Source: an uncultured Erysipelotrichaceae bacterium (lineage in GTDB: Bacteria > Bacillota_I > Bacilli_A > Erysipelotrichales > Erysipelotrichaceae). Taken from it: 50,077 nucleotides of DNA. The notes under the pieces are model-generated. The model was not told the DNA's origin, searched no databases, and saw nothing but the letters and a program-made list of their open reading frames with translations. Where the stretch lies: positions 1 through 50,077 of the forward strand of contig OMXA01000013.1 in assembly GCA_900314905.1 (NCBI GenBank), given 5' to 3'. Made by a program: the position numbers and the translations under genes. How positions within the stretch are numbered: the first letter of the stretch is position 1; each line of letters opens with the position of its first letter. Positions 1 through 50,077 of this stretch are shown here, piece by piece.

Positions 1-52
1 GAAAATAGCTGAGCGGACCTCAGTGAATCAAGCACGCTGCCGGGTTATTCAT

Positions 53-82
53 GGAAGAGCATCTGCTCTTCCTCTTTTTTTA
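53..82 (+). terminator. Rho-independent terminator of an upstream gene
   Basis: An 8-bp perfect stem (GGAAGAGC / GCTCTTCC, 53-60 with 65-72) with a 4-nt loop is followed by a T-rich run. It should end transcription of a gene lying left of the window. From here to 266 I see no gene. Confidence 0.8.
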
Positions 83-266
83 TGTTACTCTGGAGCAAGC
101 TTCTGCTTGTTTTCTTTATCCGCTGCAGAGATCTTTCCTTTTGTTTTCTGCTGAATGGATCCTCTTTTGTGTTTCTGATTTCATTCGTGCATGTTGTTTC
201 TGGCTGAAAGATCGATATCCATGGGGCAGATGAGGTATTTCTCAATGCATTGAGGGACAGAGCGTG

Positions 267-272
267 TATAAT
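267..272 (+). promoter_or_regulatory. Putative -10 box of the tsaE operon
   Basis: A perfect TATAAT lies 21 nt before the tsaE ATG. No good -35 is seen at 16-18 nt. Transcription would start near 279, leaving a leader of about 15 nt that still holds a GAGG ribosome site (283-286). Confidence 0.4.
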
Positions 273-293
273 TAATGCCTGCGAGGCACAGTT

Positions 294-746
294 ATGAAAG
301 AACTGAAAGTGATTACGAGAAGTGTTGATGAAACTCATGCGCTTGGGGAGAAACTCGGCCGTTATGCCAAGGCGGATATGGTCTTTCTGATGAAGGGAGA
401 TCTTGGAGCGGGCAAGACCTGCCTGACTCAGGGAATCGCGAAAGGACTGGGCATTTCCAGGACGGTAACAAGTCCTACCTTCACGATTCAGAAGCTGTAT
501 CATGGCAGGCTGGAACTGAACCATATTGATGCTTACCGGCTGGAAGGAATTCATCAGGACCTCGGGTTTGACGAATATCTGACGGATGGCGGGCTGACAG
601 TGATTGAATGGTCTCAGTTCGTGCCAGATCTTATTCCGGATCAGTTTCTTTCGATCTCGATCCGCCTGCTTGAGCAGAATGACCGGGAATTTACGCTGAC
701 AGCGAACGGGGCGGAATATGAAGAGCTCCTGGAGGAAATCAGATGA
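294..746 (+). CDS. tsaE: tRNA t6A biosynthesis ATPase TsaE
   Basis: TsaE is the small ATPase that works with TsaB and TsaD to make N6-threonylcarbamoyladenosine at position 37 of ANN-decoding tRNAs in the cytoplasm. The 150-residue protein has the usual family length. Its Walker A motif GDLGAGKT lies at about residues 35-42. The family strings SPTFTI, HIDAYRL and VIEWSQ follow in order. GAGG sits 7 nt before the ATG, which fixes the start. The 3' end overlaps tsaB by ATGA, so the two are translationally coupled. This is the first gene of a tsaE-tsaB-rimI-tsaD operon, an order common in Firmicutes. Confidence 0.95.
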   Translation: MKELKVITRSVDETHALGEKLGRYAKADMVFLMKGDLGAGKTCLTQGIAKGLGISRTVTSPTFTIQKLYHGRLELNHIDAYRLEGIHQDLGFDEYLTDGGLTVIEWSQFVPDLIPDQFLSISIRLLEQNDREFTLTANGAEYEELLEEIR

Positions 747-1348
747 TTACATTATGCATGGATACCAGTACCCAGTACCTGGTGATCGCGCTGATCAGAG
801 ATGATCAGATCCTGGCAAAATTCCAGGAGAAGTGCTGGAAGAAACAGTCGGAAGAACTGTTTCCGCGGCTGATGGAACTGATGAAGCAAGCCGGTCTTCA
901 GCCGGAAGACATCGGGCAGGTCGTGGTCAGCGAAGGACCGGGCAGCTATACTGGCGTTCGGATTGCGATGACGGTTGCCAAAGTCTTCTGTGCGATGAGA
1001 AATCTTCCGATTGCCGTTGTCGGCACATTGCAGCTGTTTGCAGGCATGGAGCCCAGAGCCCGTGTCGTGCTTGATGCCAGAGGGGGACGTGTCTATACAG
1101 GGGTGTATGAATATGGGGTTCTCTCTGACAAAGTTGAAGCTAAACCCTGTGAAGAAGTGAAAGCTGAGCTTGACGATTCCGAGGTTGTGATCGGGGATGG
1201 CAGCCTGGTCGGAAGAGAGGACAGGATTCCGGACCTTTCAGAGAATTTCCTGGCGCTGAAGGATCAGTGGAAGTATGCAGAGAATGTACATCTCGTGAAG
1301 CCGGAATACCTGAAGAGCAGTGAGAGCTACCTGCCTCATCATCAATGA
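743..1348 (+). CDS. tsaB: tRNA t6A biosynthesis protein TsaB
   Basis: TsaB is an inactive ASKHA-fold partner of TsaD in the threonylcarbamoyl transferase complex. The N-terminus has the actin-like start MITLCMDTST. The family signature SEGPGSYTGVRIAM lies near residues 63-76. At 201 residues it is shorter than many TsaB proteins (about 230), mostly in the variable C-terminal half. The start overlaps the tsaE stop (ATGA at 743-746), and its own stop overlaps the rimI start in the same way (1345-1348). The context leaves little doubt about the role. Confidence 0.93.
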   Translation: MITLCMDTSTQYLVIALIRDDQILAKFQEKCWKKQSEELFPRLMELMKQAGLQPEDIGQVVVSEGPGSYTGVRIAMTVAKVFCAMRNLPIAVVGTLQLFAGMEPRARVVLDARGGRVYTGVYEYGVLSDKVEAKPCEEVKAELDDSEVVIGDGSLVGREDRIPDLSENFLALKDQWKYAENVHLVKPEYLKSSESYLPHHQ

Positions 1349-1812
1349 TCCGGCTTGCGGAAGAGAAAGATATCGACCGGATTGCTGAGCTTGAGAATCT
1401 CCTGTTTGCGGATAGTCCGTGGCCGCGCAGGGAGTTCGTCCATGAACTATATGAGAATCCGTTTGCGGTTCTCCTTGCCGAGGAAGAAGATGGCAGGGTA
1501 GTCGGATATCTTGACTACTGGATTCTGTATGAGCAGGCTCAGATTGCGACCATCGGGGTTGACCCGGAATATCAGAACCGCGGGATTGCCGGTGCAATGC
1601 TGAGCTATGCAGAAAGAGACGCAGCTGATAAGGGATGCGAGACGTTTTCTCTTGAGGTTCGCGTGAGCAATGCGCCAGCGAAGCATCTCTATGAGAAACA
1701 TGGGTTTATTCAGGTGAATATAAGAAAAGGCTACTATGAGAATGGCGAGGATGCTTATCTGATGGTGAAGCCGATTGGAGGTCAGAAAGATGACGCTGAT
1801 ACTAGGAATTGA
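1345..1812 (+). CDS. rimI: Ribosomal-protein-alanine N-acetyltransferase RimI-like (GNAT)
   Basis: This 155-residue GNAT acetyltransferase has the acetyl-CoA binding loop QNRGIAGAM near residue 80 and the C-terminal RimI-type stretch VSNAPAKHLYEKHGF. RimI proteins acetylate the N-terminus of ribosomal protein S18, although Firmicutes homologues may act more widely. It sits between tsaB and tsaD, as in many Gram-positive genomes. The start overlaps the tsaB stop, and the 3' end overlaps tsaD by 23 nt, so the four genes form one transcript. Confidence 0.9.
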   Translation: MIRLAEEKDIDRIAELENLLFADSPWPRREFVHELYENPFAVLLAEEEDGRVVGYLDYWILYEQAQIATIGVDPEYQNRGIAGAMLSYAERDAADKGCETFSLEVRVSNAPAKHLYEKHGFIQVNIRKGYYENGEDAYLMVKPIGGQKDDADTRN

Positions 1813-2806
1813 AACAAGCTGTGATGAAACAGCGTGTGCTGTGGTCGGGGATGGAAAAGAGATCCTGTCGAATGTCGTTTCCAGCCAGATCAATGTGCAT
1901 ACATTATATGGCGGCGTAGTTCCAGAAGTCGCCAGCCGCATTCATGTGGAGAATATTTCTGCCGTGATCAGCGAAGCAGTGAAGCAGGCAGGGGTGACGA
2001 TGGATGACATCGATGCGATTGCTTATACGCAGGGGCCAGGTCTGATCGGTTCGCTCCATGTCGGGGTCCAGGCGGCCAAGACACTTGCCTGGGAGTTCCA
2101 TAAACCGCTGATTCCGATTCATCATATTACCGGCCATATCTTTGCCAATCAGTTTGTGACGGATCTGGAATTTCCGTTAATGGCACTGGTTGTTTCCGGC
2201 GGTCATACCCAGCTTGTCTGGATGGCAGATGACTGGGATTTCAAAGTCATCGGCACGACGATGGATGATGCCATCGGCGAAGCATATGACAAGGTTGCCC
2301 GGGTCTTAGGGCTTGGCTATCCAGGCGGACCGGTCATGGACAAGCTGGCAAAGCTCGGCAAGGCAGATCCGGATTATGTGCTGCCGACTCCGAAGACTGC
2401 AAAGCCGTATGACTTCTCGTTCTCCGGCCTCAAGACTGCAGTGCTGCAGCTGGATCAGCGCCTGAAGAAGCAGGGAAAGGAAATCAATCCGGCCGATATG
2501 GCATATGCATTCCAGGAGACTGCCCTGAATTCAATGACGGATAAGACCTGCGCGGCTGTAAAGGAATTCAAGCCGAAAATGCTGGTTCTGGCTGGAGGAG
2601 TTGCAGCAAATTCCCGTCTGCGCTCGATGATGACAGATAAGATGAAGGCTTATTCGGAGACGAAGCTGGTGATTCCGCCGCTGAAGTGCTGCACGGATAA
2701 TGCCGCGATGATCGGTGCGGTGGGCTATACTGCATATCTTCATAAAGCATTCGGGGGATTTGATGCCGCTGCTGATCCGGGTCTGATGATGCCAGGAGAG
2801 AATTGA
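1790..2806 (+). CDS. tsaD: tRNA N6-adenosine threonylcarbamoyltransferase TsaD
   Basis: TsaD moves the threonylcarbamoyl group from its adenylate to A37 of tRNA. The 338-residue protein starts at the ATG at 1790, with GGAGG 8 nt upstream. An earlier in-frame TTG at 1775 would lie before that ribosome site and is less likely. Family features seen are GIETSCDETA at the N-terminus, the metal-binding HHITGH, SGGHTQL, FSFSGLKTAV, LAGGVAANSRLR and CTDNAAMIG. The gene overlaps the end of rimI. No terminator is seen before rex. Confidence 0.96.
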   Translation: MTLILGIETSCDETACAVVGDGKEILSNVVSSQINVHTLYGGVVPEVASRIHVENISAVISEAVKQAGVTMDDIDAIAYTQGPGLIGSLHVGVQAAKTLAWEFHKPLIPIHHITGHIFANQFVTDLEFPLMALVVSGGHTQLVWMADDWDFKVIGTTMDDAIGEAYDKVARVLGLGYPGGPVMDKLAKLGKADPDYVLPTPKTAKPYDFSFSGLKTAVLQLDQRLKKQGKEINPADMAYAFQETALNSMTDKTCAAVKEFKPKMLVLAGGVAANSRLRSMMTDKMKAYSETKLVIPPLKCCTDNAAMIGAVGYTAYLHKAFGGFDAAADPGLMMPGEN

Positions 2807-2829
2807 TTATCTTGTTAGGATTATTCATA

Positions 2830-2858
2830 TTATCACATTCACTAGTTTATGATACACT
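2830..2858 (+). promoter_or_regulatory. Putative rex promoter
   Basis: TTATCA (2830-2835), a 17-nt spacer and TACACT (2853-2858) fit a weak promoter. An overlapping TATGAT at 2848-2853 is an alternative -10. I could not see a clear Rex-type operator (TTGTGA...TCACAA) here. Confidence 0.4.
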
Positions 2859-2875
2859 GTACGCAGGTGAGAAAT

Positions 2876-3499
2876 ATGGAAAACAATAAGCTAGTACCAA
2901 AGGCAACACTGCATCGCTATCCGGTATATCTGAAAGCTCTGCGACGTCTGAAGGCAGACGGAGTGGATCGCATCATGTCCCGGGAACTTGCCGATTATGT
3001 CGGTATCGAATCAACCACGATCCGCAGAGATTTCAGCTTTTTAGGCAATCTCGGGAAACAGGGCTTTGGCTATAAGGTGGATGACCTGATCCAGATCTTC
3101 AGTGACCAGCTGGGCATGAACTTCGATGAGAAGATCATCCTGGTCGGATGCGGGAACCTCGGAAAAGCGCTTCTGAATTACAACCACTGGAATCATGTGG
3201 TCGGCGAGATCGTATGTGCCTTTGATCTGAAGCCGGAAGATGTGAGGGGGGCTGGTGTCCCGGTTTACAATCTGAGTGAGATTGCTGAGAAGAAGCCGGA
3301 AGGATGCCGGATCGCAATTCTGACAATTTCCAGGGAAGTGCAGCCGACGGTCGATCTTCTCGTGAAGAATGGGATTACAGGTCTTGTGAGTTTCGTGAGT
3401 GATCATTTCACGGTGCCGGCGAATGTGCATGTGAAACAGATCGATGTGGTATCGTCGATTCAGGAGCTTGTCTTTGAGGCAAACTCCATGCAGAAATAA
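2876..3499 (+). CDS. rex: Redox-sensing transcriptional repressor Rex
   Basis: Rex represses fermentation and respiration genes and lets go of DNA when the NADH/NAD+ ratio rises. The 207-residue protein has an N-terminal winged helix with the recognition string STTIRRDFS near residue 55. A Rossmann nucleotide-binding loop, [10 protein letters not shown], follows near residue 89. The chosen ATG (2876) has AGGTGAG just upstream. An in-frame ATG at 2849 falls inside the likely -10 region and is rejected. asnS follows after 29 nt and may be co-transcribed. Confidence 0.94.
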
Positions 3500-3528
3500 A
3501 CAGCAACAAGGAGAGATCGGAGAATACT

Positions 3529-4917
3529 ATGCTGAGTGAAATGACGGTCAGGGAATTATATGAACTGACAAATGAAGGGTCCCAGCTGGAGAAGGACCAG
3601 GTTGAATATGTGTTCCTCCAGGGCTGGGTCCGGACGAACCGTTCTGGCAAGAATGTCGGATTTCTGGCGCTGAATGATGGTTCGTATTTCAAGAATGCCC
3701 AGATCGTCTATGAGGAGTCGCTGGCAAATTTTGCGGAGGTCGGGAAATATCTGACCGGCACTGCTGTTTCAGTTACCGGAAAATATGTAGCAACTCCGGA
3801 TAACAAGCAGCCGTTTGAGATCCAGGCAACTGAGATTGAACTGGAAGGAGTATGCGATAAGACCTATCCGCTTCAGAAGAAGCGTCATTCGTTTGAGTAT
3901 CTCCGCGAGATCGGTCATCTGCGGCCGCGCACCAATACGTTCAGTGCAGTATTCCGGGTCCGCTCGGTGCTGGCAATGGCAATTCATGAGTTCTTCCAGG
4001 ATCAGGGATTTGTCTATGTCAATACCCCGGAAATCACCGGCAATGATGCTGAGGGAGCTGGTGAGACGTTTACGGTGACCACGCGAAGCGATGGCAAGTA
4101 TGACGAAGATTTCTTCGGCAAGCATGCAAGTCTCACCGTTTCCGGTCAGCTGCAGGCAGAAGCCTTTGCGCTTGCGTTCCGGGATGTCTATACCTTCGGC
4201 CCGACGTTCCGTGCTGAGAATTCGAACACCACGAATCATCTTGCGGAATTCTGGATGATCGAGCCGGAGATGGCCTTTGCGGATCTGGAAGATGATATGG
4301 ACTGCATCGAGGACATGGTGAAGTTCTGCATCCAGTATGTGGAAGACAACTGTCCGGAAGAGATGAAGTTCTTCAATGAGTTCATTGAAAAAGGCCTGGT
4401 TGAGCGGCTGGACCATGTAAAGAACAGTGAGTTCCGCAGAATGCCATATACCGAGGCAATCGAGATCCTGAAGCAGGCAGATCCGGATCAGTTTGAGAAT
4501 AAGGATATTCACTGGGGCATGGATCTCATGACTGAGCATGAGCGGTACATCACCGATAAGGTTGTGCAGGGCCCGGTCTTCCTGACGGATTATCCGAAAG
4601 ATATCAAGGCATTCTACATGCGCCAGAACGAGGATGGCAAGACGGTTGCGGCATGTGATCTTCTGGTGCCAGGCGTCGGCGAGCTGGTCGGCGGCAGCCA
4701 GAGAGAAGAGAGACTCGACGTGCTGGAGAACCGCATGAAGGAGCTTGGCATGAAGATGGATGGGTACCAGTGGTATCTGGATCTTCGCCGTTATGGCGGC
4801 TGCAAGCATGCCGGATTCGGTCTTGGCTTTGAGCGCTTTGTCATGTATGTGACGGGGATGGAGAACATCCGCGACGTGATTCCGTTTGCACGGACGCCGC
4901 GCAATCTGATGTTCTGA
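3529..4917 (+). CDS. asnS: Asparaginyl-tRNA synthetase
   Basis: This class IIb synthetase charges tRNA-Asn. Its 462 residues match the family. The N-terminal OB-fold anticodon domain covers about residues 18-115. The catalytic domain shows [21 protein letters not shown] (split here as motif 2), IEPEMAF and the C-terminal motif 3 region [12 protein letters not shown]. The AENSNT and EMAF strings point to AsnRS rather than AspRS. AAGGAGAG precedes the ATG. The neighbour order rex-asnS-licD-like is not a known functional unit. Confidence 0.96.
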
Positions 4918-4942
4918 GACAGCAGGAGAAGATTCTGAGAAA

Positions 4943-5773
4943 ATGGAAGAATATGTACTGAAGCAGAACCCGGATGGAACGAAAATCACAGTCCATGATG
5001 TCCAGATGGTTCTTCTGGAGATGATGAAGGATATCGATGAGCTCTGCCGCAGGAACGATATTCCCTATTTTCTTTCGGGCGGCAGTGCGCTGGGCGCGGT
5101 TCGCCATAAAGGGTTCATTCCGTGGGATGATGATGCGGATATTTTCATGATGCGCAGTGACTTCATGCGGTTCATTGAGGTCATGAAGGAGCAGTGTCCT
5201 GAGCAGTATGTCTTTCAGTGCTGGTATACGGACAAGCGGTTCAATGTGCTGATTCCGGGCATGAAGATCCGCAAGAAGGGAACCTACCTGAAGGAAGTGA
5301 ATTCCCTGCTCTCCAACCGATGCACCGGATATGATGGCTGCGATGGCATATTCCTGGATGTATTTGTATGGGATTATGCTACTTTGGATAAATGGAAGGA
5401 TCTTCCGCCGCGGCTGGCCAATGAGGTGCTCATGGTTCCGGAGATCATTGCGGACAATGTCTTTCATATCAATCCCAAGGGGATCAAATCCCTGATCATG
5501 CATAATGCAATTTCATACAGCGAGCGATGCGAGAGAGAACACAGCCCCTATATTGGCTTTGATCTGACCTGGGTCTGGAAGAGTCCTTTCCATCCGTTCA
5601 TCTTCCGCTATGATGATATTTTCCCGGCTCAGTATGTCCCGTTTGAGGATACGAGCCTGCCGATTGCGCATCATCCGGAAGCCTATCTGAATACGGCAAT
5701 CGCTCCGAGCTGGAGACAGCTTCCTCCGGAAAACAAGCGGTTTGCCAAGCATATCGTGGATATCAGATTGTAA
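4943..5773 (+). CDS. LicD family phosphotransferase-like protein
   Basis: The protein belongs to the LicD/nucleotidyltransferase-fold family, whose known members add phosphocholine or similar groups to teichoic acids or glycans. The 276-residue sequence holds the LicD signature GGSALGAVRHKGFIPWDDD at about residues 49-67. The DDD run supplies the expected metal ligands. There is no signal peptide, so it should act in the cytoplasm. CAGGAGAAG lies before the ATG. No choline-uptake or teichoic-acid genes are nearby, so the actual acceptor is unknown. Confidence 0.85.
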   Translation: MEEYVLKQNPDGTKITVHDVQMVLLEMMKDIDELCRRNDIPYFLSGGSALGAVRHKGFIPWDDDADIFMMRSDFMRFIEVMKEQCPEQYVFQCWYTDKRFNVLIPGMKIRKKGTYLKEVNSLLSNRCTGYDGCDGIFLDVFVWDYATLDKWKDLPPRLANEVLMVPEIIADNVFHINPKGIKSLIMHNAISYSERCEREHSPYIGFDLTWVWKSPFHPFIFRYDDIFPAQYVPFEDTSLPIAHHPEAYLNTAIAPSWRQLPPENKRFAKHIVDIRL

Positions 5774-5783
5774 GGAGAATCAG

Positions 5784-7652
5784 GTGCTTTATCAGGTAAG
5801 TCATGCCAGCAAGTCGTTCGGTGCTGATCCGGTATTTGAAGACGTGCAGTTTGAAATCAGAGGAACAGAGAAGGTGACAATCGTCGGCCGCAATGGCTGC
5901 GGAAAGACGACTTTCCTTCGCTGCATGTGCGGAGAGATGGATTTTGATTCCGGGACGGTTTCCAGAATGAACGGAGTCACGATCGGATATCTTGCTCAGA
6001 AGCCGCTGTCAGATGATCATCTGACGGTTGAGCAGGAACTGCGTGCAGTTTTTGAGCCTGTTCTTGCCATGGAACATGAGATGCATGTCCTGGAAGAACA
6101 GATGAAGACAGATCCTTCCGAGAAACTCCTTTCCCGGTATGCGGAACTGCAGGAAAAATTCGAAGCGGTGAATGGCTACAGCTGGGAATCTGAGATGATG
6201 ACGGTCTTCACGAAGTTCGGTTTTCTGCCGCAGGATATCTCACGCAGAATCGGCGAATTCTCCGGCGGGCAGAAGACACGGATTGCGTTTGTGAAGCTGC
6301 TTCTTTCGAAACCGGATATCCTGCTGCTGGATGAGCCTACCAACCATCTGGACATGGAGACGATCGAGTGGCTGGAAGGATATGTGAAGAATTATCCGAA
6401 GGCAGTTGTCATGGTATCTCATGACCGGATGTTCCTGGATCATACCGCGGATGTGGTTTATGACATGGAATATGGCAGGATGACCCGCTATGCTGGCAAC
6501 TATTCTTCGTTTGTCATTCAGAAGCGGAATAATCTCGAGCGTCAGGAACAGGCCTATGTACGTCAGCAGAAAGATATTCAGCGGCTCGAAGAGCTGATTG
6601 AGAAGTTCCGCTATAAAAAGAACAAAGGAGCATTTGCGCAGTCGAAGATCAAGTATCTTGACCGGATGGAAAAGCTGGAACCGGTCCAGAAAGCAGATCT
6701 GAAGACGTTTCATGCACACTTCACGCCTCGCATCAAAGGCGGCGAGAAGGTGCTTGAGACAGATCATCTGAAGATCGGCTATGATCATCCGCTTGCGGAA
6801 GTATCCATGTCGATGCGCAGAGGCGATCGGATTGCGGTCATCGGTCCGAATGGATGCGGAAAGTCGACGTTCGTGAAGACCCTGATGGAGCTGATTCCCT
6901 CTCTTGGCGGTTCTTTTCTCTGGGGTCATCAGATTGAAAAGGGATATTTTGATCAGCAGCTTGCCCAGTTTTCTTCCGGCAAGACAGTACTGGAGGAGCT
7001 ATGGGATGAGAATCCGGATCTCGATCGCACGCAGGTCAGATCCGTGCTCGGGCAGTTTCTGTTCAGTGCAGACGAGGTCTTCAAGACCGTAGATGTTCTG
7101 TCGGGCGGTGAGAAGGTCCGGCTGAGTTTTGCAAAGCTTCTGCTTCAGCACTCCAATGTGCTGATTCTCGATGAGCCTACCAACCATCTTGATATTCCTG
7201 GCAAGGAGGCGCTGGAAGAATCCCTGAAGGGATTTACCGGAACGATTCTGTTTGTAAGCCATGACCGTTATTTCATTGAACAGCTGGCTACCGGATTGCT
7301 GATCATGGAGAATGGCGGGGCAGAGTATCTGCCGATGACCTATGATGAATACGTTGCAGAAAAAAACGGAACCTCTGCTATGGAGCAGAAGAAGCAGGAA
7401 GAGCCGGCACCGGTGATTGCACAGAAGCCTGCCGAAAAGAAACTCAGTCCCGAAGGAAAGAAACGGGAAATTGCCAGACTGGAAAAGCAGATCACCGAGA
7501 AAGAACAGGATCTTGAAGCACATCGTGCGCTTCGCTTTGAACCAGAGTATTATCAGGATTATCAGAAGATGAATGAGCTCGATGAGAAAATCGATGAGAT
7601 TCATAATGAACTTGCTCATCTCTATGAGAAATGGGAAGAGATGAATTCGTGA
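5784..7652 (+). CDS. ABC-F family ATPase
   Basis: This is a soluble protein with two ATPase domains and no membrane segments, typical of ABC-F factors that act on the ribosome. Domain 1 has GRNGCGKTT, FSGGQKTR and LLLDEPTNHLD. Domain 2 has GPNGCGKST, LSGGEKVR and LILDEPTNHLD. A basic linker of about 80 residues separates the domains. The C-terminus (about residues 540-622) is a charged predicted coiled coil. I chose the GTG at 5784 because AAGGAG lies 6 nt upstream, although the frame is open further left into the licD-like gene. Members range from translation factors to antibiotic-resistance proteins. Nothing here shows resistance. Confidence 0.9.
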   Translation: MLYQVSHASKSFGADPVFEDVQFEIRGTEKVTIVGRNGCGKTTFLRCMCGEMDFDSGTVSRMNGVTIGYLAQKPLSDDHLTVEQELRAVFEPVLAMEHEMHVLEEQMKTDPSEKLLSRYAELQEKFEAVNGYSWESEMMTVFTKFGFLPQDISRRIGEFSGGQKTRIAFVKLLLSKPDILLLDEPTNHLDMETIEWLEGYVKNYPKAVVMVSHDRMFLDHTADVVYDMEYGRMTRYAGNYSSFVIQKRNNLERQEQAYVRQQKDIQRLEELIEKFRYKKNKGAFAQSKIKYLDRMEKLEPVQKADLKTFHAHFTPRIKGGEKVLETDHLKIGYDHPLAEVSMSMRRGDRIAVIGPNGCGKSTFVKTLMELIPSLGGSFLWGHQIEKGYFDQQLAQFSSGKTVLEELWDENPDLDRTQVRSVLGQFLFSADEVFKTVDVLSGGEKVRLSFAKLLLQHSNVLILDEPTNHLDIPGKEALEESLKGFTGTILFVSHDRYFIEQLATGLLIMENGGAEYLPMTYDEYVAEKNGTSAMEQKKQEEPAPVIAQKPAEKKLSPEGKKREIARLEKQITEKEQDLEAHRALRFEPEYYQDYQKMNELDEKIDEIHNELAHLYEKWEEMNS

Positions 7653-7676
7653 TCATCTCCAGAGGATCAGGGAAAG

Positions 7677-7829
7677 ATGGAATGCTGGAAATGCCATAAG
7701 CCGATTCCGGATCGGGCTGAGAAGTGCCCGTACTGCGGAGCGATCACTCATAATAAAGTGGATGCGGTTCTGAGTAAAGCAAGGGACGCGATCAATCCTA
7801 AGAAACTGTTAAAAAAACTTGGAAAGTGA
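7677..7829 (+). CDS. 50-residue zinc-ribbon protein
   Basis: This short gene lies 24 nt after the ABC-F gene and before its terminator. It encodes MECWKCHKPI near the N-terminus and CPYCG near residue 18, a classic CxxC...CxxC zinc ribbon. The rest is a basic tail ending KKLLKKLGK. An AGGG ribosome site is close to the ATG. It is probably co-transcribed with the ABC-F gene. Its function is unknown, but the basic tail would suit binding to RNA or membranes. Confidence 0.75.
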   Translation: MECWKCHKPIPDRAEKCPYCGAITHNKVDAVLSKARDAINPKKLLKKLGK

Positions 7830-7860
7830 GTCATCACGCTATCTATCCGTATCTCAGACG

Positions 7861-7888
7861 ACTCGCAGGTTCATTCCTGCGGGTTTTT
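7861..7888 (+). terminator. Terminator after the ABC-F/zinc-ribbon operon
   Basis: A 9-bp stem (7861-7869 with 7876-7884, one G-U pair) with a 6-nt loop runs straight into TTTTT. Confidence 0.85.
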
Positions 7889-8076
7889 CAAGTGCATTGC
7901 GTATGCACGGCGATCTGCAGGCATGACAGGCATTTTCAGCCGTATGATGATCCATATGCCGGAAGGGCTGATTCCAGGAAATATCATGATTCCTGGTGCA
8001 GCAGAGATGCTGAAGTCAATCCGGGCTGTATCCCTGTGACAGTGCAGTCCGCAAGATGATAGGATTCCGCATTCAG
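7889..8076 (+). other. Gap between two terminators, content unclear
   Basis: About 190 nt lie between the ABC-F terminator and the tRNA terminator. One plus-strand frame stays open to the TGA at 8037-8039 and could read from the ATG at 7923 (38 residues, including MPEGLIPGN), but there is no good ribosome site. I see no convincing promoter or RNA fold. It may be a gene remnant. Confidence 0.3.
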
Positions 8077-8114
8077 AAAACACCGTTCAGAATGAGAACT
8101 CTGAACGGTGTTTT
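8077..8114 (-). terminator. Terminator of tRNA-Ser
   Basis: A perfect 14-bp stem (8077-8090 with 8101-8114) with a 10-nt loop lies just past the tRNA 3' end. Both arms end in AAAA/TTTT, so it could work in both directions. Confidence 0.8.
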
Positions 8115-8119
8115 CGTTA

Positions 8120-8208
8120 TGGCGGAGAAGGAGGGGTTCGAACCCTCGCACGCTTGCACGTCTGCTGGTTTTCGAAACCAGTCCCTTCAGCCACTTGGGT
8201 ACTTCTCC
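8120..8208 (-). tRNA. tRNA-Ser (anticodon CGA)
   Basis: Read on the minus strand, the acceptor arms GGAGAAG and CTTCTCC pair and are followed by discriminator G and an encoded CCA. The anticodon stem CTGGT/ACCAG encloses the loop TTCGAAA, giving anticodon CGA for UCG codons. A long variable arm and a GGTTCGAACC T-arm follow, as expected for a class II serine tRNA of 89 nt. Confidence 0.93.
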
Positions 8209-8220
8209 GTGTGCTTGTTG

Positions 8221-8229
8221 ATTATATCA
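8221..8229 (-). promoter_or_regulatory. Extended -10 promoter of tRNA-Ser
   Basis: On the minus strand TGATATAAT gives a TGn extended -10 with a perfect TATAAT ending 12 nt before the tRNA 5' end. No clear -35 is seen. Confidence 0.65.
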
Positions 8230-8295
8230 TAGCTGGAGGAATGGAGGTACATGTTTTCGTTGCAGATCGGCAGGCAGAAAGAAAGAGAGATTATG

Positions 8296-8304
8296 TGCTA
8301 TGAT
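8296..8304 (+). promoter_or_regulatory. Extended -10 promoter of tldD/tldE
   Basis: TGCTATGAT is an extended -10. It predicts a start of transcription near 8311, just before the GAAAGGA ribosome site. This supports the ATG at 8324 over the ATG at 8300. Confidence 0.5.
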
Positions 8305-8323
8305 CACTCCGAAAGGATTGATT

Positions 8324-9754
8324 ATGAAAGCTTATTTTTCAGATTATCTTACCCGGATTGCCCCGGGGATCCGCCAGCTGATCAGCCTGCTGGAGGAACA
8401 TTATGATTATGTAAGCGTGCTTTCTTCTGATTCTGTCGGTTTTCAGGCGACGATCATGCAGAGATCGAAGCAGATCAGCCACCAGACACTGACCGCAGAG
8501 CGGAGAAATACGGTACGGGTATGCAAGGATGGCCTGTACAGTGAATATGCATTCAATGACTTTGATCCCAAACATCCCGAAGTGATGGCGGAAAAGATCT
8601 GCAGGAATCTGGATCGGCAGATCGAACTGCTGAAGAAAACCGATACGAAGGTTTACCGGACCCCGGTTCTGGAGGAAGAACCGCTGCAGTTTTCTGCGGA
8701 GATGGAAACCGAGGAGATGCCTGAGACCTGCGATCTGGAGGAACTGGTGAAGTTCTTCAGCAAGCTGAGCGATGAAGGTGCTTCTCATCCGGATATCGTC
8801 GAGTGTTTCGCAAATGGATCTTCCACTCATATCAGCAAGATGTTCATGAGTGAGAAACGCGATATGCGCCAGAGCTACGTGATTTCAGAGGGGACTGTTG
8901 CCGCGATCGGGATGAAAGACGGAAAGAGTGCGGAAGGCTATGCTGCAGTCAGCGGCAGAAAAGGACCGGAGATTTTCAGAGGGATGGATCAGTGCCTCCA
9001 GGATGCGCTGAAGCAGGCAGATGAACTGCTTCGTGCAGAACCGGTGAAGCCTGGCATGTATGATGTGATCCTGTCTCCGGATGTGTCCGGATTGATTGCC
9101 CATGAGGCATTCGGCCATGGTGTTGAAATGGATATGTTCGTGAAGAACAGGGCGCTTGGCAAGGATTATATCGGAAGACGTGTCGGTTCAGATCTTGTTA
9201 CCATGCATGAAGGGGCGGCAGTTCTGGATGAAGTTTCTTCTTATGCGTTTGATGATGAAGGAACGCTGGCGGGAGATGTGGTGGAAATTGACCATGGCAT
9301 TCTGAAGACGGGAGTGTGTGATGCATTGAGTGCTTTGCGTCTCCATACGAAGCCGACCGGAAACGGCAAGCGTCAGAATTTTGAACATAAGGTTTATTCC
9401 CGCATGACCAATACGATCTTCGAGGGAGGAAATGATTCTCTCGAAGATATGATCCATTCGATTTCCTATGGATATCTGCTGGCTGGCATGCATTCAGGCA
9501 TGGAAGATCCGAAGCACTGGGGGATTCAGTGCATTGTCCAGAGAGGATATGAAATCAGAGACGGAAAGCTGACTGGCAGAGTTGCCGGGCCGATTGTGCT
9601 GACTGGATATGTTCCGGATCTGCTCGGCTCGATTTCGATGGCGGGCAGTGATGTGAAGGCGTTTGGCTCCGGGTATTGCGGCAAGGGCTATAAGGAGTTC
9701 GTCAAGGTCTCCGATGGCGGCCCTTATCTGAAAGCGAAAGCGAGGTTAGGCTGA
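8324..9754 (+). CDS. tldD: TldD-type metalloprotease subunit
   Basis: TldD is the zinc-bearing half of the TldD/TldE protease, which degrades unfolded peptides and matures some peptide antibiotics. The 476-residue protein carries the metal motif HEAFGHGVE near residue 257. A late cysteine in GYCGKGY is the expected third ligand region of the family. The start is ATG 8324, with GAAAGGA 6 nt upstream. tldE begins on the last base of this gene's stop codon, so the pair is coupled. No peptide precursor gene is visible next to it, so a general peptidase role is more likely than bacteriocin processing. Confidence 0.88.
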   Translation: MKAYFSDYLTRIAPGIRQLISLLEEHYDYVSVLSSDSVGFQATIMQRSKQISHQTLTAERRNTVRVCKDGLYSEYAFNDFDPKHPEVMAEKICRNLDRQIELLKKTDTKVYRTPVLEEEPLQFSAEMETEEMPETCDLEELVKFFSKLSDEGASHPDIVECFANGSSTHISKMFMSEKRDMRQSYVISEGTVAAIGMKDGKSAEGYAAVSGRKGPEIFRGMDQCLQDALKQADELLRAEPVKPGMYDVILSPDVSGLIAHEAFGHGVEMDMFVKNRALGKDYIGRRVGSDLVTMHEGAAVLDEVSSYAFDDEGTLAGDVVEIDHGILKTGVCDALSALRLHTKPTGNGKRQNFEHKVYSRMTNTIFEGGNDSLEDMIHSISYGYLLAGMHSGMEDPKHWGIQCIVQRGYEIRDGKLTGRVAGPIVLTGYVPDLLGSISMAGSDVKAFGSGYCGKGYKEFVKVSDGGPYLKAKARLG

Positions 9755-11034
9755 TGAATGAGATGATCCTGGAATTGCTGAAGGAGTCTGGCGCAGCCGG
9801 ATGGGAAGTGACGGATACCGTGAAAGAAGGATGGGAGTTCTATTTCATCCGTCATGAACTGGACCAGAACCGGATTGTAGATACCGAGCATGTGACAGTA
9901 TGCGTATATGAAGCAATCGGTGAAGGAAAAGAACTTGGCTCTGCACGGATGGAGATCCCGGCAGGCGCTGAAGAATCAGAAATCAGAGAGATGATCGCGC
10001 AGCTGCGCCGAGAAGCATCGCTGGTAAGAAATCCATACTATGAGCTGAATCGGCCTGGTTCTGCTGTCAGAAAGATGGAGAAGCCTGCCGATCCTGCTTT
10101 GATTGCAGAGGATTTTCTGAAGACGATGACAGAGCTTCCGGAGACAGAGAACGAGGATATCAATTCCTATGAGATCTTCACGAATTCGATGACCCGGAGA
10201 TTCATCAATTCCAATGGAATTGATGTTACTTCGATGTTTCCGGAGTCCATGATCGAAGTGATTGTCAATGCCAGAGAAGCAGGACATGAAATTGAACTGT
10301 ATCGGAATTACACGTCCGGAACCTGCGATGCAGAGCATCTGAAACTTGATTTAGCGAAGACTCTGCAGATGGGAAAGGACCGTCTGCACGCTGCTGCTAC
10401 TCCTGCACTTGGTTCCTATGATGTGGTGCTTGCCGATCAGGATGCTCTGAGAGTCTATGAATACATGACGGCTCATCTGAGTGCAGATTATATTTATCGC
10501 CGTTTTTCGGACTGGCAGATCGGAACAGAGGCAATCAGGGACGTGAAGGGAGATCGCTTTACCGTGAAGTCGGCAGCGCATCTGAACAATTCTTCGCACA
10601 ATACCGGATATGACAGCGAAGGGGCAGCCGTTAAGGATCTTACATTGATGAAGGATAATGTCCCGGAAGCGTATTGCGGCAGTCAGCAGTATGCGTATTA
10701 TCTTGGCCTGAAGGATTGTTTCCGGGCTCAGAATTATGAAATCTCAGCAGGAATGAAATCTGCAGAAGAGCTGCGCAGCGGCAATTATCTGGAAGTGGCT
10801 GAGTTCTCGGATTTCCAGGTGAATCCGATTACCGGCGATCTTGCCGGTGAGATCAGACTGGGCTATCTGCATCAGAATGGTGAAGTGAAGATCGTCAGCG
10901 GCGGATCGGTGTCCGGGAATATGCATGTGCTGATGAAGGAGATGTATGGTTCTCTCGAGCAGCGGCAGTATGACACCATGGTGATTCCTGAGGTCACCCG
11001 ACTCTGCAATGTGCAGATTGCCGGAGCAGAGTGA
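9754..11034 (+). CDS. tldE: TldE/PmbA-type protease subunit
   Basis: This is the partner of TldD. The 426-residue protein has the shared fold but no HExxxH motif, as expected for TldE. The C-terminal string SGGSVSGNMH is typical of PmbA/TldE proteins. The ATG overlaps the tldD stop by one base. Known TldD/E complexes form a closed chamber that takes only unfolded peptides. A terminator-like hairpin follows after 13 nt. Confidence 0.85.
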   Translation: MNEMILELLKESGAAGWEVTDTVKEGWEFYFIRHELDQNRIVDTEHVTVCVYEAIGEGKELGSARMEIPAGAEESEIREMIAQLRREASLVRNPYYELNRPGSAVRKMEKPADPALIAEDFLKTMTELPETENEDINSYEIFTNSMTRRFINSNGIDVTSMFPESMIEVIVNAREAGHEIELYRNYTSGTCDAEHLKLDLAKTLQMGKDRLHAAATPALGSYDVVLADQDALRVYEYMTAHLSADYIYRRFSDWQIGTEAIRDVKGDRFTVKSAAHLNNSSHNTGYDSEGAAVKDLTLMKDNVPEAYCGSQQYAYYLGLKDCFRAQNYEISAGMKSAEELRSGNYLEVAEFSDFQVNPITGDLAGEIRLGYLHQNGEVKIVSGGSVSGNMHVLMKEMYGSLEQRQYDTMVIPEVTRLCNVQIAGAE

Positions 11035-11047
11035 AATAGAATCGGAA

Positions 11048-11075
11048 AGAGCCAGATGGAAGTCTGACTCTTTTC
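11048..11075 (+). terminator. Probable terminator after tldE
   Basis: A 9-bp stem with one C-A mismatch (11048-11056 with 11063-11071), a 6-nt loop and a short TTTT run. Confidence 0.55.
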
Positions 11076-11081
11076 TGAAAA

Positions 11082-11112
11082 TTGGGCTGTCTGTCTTCGG
11101 AATGCATATTAT
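11082..11112 (+). promoter_or_regulatory. Putative promoter of the ABC exporter pair
   Basis: TTGGGC (11082-11087) pairs with either CATATT (11105-11110, 17-nt spacer) or TATTAT (11107-11112, 19-nt spacer). The ATG starts only 9 nt after the latter, so the message would have almost no leader. Confidence 0.35.
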
Positions 11113-11121
11113 GTTAAATTA

Positions 11122-12942
11122 ATGGCTATGAATAACAGTGAGAAAAAGCAGCTTCGATTTCCGGATAAGCGGAGCATGGTCTTGTATTTTCTGTCAGGTT
11201 CGGGAAAGTATTTTGCTGCGAGCCTGGTTTCGGCGTGTCTGGTTACTCTGCTTGACATGATCAATCCGAAGATCATCGGCTTTACGGTTGACTCGGTCAT
11301 CGGAGAGCAGCCGGCTTTTCTGCCGCCTTTTCTTCAGCGGCTGTGGGAGCAGACCGGCATGCATGGATCACATGCGCTGATCTCAATCGCATGTCTGGTC
11401 GTGGTGCTTGCGTTATTGAGGTCCTTGTTCCGGTATCTGTTCCGATTGATGAATTCAAAGGGGTCAGAATGCTTCGTGAAGCGGATCCGGGATCTGGTAT
11501 TTGCCCATCTTCTGAATCTTCCGGTGAGCTGGTATTCAGATCATCAGACTGGTGATATCATCCAGCGCTGCACGTCAGATGTGGAAACGATCAAGATGTT
11601 TCTGCAGGAGCAGCTGACGTCTTTGTTCCGGATTGTTCTGATGATTGTGATGTCGCTCTGCTTCATGGCGGGAATCAGCGGCAGGCTGACGCTCTATGCA
11701 GGTCTGTTCATCCCGGTGATCATCAGCTACAGCATTTTCTTCTATCATAAAATCGGTGCTTCGTTTGAAAAGGCAGATATCGAGGAAGGAAAGCTTTCTG
11801 CGATTGCACAGGAGAATCTGACCGGCGTACGGGTAGTACGGGCATTCGGCAGAGAACAGTATGAGAAGACCAGGTTTGCAGATCAGAATGATCAGTATAC
11901 GAAGTTCTGGATCCGCCTGATGAAATACCTCTCAGTGTTCTGGTCCTGCGGAGATCTGTTCTCTTACCTGCAGATTCTGACGGTGCTTTCAGCGGGTGCG
12001 GTTTTCTGCGTGCGCGGCGAGATGACGGCGGGGAGCTACATTGCCTTTCTTTCCTACAATGCGATGCTGACATGGCCGGTTCGCATGCTTGGCAGGATCA
12101 TTGCAGATCTTTCCAAGACAGGGGTATCCATCGACCGGATCCGGGAAATCATGAATGCGGAAGAAGAACAGGATAAACCAGATGCAGTGACACCGGATCT
12201 GCTTCAGGATATTGTCTTTGATCATGTCTCTTATCAGTATGAGAACGGAAACGGAGAGATTCTGGATGACGTGTCATTCACGGTGAAAGCGGGTTCTACG
12301 GTCGGAATTCTCGGCGGAACCGGATCGGGAAAGTCGACGCTGATGTATCTGCTGGATCGTCTGTATCCGCTCTCGAAAGGGCAGATCACGATCGGCGGAG
12401 TGGATATTGCGGATATGAAAGCGTCCTGGGTCAGAACGCAGATCGGCATGGTGCTGCAGGAGCCGTATCTGTTTTCACGCACGCTGTTTGAGAATATCCG
12501 GATTGCCAAGCCGACTGCGAACCTGAAAGAAGTCAGGCAGGCTTCAGAAATTGCTGATCTGGATGATACGGTGGAACATTTCACGGATAAATATGAAACA
12601 TTTGTCGGCGAACGCGGGGTCACGTTGTCTGGCGGCCAGAAGCAGCGGACCGCCATCGCCCAGATGCTGATCAGAAAACCTCCGATCATGATTTTTGATG
12701 ATTCGCTCTCGGCAGTCGATGCCGAGACGGATGCGAAGATCCGCACGGCAATTCATGAAAGCAGCGGTACTTCTACGGTGATTCTGATTGCACATCGGAT
12801 CACGACGCTGATGCAGGCAGATCAGATCATCGTGCTGGATCAGGGCAGAGTTGCTGAACAGGGGACCCATGAACAGCTGCTGGAGAAGAATGGCATCTAC
12901 CGGAAGATCTATGACCTGCAGATGCAGGGACAGGAGGGCTGA
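11122..12942 (+). CDS. Heterodimeric ABC exporter subunit, degenerate Walker B
   Basis: The 606-residue protein is a half-transporter with six N-terminal membrane helices and a C-terminal ATPase. The Walker A GGTGSGKST lies near residue 398 and the signature LSGGQKQR is canonical. The Walker B end reads IMIFDDSLSAVD, so the catalytic glutamate is replaced by aspartate. This is the hallmark of the inactive site in heterodimers such as BmrC/BmrD or TM287/288. The partner is the next gene, 2 nt downstream. No Shine-Dalgarno sequence is visible before the ATG at 11122. The substrate is unknown; related pairs export drugs, lipids or peptides. Confidence 0.9.
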   Translation: MAMNNSEKKQLRFPDKRSMVLYFLSGSGKYFAASLVSACLVTLLDMINPKIIGFTVDSVIGEQPAFLPPFLQRLWEQTGMHGSHALISIACLVVVLALLRSLFRYLFRLMNSKGSECFVKRIRDLVFAHLLNLPVSWYSDHQTGDIIQRCTSDVETIKMFLQEQLTSLFRIVLMIVMSLCFMAGISGRLTLYAGLFIPVIISYSIFFYHKIGASFEKADIEEGKLSAIAQENLTGVRVVRAFGREQYEKTRFADQNDQYTKFWIRLMKYLSVFWSCGDLFSYLQILTVLSAGAVFCVRGEMTAGSYIAFLSYNAMLTWPVRMLGRIIADLSKTGVSIDRIREIMNAEEEQDKPDAVTPDLLQDIVFDHVSYQYENGNGEILDDVSFTVKAGSTVGILGGTGSGKSTLMYLLDRLYPLSKGQITIGGVDIADMKASWVRTQIGMVLQEPYLFSRTLFENIRIAKPTANLKEVRQASEIADLDDTVEHFTDKYETFVGERGVTLSGGQKQRTAIAQMLIRKPPIMIFDDSLSAVDAETDAKIRTAIHESSGTSTVILIAHRITTLMQADQIIVLDQGRVAEQGTHEQLLEKNGIYRKIYDLQMQGQEG

Positions 12943-12944
12943 CC

Positions 12945-14765
12945 ATGAGCGAGAAGAAAAAAGAAGAACAGGTTTCTCTTCCGTTCTTCGGAATTCCGAA
13001 GCTGATGCCGTATGTGCGTCCTTACCGGAAGAAACTGATTGCAATGATGATTCTCGGGCTTGCAGCATCGGCGATCGATTCGGTCTATCCGCTATTCAAT
13101 CAGTATGCACTGAATCATTTCGTCGCTTTGAAGACGCTTGATACGATGCCGAGGTTCATCGGGCTCTATATTGCAATTCTGGTAGTGCAGGTGGTAATCA
13201 ATCTGATCAGCACCTACTGGGCAGGACAGATTGAGATGAGCGTGGATCATGATCTTCGGGAAGCGAGCTTCAGTCATCTGCAGACCCTGTCTTTCTCTTA
13301 TTTCAATCAGAATAATGTCGGCTACATTCATGCAAGGGTCATGAGCGATACCGGCAGAATCGGAGAAATTGCTGCCTGGCGGTTCATGGATCTGATCTGG
13401 AATGGCTCCTATCTGATCTTCGTGCTTGTGATCATGCTGAGGATGAATGCGAGGCTGACGGCATGGATCATTCTGCTGGTGCCGATTGCGGTATTTCTGA
13501 TCAGCTGGTTCCAGAAGCGGATTGTTACCCTGAACCGCCGGATCCGTGAGATCAATTCGACGATTACCGGGAATTTCAATGAGGGAATTACCGGCGTGCG
13601 TTCCATCAAGACGATGGCAGTGGAATCGGTGATCAATTCTGATTTTCAGAAAGATACGGAGCGGATGCGGAAAGAGTCGGTGCATGCGGTGCATTACAGT
13701 GCACTGCTTTCTGCGACCATGGTGCTGATGAGCTCAATGGCTCTGGCAGTGGTGCTCTGGCGGGGCGGAATGATCACCAGAGAGCAGGTGATGACGATCG
13801 GAACCCTGTCAGTATTCATGAGCTATGCGCTGAATCTGATGGATCCGATTGAGGCAATCGTGCAGACGATTTCTGCGCTGGTTGCTTCGCAGGTGAATAT
13901 CGAGCGGTTCACGAAGCTGATGAATACGGCTTCTGATGTCGCGGATACGCCGGAAGTCATTGAAAAATACGGAGATACGTTTCATCCGAAGAAGGAGAAC
14001 TGGGAACCGTTATACGGAGATGTCGAGTTCCGGGATGTCACATTCCGGTATCCGGACGGGACGGAGAATGTCCTGGAACACTTCAATCTGAATGTCCCGC
14101 AGGGAACGAATGTCGCAATTGTCGGCGAGACCGGAGCGGGAAAGAGCACGTTAGTCAATCTCGTCTGCAGGTTCTATGAACCGACCAGCGGCCAGGTGCT
14201 GATCGATGGCAGAGATGCCCGCGAGAGAAGCCAGCTCTGGCTGCATTCCAATATCGGCTACGTGCTCCAGACGCCGCATCTGTTTTCCGGAACGGTCCGG
14301 GATAATCTGCGCTATGGGAAGCCGGATGCGAGCGATGAGGAGATCATGAAGGCATTGCAGATGGTTTCTGCAGACTTCGTGATCCGCAAGATGGATCATG
14401 GCCTTGACAGTGAGGTCGGAGAAGGCGGGGATCTTCTCTCTACTGGAGAAAAGCAGCTGCTGTCATTTGCCAGGGCGCTGCTGGCTGATCCGCGGATTCT
14501 GGTTCTGGATGAAGCCACTTCTTCCATTGATACCGTGACCGAAAAAGCAATTCAGAATGCGATCGCAGCAGTGACAAAGGGAAGGACTTCGTTTGTGATT
14601 GCGCATCGGCTTTCCACAATTGTCGATGCGGATGTGATTCTGGTCGTACGAGATGGAAAGATCATCGAGCATGGAACACACCAAGAGCTGATGAAGCAGA
14701 GAGGGTACTACTATAGTCTTTACACGCGCCAGTTCGAGCTTTCAGCCCCGGATCTTGCAGAATAG
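12945..14765 (+). CDS. Heterodimeric ABC exporter subunit, catalytic Walker B
   Basis: This 606-residue half-transporter complements the previous gene. Walker A is GETGAGKST near residue 394, and Walker B LVLDEATSSID keeps the catalytic glutamate. Its signature loop is LSTGEKQ instead of LSGGQ. In the dimer this odd signature faces the aspartate-type Walker B of the partner, so one site is degenerate and one is competent. This matches established heterodimeric exporters. AGGAGGG precedes the ATG. No clear terminator is seen before oppA. Confidence 0.9.
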   Translation: MSEKKKEEQVSLPFFGIPKLMPYVRPYRKKLIAMMILGLAASAIDSVYPLFNQYALNHFVALKTLDTMPRFIGLYIAILVVQVVINLISTYWAGQIEMSVDHDLREASFSHLQTLSFSYFNQNNVGYIHARVMSDTGRIGEIAAWRFMDLIWNGSYLIFVLVIMLRMNARLTAWIILLVPIAVFLISWFQKRIVTLNRRIREINSTITGNFNEGITGVRSIKTMAVESVINSDFQKDTERMRKESVHAVHYSALLSATMVLMSSMALAVVLWRGGMITREQVMTIGTLSVFMSYALNLMDPIEAIVQTISALVASQVNIERFTKLMNTASDVADTPEVIEKYGDTFHPKKENWEPLYGDVEFRDVTFRYPDGTENVLEHFNLNVPQGTNVAIVGETGAGKSTLVNLVCRFYEPTSGQVLIDGRDARERSQLWLHSNIGYVLQTPHLFSGTVRDNLRYGKPDASDEEIMKALQMVSADFVIRKMDHGLDSEVGEGGDLLSTGEKQLLSFARALLADPRILVLDEATSSIDTVTEKAIQNAIAAVTKGRTSFVIAHRLSTIVDADVILVVRDGKIIEHGTHQELMKQRGYYYSLYTRQFELSAPDLAE

Positions 14766-14855
14766 ACACAGATTCATTTTCTGAAAATGATGAAAAAAAT
14801 CAGATGAAAAGTGAATCAAATGTGAAAAACGTGAAAATTCCGTGAAATCACAGTG

Positions 14856-14884
14856 TTGTTTTCTTGAACACTTTAAGCTAAACT
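14856..14884 (+). promoter_or_regulatory. oppA promoter
   Basis: TTGTTT (14856-14861), a 17-nt spacer and TAAACT (14879-14884), placed 34 nt before the ATG, with an AGGAGGG ribosome site in between. Confidence 0.55.
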
Positions 14885-14918
14885 CAAACCATAGCAATTG
14901 AATCAGGAGGGAAAAGCT

Positions 14919-17033
14919 ATGAAGAAATTATCTGCAGTGCTTCTTTCTGCGATGATGGCTGTAACTCTGGCTGGATGCGGCGGATCTTCTTCCGCAGCAG
15001 CAACGGAGTCTGCAGCTGCTACCGCAGCAGCAAGCGCAAGCGCAGGCGCCGAGGAGTACATGTCCGATACGGCAGCTGCTGACATCAAGCTGTCTGATAC
15101 GGACAACATGACCGAGTACACGATCTATCAGATCCAGTCGATGGACTATCTGGTAACCGCTCTTGCCGAAGACCATGAGTACAATGCAAACTTTGTCGAT
15201 GGTCTTCTGGAAAATGACACTTACGGAAACCTGGCTCCGTGCCTGGCGACCAGCTATGATGTCAGTGACGATGGTCTGACTTACACTTTCCATCTGAGAG
15301 ATGGCGTCAAGTGGGTAACCAACACTGGCGAAGAATATGACACCGTCAAGGCTGATGACTTCGTTGCAGGTCTTCGTCATGGTGCTGAATTCAACAGCGG
15401 CACTGCCTGGCTGATGCAGGGTGTGATCAAGGGATATGCTGATTACATGGCTAACGGCGACTATTCTGATGAAGCATGGGATAAAGTCGGTATCAAAGCA
15501 GTCGATGATCTGACTCTGGAATACACGCTGGAAGCTCCTACTTCCTACTTCCCGTCCATGACGACTTATGCAGTTCTCTATCCGGTCAACCGTGAATTCC
15601 TGGAATCCCAGGGAACCGGCTGCAAGCTTGGTGCTCCGGATCAGACTTCCTGCTCGTTCGGCACGACGGATGCGGCTTCCATTCTCTACAATGGCGGCTA
15701 TATCCTGACCTCCTATGATCTGGAATCTTCCACAGTTCTGACGAAGAACGAGAACTACTGGGATGCAGATCATGTCTACATGAAGACGGTTACGAGAATC
15801 TATGATGATGGCTCCGATCCGTATTCTCCAATCCGCTCCTTCGAACAGGGCATCTATGCATATGCACCGATCTCTGCACAGTGGGAGAACTTCGATCAGT
15901 ACATGACGAAGTATGCCGGATATACGACAGAGTCTCTTCCGAATCCGTCTGTCTTCGGTATTGTCTTCAATATGAACCGTCAGACATTTGACAACACGAA
16001 CTATGCAACAGATACTGCTGAAGCAGAGCGTACGCACAATGCGATCCTGAATGAGAACTTCCGCAAGGCACTCCGTGCTTCATGGGATCGTACTTCTTAT
16101 CTGATGGTTTCTGCTCCGGAAGATCTGGCGAAGGGAATGCTCCGCAATATGAACAACTTCCCGGAGGTTGTCCGTACTTCTGACGGAACGTCTTATGGCG
16201 ATCTTGTAACACAGGCTTATGATGCTCGTACCGGCACGGATATTGATCTGTCCGATGGCCAGGATCCGTTCTACAGCAAGGACGAAGCACTCAAGTACCT
16301 CGAAGCTGCGAAAGCAGATGGCCTGGATATCAGCGCTGACAAGCCGATTCACCTGGATATGCTTGTTCCTGAAACCAACAAGAGACTGGTTGATCAGGGA
16401 CAGTCCCTCAAGGATTCTGTTGAATCTGCTACAGACGGCCAGATTGTGATCGAACTGGTTATGAGAGATCAGGATACCGTCAAGAACATTGCTTACTACA
16501 GCAACAGCCCGGCAGAAGCTGATTACGACATTTCCACCTTCACTGGCTGGTCTCCGGACTATGCTGATCCGAAGTCCTTCGTCGACATCTACAGCCCGGT
16601 TTCCGGATACTATATGAAGTCCATGGGTCTGACGGATTCTTCCCAGACTGCTGATGCAGTGAACGAAGGCGATCCGGTCTATGGCTCTGATGATGACATC
16701 AAGGAGCAGGTCGGCCTTAAGGAATATGAGGACCTCTATCGCAAGGCTGATGCAATCTATGATGATCTGGATGCGCGTTATAAGGCATTCGCTGAAGCTG
16801 ATGCGGAACTGGTTGACAAGTGCTTCTTCATTCCTGGCCAGATGCAGTCCAGAACGGTTCGCGTAAGCCACATCGTTCCGTTCAGCCGCGTTTACTCCAC
16901 GACCGGACTTACTGAGTACAAGTACAAGGGACTCAAGCTTCAGGAAGGCGTTGTAACCACTGATGATTACAACAAGGCTTACGATGACTTCAAGACGGGC
17001 GGAACTGCAGCAGTTCTGACCGGTGCGAACTGA
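14919..17033 (+). CDS. oppA: Oligopeptide-binding lipoprotein OppA-like
   Basis: This is the extracytoplasmic peptide receptor of the Opp transporter, in solute-binding family 5. The 704-residue protein begins with a lipoprotein signal peptide and lipobox LAGC, whose cysteine is near residue 22. A Ser/Ala-rich tether of about 30 residues follows, then the large binding domain. The start is the ATG at 14919, with AGGAGGG 8 nt upstream; an in-frame TTG at 14898 lies before that site. The length is above the usual 540-600 and close to AmiA-type receptors. It precedes oppBCDF but is separated from them by 431 nt. Confidence 0.93.
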   Translation: MKKLSAVLLSAMMAVTLAGCGGSSSAAATESAAATAAASASAGAEEYMSDTAAADIKLSDTDNMTEYTIYQIQSMDYLVTALAEDHEYNANFVDGLLENDTYGNLAPCLATSYDVSDDGLTYTFHLRDGVKWVTNTGEEYDTVKADDFVAGLRHGAEFNSGTAWLMQGVIKGYADYMANGDYSDEAWDKVGIKAVDDLTLEYTLEAPTSYFPSMTTYAVLYPVNREFLESQGTGCKLGAPDQTSCSFGTTDAASILYNGGYILTSYDLESSTVLTKNENYWDADHVYMKTVTRIYDDGSDPYSPIRSFEQGIYAYAPISAQWENFDQYMTKYAGYTTESLPNPSVFGIVFNMNRQTFDNTNYATDTAEAERTHNAILNENFRKALRASWDRTSYLMVSAPEDLAKGMLRNMNNFPEVVRTSDGTSYGDLVTQAYDARTGTDIDLSDGQDPFYSKDEALKYLEAAKADGLDISADKPIHLDMLVPETNKRLVDQGQSLKDSVESATDGQIVIELVMRDQDTVKNIAYYSNSPAEADYDISTFTGWSPDYADPKSFVDIYSPVSGYYMKSMGLTDSSQTADAVNEGDPVYGSDDDIKEQVGLKEYEDLYRKADAIYDDLDARYKAFAEADAELVDKCFFIPGQMQSRTVRVSHIVPFSRVYSTTGLTEYKYKGLKLQEGVVTTDDYNKAYDDFKTGGTAAVLTGAN

Positions 17034-17110
17034 GAAGCCCTGACTGAAACTGATCTCAAATCAGACACCTTGAAATGGTCTCTGCAGAAAGGAAAGCACG
17101 ATCGTGCTGA

Positions 17111-17135
17111 CCCCTTGGCGCAGGGGCCATTTTCT
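17111..17135 (+). terminator. Weak terminator-like hairpin after oppA
   Basis: CCCCT (17111-17115) pairs with AGGGG (17122-17126), followed by CCATTTTCTG. An alternative TGGC/GCCA pairing competes. It could partly stop transcription between oppA and oppB. Confidence 0.4.
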
Positions 17136-17363
17136 GATTCATCAGGAATCGGACAGGTTCAGACGGAAATACATCTATTCTGGGAAAAAATGACTGGTCT
17201 AGGTGTGAGAAAGATCGGAAGGAGATTCTCTGATCCAATGGGAATAAAAAGATTCAGGTCCAGAAAACTATTTCATTTTCAGAAAGCACTGACCGAATTT
17301 TCAGTATCATCTGTGCATCATCTGAAACAATGCCGTTCGGTTCATGGCAATGTGAAAGACCTA

Positions 17364-17372
17364 TGATATAAT
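17364..17372 (+). promoter_or_regulatory. Extended -10 promoter of oppBCDF
   Basis: TGATATAAT is a perfect extended -10. It would give oppBCDF its own transcript with a leader of about 85 nt. No good -35 was found. Confidence 0.55.
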
Positions 17373-17464
17373 TACTAAGCGCATTTTCTTTAATAGTGCC
17401 TGTTTCAGGGGAAAGATTCCGGCATGGAAAAAGATGATTTGCGAGGAAAAGGAACGGATTTGGT

Positions 17465-18949
17465 ATGGCTAAGTATATTCTTTCGAGGCTGCTGAGGTCC
17501 ATTGTGGCCCTATTTGCAGTGATGTCAATCATTATCGTGATGATCTTCACGCTGATTCCGCGGAGCAAGGTCTTCGATAATGATCCTGCCTTCACCAAGA
17601 TGAAAGGCGAAACCAAGACGCTGTATATGCTGCAGAAGTATGATCAGCTGGGGTATATGGATTATCAGCGCAAAAGCGATTTCTGCGGGACAGTATATGG
17701 AGACGATACCGAGAAAGTCGCCGCTTGTTCTGTCAATGGCTCAGAAGAGCAGACGTCTGCTGTCGCAGTCATGGAATCAAAGGGTTATGTCACTGCGAAG
17801 CAGAAAAACGGGGACCCGTATGTGACCCATGATTATAACTGGCTTGAACTGCTCGGACATTATTATTCCCAGATGTTTGAGTTTGATCATCCTGGATATA
17901 TTCAGGATGATGCCAACCCGGATCTTGCCAGAGGCTATTCGATCGGGACGAATCCGTATAACGGGACTCCTGCAATTACGTGCTCTGGCTGCAATTACAA
18001 GTATCAGATTTACTTCGACAGCAGCTTCCCGTTTGTACATCAGAATTTCTTCCGCTTCAACTTCGGTACTTCCTATCCGACAAACCAGGGTCTTGATACC
18101 ATCCAGGTAATATCGGAAGGACAGGGCGAGCTGAAGATGACTTCCCAGACGTTTGATACAGGGCTCACTGAAGATTCTGCACTGATCCAGACGAGCTGCC
18201 GTTACAAGGTTTCCCCGGATCGCCTGGATGCGAAGAGATTCTCAGATCATTATGCTGACTGCGAATCAAGGTATACGCAGCCTTCGATGATTGAGACTTC
18301 CTATATCATGGGCATCATCTCTCTGATCATTGCCTATGCATTCGGTGTTCCCCTGGCAATTGATATGGCACAGCATAAAGGAAAGTTCCGCGACAAGCTC
18401 GGAATTGCTTATATCAATATCCTGATTGCAGTTCCTTCTCTTGCCTTCATCTTCTTCATGCGTTCGATCGGAACCTTGTTCGGTCTTCCTGATAAGTTCC
18501 CTCAGCTCGGTTTCCAGGATGTACGCTCGTGGCTCATGCCTACGGTTATCCTGGCTCTGCTGAATACTCCTTCTCTGATGATGTGGGTCAGACGTTACAT
18601 GATCGACCAGGTCAATGCCGATTATGTGAAGTTTGCCAGAGCAAAGGGACTTTCTCAGAAGGAAATCTTCCGCAAGCATATTCTGAGAAATGCAATCATT
18701 CCGATTGTGAATGGAATTCCTTCGTCCGTGATTCTCTGCATCTCCGGTGCATTCATCACCGAGTCTGCATTTGCTGTGCCTGGCATGGGCAAGATGCTTC
18801 CGGACGCAATCACGAAGATGAACAACAATATGATCATCACGCTGACGTTTATCTTTACTGCATTGTCGATTCTTGCTGTTCTGCTTGGTGACCTTCTGAT
18901 GACGCTGGTGGATCCGCGTATTCAGCTGACTGCGAAAGGAGAAGACTGA
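17465..18949 (+). CDS. oppB: Oligopeptide ABC permease OppB/AmiC-like
   Basis: This is the first membrane subunit of the peptide importer. The 494-residue protein has one membrane helix at about residues 10-32. An unusually long extracytoplasmic stretch of about 240 residues follows, then the usual five C-terminal helices. The EAA loop, which docks the ATPases, reads ARAKGLSQKEIFRKH. The long insert matches AmiC of streptococci rather than E. coli OppB (about 306 residues). The insert contains a CSGC pair. AAGGA lies upstream of the ATG. oppC begins on the last base of the stop codon. Confidence 0.92.
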   Translation: MAKYILSRLLRSIVALFAVMSIIIVMIFTLIPRSKVFDNDPAFTKMKGETKTLYMLQKYDQLGYMDYQRKSDFCGTVYGDDTEKVAACSVNGSEEQTSAVAVMESKGYVTAKQKNGDPYVTHDYNWLELLGHYYSQMFEFDHPGYIQDDANPDLARGYSIGTNPYNGTPAITCSGCNYKYQIYFDSSFPFVHQNFFRFNFGTSYPTNQGLDTIQVISEGQGELKMTSQTFDTGLTEDSALIQTSCRYKVSPDRLDAKRFSDHYADCESRYTQPSMIETSYIMGIISLIIAYAFGVPLAIDMAQHKGKFRDKLGIAYINILIAVPSLAFIFFMRSIGTLFGLPDKFPQLGFQDVRSWLMPTVILALLNTPSLMMWVRRYMIDQVNADYVKFARAKGLSQKEIFRKHILRNAIIPIVNGIPSSVILCISGAFITESAFAVPGMGKMLPDAITKMNNNMIITLTFIFTALSILAVLLGDLLMTLVDPRIQLTAKGED

Positions 18950-19884
18950 TGTCTGAAATCAATGTAAAGGATGATCGCTTTACCTTCCAGAAGGCTGATG
19001 ATTCTGCTTCTGAACATATTGCCGCACCTAAGTACAGCTACTGGAAGAGCGTATTCCGTCAGTTCTTCCGCTCCAAGATTGCGATCGCACTGCTGGTCGT
19101 TGTCATTGCGGTTGTCCTGCTTTCGATCTTTCAGCCGATGTTCTCCGGGTATTCACCGATGAAGACTCCGAACATCAATAAGCAGGCGATGAAGTATATC
19201 CGTCCGAATGGAACTTACTGGTTCGGAACTGATGACAAAGGCAACTCGCTGTTCGATGCCGTGTGGGCAGGTACCCGCAATTCTCTGATTGTTTCGTTTT
19301 CTGCAACTGCAATTACCGTAGTCGTCGGGGTTGTGGTCGGCATGTGGTGGGGATTCTCGAAGCGTGTCGATGCCATCATGATCCAGGTCTACAACGTCCT
19401 TGCGAATATTCCTACTACCCTGATCGCCATGGTTCTGGTATATGCACTCGGCTCCGGCATGGGATCTCTGATCTTTGCTCTTTCGATCACTTCCTGGGTC
19501 AGCGTGGCTTACTTCATCCGCGTTCAGGTCATGATTATCCGCGATCGCGAATATAACCTTGCAAGCAGATGCCTCGGTACCTCAACCTGGACAATGATCA
19601 CGAAGAATATTCTTCCTTATCTGGTTTCTGTGATCATGACGGAAATCAGCCGCGATATTCCTTCCTTTATTTCCTATGAGGTTTTCCTCTCATATCTGGG
19701 AGTCGGACTTGGCAGACAGTATGCTTCCCTCGGACAGATGATCCGTGACTATTCGCCATATCTGGTGTCTACTCCTTATCTGTTCTGGATTCCGGTCACG
19801 GTTTCCGCAGTGATTTCAGTTTCGCTTTACATCGTCGGCCAGACGCTTGCTGATGCAAGTGATCCGCGCACGCATATGATCTGA
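18949..19884 (+). CDS. oppC: Oligopeptide ABC permease OppC/AmiD-like
   Basis: This is the second permease subunit. The 311-residue protein has a cytoplasmic N-terminal tail, a first helix near residues 43-65, an extracytoplasmic segment with the family phrase YWFGTDDKGNSLF, and a bundle of five helices. The docking loop is ASRCLGTSTWTMITKN. The ATG overlaps the oppB stop, so the subunits are coupled for equal synthesis. oppD follows after 14 nt. Confidence 0.94.
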   Translation: MSEINVKDDRFTFQKADDSASEHIAAPKYSYWKSVFRQFFRSKIAIALLVVVIAVVLLSIFQPMFSGYSPMKTPNINKQAMKYIRPNGTYWFGTDDKGNSLFDAVWAGTRNSLIVSFSATAITVVVGVVVGMWWGFSKRVDAIMIQVYNVLANIPTTLIAMVLVYALGSGMGSLIFALSITSWVSVAYFIRVQVMIIRDREYNLASRCLGTSTWTMITKNILPYLVSVIMTEISRDIPSFISYEVFLSYLGVGLGRQYASLGQMIRDYSPYLVSTPYLFWIPVTVSAVISVSLYIVGQTLADASDPRTHMI

Positions 19885-19898
19885 GGAGGTGGGAAACG

Positions 19899-20978
19899 AT
19901 GTCAGAAAATAAAGAAAAAGATATCATTCTCTCCGTCAAGGATCTGCAGGTGAAGTTCCAGGTGCGCGGCCGTGTGCTGACCGCAATCCGCCATATCTCA
20001 ATGGATTTCGAAGCTCATAGGGTCGTTGCGATTGTCGGCGAGTCCGGCTCCGGCAAGTCCGTATTCACGAAGACCTTTACCGGAATGCTGGATGCGAATG
20101 GTTCCGTTACCGGAGGAGAGATCTGGTTTGAAGGCCAGGATATTTCCAAGTTCAACACGGATGCGCAGTGGGAGAAAATCCGCGGCATCAAGATTGCTAC
20201 CGTATTCCAGGACCCGATGACTTCTCTGAATCCGGTCCGCACGATCGGCGATCAGATTTCCGAAGTCATCATCAAGCATCAGAAGAAGTCCAAGGCAGAG
20301 GCGAAAGCGGAAGCCATTGAACTGATGACGAAGGTCGGAATTCATGATCCGGAGCTTCGCTATGATGAATATCCGTTCATGTATTCCGGCGGCATGCGTC
20401 AGAGAATTGTCATTGCGATTGCGCTTGCCTGCCATCCGAAGATTCTGATCTGCGATGAACCGACGACCGCTCTGGATGTCACAATCCAGGCTCAGATCAT
20501 CCGCCTGATCAAGGACCTTGCAGAGGAATACGGGTTCACGACAATCTACATCACGCATGACCTTGGTGTTGTTGCAAATGTTGCTGATGTTGTTGCAGTC
20601 ATGTATGCAGGCCAGATTATCGAGTATGGGAATGTGGATGAGATTTTCTATGATTCCAGACATCCGTATACCTGGGGTCTTCTGTCTTCGCTGCCGCAGC
20701 TGGGCCAGAAGGGAGAAGAACTGTTTGCGATCCGCGGCACACCGCCTTCTCTGTTTGAGGAAATCAAAGGAGATGCATTTGCTCCGCGCAACAATTATGC
20801 AATGAAGATCGATTACGAAGAAGAACCTCCGTTCTTCAAGGTTTCGGATACGCATTATGCCAAGACCTGGCTGCTGGATCCGAGAGCTCCGAAGGTGGAA
20901 CCGCCTGCAGCGGTGAAGAATCTTCATCAGCGCATGCTTGCACTGACATCGAAGGGAGGAATCTACGGTGACCGATAA
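19899..20978 (+). CDS. oppD: Oligopeptide ABC ATPase OppD/AmiE-like
   Basis: This ATPase powers peptide import. The 359 residues contain Walker [10 protein letters not shown], signature YSGGMRQR, Walker [12 protein letters not shown] and the switch histidine in ITHDLGVV. The C-terminal extension carries the OppD/F oligopeptide-transporter domain (about residues 245-330). Unlike many OppD proteins, I see no cysteine cluster for an iron-sulfur site there. GAGGAGG precedes the ATG, and the 3' end overlaps oppF by 11 nt. Confidence 0.94.
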
Positions 20979-21990
20979 TAAACACGAACAGCTGCATGTG
21001 TCGGCTGATGTGAAGCCGATGTATGACGAGAATGGCAGAGAAATCCTGGTTGATGTGAAGCACCTGGAAGTGACCTTCCATAATAACCGCAAGCATCGTT
21101 TCCGGGCGGTCAAAGATGCAAACTTCCGGATCTATAAAGGAGAGACATTTGCCCTGGTCGGCGAGTCCGGATCCGGCAAGACTACGATTGCCCGTTCCAT
21201 CATCCGCCTGAATGAAACCAGTGATGGAGATATCCTGTTCAAGGGCAAGAAGATCAATACCCGTCTGTCTAAAGAGGATCGCCAATGGGTGGTTCGCAAT
21301 ATTCAGATGATTTTCCAGGACCCGGCTGCTTCCCTGAATGAGCGTGCGACGATTGACTACTGCATTTCAGAAGGGCTCTATAACTTCCATCTGTACAAAG
21401 ATGAAGAGGACCGGGAACGCAAGGTAGATGAAGCCCTCCGCGCTGTCGGACTTCTGCCGGAGCACAAATCCCGCTATCCGCATGAATTCTCAGGCGGCCA
21501 GCGTCAGCGTGTCGGCATTGCCAGAGCGATGGTCATGGATCCGGAATTCATCATCGCAGATGAACCGATTTCTGCACTTGATGTGTCGATCCGCGCACAG
21601 GTTCTGAATCTGATGAACCAGTTCAAGCAGGAACATCAGCTCACGTATATGTTCATTGCGCATGATCTGAGCGTTGTCCGCTATTTTGCCGACCGCATTG
21701 CCGTGATTCATAACGGACGCATCGTCGAAGTGGCTCCGTCAGATGAACTGTTCCGCTATCCGCTGCATCCGTATACGCATTCTCTGCTTCAGGCAGTCCC
21801 GATGCCGGATCCGGAAATCGAAAAAGCAAAAGAGATCATGATCTATGATGAATCCAAACGTGATCTTTCGGGTGAAAAGCCAAAACTGCGTGAGATCCGT
21901 CCGGGACATTACGTATTCATGAATGATCGCGAGAAAGCAGAATACGAGAAGAAGCTCGAGGAAATGGAGAAAGAGCCGATTATCGAATAA
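20968..21990 (+). CDS. oppF: Oligopeptide ABC ATPase OppF/AmiF-like
   Basis: This is the second ATPase of the peptide importer. The 340-residue protein has Walker [10 protein letters not shown], signature FSGGQRQR, Walker [12 protein letters not shown] and switch loop IAHDLSVV. Its start is a GTG at 20968, with GGAGGAA 4-5 nt upstream, inside the end of oppD. It is the last gene of the operon and is followed at once by a strong terminator. Confidence 0.93.
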
Positions 21991-22019
21991 AAGAAAGCGT
22001 CCATCCGGACGCTTTCTTT
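21990..22019 (+). terminator. Strong terminator after oppF (bidirectional)
   Basis: A perfect 13-bp stem (21990-22002 with 22007-22019) and a 4-nt loop. The arms begin with AAAGAAA and end with TTTCTTT, so it can also serve the converging DUF1622 gene. Confidence 0.88.
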
Positions 22020-22055
22020 GATGAACACGGTTCTTCGAAGGCTTGTTCGCTGAGG

Positions 22056-22403
22056 TTACTTATGCTCGGAATCTTCTTTCAGGACTCCGTTTTCCATCTT
22101 CTTATGACGCATCTCCATGCTTGCTTCAAAGCCGAGGGCAGCTCGCAGCGCGATAATGCAGGCCAGGGAAATATAGTCTTCGATATCATAGGCAATTGTC
22201 GTTTTCAGCACTTCGCCGCACATCAGAAATTCCAGGGCGGTGGAGATCCCTTTTTCGAGGGAAACGCCTACTTCTTTTTCCCGGATCCACAGAAGCAGAG
22301 ATTTGATCGCGGAATAAAGCATTACAATGATTGCAGTAAGCTCAAGACAGACAGAAGAGATATTTACCAGCTGTTTGAGAAAAGAGTTAAGTGCTTCAGT
22401 CAT
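22056..22403 (-). CDS. DUF1622 family small membrane protein
   Basis: A 115-residue protein with two or three hydrophobic helices, the first near residues 12-35 and the others after residue 50. The middle contains EKGISTALEFLMCGEVLKT, which resembles the DUF1622 family. The function of this family is not known. I chose the ATG at 22403: AGGAG lies 11 nt upstream, and the earlier in-frame ATGs fall in or before a TACAAT -10 box. It converges on oppF and shares its terminator. Confidence 0.75.
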   Translation of the reverse strand: MTEALNSFLKQLVNISSVCLELTAIIVMLYSAIKSLLLWIREKEVGVSLEKGISTALEFLMCGEVLKTTIAYDIEDYISLACIIALRAALGFEASMEMRHKKMENGVLKEDSEHK

Positions 22404-22431
22404 ATCGAGTTGTACTCCTGTTCTGGTTTTC

Positions 22432-22437
22432 ATTGTA
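22432..22437 (-). promoter_or_regulatory. Putative -10 of the DUF1622 gene
   Basis: TACAAT on the minus strand, about 28 nt before the chosen ATG. No good -35 is visible. Confidence 0.4.
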
Positions 22438-22501
22438 CCGTATCTGCCCAGAGAATACACCGTTGTGCAATAATAGCATTAAAAGATCTGGAGGAAAACA
22501 G

Positions 22502-23557
22502 ATGGAAGAGATTGATCGGATTATTGCGTTATCCAATGCCTTCGGCCCGAGCGGATTCGAAGATGAAGTCAGCGATCTTGTGAAGGATGAGCTGTCATGG
22601 CTGGAGCCGGAAGAAGATCACATGCGCAATGTGCGGGCTGTTCTGAATCCGGATGATTCCGGCAAGCCGAAAGTGATGCTGGACAGCCATCTCGATGAAG
22701 TCGGGGTGATCGTGCAGGCAGTGAAGCCGGACGGGACCATGAAGTTTCTGAAAATCGGCGGTATTTCTGACAGTTCATTTCCTTCCAGCAGGTTCAGACT
22801 GCGCAATCGCGATGGCAAGGATTATGCAGCAATTGTGGCGGCAAAACCACCGCATTTCCAGACTGCTGCAGAGCGCCTGCAGCCAGTTTCTTTCGATCAG
22901 ATGGTGCTTGATGCGGGATGCTGCAGCAAGGAAGAGACCGAAAGGATGGGCATTGGAATTGCCACTCCCGGGGTTCCGGATGTGACTTGCACGTATGATG
23001 AAGGAAGGCAGCTGTTTGAAGGCAAGGCATTTGACTGCAGGATTGGGGTTGCGGCCGAGATTCAGACGCTGACCGAACTGCAGGGAAAGGATCTTCCGTG
23101 TGTTGTGCAGGGAGCGTTTTCCGTACAGGAAGAAGTCGGTGAGCGCGGAGTCTATGCAAACTACAAAGCATTCAGACCGGATGTCATGATTGCTTTTGAG
23201 GGGTGTCCGGCAGATGATACGTTCCAGGATCCTTACCTGGTGCAGGCGGCCCTCAGGAAGGGACCGATGCTGAGGCATTTCGATGTCTCGATGATCACGA
23301 ATCCGCGTTTCCAGAAGCTTGCACTGGATCTTGCGGTAGAGGAAGGCATTCCGGTTCAGGAAAGCGTACGGTCCGGAGGCGGAACTGATGGCGGCAGAAT
23401 CTATCTGGAAGGAGTACCTTCCATTGTGATTGGGATTCCGGTACGCTATATCCATTCGAGCAACTGCTGGTGCACGTATCAGGACTACCGGGCAGCGGTA
23501 GATCTGGCAGCGGCGCTGATTTCCCACCTGGACCAGAATACGATTGACTCGCTATAA
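22502..23557 (+). CDS. M42 family aminopeptidase
   Basis: This family of cobalt- or zinc-dependent aminopeptidases forms large cytoplasmic tetrahedral or ring particles that trim peptides. The 351-residue protein begins at ATG 22502 behind GGAGGAAAA. It shows FGPSGFE, the metal ligand string DSHLDEVG, DCRIGV, the catalytic pair in QEEVGERG, and a late HSSN metal histidine after GGGTDGGRIY. The usual Asp-type ligand segment reads AFEGCPADD. Together with the upstream Opp system it could supply amino acids from imported peptides, but that link is inference from proximity. Confidence 0.9.
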   Translation: MEEIDRIIALSNAFGPSGFEDEVSDLVKDELSWLEPEEDHMRNVRAVLNPDDSGKPKVMLDSHLDEVGVIVQAVKPDGTMKFLKIGGISDSSFPSSRFRLRNRDGKDYAAIVAAKPPHFQTAAERLQPVSFDQMVLDAGCCSKEETERMGIGIATPGVPDVTCTYDEGRQLFEGKAFDCRIGVAAEIQTLTELQGKDLPCVVQGAFSVQEEVGERGVYANYKAFRPDVMIAFEGCPADDTFQDPYLVQAALRKGPMLRHFDVSMITNPRFQKLALDLAVEEGIPVQESVRSGGGTDGGRIYLEGVPSIVIGIPVRYIHSSNCWCTYQDYRAAVDLAAALISHLDQNTIDSL

Positions 23558-23584
23558 AACCGCATAGCGAAGCCTTTCGGCAGA

Positions 23585-23613
23585 TTGCCTACACCTGGAT
23601 AGAATGCTATAAT
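23585..23613 (+). promoter_or_regulatory. sepF promoter
   Basis: TTGCCT (23585-23590), a 17-nt spacer and a perfect TATAAT (23608-23613) preceded by TGC, giving an extended -10. This is one of the best promoters in the window. Confidence 0.75.
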
Positions 23614-23638
23614 AACCACGGTTGCAGGAGGCTTTACT

Positions 23639-24067
23639 ATGGGACTGAAAGATAAATTATTCAACTTCGTCGCACCTGTCGATGAAGATGAAGACGATGA
23701 TGAAGAAGAAGAAACTGAAGAAGAAACCGAATACAGGCAGAGTGAGACTAGACCAGTGAGCCAGTACGAGAGAACAAAAAATCAGAATGTGAGACAGGTA
23801 TCTGCAGATACCAAGATGGTGCTGTTTGAACCGCGCAGCTTTGAAGAGGCGGAAGAGATTGCAAGACACCTCAAGAGCCGCAGAGCTGCTGTGGTGAACC
23901 TGCATCGTCTGCAGAGAGATTATGCTCAGAGAACGATTGATTTCCTGACCGGTGTCGTTTTTGCACTGGATGGAACCATTCAGAAGATCGGCCATAATGT
24001 GATTCTCTGCACGCCGAAGAATGTAGGCGTCGACGGTGCAATTTCGCTCGACAGCGATGATGACTGA
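23639..24067 (+). CDS. sepF: Cell division protein SepF
   Basis: SepF binds membranes through its N-terminus and ties FtsZ filaments to the division site. The 142-residue protein starts with a short amphipathic stretch, MGLKDKLFNFVAP, followed by a highly acidic linker (about residues 17-33). The globular SepF domain starts near residue 58. Its core reads RRAAVVNLHRL and AQRTIDFLTGVVFALDG. AGGAGG lies before the ATG. The gene heads the sepF-ylmH-divIVA set, conserved beside ileS in many Firmicutes. Confidence 0.95.
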   Translation: MGLKDKLFNFVAPVDEDEDDDEEEETEEETEYRQSETRPVSQYERTKNQNVRQVSADTKMVLFEPRSFEEAEEIARHLKSRRAAVVNLHRLQRDYAQRTIDFLTGVVFALDGTIQKIGHNVILCTPKNVGVDGAISLDSDDD

Positions 24068-24815
24068 TTCCGCTGAGGATGCTTTGATCCGCGTCCGCGA
24101 TCTTAAGAAGCAGAGCGAACGGCGGCATATGCATGTGGAGTCCTTCTTTCTCAATGAAGAAGAACTTGCCTCAGTTCAGCCGGAGTTTCCGGAATCTGAG
24201 TTTGTCCGGTATGATGGCGGATATGAGGGAGCAAGGAAAAAGAAGGTCATCTTTCTCAGAGACGAGGAAGATGACTTTTCTGATATTGTCTGCCTGAAAG
24301 CAGAGACGGATCAGAGGTTCCGGGCGATCGGGCATCGGGATATTCTCGGAGCTCTGATGAGTCTGCAGATTGACCGGCACAGTTTCGGGGATTTCTGGAT
24401 GGAAGAGAACTGCATCTATCTGTATACCTCGGATCAGATGGGCAGATTTCTCGAGGATAATCTCACCCGGATCTCACGATTGAATGTGTCTTTCCACAGG
24501 ATTGAAGAGCATCCGGTACAGGTCTTCTATACCAAGAAGATTGAAGTGGTGATCGCCAGTGAACGGCTGGATGCGATCGTCGCTGCGCTGGTCCATTGCT
24601 CGAGGAATGAAGCGAAGGAAATGATCCGTCAGGGCAAAGTCCAGATCAATCATCGCATTCTTGAAGCACCCGATAAAATGTGCGATAATGGCAATACGAT
24701 TTCGATCCGGGGAACCGGCCGTTTTACGTATCAGGGCGTCCGGAATCACACGAAGAAGGATCGGATCGTTGCAGAATTCCTGCAGGACATCCAGGGAAAG
24801 GAGTGTTCGTCATGA
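24057..24815 (+). CDS. ylmH: YlmH-like S4-domain RNA-binding protein
   Basis: The 252-residue protein ends in an S4 RNA-binding domain (RLDAIVAALVHCSRNEAKEMI, then GKVQINHR). Homologues next to sepF and divIVA are known as YlmH, and some have been linked to ribosome rescue. The start is unsure: tandem ATGs at 24057 and 24060 overlap the end of sepF and have no ribosome site of their own, so coupling is likely. A GTG at 24036 is also possible. The 3' end overlaps divIVA by a few nucleotides. Confidence 0.88.
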   Translation: MMTDSAEDALIRVRDLKKQSERRHMHVESFFLNEEELASVQPEFPESEFVRYDGGYEGARKKKVIFLRDEEDDFSDIVCLKAETDQRFRAIGHRDILGALMSLQIDRHSFGDFWMEENCIYLYTSDQMGRFLEDNLTRISRLNVSFHRIEEHPVQVFYTKKIEVVIASERLDAIVAALVHCSRNEAKEMIRQGKVQINHRILEAPDKMCDNGNTISIRGTGRFTYQGVRNHTKKDRIVAEFLQDIQGKECSS

Positions 24816-25294
24816 CAGCACCTAGACCGACATTCAGAGTCATGCGCAATGGGTATGACCGGTTTGCGGTGGACGATGCCATGGACCGGTATGCTTCCGA
24901 AGTGGAGAAGCTGCAGAAACAGGTTGCGCTTTATCAGAAGCAGCTGGAGGATGCGGAAAATCGCATGAAAGAACTCCAGAAGCAGTATGAGGCACTGGAG
25001 AATTCTCTGGATGCTCAGAAGCAGGCGGCTGACAATATTGCCAGACTGTCGCTCCGGGAAGCAAACGAGATCATCGATACTGCGCAGAAGAATGCAGATT
25101 CGATCATCCATGAGAGCCTTGTGACTGCTCGTCTGATCCTGACGGATCTTTCCAAGCTGTATGGCGATGCGGATACGGTCAGAGATTCGACGAAGGAGAA
25201 GCTGGAAGGATTGATTCAGGAGCTGGATGAATTCCGGCTTCCGAAGATGCCTGATCTTCGCTGGCTGAATGAAGCGGAACAGAAAATGCATTGA
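24812..25294 (+). CDS. divIVA: DivIVA-type cell division/polarity protein
   Basis: DivIVA proteins sense negatively curved membrane and recruit division and wall-growth factors. The 160-residue protein has the conserved N-terminal membrane-binding region, with GYDRFAVDDAMDRYASEV at about residues 13-30. A long coiled coil from about residue 30 to 75 and a helical tail follow. AAGGAG lies upstream of the ATG at 24812. It is the third gene of the sepF-ylmH-divIVA set and directly precedes the ileS T-box leader. Confidence 0.9.
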   Translation: MTAPRPTFRVMRNGYDRFAVDDAMDRYASEVEKLQKQVALYQKQLEDAENRMKELQKQYEALENSLDAQKQAADNIARLSLREANEIIDTAQKNADSIIHESLVTARLILTDLSKLYGDADTVRDSTKEKLEGLIQELDEFRLPKMPDLRWLNEAEQKMH

Positions 25295-25304
25295 TTGAGG
25301 ACGT

Positions 25305-25497
25305 GCTCCTGCCTGAGGGCGTTGAAGAGAGCTGCCGTCTGGTGAAAGGCAGTACGCAGAGGCAAGGGAGACATCACCTCATGAGCATTCGCATTCTTAC
25401 CGCGTTACGGGGAGAGTTCAAGAGGGCATGGCTGATGCCATGAACTAAGGTGGTACCGCGCTTTTGAGCGTCCTTAGAAGAGAAGGACGCTTTTCTT
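25305..25497 (+). promoter_or_regulatory. T-box riboswitch of ileS (isoleucine)
   Basis: The leader carries the T-box AAGGTGGTACCGCG (25447-25460). The terminator GCGTCCTT/AAGGACGC (25468-25490) with a TTTTCTT run comes next. Stem I has the usual AGAGAGCTGCC...GGTGAAAGGCAG pattern. An ATC triplet at 25373-25375 sits where the specifier is expected. Uncharged tRNA-Ile would pair with it, block the terminator and turn on ileS. Confidence 0.9.
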
Positions 25498-25518
25498 ATG
25501 TGCGTCCGGAGGGAGACT

Positions 25519-28242
25519 ATGGATTATAAAGATACACTGAACATGCCGTCTACCGAATTTGAGATGAGGGGAAATCTGGCTAAGAAAGAGCCTGGAATTC
25601 TGAAGCAGTGGCAGGAACATAACTACTATCAGAATCTTCTGAAGCATCATGAGGGACAGAAGTCCTTCGTGCTGCATGATGGCCCTCCATATGCCAACGG
25701 CAACCTGCATGCAGGAACTGCGATGAATCGATGCATCAAGGATTTCATTGTCCGCACCCATGCGATGAGCGGATATTACACTCCGTATTTCCCAGGATGG
25801 GATACTCATGGATTGCCGACAGAGAATGCAATTCAGAAGCTTGGTGTTGATCGCAAGAAGATCTCGGCCAGCGAGTTCCGCAGAAAGTGCGATGAGTTTG
25901 TCCATACCCAGATTGCTCAGCAGATGGAGACGGAGAAGCGGCTTGGTCAGATCGCCGATTATGAGCATCCGTATATCACGCTGGATAAGCATTTTGAGTC
26001 TCGTCAGATCCGCACGTTCGAAAAGATGGCGCTTGATGGTCTGATTTTCCAGGGCTTGAAGCCGGTGTACTGGTCTCCGTTCAATGAGACTGCAGTAGCA
26101 GATTCCGAAATCATTTATAAGGATGTCAAGGATGCGACAATTTATCTGCGCTTTAAGGTTGCGGATGGCAAAGGCATTCTTGATTCCGATGATTACTTCG
26201 TGATCTGGACTACCACGCCATGGACGATCCCGAGCAATGAGGCGGTCTGCCTGAATGAAGCATTTGACTATGCAGAAGTGCAGACTGAGAAGGGAAAGCT
26301 GGTTTTCCTTGCTAAGTTCGTCGATCAGCTGCTGGAGAAGTTCCATCTGACCAACCAGGGAATTCTCCGTACTTTCAAGGGAAAGGAACTGGAAGGAATC
26401 ACATATCATCATGTTGTCTTCCAGGATCGCGAGTGCCCTGTCATCCTCGGCAATCATGTTGAAGATCAGGATGGTACCGGTGTTGTCCACACTGCCGGCG
26501 GTCATGGTCTGGATGACTTCATGGTCTGCGCAAAGTATGGAATTGCTCCGATCAATACAGTTGATTCGGTCGGCAATATGAATGAGAATGCAGGCAGGTA
26601 TCAGGGAATGTTCTTTGAAGACTGCTCGAAGGCAGTGATTCATGATATGAATGAGTCCGGGGCATTGCTTGCAATCGAGAATATTGTTCATGCTTATCCG
26701 CATGATGATCGTCTGAAGAAGAAGGTGATCTTCCGGGCAGTGAAGCAGTGGTTCTGCTCCATCGACAAGATCAAGCCGCAGGTGCTTGATCAGATTGACA
26801 ATCATGTCATCTGGCATAACAGCTTCGGCCAGAAGCGCATGCATAATATGATCCAGGATCGCGGCGACTGGTGCATTTCCAGACAGCGCCTCTGGGGGGT
26901 TCCGATTCCGATCTTCTATAACGAAGATGGCTCTCCGATCATGGAGAAGGCAGTATTCGAGCATGTTGCAGATCTCGTGGATCAGTATGGTTCCAACGTC
27001 TGGTTTGAGAGAGAGGCTGCAGATCTTCTTCCGGAAGGATATACGAACCCGAAGTCGCCGAATGGAAACTTCACGAAGGAAAAGGATATCATGGATGTCT
27101 GGTTTGATTCCGGTTCGTCCTGGAATGAACTCATCGCAAGAGGAGACAAGTTCCCGTGCGATATGTACTTTGAAGGCTCTGATCAGTACCGCGGCTGGTT
27201 CAATTCTTCTCTGATTGTCTCAACGGCAGTCAATGGAACTGCGCCTTATCGGGAAGTGCTCTCCCATGGCTATGTCGTCGACTCCAAGGGTGAGAAAATG
27301 TCGAAGTCTCAGGGAAATGTCGTCAATCCGATGGATATCATCAACAAGAATGGCGCCGACGTATTCCGCCTGTGGGCAATGACCAGTGACTTCAAGGCAG
27401 ATCTGAAACTCGGGGATTCGAACATCAAGCAGGTCAGCGACCAGTATCGCAAGATCCGCAATACGTTCCGTTTCCTGCTCGGAAATGTCAATCCGCAGGA
27501 TTTCGATCCGAAGAAGGATATGGTGCCGTATGAGGAGCTGGAGCCGGTGGATCAGTACATCATGATTCTGCTGGATGAAACCGCAGAAGAAGTCCGGAAA
27601 GATGTTCTGGACTATGATTATCTGGCCGCTTCCAAAGCGCTCATGAATCTCATGGTGAATGAGCTGAGCTCGTATTACTGCGATTTCACGAAGGATATTC
27701 TTTATTGTTCCGAGAAAAATGATCATCGCCGCCGTCAGGTTCAGTCGGTTTACTGGACCGCTGTCGATAGCCTGGTGAAGCTGTGGGCACCGTTCTTAGT
27801 CTATACGTGCGAAGAAGTATGGCTGCACTTCAACGATGATTCTGCAGAGAGCGTGCATTATACGGAATTCCCGGAAGTAAAGCACTATGCCAATGCAGAA
27901 GAAGTGAAGAAGACATTCACGGAATTGATGGCTCTGCGCGATGATGTGAACAAGGAACTCGAGAATGCCCGCAATGCCGGAACGATTCATTCAAGTCAGG
28001 AGGCTCGGGTTTCCATCACCTGCACCGAAGCCGACAAGGAGCTGCTGGAAGGTACGCTGCCTGAAGCTGCTGCACAGTGGCTGATTGTTTCAGAAGCGAC
28101 GATTGATGCCGGAGCGGAACGCAAGGTAAAGGTATCTCACGCGGAAGGAACTAAATGCCCGCGCTGCTGGAATTACAGCACAAAGGCAGATGAGAATGGT
28201 CTCTGCCCGCGGTGCCATGCGGTGATGAGCAGAAAAGCTTAA
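25519..28242 (+). CDS. ileS: Isoleucyl-tRNA synthetase
   Basis: This large class Ia synthetase charges tRNA-Ile. The 907-residue protein contains the N-terminal active-site region PPYANGNLHAGTAMNR, the editing domain, and KMSKSQGN. A C-terminal zinc site is made of CPRCW and CPRC. The first signature is unusual: the last histidine of HIGH is threonine (HAGT). The start is ATG 25519 behind CGGAGGG, just after the T-box terminator; an upstream in-frame start lies inside the terminator tail. T-box control fits the function. Confidence 0.96.
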   Translation: MDYKDTLNMPSTEFEMRGNLAKKEPGILKQWQEHNYYQNLLKHHEGQKSFVLHDGPPYANGNLHAGTAMNRCIKDFIVRTHAMSGYYTPYFPGWDTHGLPTENAIQKLGVDRKKISASEFRRKCDEFVHTQIAQQMETEKRLGQIADYEHPYITLDKHFESRQIRTFEKMALDGLIFQGLKPVYWSPFNETAVADSEIIYKDVKDATIYLRFKVADGKGILDSDDYFVIWTTTPWTIPSNEAVCLNEAFDYAEVQTEKGKLVFLAKFVDQLLEKFHLTNQGILRTFKGKELEGITYHHVVFQDRECPVILGNHVEDQDGTGVVHTAGGHGLDDFMVCAKYGIAPINTVDSVGNMNENAGRYQGMFFEDCSKAVIHDMNESGALLAIENIVHAYPHDDRLKKKVIFRAVKQWFCSIDKIKPQVLDQIDNHVIWHNSFGQKRMHNMIQDRGDWCISRQRLWGVPIPIFYNEDGSPIMEKAVFEHVADLVDQYGSNVWFEREAADLLPEGYTNPKSPNGNFTKEKDIMDVWFDSGSSWNELIARGDKFPCDMYFEGSDQYRGWFNSSLIVSTAVNGTAPYREVLSHGYVVDSKGEKMSKSQGNVVNPMDIINKNGADVFRLWAMTSDFKADLKLGDSNIKQVSDQYRKIRNTFRFLLGNVNPQDFDPKKDMVPYEELEPVDQYIMILLDETAEEVRKDVLDYDYLAASKALMNLMVNELSSYYCDFTKDILYCSEKNDHRRRQVQSVYWTAVDSLVKLWAPFLVYTCEEVWLHFNDDSAESVHYTEFPEVKHYANAEEVKKTFTELMALRDDVNKELENARNAGTIHSSQEARVSITCTEADKELLEGTLPEAAAQWLIVSEATIDAGAERKVKVSHAEGTKCPRCWNYSTKADENGLCPRCHAVMSRKA

Positions 28243-28250
28243 GAGGAATG

Positions 28251-28278
28251 AAGATGGTCTGAATGGCCATCTTTTTTC
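28251..28278 (+). terminator. ileS terminator
   Basis: A 7-bp stem AAGATGG/CCATCTT (28251-28257 with 28267-28273), extendable by two pairs, followed by TTTTTT. Confidence 0.85.
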
Positions 28279-28283
28279 ATGCC

Positions 28284-28315
28284 TGAGAAAAAGAAAATGA
28301 CCCGAGAAGGTCATT
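28284..28315 (-). terminator. Terminator of the EEP hydrolase gene
   Basis: On the minus strand AATGACC pairs with GGTCATT (28296-28302 with 28309-28315), followed by TTTCTTTTTCTC. The stop codon of the gene lies in the stem. Confidence 0.7.
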
Positions 28316-29111
28316 CAGGAGCTCCTGGGCTGTCGAAGACGGTCAGCACCGGGGCATGGTCGCTAGGATAATTCCCCATGTAGAGACTCTTCAGAACTCT
28401 GGAATTGATGACATGGCAGCTGCGGGATAAGAAGATATGATCAATCGGGAGATCGTGAGAAGCAGCACTTTCCACGAATCCCCGGATTGTGGAGCCGGCA
28501 TTGTCGGGATCAGAATCTTCCAGATCCAGAGGGTTGTCGCGGTCTAGCAGTGCCTGAAGAGCACTGGAAGAAAGATAGGTATTGAAATCTCCGGTAATCA
28601 CCAGGAACGAGCCTTCTCGTTTTTTCATCATCTGCTTCTTGAGAACAATGACCTGCTTGAATTTCGTGTTGGCCAGAAGATGGTCCAGATGAGTATTGCA
28701 GAACGTGAAGAGCTCGCCAGTCTGCTTGTCTTTCAGAACTGCCCAGGTGGCAATTCTCGGGTAGATGCTTGCAAAATAGCGGGATCCCGGAATATCCGGG
28801 GTATCAGAGAGCCAGAAGGTACCGCCATGGAGAAGCTCGAATCGGTCTTTCCTGTAAAGAATGCAGTTGCGTTCATCTGCGAAATGGATGCCCTCGCGAT
28901 TGCGTCCTTTCCCGTAGAACGTATAGGTCTCCGCGATTCTGCTGAGGTATGGCAGCATCTCTTCCGTAAGTTCCTGCACGCCGATCAGATCCGGATCATG
29001 CCAGCGGATCATCTCTTCAATGGAACGGGCCCGATGAGAGAACAGACGCTGCCCGCGCGTGAACACAAGATCGGTTTTCAGATTCAGCGTCAGTATCCTG
29101 TAAACAGTCAT
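28311..29111 (-). CDS. Endonuclease/exonuclease/phosphatase family protein
   Basis: The 266-residue protein has the EEP fold of DNase I-like hydrolases. Seen in order are LTLNL near the start, the metal glutamate in GVQEL, NTHLDH, the catalytic GDFNT, and the late SDHAPVL. These complete the expected active site. It lacks a signal peptide, so it is likely cytoplasmic. The true substrate could be nucleic acid, a phospholipid or an inositol phosphate. The ATG at 29111 has no ribosome site, and a TATAAT lies just 6 nt upstream, so the message may be leaderless. Confidence 0.85.
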   Translation of the reverse strand: MTVYRILTLNLKTDLVFTRGQRLFSHRARSIEEMIRWHDPDLIGVQELTEEMLPYLSRIAETYTFYGKGRNREGIHFADERNCILYRKDRFELLHGGTFWLSDTPDIPGSRYFASIYPRIATWAVLKDKQTGELFTFCNTHLDHLLANTKFKQVIVLKKQMMKKREGSFLVITGDFNTYLSSSALQALLDRDNPLDLEDSDPDNAGSTIRGFVESAASHDLPIDHIFLSRSCHVINSRVLKSLYMGNYPSDHAPVLTVFDSPGAPE

Positions 29112-29117
29112 GCCATT

Positions 29118-29123
29118 ATTATA
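29118..29123 (-). promoter_or_regulatory. -10 box of the EEP gene, directly before its start codon
   Basis: TATAAT on the minus strand ends 6 nt before the ATG. Transcription would start at or next to the A of the start codon. No other in-frame start exists nearby. Confidence 0.5.
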
Positions 29124-29129
29124 TTTCAG

Positions 29130-29165
29130 AGAAAAGAAAAGGGAATCACCGAAGTGATTCCCTTT
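29130..29165 (-). terminator. metK terminator
   Basis: On the minus strand a perfect 12-bp stem (29138-29149 with 29154-29165) with a stable TTCG tetraloop is followed by TTTTCTTTTC. Confidence 0.9.
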
Positions 29166-29171
29166 GAATGA

Positions 29172-30263
29172 TTACAGATTGATCTTCTTGAACTGCTCCC
29201 AGGGCAGATCTTTCTTTCCGAAGTGACCATAGTTCGTGGTCTTTGTGTAGATCGGACGGCGCAGGTCGAGCTCCTTGATGATGTTGGAGACAGAGAAATC
29301 GAAGTTCTTGTCAATGATGGCTTCGAGCTCTTCGTTGGAATACTTTGAAGTACCGAATGTCTCGACATTGACAGACAGCGGCTTCGGTTCGCCGATGGCG
29401 TAGCTCAGCTGGATCTGGCACTTATGAGCAAGACCGTTGGCGACCACATTGCGGCAGACGTAGCGGGCATAATAAGCAGCGGAACGGTCAACCTTGGTCG
29501 GGTCCTTGGAAGAGAAGCAGCCGCCGCCGATCGGAGCGTATCCGCCATAGGAATCAACGACGATCTTGCGTCCGGTCGTTCCGGAGTCGCCCCAGCTTCC
29601 GCCGAGAACGAAGGAGCCAGACGGGTTGATCAGGTATTTGGTGTTTTCATCCACGAGCTTCGGATCCACAACCGGCTTGATGACCTTTTCCATTACGCAC
29701 TTTCTGATTTCCTCCTGGGAAACATCAGCAGTGTGCTGGGTGGAAACGACGATCGTATCGATGCGCTTCAGCTTGCCGTTTTCATATTCTGCAGTGACCT
29801 GAGTCTTTCCATCCGGACGCAGGAACGGAGTCTCTCTGCGGACTTCTTCCAGTTTCTTTGCAAGCTTATGAGCTTCATCGATTGCAAATGGCATCAGATC
29901 ATCGGTCTCGTCAGATGCATAGCCGAACATGATGCCCTGGTCGCCAGCTGAGATCTGATCATGAGCGACAGCGCTGTTGATTTCAGAAGACTGCTTGTTG
30001 ACCTTTACCTCTACATGATAGTCTTCGTCATAGCCGATTTCCTTCATGACGCCAAGAGCAATCTTCTCATAGTCGATATCTGCTTTGGTGCCGGCTTCGC
30101 CATACACGAGAATCAGATCGTCCTTGATGGTTGCTTCAACTGCCATGTGGCTTTCCGGATCCTGACGGATCGCTTCGTCCAGGATGGAGTCTGCGATGAG
30201 GTCGCAGACTTTGTCAGGGTGTCCGCTGGTAACGGACTCAGAGGTGAAAAACATCTTGCTCAT
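29172..30263 (-). CDS. metK: S-adenosylmethionine synthetase
   Basis: MetK makes S-adenosylmethionine from methionine and ATP. The 363-residue protein shows the start FTSESVTSGHPDK, the ATP motif SAGDQGIMFGYA and the P-loop-like segment GGGCFSSKDPTKVDRSAAY. The last departs from the usual GGGAFSGKDP at two residues (Ala to Cys, Gly to Ser). It is slightly shorter than most MetK proteins (about 380-400). ATG 30263 is preferred because AAAGGAG lies 8 nt upstream. The gene sits behind a SAM-binding leader and is likely turned down when SAM is plentiful. Confidence 0.96.
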   Translation of the reverse strand: MSKMFFTSESVTSGHPDKVCDLIADSILDEAIRQDPESHMAVEATIKDDLILVYGEAGTKADIDYEKIALGVMKEIGYDEDYHVEVKVNKQSSEINSAVAHDQISAGDQGIMFGYASDETDDLMPFAIDEAHKLAKKLEEVRRETPFLRPDGKTQVTAEYENGKLKRIDTIVVSTQHTADVSQEEIRKCVMEKVIKPVVDPKLVDENTKYLINPSGSFVLGGSWGDSGTTGRKIVVDSYGGYAPIGGGCFSSKDPTKVDRSAAYYARYVCRNVVANGLAHKCQIQLSYAIGEPKPLSVNVETFGTSKYSNEELEAIIDKNFDFSVSNIIKELDLRRPIYTKTTNYGHFGKKDLPWEQFKKINL

Positions 30264-30305
30264 AAAAAAAGCTCCTTTCAATGTTTGTCTTTTCAACGAA
30301 CTTTG

Positions 30306-30332
30306 AGAAAGAGTCTCCTGCGTCCTCTTTCT
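30306..30332 (-). promoter_or_regulatory. Hairpin downstream of the metK aptamer (expression platform?)
   Basis: AGAAAGAG pairs with CTCTTTCT (30306-30313 with 30325-30332), 11-nt loop. It shares two bases with the 3' strand of P1. No T run follows, so control would be by some route other than simple termination. Confidence 0.45.
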
Positions 30333-30428
30333 TTATCGTTGTCAGCTTTACCACCTTACGCTTCTTGTCTCTTCGCAGGTTGGTATGAGGCCGACGAGCT
30401 GACCCTCTTGCCTCATTCTTGATAAAAG
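30331..30428 (-). promoter_or_regulatory. SAM-I-like riboswitch of metK, apparently lacking P4
   Basis: On the minus strand the 98-nt leader starts TTATCAAGA and contains AGAGACAAG and AAGGTGGTAAA, all close to the S-box core. P1 pairs 30421-30428 with 30331-30337. P2 pairs ATGAGG (30411-30416) with CCTCAT (30385-30390). A 7-bp pseudoknot can form between GTCAGCT (30397-30403) and AGCTGAC (30341-30347). P3 closes with ACCTGCG. After the pseudoknot strand the RNA runs straight into P1, so the P4 hairpin of classical SAM-I is missing. Confidence 0.8.
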
Positions 30429-30436
30429 ACATTGTT

Positions 30437-30465
30437 ATTCTGTCATTATGGTTTTTTGAAGTCAA
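30437..30465 (-). promoter_or_regulatory. metK promoter
   Basis: On the minus strand TTGACT (30460-30465), a 17-nt spacer and CAGAAT (30437-30442). Transcription would start near 30430, right before riboswitch P1. Confidence 0.7.
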
Positions 30466-30524
30466 CGCGGTTCCGTATACAGATCGGTGAGAATGTAAAC
30501 AGCCGTATCGATCAGGATTTGGTC

Positions 30525-30533
30525 TGTTATAAT
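30525..30533 (+). promoter_or_regulatory. Extended -10 promoter of the AI-2E family gene
   Basis: TGTTATAAT gives a perfect extended -10 that ends 8 nt before the ATG at 30542. The transcript should start within a nucleotide or two of the start codon. Confidence 0.6.
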
Positions 30534-30541
30534 GATGCCAT

Positions 30542-31678
30542 ATGAAAATCAACTGGAAAGAAGAAATGAAGGACCGTGTCCTGACTTATACCGTCAGCGG
30601 CGCGATCATCCTGCTGATCTGGTTTATCTTTCAGCGCTGGGATAGCATTGCATCATTCTTCGGAAAGATATGGAGCACCTTGTCACCATTTATCTGGGGA
30701 TTTGCCATTGCCTTTATCCTTGTTCCGATCCAGCATATTGCGGAAGAAAAATGGCTGAAGAATGCATCGCTCAATCAGAAAGCAAAACGGCGAATTTCGG
30801 TTGCAATTGCATTTCTGATCTTTGCGGTCGTGCTGGTTCTGTTCTTCAGCATGCTGACGCCGCAGATCGCAAGCAGCGCCAGAACCCTGGTGGACTCTAT
30901 GGACTCCTATATGAAGACTGCTGAGGAATGGGTCACGGGACTTGATGCCAATTCTCAGTACGGGGATCTTCTTGACAGTATCCTGGATGCTGTTCTGAAT
31001 GCTGTGAAGAAAGCTGTAGATGGTTCCAGCGGCATGATTGCCATGCTTCTTTCCTATTCAGTTTCCATTGTCAAAGGGGTCGGCAATTTCTTCATCGGAG
31101 CAATTATTGCAATTTATCTGATGGCAGATCAGGAGCGGTGGAAGCGCCAGCTGAAGCAGGTCACTTATTCCATCTGGTCAAAAGATCATGCAGATTATCT
31201 TGCTTATGTAGGAAGACTGACGATTCAGATGCTGAACAGCTTCATTTTCGGCAAAGCGCTTGATTCTCTGATTATCGGCATTATCTGCGGCATTGTCTGC
31301 GGATTCATGCAGATGCCCTATACGCCGCTGATCGCCTTCGTGGTCGGTCTGACGAATATGATTCCGGTATTCGGTCCTTTTCTTGGGGCGATTCCGTGCA
31401 TCTTCATCCTGCTGATCATCAGTCCTTATAAAGCCGTGGAGTTCGGAATCTTCATTCTGATCCTTCAGCAGGTTGACGGCAATATCATCGGGCCGCGTAT
31501 TCTCGGCGATTCGGTCGGTCTGCCTGCTTTATGGGTGATGTTTGCAATTATTCTCGGCGGGGCTATGTTCGGCGTCATGGGCATGTTCCTGGGGGTGCCG
31601 CTGTTCTCAGTGATCTATGTGCTTGTCAGAGACCGTGTGAACAATCGTCTGCGCTCGAAAAAACTGAAGATATCCTGA
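30542..31678 (+). CDS. AI-2E family (PerM-like) membrane transporter
   Basis: The 378-residue integral membrane protein has about eight helices: two near residues 15-70, one near 85-105 and five in the C-terminal half. The C-terminal block FIFGKALDSLIIGIICG and the later LTNMIPVFGPFLGAIP and QQVDGNIIGPRILG are typical of the AI-2E exporter/DUF20 family. Members have been linked to autoinducer export, Na+/H+ exchange or other roles, so the substrate is not predictable. An in-frame stop (TGA at 30533-30535) lies just upstream. There is no Shine-Dalgarno sequence. ATG 30566 is a possible alternative start. Confidence 0.88.
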   Translation: MKINWKEEMKDRVLTYTVSGAIILLIWFIFQRWDSIASFFGKIWSTLSPFIWGFAIAFILVPIQHIAEEKWLKNASLNQKAKRRISVAIAFLIFAVVLVLFFSMLTPQIASSARTLVDSMDSYMKTAEEWVTGLDANSQYGDLLDSILDAVLNAVKKAVDGSSGMIAMLLSYSVSIVKGVGNFFIGAIIAIYLMADQERWKRQLKQVTYSIWSKDHADYLAYVGRLTIQMLNSFIFGKALDSLIIGIICGIVCGFMQMPYTPLIAFVVGLTNMIPVFGPFLGAIPCIFILLIISPYKAVEFGIFILILQQVDGNIIGPRILGDSVGLPALWVMFAIILGGAMFGVMGMFLGVPLFSVIYVLVRDRVNNRLRSKKLKIS

Positions 31679-31704
31679 AGAGCAGATGGGGTCTGCTCTT
31701 TCTG
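31678..31704 (+). terminator. Terminator-like hairpin after the AI-2E gene
   Basis: A 9-bp stem AAGAGCAGA/TCTGCTCTT (31678-31686 with 31692-31700), 5-nt loop, then TCTG. The T run is short, so readthrough into the next gene is likely. Confidence 0.5.
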
Positions 31705-31711
31705 ATTGCGT

Positions 31712-32452
31712 ATGAATGACTTCTGGACTTACGAAACAGGATTGACGGACGGCAGCGGATACGGGCAGTACAGTCTGGCACACCTGTTCTGCCTGGCGGT
31801 ATTCTTTTCACTGCAGTATGCGCTCTGCCATCGCTTTGATCACAAAACGGAGGCAGAGAAGAAAAGGATGATCAGGAGATCTGCAATTGCCTGTGCATGC
31901 ATGGAGGGAATCCGGGATCTCTATCTGATTTCCATCGGTGTCTTCCGCGTAGAGCATCTCCCGCTGCATCTCTGCGGGCAGGCGATCTTCATCGATCTGA
32001 TCCGGGAATTCTGCTGCGGGGAAAAAGGAAAGAAATTCCTCGGAGAAATTGCGGTTACGCTGAGTCTTCCCGGAGCTGCTGCGGCAGTTCTGTTTCCGGA
32101 CTGGACGGAGTATCCGCTGTTCAGCTTCATGAATCTGATGAATTACGCAACACATTTCACGTTTGTGCTGTATCCGCTTCTGATCTATCGCCATGAAGAG
32201 GTTCATCTGTCCATCAGGCATCTCTGGTATGAGGCGGTTTATCTTGCGGCGGTCTGTATTCCTCTATACTGGTTCAATCGTCACTTCGGGACGAATTTCA
32301 TGTTTCTCAACGAGCCGGTTTTTCCGCTTGATCGGATTGCATCTATGTTCGGAAAGAATGGGTATCTCCCGGGACTCTGTCTGATGATGTTCCTGTGGCT
32401 GATCGCGGTATATGGCGCAGAAAGGAAGGTGCGGGCATGGCGGAAGAACTGA
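31712..32452 (+). CDS. YwaF/TIGR02206-like membrane protein
   Basis: The 246-residue protein has about seven membrane helices. It contains the phrase EHLPLHLCGQ near residue 84 and a late FLWLIAVYG helix, as in the YwaF/TIGR02206 family of unknown function. The start at 31712 has no ribosome site and lies just after a hairpin, so it may depend on readthrough from the AI-2E gene. It overlaps the next gene by 16 nt and is the likely first member of a ywaF-yfcE-unknown-PTP-yhfZ run. Confidence 0.75.
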   Translation: MNDFWTYETGLTDGSGYGQYSLAHLFCLAVFFSLQYALCHRFDHKTEAEKKRMIRRSAIACACMEGIRDLYLISIGVFRVEHLPLHLCGQAIFIDLIREFCCGEKGKKFLGEIAVTLSLPGAAAAVLFPDWTEYPLFSFMNLMNYATHFTFVLYPLLIYRHEEVHLSIRHLWYEAVYLAAVCIPLYWFNRHFGTNFMFLNEPVFPLDRIASMFGKNGYLPGLCLMMFLWLIAVYGAERKVRAWRKN

Positions 32453-32910
32453 AGATCGGTATCATTTCAGATACTCACAATCTGCTTCGGAAAGAAGTTC
32501 TGGAAGAGCTGTCTTCCTGTCAGGTCATTCTTCATGGCGGTGACATTTCGAAGCCGGAGATTCTTCAAGAGCTTCAGAAGATTGCGCCGGTTTATGCAGT
32601 GAGGGGCAATAATGATGGCGATTGGGCTGCGGGAATGCCGGAGATTCTGAATCTGCAGATCGCCGGTCTTTCGATCTGCATGTGTCACAAGAAGAAAGAT
32701 CTTCCGCAGGATCTGAGCAATTCTGATCTGATTATCTATGGTCATTCTCATAAGTTTGAATTGTCTGAGAAGAAACATCAGATCTTTCTGAATCCTGGCA
32801 GCTGCGGACCGAGACGATTCACGCAGCCGATCACGATGGCGGTCGGCTTTCTGAAGAAAGGAAAGGTCCGGATCGAGAAGATCGAGATTCCTCATGAGGA
32901 GAAGAAATGA
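32437..32910 (+). CDS. YfcE/MJ0936-type metallophosphoesterase
   Basis: The 157-residue protein is a small calcineurin-fold phosphodiesterase. Metal-binding strings are GIISDTHN at residues 8-15, LHGGDIS, VRGNND, and the late GHSH and NPGS. This set is complete. Family members hydrolyse phosphodiesters in vitro, but cellular targets are unclear. The ATG at 32437 follows AAGGAAGG and lies inside the end of the preceding gene. The 3' end overlaps the next gene by ATGA. Confidence 0.9.
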   Translation: MAEELKIGIISDTHNLLRKEVLEELSSCQVILHGGDISKPEILQELQKIAPVYAVRGNNDGDWAAGMPEILNLQIAGLSICMCHKKKDLPQDLSNSDLIIYGHSHKFELSEKKHQIFLNPGSCGPRRFTQPITMAVGFLKKGKVRIEKIEIPHEEKK

Positions 32911-33692
32911 ACCGGAAAGATGAGCTGCTTCTGAAAGCAATGGCTCTGCTTGGCTCGCATGGTCCCGAGCCTGAGCAGGTCCTGCTGCAGAAATATCGGG
33001 AAGGGATTCTTCACTCCGTTCTCGAAACCGGAGAGGATCTCGATTATCTGCTCTTCTGCTGGCCGGAGTGCAAAGATCTGGAACGGGTGATTCTGCTGGC
33101 GTTTCAGGAGAATCAGGTGCTGGCAGATTGTTCTGCATTGCATTGTTCCGTGAGATCATTGCTGAAAGAGAGAAAAATCTATGATTTCTGCAGTGAGGAA
33201 TCTGACTGGATGTATCTGGAACATTACATTCTGTCTCAGATGTTCTTCCGCGATTGCCCTTATCCCCCTGACGGGACTCCTTCTGATCGGGAGGGAGAGG
33301 CGCTTCTGTTCTCGAATGCTTATGTAACGGAAACGATCAGAGAACATGGAGTATTCCGTTCCATGATGGAGATGATGAAGGAGGCTGTCTTGAGAAATAC
33401 GGAAGGCAGCACTTCGCTGTTTCAGGTGATTTCTCTGGATCCTGATATTGCGTGCTATGGACCGGACGCAAGCGAAGAGGAATATCACTATTCGATGGAC
33501 AAAGATGAACCTGCAAGACTGCGGAATGCGGAAATCATGAAGCGGATCGGATTCCTGCCGATTCAGCTGGAAGAGACAGATCCTCAGCCAGGAGAAGATG
33601 GCACGAAGATCTGGTTTGCGATATGCAGAGAAACCGATCGGGTGGTTGACTGCGACCCGGAACTTCTGAGGATACAGGGAGGAAATGCATGA
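32907..33692 (+). CDS. Unknown protein, 261 residues
   Basis: I do not recognise this family. The sequence is soluble and acidic, with no signal peptide or membrane helix and no clear catalytic motif. The first 90 residues look helical, with repeated acidic and hydrophobic steps. The C-terminal part (DGTKIWFAICRETDRVVDCDPE) looks like a small beta-rich segment. It is coupled at both ends by ATGA-type overlaps to the phosphodiesterase and the phosphatase, so it is surely translated. Its role may be tied to theirs. Confidence 0.8.
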   Translation: MNRKDELLLKAMALLGSHGPEPEQVLLQKYREGILHSVLETGEDLDYLLFCWPECKDLERVILLAFQENQVLADCSALHCSVRSLLKERKIYDFCSEESDWMYLEHYILSQMFFRDCPYPPDGTPSDREGEALLFSNAYVTETIREHGVFRSMMEMMKEAVLRNTEGSTSLFQVISLDPDIACYGPDASEEEYHYSMDKDEPARLRNAEIMKRIGFLPIQLEETDPQPGEDGTKIWFAICRETDRVVDCDPELLRIQGGNA

Positions 33693-34471
33693 TACTGGAT
33701 CAGGCGATGAGGCCTGAGATCAATTTCAGAGATCTCGGGGGATATCAGAGTAAAGATGGCAGGGTTCTGAAAAGCGGATGCTTCTATCGGTCTTCGAATC
33801 TATCCCGGTGGAATCAGTCAGAGCTGCAGGAGCTTGCACGTCTGAAGGTACATACGATTCTGGATCTCAGAACAGACTATGAGGTTTATGAAGATCCTGA
33901 TCCGATCCCTTCGGAGATGGAGTATTTCAGAGTAAGCGGAATGCGCGATGTGAATGATGCTGGAGTCGATTATTCTCCAGAAGGAATCCGCCGCATGGCT
34001 GCTGGAAATCAGAATCTGTCTGAGCATATGAAAGACCTTTACCTGAATATGATGTTTCGCAATCAGGCATTTGAGTTTCTCTGGATTCTTCTTCAGGAAG
34101 GAGGGCATCTTCCGCTGCTTTTCCATTGTGCAACCGGCAAGGACAGAACAGGCGCTCTGAGCTTTCTTCTGCTGATGGCGCTCGGAATCAGAGAACAGGA
34201 TCTGATGGAAGATTATCTTTATTCCAATGTGTCATTCCGGACGCGGATTGAACATGCCTTCCGGACTCATGAAGAAGATCTGAAGATTCATCCTTCTCTG
34301 AAGCATCAGCTGATGATGGAAAATGGCGTCGAAGAGACTATGGGCAGAGCGATGCTGGATAAGGTGAAAGCAGAGTACGCGGATCGCAGAGCGTTTTTTG
34401 AGGACCAATATGGAATTGCGGAAGAACAGCTGACTGACTTTCAAAATCGATTTCTGGATGCTAAGATGTAG
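33689..34471 (+). CDS. Tyrosine-protein phosphatase, Y_phosphatase3/LipA-like
   Basis: The 260-residue protein has the family start NFRDLGGYQSKDGR and the catalytic P-loop HCATGKDRTG near residue 150, where Cys and Arg form the CX5R active site. These enzymes dephosphorylate phosphotyrosine or phosphoinositides; some are secreted effectors, but this one has no signal peptide. GGGAGG precedes the ATG, which overlaps the upstream stop. yhfZ begins 14 nt after the stop. Confidence 0.9.
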   Translation: MILDQAMRPEINFRDLGGYQSKDGRVLKSGCFYRSSNLSRWNQSELQELARLKVHTILDLRTDYEVYEDPDPIPSEMEYFRVSGMRDVNDAGVDYSPEGIRRMAAGNQNLSEHMKDLYLNMMFRNQAFEFLWILLQEGGHLPLLFHCATGKDRTGALSFLLLMALGIREQDLMEDYLYSNVSFRTRIEHAFRTHEEDLKIHPSLKHQLMMENGVEETMGRAMLDKVKAEYADRRAFFEDQYGIAEEQLTDFQNRFLDAKM

Positions 34472-34485
34472 TCAGGCAGGTTGTT

Positions 34486-35409
34486 ATGGAATACTTCGAT
34501 AAATTGCTTTCCAAGAACGGGCAGGCCGCGATTGCGCTATCTCGGGTGTTTCTCTGCTATGAACCGGGAGAAAGAGTGCCGACCATCACGGAACTGAGTC
34601 AGAGGCTGAATATCGCCAGAGGGACGATCCAGAATGGAATGAGAACCCTGGAATCTTCAGATGCAATTACCCTTGAGAACAGGGGGCATCTCGGCTCATT
34701 TCTGAGGCAGAAAAATACGGTTCTCCTGCTGCAGATTATCGGAGTCAATACCATTGTCGGGGCAATGCCGCTTCCGTATTCCAAAAAATACGAAGGAATG
34801 GCTACCGGATTGATCACCAGCCTGGAAAATCAGTATGGCATTCCGGCTGCGCTTTCCTACATGCGCGGAGCAAAGAACCGCATCAGCATGGTGATGGAGA
34901 ATCGATATGACTTTGCGGTTGTATCAAAGTATGCAGCAGAGGAATATCAGAAAAAAGATCCGAATATGCAGATCCTGGTGGAATTCGGGAATGGTACCTA
35001 CTGCAGCTCGCATGTGATTATCTTTCATGACCCTCATGCTGAGAAGATCAGAGATGGAATGCGAATCGGCATTGATCGGTCTTCCATTGACCAGGAAAAT
35101 ATGGTCCGGCTTGCTTGCGGAGACAAGCAGGTCCATCTGGTCCCGGTAGAATATAATTCATTGCTGAAACGGGTAATCAGCGGGGAGATCGATGCAACGG
35201 TCTGGAACCTGGATGAGGTCAAGGATCGGATGGCAAAGATCAACTATCATAGAATCTCTGAAATCCATGATTCTGATACCAATGCGGCGATGATTGTGAA
35301 TGGAACCAGAGAGGAAATGGCTTGCATTCTGAAAAAAATGGTCAGCGTGGAAGATATCCTGGCAACCCAGAAAATGGTGGAAAACGGAACTCTGACCCCT
35401 AGCTACTGA
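34486..35409 (+). CDS. yhfZ: YhfZ-like transcription regulator
   Basis: The 307-residue protein has an N-terminal GntR-type winged helix (ELSQRLNIARGTIQNGMRTLES, split here as the recognition region, about residues 29-56). The C-terminal domain looks like a periplasmic-binding-type ligand sensor and includes IVGAMPLPYSKKYEG, as in E. coli YhfZ. It stands at the left edge of the yhf-like cluster, at the end of a different transcript. It is the best candidate to bind the inverted repeats at 35554 and 38048. No copy of that repeat lies in front of yhfZ itself. Confidence 0.85.
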   Translation: MEYFDKLLSKNGQAAIALSRVFLCYEPGERVPTITELSQRLNIARGTIQNGMRTLESSDAITLENRGHLGSFLRQKNTVLLLQIIGVNTIVGAMPLPYSKKYEGMATGLITSLENQYGIPAALSYMRGAKNRISMVMENRYDFAVVSKYAAEEYQKKDPNMQILVEFGNGTYCSSHVIIFHDPHAEKIRDGMRIGIDRSSIDQENMVRLACGDKQVHLVPVEYNSLLKRVISGEIDATVWNLDEVKDRMAKINYHRISEIHDSDTNAAMIVNGTREEMACILKKMVSVEDILATQKMVENGTLTPSY

Positions 35410-35422
35410 TCGATGTGATTGT

Positions 35423-35463
35423 AAGAATTCTTCTGAACAGGAAAGCAGAAGGATTCTTTTTTT
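35423..35463 (+). terminator. Terminator after yhfZ
   Basis: A 13-bp stem with one G-U pair (35423-35435 with 35446-35458) and a 10-nt loop, followed by a run of seven T. Confidence 0.85.
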
Positions 35464-35515
35464 CTGCTCTGAATTGGGCGGTGCCAGGAGTGAATTCTCT
35501 GGAAAATAATGAAAA

Positions 35516-35544
35516 TTGACGAATCTGCTGAACCGGCATATGAT
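35516..35544 (+). promoter_or_regulatory. yhfW promoter
   Basis: TTGACG (35516-35521), a 17-nt spacer and TATGAT (35539-35544), a near-consensus promoter that should start RNA near 35551. Confidence 0.75.
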
Positions 35545-35553
35545 AGCTATGAA

Positions 35554-35571
35554 AATACAAAATAATGTATT
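35554..35571 (+). promoter_or_regulatory. Inverted-repeat operator, AATACA-N6-TGTATT
   Basis: A perfect 6-bp inverted repeat with a 6-nt A/T spacer lies just after the expected transcription start. Almost the same sequence is found at the second promoter of the cluster (38048-38065). A repressor bound here would block early transcription. Confidence 0.7.
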
Positions 35572-35598
35572 CAATGATTTCTTAGAGTGGAGGTCAGT

Positions 35599-36834
35599 AT
35601 GAAGCAGAGATTCATCATTATTGTGCTGGACGGATTCGGTATCGGAGCAATGCCTGACGCTGCTGTGGTGAGACCAGGAGATGAGAAAGCAAATACGTTG
35701 CGCAGTATTCTGAAGGATCATCCTGATCTGAAACTGCCGACGCTGGAGAGACTCGGCCTGATGAACGCATATGGCAGCGAGAGCGAGTTCATGAAGTTTT
35801 CTCCGGATGCGAATTTCGGAAAGAGCGAGCTGATGCATTTCGGAGCGGATACCTTCATGGGACATCAGGAAATCATGGGTACTCTTCCTAAGAAGCCAAC
35901 GGTGGATCCTTTTCAGACACATGTAGATGCGGTGGAAAAGATTCTGAAAGATCATGGTCATAAGGTTGAGATCATCAATCATCAGGGCTTGCGCTATATT
36001 GTGGCAGATGATTATGTAACAGTTGCGGATAATCTCGAAGCAGATCTTGGCATGTGCTACAACGTCACAGCACCGCTTGACTTCATTTCCTTTGAGAAGG
36101 AATGCGAGATTGCAGAGCTGGTTCGCCAGGTAGTAACCGTGGGCAGAGTGATTGTGTTCGGCGGAACCGGAAACAGCATGCAGGATCTGTTCAATGCAGA
36201 GGAAATCCGGCAAGGCAGGTTCATCGGGATTGCAAGTGCAAAGTCCAGGAGCTATGAGCATGGATATCAGTGCAGACATCTCGGATATGGGGTGGATCAG
36301 AATGTCCAGGCTCCGACCATTCTGACCAGAGCGGGGATTCCGGTCACTCTGATCGGGAAGGTTGCCGATATTGTGGCAAATGATGGCGGCACAAGCATTT
36401 CCTGCGTGCCGACGCCGGAATGCATGCGCCTGACGATTGATGCGGTGAAAAAGATGGACCGCGGCTTCATCTGCACGAATGTCCAGGAAACAGACCTGGC
36501 AGGTCACTCTCAGGACAGCACCCGTTATAAAGAAGTGCTTGAACAGGCGGACGCCGGACTTGCAGAACTGCTGCCGCTGCTTGGATCAGACGACATTCTG
36601 ATTGTCCAGGCAGACCATGGCAATGATCCGGATATCGGCTCCAGCAGGCATACCAGAGAATGTGTTCCGCTTCTGATTTATCGGAAGGGATTGAAGAGAG
36701 CGCATATCGGAATCAGAAAGACGATGTCTGATAATGGTGCTACCTGCTGCGATTATTTCCATGCTCCGGCTCCGGAAAACGGAACTTCCTATCTGAATAT
36801 GATCGGCGGATATGCATCAGGTGAAGAATCATGA
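35599..36834 (+). CDS. yhfW: YhfW-like phosphopentomutase-family enzyme
   Basis: The 411-residue protein belongs to the alkaline phosphatase superfamily, close to phosphopentomutase DeoB. Metal and active-site strings seen are VLDGFGIGAMPDA (Asp11), MGHQEIMG, QADHGNDPD and HTRECVPLL. E. coli YhfW is a family member of unknown substrate. A C1-C5 type phosphate shift on a ribose-like sugar is plausible, but plain deoB function cannot be ruled out. The ATG at 35599 follows GGAGG. The 3' end overlaps the epimerase gene by ATGA. Confidence 0.85.
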   Translation: MKQRFIIIVLDGFGIGAMPDAAVVRPGDEKANTLRSILKDHPDLKLPTLERLGLMNAYGSESEFMKFSPDANFGKSELMHFGADTFMGHQEIMGTLPKKPTVDPFQTHVDAVEKILKDHGHKVEIINHQGLRYIVADDYVTVADNLEADLGMCYNVTAPLDFISFEKECEIAELVRQVVTVGRVIVFGGTGNSMQDLFNAEEIRQGRFIGIASAKSRSYEHGYQCRHLGYGVDQNVQAPTILTRAGIPVTLIGKVADIVANDGGTSISCVPTPECMRLTIDAVKKMDRGFICTNVQETDLAGHSQDSTRYKEVLEQADAGLAELLPLLGSDDILIVQADHGNDPDIGSSRHTRECVPLLIYRKGLKRAHIGIRKTMSDNGATCCDYFHAPAPENGTSYLNMIGGYASGEES

Positions 36835-37925
36835 AGATCAGCGATCTGAAGGTCTTTCTTCTTGATGTTCCTCTGAGAACTCCCTTTATCACTGCCCTTC
36901 GCAGGGTTGATGAGCTGACAGATGTGATCCTGGAGATGCAGACAGATACTGGCGCAGTCGGATATGGTGAAGCTCCGCCTACGAAAGCAATCACCGGCGA
37001 AACGCTGGAAAGCATCTGCACAGACCTGAATGGGCCGATCCGGAATGCGCTGACAGGCATGGAGATTGAAGACCTGCCCGCATGTTTCCGGGCGCTTGAT
37101 GCATGCATGGATCATCACACCAGCGCGAAAGCGTGTGCAGATATTGCATTATATGATCTGTACGGACAGCTGAAGCAGAAATCCATTGCTGAGATTCTCG
37201 GGAAGAGACGTGACGTGCTTGAGACTGATCTGACGATTTCCGTCAACGATCCGGAGACCATGGCTGAGGATGCCGTGAAAGGAGTCCATCGAGGATTCCG
37301 GACTCTGAAAGTAAAAGCTGGAATTGATCCGGAACTTGATACCCAGAGACTGACTGCCATCCGCAAAGCGGTCGGGAAAGATATTCTGATCCGGATTGAT
37401 GCAAATCAGGCCTGGACACCTGACCAGGCAGTTTCGATTCTGGAGGAGATGCAGGAAAAGGGGATCGGCCTGGAATTGGCGGAACAGCCTGTGAAAGCGG
37501 ATGACCTTGATGGCATGGCCTTTGTCACTGCACGATCGCCAATTCCGATTGCTGCAGATGAGTCCTGCTTTTCACCGGACCAGGCAGAGTATATTTTCCG
37601 CAATCACTGTGCCGATCTTGTGAATATCAAGCTGATGAAAACCGGCGGAATCCATCATGCACTTCAGATAACGGACCTGGCTGAGAAATATGGTGCTTCC
37701 TGCATGATCGGATGCATGCTTGAAGCAAAAGTGTCTGTGAATGCTGCGGTGCATCTTGCTAGCAGCAGAACATGCATTACCAAGATTGATCTTGATGGTC
37801 CTCTGCTCTTAGCAGAAGATCCTGTGCATGGAGGCAGCATCTTCAGAGAACCGAGGATTACGCTCAGCAATGCTCCGGGAGCTGGCATACGTAAAATCGA
37901 TGGGCTGCGTCTGCCTGGGTTCTGA
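36831..37925 (+). CDS. Dipeptide epimerase-like enolase-superfamily protein
   Basis: The 364-residue protein resembles L-Ala-D/L-Glu epimerase (YcjG/YkfB). Expected catalytic residues are all present: KVK (Lys160/Lys162), Asp190 in DANQAW, Glu218 in EQP, Asp243 in ADES, Lys267, and the late Asp320/Asp322 DxD in DLDGPLL, which in dipeptide epimerases holds the substrate amino group. It is coupled to yhfW by an ATGA overlap. The E. coli yhf operon has no such gene, so this is a cluster-specific addition. It hints at a peptide-like or amino-acid-like intermediate. Confidence 0.88.
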   Translation: MKISDLKVFLLDVPLRTPFITALRRVDELTDVILEMQTDTGAVGYGEAPPTKAITGETLESICTDLNGPIRNALTGMEIEDLPACFRALDACMDHHTSAKACADIALYDLYGQLKQKSIAEILGKRRDVLETDLTISVNDPETMAEDAVKGVHRGFRTLKVKAGIDPELDTQRLTAIRKAVGKDILIRIDANQAWTPDQAVSILEEMQEKGIGLELAEQPVKADDLDGMAFVTARSPIPIAADESCFSPDQAEYIFRNHCADLVNIKLMKTGGIHHALQITDLAEKYGASCMIGCMLEAKVSVNAAVHLASSRTCITKIDLDGPLLLAEDPVHGGSIFREPRITLSNAPGAGIRKIDGLRLPGF

Positions 37926-37930
37926 GAGTC

Positions 37931-37973
37931 CTTTCAGATTCTCGGGATTTCTGAAAGATAACAGGATTTTTTT
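37931..37973 (+). terminator. Weak terminator after the epimerase gene
   Basis: CTTTCAG pairs with CTGAAAG (37931-37937 with 37951-37957). A T7 run follows about 8 nt later (near 37967), so the hairpin is not ideally placed. Confidence 0.45.
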
Positions 37974-38014
37974 CGAAGCTTCGCGATTATTTGAAGAAAA
38001 ATTCTTCTTTGTTC

Positions 38015-38042
38015 TTGTTACTGTGCAGGATCTATGTATAAT
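38015..38042 (+). promoter_or_regulatory. Promoter of the zinc-ribbon/yhfY...yhfS run
   Basis: TTGTTA (38015-38020), a 16-nt spacer and a perfect TATAAT (38037-38042). Expected RNA start near 38049. Confidence 0.75.
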
Positions 38043-38047
38043 TTAAT

Positions 38048-38065
38048 TATACAGAAAAATGTATT
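38048..38065 (+). promoter_or_regulatory. Inverted-repeat operator, TATACA-N6-TGTATT
   Basis: ATACA-GAAAAA-TGTAT forms a 5-bp inverted repeat at the expected transcription start. It matches the site in front of yhfW in 11 of 12 arm bases and has the same spacing. This shared element probably puts both transcripts under one regulator. Confidence 0.7.
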
Positions 38066-38071
38066 TTGAAT

Positions 38072-38440
38072 ATGAAATGTGTAAGGTGCGGTACTGAGTG
38101 GCAGGCAGATGGCAAGCCTCATCGAATTGCAACCTGCCCGCATTGCCAGCAGATGATGACGCTGGATGAAGCAGCAGAAAAACGCGTGAAGCATTGCGGC
38201 GCGTTTCTGATTTTTGTGATTGCGACAGCGATGGGTTACGGGCTGTGGGACTGGTCAGAAAACGGAAAGATTCTGGTGATGTTCATTTCCATTACCGCAG
38301 CAATGATTCTCCTGAATTACATCAATGGTCTTGCTCTTCGCCTGGCGGCATGGCGAAAGCCTCTGACCTATCGGGCATTGACAAAGGAAGAGAGAGATCA
38401 GATTCTCCGGAAAAGAAGCACAGGGAGGAAAAAGAAATGA
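38072..38440 (+). CDS. Zinc-ribbon membrane protein, unknown function
   Basis: The 122-residue protein starts with MKCVRCG and has CPHC near residue 23, a CxxC...CxxC zinc ribbon. Two membrane helices follow (about residues 44-62 and 68-86), then a basic C-terminal tail ending GRKKK. I do not recognise the family, and E. coli yhf has no such gene. The start lies about 23 nt after the expected transcription start and has no clear ribosome site. The next gene overlaps by ATGA, and this is the first gene of the eight-gene run. Confidence 0.75.
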   Translation: MKCVRCGTEWQADGKPHRIATCPHCQQMMTLDEAAEKRVKHCGAFLIFVIATAMGYGLWDWSENGKILVMFISITAAMILLNYINGLALRLAAWRKPLTYRALTKEERDQILRKRSTGRKKK

Positions 38441-38832
38441 GCAGAACAGATTTTTCTGAAAGACTTCAGATGTATCGTGATGCCGGCATGATCAATGATC
38501 AGGACGTTCAAGATGTCAATAATGTCATACAGATGTTCAGAAACGAATATGGAGTAGAACTATGCGAAGAGAATGCGGATACATTCGTCGCACATCTGTG
38601 CATGGCATGCATGCGCAATACGACAGAAGAGGAGGTTCCTCCGCTGACTGAGGATAACATTGCAGAGCTTGCAGCGCTCCCGACGTATCAGAAGTCACTG
38701 GAGATTCTCGATAAGATGCAGGAAGTGATGGTGAATTCTCTGAGCAGCACAGAGAAGAACTATGTGCTTCTGCATCTGAACAATCTGATTCAGAAACTGA
38801 AAGACCTCGGGGAGTGGCCGGAAACAGCGTAA
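38437..38832 (+). CDS. yhfY: YhfY-like stand-alone PRD-domain protein
   Basis: The 131-residue protein is a single PTS-regulation domain. Both typical histidine positions can be seen, in FVAHLCMACMR and YVLLHLNNL. In antiterminators and activators these histidines are phosphorylated by the sugar PTS. It has no DNA- or RNA-binding domain of its own. GGGAGG lies before the ATG, which overlaps the upstream gene. E. coli YhfY is the matching member. It may connect the cluster to carbon supply, but that is inference. Confidence 0.8.
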   Translation: MSRTDFSERLQMYRDAGMINDQDVQDVNNVIQMFRNEYGVELCEENADTFVAHLCMACMRNTTEEEVPPLTEDNIAELAALPTYQKSLEILDKMQEVMVNSLSSTEKNYVLLHLNNLIQKLKDLGEWPETA

Positions 38833-38865
38833 GAATCTGATGACAAAGGAAAGGGAAAATAATCT

Positions 38866-40206
38866 ATGAATTCATTACTTGCAGAGCAAGCAGCAACGAT
38901 TGTTCAGAACTTCGATTTCCCGGTTGCGACCAGGGCAATCATTCTGATCGCGATCTCAGCATGGGCAAGTCTTCTTGCTCATAAAGGCATTTCAAACTTC
39001 AACGATGGTGCCCGCCCGGTATTCCCGGAATTCATTGAAGGACGGATGACTCGTCCGGAATTCGCGGCGGTTGTCACCGGCATGGGCGTCGGATGGGTCC
39101 TCGCCGGATTCACACAGTGGATCGGCACAGGTCTGATTGCTGCACATCTGATCCTGATTGCTACTGATATCATCGGTGCGTGGTCTCCGAACCGCATTGC
39201 TGCGATTCTGCTTGGCGGTGCATATGGTGCTCTGGCTGCCTTCGGCACCAACATGATCAACAATGCATTTGCTGCGCTGCCTTATAACTTCCTCAATGAT
39301 CTGACTCAGATCACGACGCCGGTGCTTCCGATTTTTGCTCTGTATCCTGCCATTGCCATTGCAAATCAGTTTGAGGCAAAGAAGGGACTGCAGACTGCGA
39401 TCTGGGAAGCTGTGATCTATGTCGCATGCTCTCTGATCGGCAAGCTCAAGATCGGCAGTGTCAGCATTTCTCTGTATCCGTATTCCTTTGCAATGCTGGC
39501 TGGCATGATTTTCCTGGTGGTCTATTCTGTCAAGGCAAGCAAGAATCAGGAAACGATCAATGACGAGGAACAGGAGAATATCTTCTCGAAGAATGCGGAG
39601 CGGATCAAGGCAAACTGGGTTTATCTCTGCATCCAGGGCGCTCTGAATGCACTTGGCATCCGTACGCTGGCAATGGCATATCAGCCGTATATCCTTGCTC
39701 CGTGTGTCATCGGCGGTGATTACAGTGCCTTCTATATTGCAATGGTCGGCGTGATTATCGCCTTTATTCCTCTGATTGTTTCTACTGCTCTTTCCACTGG
39801 CGTATATCAGGCAGTCGGTCTTACAACCTGCATGCTTGTCGGACGCCTTGCTCCTACCTGGTGGCTTGCACCGATCTTTGGATTCGCAGTTGAGTTCCTT
39901 GAGCTTCAGCTGCTCGGACTGCTTGGCAAATGGCTGTCCCGCTATCCGGAACTCTCCAGATCCGGCGATCATATCCGCAATGCTATGGTAGAGACATTGA
40001 ATCTGGCTCTGCTCTGCGGTTCGTTCCTGGCTGCGAATGCAACCTGGGGAGGCATCGGCATCATGATGGTCGGCGGTGCATATCTGTTGAACGAGATTCT
40101 CGGTCAGAAGATTCCGCGTACCGCAATCGGCCCGCTGTCTGCTGCCTGTGTAGGTATTCTGTATAATATCTTCATCGCATTCGGGTGGATCGTTCTGGCT
40201 GCCTGA
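38866..40206 (+). CDS. yhfT: YhfT-like membrane transport protein
   Basis: The 446-residue protein is highly hydrophobic, with roughly ten to twelve membrane helices, and matches the YhfT family of putative transporters. The sequence shows GRLAPTWWLAPIFGFAVEFLE in its second half and a cytoplasmic-looking charged loop near residue 230. AAAGGGAAAAT is upstream of the ATG. It is followed after 19 nt by yhfU, as in E. coli. It should bring in or move the pathway substrate. Confidence 0.85.
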   Translation: MNSLLAEQAATIVQNFDFPVATRAIILIAISAWASLLAHKGISNFNDGARPVFPEFIEGRMTRPEFAAVVTGMGVGWVLAGFTQWIGTGLIAAHLILIATDIIGAWSPNRIAAILLGGAYGALAAFGTNMINNAFAALPYNFLNDLTQITTPVLPIFALYPAIAIANQFEAKKGLQTAIWEAVIYVACSLIGKLKIGSVSISLYPYSFAMLAGMIFLVVYSVKASKNQETINDEEQENIFSKNAERIKANWVYLCIQGALNALGIRTLAMAYQPYILAPCVIGGDYSAFYIAMVGVIIAFIPLIVSTALSTGVYQAVGLTTCMLVGRLAPTWWLAPIFGFAVEFLELQLLGLLGKWLSRYPELSRSGDHIRNAMVETLNLALLCGSFLAANATWGGIGIMMVGGAYLLNEILGQKIPRTAIGPLSAACVGILYNIFIAFGWIVLAA

Positions 40207-40225
40207 TGCCTGAAAGGAGATTGTT

Positions 40226-40600
40226 ATGAAAATTGAATGCTGCGGATTATCCAGCAGGGAAACTGCAAATATCATCAGGGCAAAGTTTCCGGAAGTTGAA
40301 GTGCTTGAAGACCCTGATTCCATTGCTGCGCGGAAGGTCAAAAAGGGAGAGGTTGATTTCTATCTCGGTTCCTGCATGACTGGCGGAGGCGGATCGCTGG
40401 CTACTGCAATTGCAGTGCTTGGCTACGGGAACTGCCTTGTTGTCACAAGACAGGGAAACATGCCGAAGCCTGAGCAGATCCGGCATCTGATCTATGCTGG
40501 AAATCATAAGGCGTTCGGATATGTGCAATCACATACGGAGAAGGTTGTTCCGGTGATTGTACAGGCGCTCCTTGATAAGACATCCGGTAAGCCGGAATAA
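40226..40600 (+). CDS. yhfU: YhfU-like DUF2620 protein
   Basis: The 124-residue soluble protein belongs to DUF2620. It starts MKIECCGLSSRETAN and has the glycine-rich GSCMTGGGGSLATA in the middle. The early Cys-x-Gly-Leu-Ser-Ser arrangement recalls the cysteine loop of PTS IIB proteins, but I cannot show homology. It always seems to sit beside yhfT, so it may be a transporter subunit or carrier. AAAGGAG lies before the ATG. A hairpin follows before php. Confidence 0.85.
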   Translation: MKIECCGLSSRETANIIRAKFPEVEVLEDPDSIAARKVKKGEVDFYLGSCMTGGGGSLATAIAVLGYGNCLVVTRQGNMPKPEQIRHLIYAGNHKAFGYVQSHTEKVVPVIVQALLDKTSGKPE

Positions 40601-40614
40601 AAAGATTCGGCAGT

Positions 40615-40650
40615 AACGGCATCTGATGGCTTGTCCGGAAGATGCCGTTT
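40615..40650 (+). terminator. Intercistronic hairpin between yhfU and php
   Basis: A 10-bp perfect stem (40615-40624 with 40640-40649) with a 15-nt loop, followed by TGCCGTTTATT. It is too poor in T for a strong terminator and may trim or stabilise mRNA. Confidence 0.4.
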
Positions 40651-40680
40651 GCCGTTTATTGATACAGGAGGGATTAATTA

Positions 40681-41598
40681 ATGATTCGTACCGTTACAGG
40701 AGACATACCAGCAGAAGAACTGGGCTTGACGATGATGCATGAGCATTTCATTGTCAACCTGGATAAAGTACGCCATGATGGGTTCTCGCGGATTGATACG
40801 TGTGAAGAAGCGGAGCCTGAGATCCGGAAAATGATGGATCTCGGGGTTGAGGCTGCGGTGGAAGTTTCGACGATCGATCTGGACCGCGATGCTGCGAAGC
40901 TGAAGAAGATTTCAGAAGATACCGGCTTGAAGATCGTCTGCTCCACAGGGTATTACCTGCAGCCATTTCATCCTGCGTTCCTGAAAGATGCTTCTTCGGA
41001 TGAAATTGCAGAGATCTATGTGAAAGAGCTGACGGAAGGAATCGGAGATACAGGGGTTCGGGCAGGGATTATCGCAGAGATTGCCTCTTCTAAAGATGGC
41101 TTCACGGAAGAAGAGAGAAAATGCCTGATTGCGGCTGGAAGGGCTGCCGTCCGCACGGAATGCGCAGTTTCCACTCACACCGGACCGATTACAGCCCAGG
41201 AGACGGTTGATATTCTGCTTTCTGAAGGAATGGATCCGGATAAAGTTGTGATCGGACATCAGGACCTTATCGATGATCCGGAATATCATCGCAATCTTCT
41301 GAAGCGCGGTGTGAATATTGCGTTTGATACCTGCGGAAAATCAGCGTATATGCCGGATGAAAAGCGCGCTGCAAATGCAAAGATCATTGCCGAGGAGGGC
41401 TATGCGGATCATCTGGTATTCTCCAATGATGTTTCCCGTCGGACTTACTTCACTTCTTATCCGGGACAATGGGGATATACTGCTGTGATGAAGTCAGTCG
41501 TGCCGCTGATGAAAGAGGCAGGTATTCCGGAAGAAATCCTTCATAAATTTCTGACAGAGAATCCTGCCAGAATTCTGAATAATAAGAACTGGAAGTGA
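40681..41598 (+). CDS. php: Phosphotriesterase homology protein
   Basis: The 305-residue protein is an amidohydrolase-superfamily enzyme related to phosphotriesterase. Metal ligands are His20 and His22 in MMHEH, bridging Glu133 in IIAEIAS, His166 in STHTG, His193 in GHQD and Asp250 in SND. A glutamate in place of a carbamylated lysine is a known trait of E. coli Php, which has no natural substrate assigned. Lactonase or phosphodiesterase-like hydrolysis is plausible. AGGAGGG precedes the ATG. The stop is close to the yhfX start. Confidence 0.9.
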   Translation: MIRTVTGDIPAEELGLTMMHEHFIVNLDKVRHDGFSRIDTCEEAEPEIRKMMDLGVEAAVEVSTIDLDRDAAKLKKISEDTGLKIVCSTGYYLQPFHPAFLKDASSDEIAEIYVKELTEGIGDTGVRAGIIAEIASSKDGFTEEERKCLIAAGRAAVRTECAVSTHTGPITAQETVDILLSEGMDPDKVVIGHQDLIDDPEYHRNLLKRGVNIAFDTCGKSAYMPDEKRAANAKIIAEEGYADHLVFSNDVSRRTYFTSYPGQWGYTAVMKSVVPLMKEAGIPEEILHKFLTENPARILNNKNWK

Positions 41599-41603
41599 TC
41601 CGG

Positions 41604-42761
41604 ATGTTTCTGAACAAACTGAAAGAGAATAATCCGGAGCTTCTGGATTATGCATTCTATGCACATCAGAACGGACTGATTCTGCCGGATACCTATCTCC
41701 TTGACCTCGACGCGATCACGGATAATGCAAAGAAGATTCTGGAGGAAGCAAAGAGGAATCAGGTGCAGCTGTTCTTCATGCTGAAACAGATCGGAAGAAA
41801 TCCGCTTGTAGCCAAGCGCCTCATGGAGATCGGGTATCAAGGCGCGGTATGCGTCGATTTCATTGAGGCAATGACCATGATCCGCAATCAGATTCCGATC
41901 GGGAATGTCGGCCACCTGGTTCAGACGCCGAAGGCTGCGCTTCCGGAGATCCTCAGTGCTCATCCTTATGCGGTGACGGTATATTCACTCGAAAAGATCC
42001 GCGAGATCAATGCAGAAGCAGAAAAGCTGAACATGGTACAGCCCCTTCTGATCCGCATCACAGATGATGATAGTGACCTGTACAGCGGACAGATCGCCGG
42101 CTTCCATTCAGACCGTCTGGAAGATGTGCTGAAGGAAATCGATTCACTGGATCATGTATGCTTCGGAGGACTGACCGTCTTCCCTGCGCTGCTGTACAGT
42201 GCAGAACAGCATGCGATTGTTCCGACTGCAAATATGAAAGCGATGAATCGAGCAAGAGCGATAGCAGATGCACATGGACTGAAAGACTATCTGATTAATA
42301 TTCCAAGTGCGAACTGCGCTGCATCGATGAAGCTGGTTCATGAATTAGGCGGCAATAATGCAGAGCCTGGCCATGGCCTGACTGGCACTACTCCTCTGCA
42401 CGCTGAAAGCACACAGCCTGAACGCGTGGGATATGCGTATGTGACCGAAGTTTCTCATAACTATGAAGATCATGCCTATTGCTATGGGGGAGGACACTAC
42501 CGGAGAGGTCACCTCGCTTCAGCGCTGGTAGGAACTTCTTCAGAAGATGCGCAGATGCTTGCTGCCTCAGCTCCGGATGATGACTCCATCGACTATCATT
42601 TCGAGTTAAGCAGGAATGCAGCAGTCGGTGACACAGCGGTGATGTGCTTCCGTACTCAGATCTTTGTGACGAGAAGCCGGGTTGCTGTAGTGGAAGGATT
42701 ATCTTCAGGCAATCCGAGAATCATCGGAACTTATAACCATCTTGGAGAATCTGAAGACTGA
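41604..42761 (+). CDS. yhfX: YhfX-like PLP enzyme, alanine-racemase fold
   Basis: The 385-residue protein has the fold-III PLP barrel of alanine racemases. The likely PLP lysine is Lys61 in FFMLKQIGRNP. The phrase AEPGHGLTGTTP and the tail CFRTQIFVTRS match the YhfX group. No reaction has been firmly assigned to this group; racemisation or decarboxylation of an amino acid is possible. ATG 41604 gives the expected MFL start. A GTG at 41595, overlapping the php stop, is a real alternative. The amidase-like gene starts on the last base of the stop. Confidence 0.85.
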   Translation: MFLNKLKENNPELLDYAFYAHQNGLILPDTYLLDLDAITDNAKKILEEAKRNQVQLFFMLKQIGRNPLVAKRLMEIGYQGAVCVDFIEAMTMIRNQIPIGNVGHLVQTPKAALPEILSAHPYAVTVYSLEKIREINAEAEKLNMVQPLLIRITDDDSDLYSGQIAGFHSDRLEDVLKEIDSLDHVCFGGLTVFPALLYSAEQHAIVPTANMKAMNRARAIADAHGLKDYLINIPSANCAASMKLVHELGGNNAEPGHGLTGTTPLHAESTQPERVGYAYVTEVSHNYEDHAYCYGGGHYRRGHLASALVGTSSEDAQMLAASAPDDDSIDYHFELSRNAAVGDTAVMCFRTQIFVTRSRVAVVEGLSSGNPRIIGTYNHLGESED

Positions 42762-43735
42762 TGAAAGAGACATACGCACTCCAGCACCGGGTTGCACAGC
42801 TGAATCCCTATGGCTCCGTAGTCCGTGTGCTGGACCCTTCTCCGGATGCGATTCTGACAGGAATCAAGAATACTGCGTCGATTCCGAATTCGCTCATGCA
42901 TAAGCTCGAAAAATCCGGTTTCGGTCTTCATACCATTGATAAGAAATCTCAGCTGGCCGGCCGGGCAGTAGATACGCAGCTGATCAATCCGATTTCCGGA
43001 CATCTCATGTCCGGGTCCAGTTCCGGTACCGCAATTAATGTATTTGCGGGGATCAATGATCTTGGCATCGGAAATGATGGCGGCGGTTCTGTACTTGCCC
43101 CGGCGATTTCAGTGAATATTTACGGCTTTATTTCAAGACTGATTGAAAAAGACAGAGTGACGGGTCCCCTGAAGCCGAACACAGATGGAATGACAGTTCC
43201 TTCTTCGATCGGTTTTATGGCCAGGAAGCGTGACATTCTTCTGAAAGCTATTTCGTGCTCAATCGGGGCAGAGCCCGGAGACCATTGCGGAAGAGTTCTT
43301 TCAGATCGGAAGTATGACGGGCTTGATTCTGAAGTGATTTCAGTAATGGATCCGCTTGCGCCAAGAGCAGAGCTTGTCCCTTATCTGAAGGAACAGCTCT
43401 CCGGATGCGATGTGATGGCAGTTACAGAAGGACCTGTTGATCTTGAAGGCTTCGGTGATTCTCTGTTCGGACACTTTGATGAGCGGACCAGAGAGATTCA
43501 GAAAAAGTCCTGCAAGGGGTATGTCCGGGTCTGCAATATTGCTGGAGCATCTGCGCTTGCGCTTCCGCAGCAAGGGCTTGGAATGGCAGTGCTGCTGATG
43601 TGCGAGTCTGTTCCGGAAAAGATTGCATGCATGCTCAAGGCGGCGGAATCCTTTCCGGAAATACATGATGAGCTGATTGAACGTTATTTTCTGAACCTGA
43701 ACAATTATTTCCTGGATGAATATCAGATTGACTGA
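42761..43735 (+). CDS. Compact amidase-signature-like protein
   Basis: The 324-residue protein has a stretch like the amidase signature family: GSSSGTAINVF (near residues 85-95) and GNDGGGSVLAPA (near 104-115). An upstream Lys36 in GIKNTAS lies where the catalytic lysine is found. If real, these give the Lys-cis-Ser-Ser triad (Lys36, Ser86-88, Ser110). The protein is well short of a typical amidase (450 or more residues). It is absent from the E. coli yhf operon. Its start overlaps yhfX and its end nearly meets yhfS, so it belongs to the run. Its natural amide is unknown. Confidence 0.65.
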   Translation: MKETYALQHRVAQLNPYGSVVRVLDPSPDAILTGIKNTASIPNSLMHKLEKSGFGLHTIDKKSQLAGRAVDTQLINPISGHLMSGSSSGTAINVFAGINDLGIGNDGGGSVLAPAISVNIYGFISRLIEKDRVTGPLKPNTDGMTVPSSIGFMARKRDILLKAISCSIGAEPGDHCGRVLSDRKYDGLDSEVISVMDPLAPRAELVPYLKEQLSGCDVMAVTEGPVDLEGFGDSLFGHFDERTREIQKKSCKGYVRVCNIAGASALALPQQGLGMAVLLMCESVPEKIACMLKAAESFPEIHDELIERYFLNLNNYFLDEYQID

Positions 43736-43745
43736 GGGAGGCAAT

Positions 43746-44840
43746 ATGAAAACCTATCCGCTGGAAAGCATCAGCCTGAAAGAAGCAGAAGAAAAGCAAT
43801 TCCGTATGGTGGAATGCATTACCCATCATTTCACGGGAACAGAGAGCCTCTCACGAGGAGATCTAGGGGTCAATCAGCTGAATAACATGCCGATTACTAC
43901 CCGCAAGGCAGAACAGGCAATTGCAGAATTCTTTCATGCAGAAGACTGTATTCTGGTCAGGGGCAGCGGCACGAATGCGATTCGCTATGCGCTTGCCTCG
44001 GTCATCCATCCCGGCAGAAAGATTCTGGTTCATAAAGCACCGGTCTATTCCACTACGGCATCATCGTTTGAAATGTTCGGACTGATTCCTATTGAAGCAG
44101 ATTTCAATGATCTGAACTGCATTCATGAAGTCATGGAAGCAAATCCTGATATCGAGGCAGCACTGGTTCAGTATTCTCGTCAGAAACTGGATGATTCCTA
44201 TGATATGGCAGAAGTTCTGAAGGTGATCCGGGAGGAAAAGGATATTCCGATTGTCACGGACGATAACTATGCGGTCATGAAAGTTCACTCGATCGGGGCA
44301 GAGCTTGGAAGTGATCTTTCCTGTTTCTCAACGTTCAAGCTTCAGGGTCCGGAAGGAATCGGATGCATTGTCGGCCGTGAGAAATATATCCGCATCATCC
44401 GGAAGATGCATTATTCCGGCGGTTCACAGACACAGGGCCATGAGGCGATGGATGTCCTCAGAGGACTTGTCACTGCACCGGTTCTGCTGGCAGTTCAGGC
44501 AGAAAGCGATGAAGCAATCCTCAGACGTCTTCAGAATCATGAAGTTCCTGGAGTCAGAGATGCATTCATTGCGAATTCTCAGTCAAAGGTTCTGCTGGTG
44601 GAGTTCGAAAGACCGATCGCTGCTGCGGTTCTTAAGGAGGCAGAAAAGCTCGGAGCTCTTCCGAATCCGGTTGGCGCAGAGTCCAGGTATGAACTGGCTC
44701 CGATGTTCTATCGCTGCAGCGGGACGGTTCTGAAGAGTGATCCTTCGCTTGGCGAACGGATGATCCGGATCAATCCGAACAGAAGCGGGCCGGATACCGT
44801 GATCAGAATTCTGAAAGAAGCAGTATCAGCAGTGAAATAG
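43746..44840 (+). CDS. yhfS: YhfS-like PLP-dependent aminotransferase/lyase
   Basis: The 364-residue protein is a fold-I PLP enzyme of the class V/Cys-Met metabolism type, matching YhfS. The Schiff-base lysine is Lys198 in STFKLQGPEG, and the cofactor aspartate lies in VTDDNYAVMK. E. coli YhfS has no proven substrate. Together with YhfX, it means two PLP enzymes act in the pathway, which points to an amino-acid-like intermediate. GGGAGG lies before ATG 43746. A long terminator ends the run here. Confidence 0.88.
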   Translation: MKTYPLESISLKEAEEKQFRMVECITHHFTGTESLSRGDLGVNQLNNMPITTRKAEQAIAEFFHAEDCILVRGSGTNAIRYALASVIHPGRKILVHKAPVYSTTASSFEMFGLIPIEADFNDLNCIHEVMEANPDIEAALVQYSRQKLDDSYDMAEVLKVIREEKDIPIVTDDNYAVMKVHSIGAELGSDLSCFSTFKLQGPEGIGCIVGREKYIRIIRKMHYSGGSQTQGHEAMDVLRGLVTAPVLLAVQAESDEAILRRLQNHEVPGVRDAFIANSQSKVLLVEFERPIAAAVLKEAEKLGALPNPVGAESRYELAPMFYRCSGTVLKSDPSLGERMIRINPNRSGPDTVIRILKEAVSAVK

Positions 44841-44845
44841 GGAGG

Positions 44846-44886
44846 AAAGAGACTGTGGCAGTGCAGAACTGCTATGGTCTCTTTTC
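44846..44886 (+). terminator. Terminator of the yhf-like run
   Basis: A 17-bp stem, some pairs G-U (44846-44862 with 44868-44884), with a 5-nt loop and a short T run. Confidence 0.85.
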
Positions 44887-44989
44887 ATGATGTTCCGGAA
44901 GAAGCGGCGGGCAAGAAGGAAGAACAAGCGTGGAGTCCTGATGCGGGACATCTATGGATTCGTTTCCTGAATCATGCACGAGGGAACCA

Positions 44990-45028
44990 GGAGATAGAAA
45001 AAGCCGTGGGGATGATCACACGGCTTTT
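44990..45028 (-). terminator. glnA terminator
   Basis: On the minus strand AAAAGCCGTG pairs with CACGGCTTTT (44999-45008 with 45019-45028), followed by TTTCTATC. It lies about 30 nt past the glnA stop. Between 44887 and 44989 I see only a 27-codon basic open frame, which is not supported. Confidence 0.8.
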
Positions 45029-45058
45029 CACAGGAGGGAGGTCCATTCAGAATGATGA

Positions 45059-47155
45059 TCAGAGAGAGAACAGCATGTCTTCGTAGGTTGGAAGCTTGTA
45101 GTTCTCAGGTGTCGCGATGACTTCATACTGATCAATGAAAGAGCGAACTTCTTCCATTTCTGGGCAGATGTCATAGTACATCTTCTTGCCTGCTTCTTTG
45201 GTGAAGCCTGCTGCAGAAACTTCAGCGAAGTCTTTTTCGAGCTTCTCGGATGCCTGATAGGTATCATCGATGAGACTGCTGAGTTCAGCAGCTCTTGCCT
45301 TGAGGTAAGCCGGAGCAGCTTTGCCGGCAGCAGCGGCGGCGTCAGAATAGAACTTCAGATCTGCAGTCATTGCCGGAAGAACCTCTTTTCTCGTCATGGA
45401 GAGCAGGGTGCGGACTTCGATGCCGATCTGCTTGATGTACTGCTCACGATAGATCTCTTCGCGGGCTGCCAGTTCCTTCTCTGTATAGACGCCGAGGTCA
45501 GTCAGCATCTTCACAGTCTTCTTGTCTTCGAGCACTTCAATGGATTCGACGAAGGAACGGACGTTCGGGAGACCGCGGCGTTTCGCTTCCTTGACCCATT
45601 CAGCGGAATAGCCGTCGCCAGAGAAGAGAATGCGCTTATGATCATGAATGATGTTGCGGCAGATATCGAGTGCCTTTGCACGGACGTCCTGCAGATACTT
45701 GATGCCTTCCAGTTCCTCGGCAATCTCATTCAGAGATTCCGCCATGATGCTGTTGAGAACGATGTTCGGAACCGCTGCAGACATCGAGGAGCCAAGCATC
45801 CGGAATTCAAACTTGTTTCCGGTGAAGGCAACCGGAGAAGTGCGGTTGCGGTCGGTGTTGTCGTGCGGGATGTAAGACAGACCGCTGATCGGGTTGAACT
45901 CGGCGGGAGTCGCTTCACGGTTCTTGCTCTGGGAAGGATGCTCCATGTAGAGACCGTAGAGGATCTGCTCAATATACGAGCCGAGGTAAACGGAGATGAT
46001 TGCCGGCGGTGCTTCATTTGCACCAAGACGGTGATCGTTTCCGGCAGAGCTTGCACTCATGCGAAGCAGCAGCGCATTGTCATCCACTGCCCGGATGAAG
46101 GCACAGATGAAGGTCAGAAAGCGGATGTTCTCTGCTGGCTTTTCTCCCGGAGCGAACAGGTTTGAACCATTATCAGTCAGAATGGACCAGTTGTTATGCT
46201 TGCCGGATCCGTTGATGCCGTCAAACGGCTTTTCATAGAGCAGGCAGGCAAGGCCATGCTTTTCTGCAGTTTTGCGGAGAATATCCATGGTGAGCTGGTT
46301 ATCGTCAACTGCAGTGTTAGCCTCAGAGAAAACCGGTGCAAGCTCGAACTGGGACGGAGCAACTTCGTTATGCTCTGTCTTGGCATAGATGCCAAGCTTC
46401 CAGAGTTCCTTGTTCACATCCTTCATGAACTCTGCGACACGGGTAGGAATCGAGCCGAAGTAATGATCGCTGAGTTCCTGGCCTTTGCTTGCCGGAGCGC
46501 CGAACAATGTTCTGCCAGTCAGCCGGAGGTCCGGACGTTCTTCAAAGTACTTTCGATCAATCAGGAAGTATTCCTGTTCCAGACCTACATAAGGCTTGCA
46601 GGAGCGGACGTCTTTTTCGCCAAGCAGGTTCACGACTCTGGTTGAAGCATCGCTGAGCGCTTTGATGGATTTCAGCAGCGGATCTTTCTTGTCGAGCGAT
46701 TCGCCATTATAGGAAACAAATACGGTGGGAATGCAGAGAACTCCATCCTTGATGAAAGCTGGCGAAGTCACATCCCAGTAGGTATAGCCTCTTGCCTCAA
46801 AGGTTGCCCGCAGGCCTCCGCTTGGAAAGCTGGAAGCGTCAGGCTCGCCTTTGATCAGATTCTTGCCGGAGAAATGGGTGATCGGTTCGTGGTCAGGACC
46901 TGGTTCGACAAAGGCATCATGCTTTTCGGCAGTAGCGCCTGTCAGCGGCTGGAACCAGTGAGTATAATGGGTCGCTCCATTTTCGAGTGCCCAGCGCTTC
47001 ATGGCATGGGCAATAGAGTCTGCAGTCTGCCGGTCCAGTGTTCCTTCGCTGGCAACCGTTTTCTTCCAGGCGGTATATACCGGCTTTGGAAGACGCTCCT
47101 GCATCTGTTTTTCTCCGAATACCAGTGATCCGAATTCTTCAAACGGTGCTTCCAT
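45059..47155 (-). CDS. glnA: Glutamine synthetase type III
   Basis: GSIII makes glutamine from glutamate, ammonia and ATP. The 698-residue length sets it apart from GSI (about 445-470 residues). Seen are the N-terminal GSIII block FGSLVFGEKQMQERLP, HYTHWFQPLTG, the catalytic GSGKHNNWS, SSAGNDHRLGANEAPP and NRTSPVAFTGNKFEFR. GGGAGG precedes the ATG. GSIII proteins form double hexamers. The unusual class is found in Bacteroides, some clostridia and Erysipelotrichia. The promoter 30 nt upstream is a good sigma-A type. Confidence 0.96.
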   Translation of the reverse strand: MEAPFEEFGSLVFGEKQMQERLPKPVYTAWKKTVASEGTLDRQTADSIAHAMKRWALENGATHYTHWFQPLTGATAEKHDAFVEPGPDHEPITHFSGKNLIKGEPDASSFPSGGLRATFEARGYTYWDVTSPAFIKDGVLCIPTVFVSYNGESLDKKDPLLKSIKALSDASTRVVNLLGEKDVRSCKPYVGLEQEYFLIDRKYFEERPDLRLTGRTLFGAPASKGQELSDHYFGSIPTRVAEFMKDVNKELWKLGIYAKTEHNEVAPSQFELAPVFSEANTAVDDNQLTMDILRKTAEKHGLACLLYEKPFDGINGSGKHNNWSILTDNGSNLFAPGEKPAENIRFLTFICAFIRAVDDNALLLRMSASSAGNDHRLGANEAPPAIISVYLGSYIEQILYGLYMEHPSQSKNREATPAEFNPISGLSYIPHDNTDRNRTSPVAFTGNKFEFRMLGSSMSAAVPNIVLNSIMAESLNEIAEELEGIKYLQDVRAKALDICRNIIHDHKRILFSGDGYSAEWVKEAKRRGLPNVRSFVESIEVLEDKKTVKMLTDLGVYTEKELAAREEIYREQYIKQIGIEVRTLLSMTRKEVLPAMTADLKFYSDAAAAAGKAAPAYLKARAAELSSLIDDTYQASEKLEKDFAEVSAAGFTKEAGKKMYYDICPEMEEVRSFIDQYEVIATPENYKLPTYEDMLFSL

Positions 47156-47183
47156 ATTTTCGATCCTCCCTGTTATGCAGATT

Positions 47184-47212
47184 ATTTAAGTCTTCTCTGG
47201 ACAATGAGTCAA
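47184..47212 (-). promoter_or_regulatory. glnA promoter
   Basis: On the minus strand TTGACT (47207-47212), a 17-nt spacer and TTAAAT (47184-47189). No GlnR-type TGTNA-N7-TNACA box was found nearby. The 170 nt between here and the next gene contain only the nifU terminator. Confidence 0.6.
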
Positions 47213-47350
47213 TTGAAAATGGGCAGAATGTAAGAAAAAATTCAGAAATATTCATGAAACCAGGAAAATTATTACATTTTCCGGGAATAATTCCGGATTT
47301 CAGATGAATTTTCGGAATTTGCTGCGACAATATCGAATTCAGAAGGCCAG

Positions 47351-47378
47351 AAAAAAACCTGCAGGGTTCCCGCAGGCT
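47351..47378 (-). terminator. Terminator after the NifU-like gene
   Basis: On the minus strand CCTGC pairs with GCAGG (47372-47376 with 47358-47362), followed by TTTTTTT. Confidence 0.8.
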
Positions 47379-47384
47379 TTCTGT

Positions 47385-47732
47385 TCAGTACCAGGAATAA
47401 TCTCCGCCGCCGAAGCCGCCGTATCCGGTGAATGTGGTATCCAGTTTGACTTCCTTGACTTCCGGAATTTCATCAATCAGGATTGCCTGGATGCCATCGG
47501 TCAGAGTGGAGTCGATGGACATGCAGCCGGCACATGCGCCGAGCATGCGTACTGTCACGACTCCGTCTTTATAATCCACGAGCTGGACATCGCCGCCATC
47601 CTGCTGAATATACGGCCGGATCTTATTGATGACTTTCTCGATTCTCTCCAGAAGATCTCCAGAAGGTGCTGCTTCAGACGTTCCAGCTTTTTCTGCTGCC
47701 GTGTCTTCTATCTCAGTTTTGTTTTCGCTCAT
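47385..47732 (-). CDS. NifU-like iron-sulfur scaffold (NFU domain)
   Basis: The 115-residue protein ends in an NFU domain that binds and passes on a 4Fe-4S cluster. The pair ACAGCMS near residue 75 is the cluster-binding CxxC, and RPYIQQDGGDVQLV is the usual lead-in. The N-terminal 25 residues are acidic and disordered-looking. The C-terminus is Gly-rich. The ATG at 47732 has AAAGAGGC upstream. It lies just downstream of the YuiD-like gene on the same strand. Confidence 0.88.
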   Translation of the reverse strand: MSENKTEIEDTAAEKAGTSEAAPSGDLLERIEKVINKIRPYIQQDGGDVQLVDYKDGVVTVRMLGACAGCMSIDSTLTDGIQAILIDEIPEVKEVKLDTTFTGYGGFGGGDYSWY

Positions 47733-47756
47733 CGTTCTGCCTCTTTCACCACACAT

Positions 47757-48212
47757 TTATAACCCGAAATGAAACAGCAATGCAATCAATGCGCCCAGAA
47801 ACATCCCGGCAACGACTTCCACCCATTTGTGGCCGAGCACATCCTTGAGCTTGATGCTGTAGATCGGGCTCTGGAATCTGGTATGCAGGTTGTCCTGAAC
47901 GTCCTTGACCAGCTGCTGTGTCACTTTGATATTCTGACCGCTGTAGTAGCGGACATTTGCAGCGTCATAGATCACGACGACGGCAAAGGTCAGCGTGACT
48001 GCGAAGATTGTGGAACTGAAGTGTTCCTGGATTCCGACTGAAAGCGAAAGTGCGGTAACCAATGCAGAATGGGAGCTTGGCATGCCGCCGCTGGCTTTAA
48101 CCAGGGAGGGCTTCCATTCATGTTTGGAAATATAATGAATAATCGGCTTCAGGGCCTGGGCAATGAGAGCCGACAGAATTGCAGACCAGAAAGGATACAT
48201 CGTCGTGATCAT
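47757..48212 (-). CDS. YuiD/DUF212 membrane protein (divergent PAP2 family)
   Basis: The 151-residue protein belongs to the DUF212 family, distantly related to PAP2 acid phosphatases. It has four or so membrane helices, the conserved GGMPSSHSA near residue 42 and DAANVRYYSG near residue 83. The function is unproved, with possible roles in phospholipid turnover. GAGGT lies before the ATG. Its promoter overlaps that of the S1-domain gene on the other strand. Confidence 0.88.
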   Translation of the reverse strand: MITTMYPFWSAILSALIAQALKPIIHYISKHEWKPSLVKASGGMPSSHSALVTALSLSVGIQEHFSSTIFAVTLTFAVVVIYDAANVRYYSGQNIKVTQQLVKDVQDNLHTRFQSPIYSIKLKDVLGHKWVEVVAGMFLGALIALLFHFGL

Positions 48213-48231
48213 CTGAAATTACCTCATGAGA

Positions 48232-48240
48232 AGTATATCA
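48232..48240 (-). promoter_or_regulatory. Extended -10 of the YuiD-like gene
   Basis: TGATATACT on the minus strand, about 20 nt before the ATG. Confidence 0.5.
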
Positions 48241-48260
48241 CATGAAAAAATGCTGTGTGG

Positions 48261-48266
48261 TACAAT
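48261..48266 (+). promoter_or_regulatory. Putative -10 of the S1-domain gene
   Basis: TACAAT, 22 nt before the ATG at 48289. Back-to-back with the minus-strand -10 at 48232. The -35 is poor. Confidence 0.35.
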
Positions 48267-48288
48267 GGCTTTGTTGAAAGGACGTAAG

Positions 48289-48660
48289 ATGACTTATCAG
48301 ACCGGACAGATTGTGGAAGGAAAGATCACTGGCATTCAGCCTTACGGGGCTTTTGTTGCCCTGGATCGGAATACCAGCGGACTGATTCATATTTCAGAAA
48401 TCAGTGATGGGTATGTGCGCGATATCAGCCGATTTGTGAAAGTGGGAGATATCGTCAAGGTCAAGATCATAGATTATGATCCCAAGACCAATCAGACCAG
48501 GCTTTCTCTGAAGGCTCTGCATCGTACCAGGATGAGGGGACATCATCGTTCGATGAACCGGCGGGCCAGCCTGCCGCCGATGAAACTGGGATTCAGTTCG
48601 ATTGCGGCGAAGATGCCGGAATGGATCAGGGAAGCAGAAGGAGGAGATACCAGATGGTAA
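48289..48660 (+). CDS. S1-domain RNA-binding protein (YugI/GSP13-like)
   Basis: The 123-residue protein is one S1 domain (about residues 4-75: GQIVEGKITGIQPYGAFVAL and GLIHISEISDGYV) plus a basic tail rich in Arg. The closest known proteins are the YugI/GSP13 group, which associate with ribosomes. The ATG at 48289 follows GAAAGGACG. Upstream in-frame starts lie in or before the -10 box. The 3' end overlaps pgi by a few bases, so the two are coupled. Confidence 0.85.
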   Translation: MTYQTGQIVEGKITGIQPYGAFVALDRNTSGLIHISEISDGYVRDISRFVKVGDIVKVKIIDYDPKTNQTRLSLKALHRTRMRGHHRSMNRRASLPPMKLGFSSIAAKMPEWIREAEGGDTRW

Positions 48661-49943
48661 TGCAGTTTGATGCTTCACATGGATTTCTGAAAGAAGAAAT
48701 TGGTTCTTATCAGAATGAGGTCAGCAGAATTCACAAGATGATTCACGAGAAGACCGGGGCAGGGAATGATTTCCTTGGCTGGGTTGACTGGCCGGTGAAT
48801 TATGACAAGGATGAATTTGAACGGATCGTGAAACTTGCTGAAAAACTGGATGGCAAGTTCGATACGCTTGTGGTCTGCGGAATCGGAGGCTCGTATCTGG
48901 GTGCCCGTGCTGCTATCGAGATGATCAATGGTCTGTATCCGGATCAGGGCAAGGAAGTGATCTTTGCCGGCAATACGTTCTCAAGCACCTATATGAGTCA
49001 GGTGCTCAGCCACATCAAGGATAAGAATGTTGTGGTCAATGTGATTTCGAAGTCCGGAACTACTACCGAGACTGCTCTGGCTTTCCGTATGCTCAGAGAA
49101 TTCATGGAACAGAAGTATGGCAAGGAAGGCGCAAAGGAGCGCATCATTGCTACAACGGATAAGGCAAGAGGAACTCTGAAGGCCCTGGCAGATCAGGAAG
49201 GCTATGAATCCTTCGTGATTCCGGATGATATCGGCGGCCGCTATTCCGTCATCACTCCGGTCGGCCTGGTTCCGATGGCTCTGATGGGAATCGATGTCCG
49301 CAAGGTCATGGAAGGACTGCTCGCTGCTTATCATGAGCTGGATACAGATGATCTCGGAAAGAATCCTGCCTATCGCTATGCAGTCACCAGGAGAATTCTG
49401 CAGAATCAGGGTTACAACGTTGAGATGTTCGTGACGTATGAACCGCAGCTGAGCATGCTGAGCGAGTGGTGGAAGCAGCTGCTCGGAGAGTCGGAAGGCA
49501 AGGATGGAAAAGGCATTCTGCCGGATTCCGCTACGTTCTCTACCGATCTGCATTCGCTTGGCCAGTTTATTCAGCAGGGCAGCAAGGTGCTCTATGAAAC
49601 GATCTTCAGAGTTGAGAATCCGACTCTGGATGTCACGATTCCAAGTGATCCTCAGAATGGAGACCAGATGAATTATCTGGCTGGAAAGAGTCTGGACTGG
49701 GTCAATAAGATGGCATGCGAAGGAACGCTTCAGGCTCATGTCGAGTCGGGCAATGTTCCGAACCTGATCATCACGATTCCGGACATGAAGGAATACAGCT
49801 TCGGCTATCTCTGCTATTTCTTCTTCATCGCCACTGCAATGACCTGCTACATGCTGGATATCAACCCGTTCAACCAGCCTGGGGTCGAGATCTACAAGAA
49901 GAATATGTTCCATCTGCTCGGCAAGCCTGGCTACGAGAAATAA
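48654..49943 (+). CDS. pgi: Glucose-6-phosphate isomerase
   Basis: PGI interconverts glucose-6-phosphate and fructose-6-phosphate. The 429-residue length is typical of the short Gram-positive type. Seen are VVCGIGGSYLGARAA near residue 78, SKSGTTTETALAFR near 137, and QNGDQMNYLAGK near 340. AAGGAGGAGA lies before the ATG at 48654, inside the end of the S1 gene. An ATG 6 nt further on is possible. A terminator follows at once. Confidence 0.96.
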   Translation: MVMQFDASHGFLKEEIGSYQNEVSRIHKMIHEKTGAGNDFLGWVDWPVNYDKDEFERIVKLAEKLDGKFDTLVVCGIGGSYLGARAAIEMINGLYPDQGKEVIFAGNTFSSTYMSQVLSHIKDKNVVVNVISKSGTTTETALAFRMLREFMEQKYGKEGAKERIIATTDKARGTLKALADQEGYESFVIPDDIGGRYSVITPVGLVPMALMGIDVRKVMEGLLAAYHELDTDDLGKNPAYRYAVTRRILQNQGYNVEMFVTYEPQLSMLSEWWKQLLGESEGKDGKGILPDSATFSTDLHSLGQFIQQGSKVLYETIFRVENPTLDVTIPSDPQNGDQMNYLAGKSLDWVNKMACEGTLQAHVESGNVPNLIITIPDMKEYSFGYLCYFFFIATAMTCYMLDINPFNQPGVEIYKKNMFHLLGKPGYEK

Positions 49944-49954
49944 ACCAGTGATTC

Positions 49955-49984
49955 AGAGAGTTCCGGATTCCGGAACTCTTTTTC
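49955..49984 (+). terminator. pgi terminator
   Basis: A 10-bp stem AGAGTTCCGG/CCGGAACTCT (49957-49966 with 49970-49979) with a 3-nt loop, then TTTTT. The last 90 nt of the window hold nothing I can name. Confidence 0.85.
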
Positions 49985-50077
49985 GGGGAGTAAACGAAAG
50001 TGGGTATAAGAAATCAGTATTTTCTGACATATTGAGCATCTGTCAGTAGAAGATGCCTGATTACTCGCTCTACTTTC

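Follow-up and report, generated by a model that had tools for sequence, protein, structure and literature searches.

A palindrome shared by probable separate transcription units points to a predicted YhfZ regulon in the yhf genes of an Erysipelotrichaceae bacterium

The yhf genes of an uncultured Erysipelotrichaceae bacterium are predicted from their DNA sequence to form a regulon of YhfZ, in which a palindrome precedes each of three transcription units. We see about an even chance that this regulon lets the cell take up and degrade a small compound that contains an amide and combines an amino-acid part with a sugar-phosphate part. The titles and abstract openings found in an open-licence library give no role for the yhf operon, and our analysis offers three new handles that make these genes of “function unknown” experimentally approachable: a predicted operator by which the regulon can be recognized in Gram-positives and which suggests a counterpart in Escherichia coli, an amidase that accompanies most of the sampled yhf clusters but not that of E. 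coli, and an ancestry for YhfU (DUF2620).

Results

The window, by which we mean the whole 50,077-nucleotide stretch of DNA that was analyzed, carries every gene that a preliminary description had named at this locus, all on the plus strand; the assignments follow from profile matches, with yhfY below its cut-off and the zinc ribbon called by eye. The gene for the GntR-type regulator YhfZ (34486..35409; NF041241, 367 bits against a cut-off of 260; PF14503, 240 bits) is followed by yhfW (35599..36834), whose product is phosphopentomutase-like, and by a gene for a dipeptide-epimerase-like enzyme of the enolase superfamily (36831..37925). The main unit comprises eight genes, running from one for a small protein in which CxxC pairs and membrane segments were recognized by eye (about 38072..38440), through yhfY (38437..38832), yhfT (38866..40206), yhfU (40226..40600), php (40681..41598), yhfX (41604..42761), and the gene for an amidase-signature protein (42761..43735) to yhfS (43746..44840). 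As had been stated, the eight yhf/php genes of the window (yhfZ, Y, X, W, php, yhfU, T, and S) are also those of the yhf operon of E. coli K-12 (b3376-b3383). They stand there in a different order, and unlike the window, the E. coli operon lacks the amidase, the epimerase, and the CxxC membrane protein.

The genes had also been described as mostly overlapping and as ending at one terminator. With the start codons given here, overlaps occur at 3 of 10 junctions (4, 4, and 1 nt), and although a strong intrinsic terminator does lie 3' of yhfS (44844..44886, plus strand; -29.2 kcal/mol, z = -7.12; 0 of 200 shuffles as good), a single operon with one terminator is not supported. The gap between yhfZ and yhfW is 189 nt long and contains a moderately supported terminator-like hairpin with a T run (35423..35458, plus strand; z = -1.67; 15 of 200 shuffles as good), and approximately 140 nt of A+T-rich DNA separates the epimerase gene from the CxxC gene. 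These gaps and the hairpin make several transcription units likelier than one operon, and the internal palindrome described below likewise speaks against the latter.

For comparison, we assembled 49 loci, namely, the window and 48 other yhf loci, among which gene order also varies. The lone yhfU-yhfT pair elsewhere in this genome (L032) was kept outside the 49, and L095, L097, L099, L101, and L040 were dropped as copies of L010, L007, L006, L009, and L008, respectively. Because near-identical pairs remain (L026/L027, L082/L084, L091/L111, and L104/L105), the counts given here do not represent independent events. A subset of 38 “uncut” loci leaves aside L037, a lone yhfT, and nine loci with yhf genes 300 nt or less from an end (L008, L010, L033, L083, L085, L105, L106, L107, and L110).

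A Y_phosphatase3 gene (33689..34471, plus strand; PF13350, 171 bits), unmentioned in the preliminary description, ends 14 nt before yhfZ. PF13350 recurs in or near 4 of the 48 other loci (L088, L089, L090, and L093), and with 5 of 49 loci positive, one genus contributing three of these, and 2 to 6 copies in each of those five genomes, we rejected this gene as a core yhf member; it is a possible accessory.

The palindrome has the core ATACA-N6-TGTAT and occurs at three places in the 2.14-Mb genome, each directly 5' of a yhf unit: before yhfW and the epimerase gene (predicted operator 1, 35551..35574, identified as a 24-mer profile site; core, 35555-35570), before the eight-gene main unit (predicted operator 2, 38045..38068; core, 38049-38064), and before a distant second yhfU-yhfT pair. 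The window holds 2 copies versus 0.03 expected; the reversed palindrome, which served as a control pattern, is itself present at 2 genomic positions. The co-regulation envisaged in the preliminary description thus finds in silico support, in that these three units have the palindrome in common.

We then scanned the comparison loci with a 24-mer profile and found that the best site fell within a yhf leader in 36 of 49 loci, versus 6.0 expected, whereas column-permuted profiles, which also prefer A+T-rich leaders, gave 11.5 ± 3.4 loci (maximum, 25). The profile was trained on yhf-adjacent sites (without those of L031, which lies within yhfX, and L089), a circularity only partly removed by omitting the locus under test and by permuting columns. 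In the following tally by yhfZ, high-scoring sites at L033 (29.5) and L091 (33.9) were counted as lying outside leaders because the script used stop-to-stop frames. A leader site scoring at least 20 was present in 29 of 39 loci with yhfZ and in 1 of 7 without it, where absence refers to the DNA examined at the locus rather than to the whole genome and where L037, L105, and L110 are excluded. A strong site at L025 occurs in DNA in which no yhfZ was found, and one genus accounts for most of six loci that lack yhfZ. No operator-type site was found in Vibrio (L043), and those of Cetobacterium (L041) and family f9 are divergent and weakly supported. In E. coli, a palindrome with the same spacing lies at two intergenic places, one between yhfY and yhfX and the other 5' of yhfZ, with the half-site ATTCA versus ATACA here (this pattern was written after the E. 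coli site had been seen). In this sequence scan, the distribution of the palindrome fits control by YhfZ, which would bind it and repress the units behind it.

Turning to the enzymes, we found that the co-occurrence of the amidase with yhf genes, on which the earlier proposal leaned, held up in 31 of the 38 uncut multigene loci; the 7 without it include E. coli. The amidase is thus a regular yhf member outside E. coli. Its Pfam match (PF01425, 33.5 bits) spans only residues 76 to 125 of 324. A profile match to solved amidases surrounds both serine motifs, and the Ser-cisSer-Lys catalytic residues Lys36, Ser86, Ser87, and Ser110 are kept in all 34 other copies. Conservation is similar in Php, of the phosphotriesterase family of metallohydrolases (PF02126, 211 bits; Glu133 in 52 of 52), in YhfX, a PLP enzyme of the alanine racemase fold (PF21279, 129 bits; 4KBX, 313 bits; Lys61 in 43 of 43), and in YhfS, a fold-type-I PLP enzyme (4J8L, 392 bits; PF22475, 144.5 bits; Lys199, numbered from 43743, in 47 of 47). 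YhfW scores above the cut-off of its own model (NF009049, 571.7 bits versus 254) and below that of the DeoB model (TIGR01696, 151 bits versus 341.2); Thr85, corresponding to the phosphorylated threonine of phosphopentomutase, is Thr in 33 and Ser in 7 of 40 other copies.

In the yhfW tree, the window belongs to a 17-row clade (100/99) that also contains 14 window-type relatives and the two congeners L089 and L090, so that a foreign origin of yhfW is not supported. For yhfZ, the window's copy clusters with those of L089 and L090 (100/99, with an unsettled bootstrap), and taken together, the two trees give the cluster the look of a mosaic.

By profile comparison, YhfU (PF10941, 100 bits) is distantly related to RpiB, a phosphosugar isomerase: the match extends over 106 columns, and Cys50, invariant in 48 of 48 sequences, lies within a C-x-T-G-x-G loop of the RpiB/LacAB type. 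YhfU lacks the N-terminal Asp-His pair that is invariant in 11 RpiB-like proteins compared, and we therefore file it as a relative of RpiB rather than as RpiB. Against solved structures, its profile gave a single match, 2ppw, at an E value of 0.5. yhfU adjoins yhfT in 47 of the 48 other loci. YhfT is a predicted membrane transporter for which PF10797 (371 bits) was the sole Pfam match in a test for homology to PTS IIC proteins, with no match to solved structures at E values up to 1. The EF_0830-type clusters (TIGR03577/03579/03580/03583 plus a DgaE-like lyase) resemble yhf in placing a small RpiB-related protein beside membrane proteins and in having a metallohydrolase and a PLP enzyme; they differ in that the enzymes are not the same and no yhf genes are present. 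We rejected kinship of YhfT to their membrane proteins, since its scores with TIGR03579 and TIGR03580 were no better than with shuffled profiles. YhfY is PRD-like (PF00874, 21.4 bits, below the Pfam cut-off of 23). The CxxC membrane protein matched no family above its cut-off and, among the yhf loci compared, is present in window-type clusters only.

The epimerase fared differently from the amidase in the neighborhood check, being found in 0 of the 48 other yhf loci and in 0 of 20 other YhfT-positive genomes or records (E ≤ 1e-15); we therefore rejected it as a general yhf member. Its closest solved relative is the Bacillus subtilis-type L-Ala-D/L-Glu epimerase 1JPM (299 bits, residues 1 to 353), with which R24, K160, K162, K267, D320, and D322 align; we take the lysines to be catalytic and the arginine and the Asp-x-Asp motif to hold the dipeptide. 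Unlike the 1JPM type, this putative epimerase lies within the predicted yhf regulon and falls below the NCBIfam equivalog cut-off (NF041118, 229.7 bits versus 500). Seven relatives in congeners are 28 to 41% identical, and 6 of the 7 stand beside a serine-hydrolase-like gene (this label, like “M42-type” and other neighbor labels without a family call, was assigned by eye). It is quite possible, at somewhat short of an even chance, that the gene is a passenger of the muropeptide-recycling type that landed by yhfW in one lineage and stands outside the yhf pathway, as its confinement to this locus, its kinship with 1JPM, and the neighbors of its congener homologues would suggest. Against this, the gene overlaps yhfW by 4 nt behind the shared palindrome and is on that account probably expressed with the yhf genes, which would make it, in this genome alone, a member of the predicted YhfZ regulon.

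Discussion

In the reading that we favor, a YhfZ-controlled route for uptake and breakdown, YhfZ would sit on the palindrome at the start of three transcription units (yhfW-epimerase, CxxC gene to yhfS, and the distant second yhfU-yhfT pair) and would be released upon binding of a ligand, either the substrate or an intermediate. YhfT would import the compound with its constant, RpiB-related partner YhfU and the PRD-like YhfY; the amidase and Php would open the amide and an ester, a lactone, or a second amide; YhfX and YhfS would racemize the amino-acid part and then either cleave it or remove its amino group; and YhfW would shift the phosphate on the sugar part for entry to central metabolism. 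The dipeptide-epimerase-type enzyme would have joined the regulon beside yhfW here, presumably to accept a substrate of the opposite configuration. The catabolic route of the preliminary description is to this extent plausible, with amide cleavage, PLP chemistry, and a phosphosugar step predicted from the enzyme families; the epimerase on which it also drew is not a clue shared by the other yhf loci compared.

PLP enzymes and a mutase also serve biosynthesis, and with no role stated in the parts of the literature mentioned above, the cluster might instead make or remodel a compound, such as a modified amino acid or a cell surface part. We regard this as unlikely: nutrient use better accounts for the two hydrolase families, the predicted transporter, the PRD-like protein, and the ligand-type regulator, and profile searches found no ligase, ATP-grasp protein, or transferase in the cluster. 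We consider it very unlikely that the yhfW-epimerase order arose through an error of assembly or binning, as 76 contigs, 3.78% contamination, and the occurrence of this order in 0 of 17 window-type relatives with both yhfS and yhfW might suggest, given that the frames are intact, the G+C contents (0.504 and 0.512) are like those of the neighbors (window, 0.496), the genes overlap by 4 nt, and a matching palindrome lies 5' of the unit.

More tentatively, and with considerable doubt about the whole taken jointly, yhf may represent an undescribed nutrient system of Bacillota, Fusobacteriota, and Pseudomonadota with mostly one YhfZ-recognized operator geometry. It would have a new type of transporter, in which YhfT depends on the RpiB-derived YhfU as its obligate soluble partner, along with a pathway for splitting amide-linked conjugates of an amino acid and a sugar phosphate; the E. 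coli K-12 version would do without the amidase step, and the version of this gut-type bacterium would be extended to the other stereoisomer by a recruited dipeptide epimerase.

The window's cluster type is shared by Holdemania filiformis and H. massiliensis (L006 and L007), which have the CxxC gene, yhfY, yhfT, yhfU, php, yhfX, the amidase gene, and yhfS in common with it, most enzymes being 59 to 81% identical, and the same palindrome in two copies 63 nt apart; unlike in the window, yhfW follows yhfS and the epimerase is absent. A plasmid of Cetobacterium somerae (NZ_CP092520.1, MKD34_RS09765-RS09805) likewise matches the window in yhf content, in one run (yhfZ, PRD protein, DUF2620, YhfT, amidase, php, yhfS, yhfX, and yhfW), and differs in having a divergent operator, yhfW last, and neither the epimerase nor the CxxC protein. 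Neighbors that hint at a substrate are few and differ by lineage: NagB is encoded immediately after yhfW in two genera of one family and Dak1 after yhfW in L100, with HPr in L094 and an M28 peptidase in L036.

Gene content and layout of the window's cluster

The Gram-positive genome of which the window is one contig (2.14 Mb in 76 contigs; completeness 94.6%, contamination 3.8%) carries a yhf cluster that is real but rearranged, and all of the genes named in the preliminary description are present. The eight yhf and php genes are the E. coli K-12 set in a different order; structures have been solved for YhfS (4J8L) and YhfX (4KBX), both deposited as uncharacterised proteins. The genes had been described as mostly overlapping, but we found overlaps at only three of the ten junctions (yhfW/epimerase, 4 nt; yhfY and the preceding gene for a small CxxC-pair membrane protein [the CxxC gene], 4 nt; yhfX/amidase, 1 nt). 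The single terminator reported at the end is a strong one (z −7.12) closing the main unit, the eight genes from the CxxC gene to yhfS, but a terminator-like hairpin with moderate support (z −1.67) also lies 3′ of yhfZ, where a 189-nt gap follows the gene. The gap ahead of the CxxC gene is 140 nt (G+C 0.31).

A run of three genes, with 4-nt overlaps each, leads into yhfZ (32437–34471; a metallophosphoesterase, an unnamed 261-aa protein, and Y_phosphatase3), and yhfZ may be coexpressed with it. Beyond the cluster, a 698-aa open frame on the minus strand (45059–47155; type III glutamine synthetase by eye) is convergent to yhfS, and a T-box leader at 25282–25478 is borderline (93.4 bits versus an Rfam cut-off of 93).

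A predicted operator for YhfZ

The strongest new point is a predicted operator, the palindrome ATACA-N6-TGTAT, which occurs twice in the window versus 0.03 times expected, at 35555–35570 ahead of yhfW-epimerase and at 38049–38064 ahead of the main unit. Promoter-like matches lie a few nucleotides 5′ of each (35516–35544 and 38015–38042), in a region where the number of such matches is near chance (17 versus 13.0 ± 3.7). Genome-wide, the one further occurrence is on contig 44, 57 nt 5′ of a second yhfU-yhfT pair (7857–9563, minus strand) that has no other yhf genes alongside; the reversed control pattern has two places in the same genome. On this correlational basis, we propose that the GntR-type regulator YhfZ binds the predicted operator, which makes a yhf regulon testable, E. 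coli K-12 included.

In a leave-one-out profile scan of 49 yhf loci (the window and 48 others), the best site fell inside a yhf leader in 36. Position share predicts 6.0, and profiles with permuted columns gave 11.5 ± 3.4 (maximum, 25). Half-sites differ by lineage while the spacing is the same, and paired sites 58 to 69 nt apart, each scoring ≥10, occur in ten loci. Leader scores of ≥20 were found in 29 of 39 loci with yhfZ versus one of seven without it (Fisher p 0.0047, with related rows). Within one genus, the DNA examined for five loci contains no yhfZ, and all five lack such a site; four yhfZ-bearing loci there have best scores of 22.8, 23.5, 25.0, and 15.0. The E. coli operator-like pattern, AATATTCA-N6-TGAATATT, written after the site was seen, has two sites versus 0.05 expected; TGTACA-N6-TGTACA, the pattern of family f9, matches exactly once in each of two loci, with no significant excess. 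The Cetobacterium operator is tentatively TTTTCA-N6-TGAAAA, and in Vibrio the profile scan gave no site.

The amidase is a regular member of yhf clusters and the epimerase a local recruit

The 48 other loci came from searches of relatives and of phylum, class, and family samples, plus named records, and their gene content was mapped with profile models built for this analysis. Of the 273 genomes examined in the family, 41 have YhfT, as do 13 of 392 in the phylum sample; a search with the window's YhfT gave five loci in named genomes (Holdemania and other Erysipelotrichia). The amidase and the epimerase had both been tied to the yhf genes, and only the amidase bore this out. It is a regular member, present in 31 of the 38 multi-gene loci without yhf genes within 300 nt of a DNA end (the other seven are those of E. 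coli and Vibrio and L088, L090, L091, L092, and L111). The epimerase was found in none of the 48 loci, and a direct search of another 20 genomes or records with YhfT gave no match at E ≤ 1e-15. Among 61 relatives, seven other genomes matched it at E ≤ 1e-30 (28 to 41% identity; six of the seven homologues adjoin a serine-hydrolase-like gene, labeled by eye), none with a YhfT match, and no other genome in a phylum sample of 295 matched at E ≤ 1e-70. The epimerase is a local recruit, and the operator predicted for the yhf genes lies ahead of it too.

The cluster as a whole looks like a mosaic. In all 17 relatives with clusters of the window's type whose DNA covers both genes, yhfW lies 3′ of yhfS; in the window it follows yhfZ, together with the epimerase gene. 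The YhfW tree places the window's copy in a clade (100/99) with 14 such relatives and two congeners, and in the YhfZ tree the window's copy groups with the same two congeners as in the YhfW clade (100/99). The clusters of those congeners are of another type and also contain a Y_phosphatase3 gene.

Conserved residues and enzyme class

Catalytic residues are conserved in the other copies from the yhf loci: amidase Lys36, Ser86, Ser87, and Ser110 are kept in 34/34, YhfX Lys61 in 43/43, and the YhfS catalytic Lys in 47/47; the YhfW Thr85 position is Thr in 33 and Ser in 7 of 40. Php, a phosphotriesterase-family metallohydrolase, has Glu133 and His22 in 52/52 and its remaining four ligands in 51/52; the Glu occupies the position of the carboxylated Lys of phosphotriesterases. 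The epimerase aligns with 1JPM over residues 1–353 (299 bits) and has R24, K160, K162, K267, D320, and D322, which we take to be the catalytic and dipeptide-binding residues; because its score is below the equivalog cut-off, we file it as epimerase-like.

YhfU is related to RpiB and may work with YhfT

Profile comparison matched YhfU (DUF2620) to RpiB with probability 83 and a score of 38.0 across 106 columns; RpiB profiles with shuffled columns (n = 60) scored no higher than 16.8, and ten unrelated families taken from the same loci gave 24.9 at best. The match of YhfU to the EF_0830 family is less firm (probability 58; score, 30.8; shuffled maximum, 21.0); that family and RpiB match each other with probability 96. 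All 48 YhfU copies compared keep the Cys in the C-x-T-G-x-G loop, but the Asp-His pair of RpiB is absent; YhfU is therefore a relative of RpiB and not an RpiB. Because yhfU adjoins yhfT in 47 of the 48 other loci (the exception, L037, has yhfT by itself) and the window's own genome has a further copy of the pair standing apart, we suggest that YhfU and YhfT work jointly, possibly in transport. The gene set of an EF_0830-type cluster is comparable, in that membrane proteins and a small protein related to RpiB occur there with a metallohydrolase and a PLP lyase of the DgaE type. Weak matches to TIGR03577 (EF_0830) in many genomes (L044–L059) are RpiB-like proteins of about 150 aa.

Accessory neighbors

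Accessory neighbors of yhf clusters are lineage specific. Directly after yhfW lies a NagB-type glucosamine-6-phosphate deaminase gene in two genera of one family (L029:1793–2515 and L030:17391–18113); elsewhere yhfW is followed by genes for Dak1 (L100), HPr (L094), or an M28 peptidase (L036), and L092 has a gene similar, by eye, to the last. An aminopeptidase-like gene precedes yhfZ in L009 (under curated cut-offs) and L010 (by eye). In six loci (L009, L102, L103, L104, L105, and L108), yhfW is followed by second copies of php (about 30% identical) and yhfS, the latter extended by about 80 residues at its N terminus. These neighbors agree with a substrate in which one moiety is an amino acid and another a sugar phosphate (possibly an amino-sugar phosphate), but none is decisive. 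In L010 (6833–8838), one frame running past the contig end, directly 3′ of php, is a tandem fusion of two YhfS domains.
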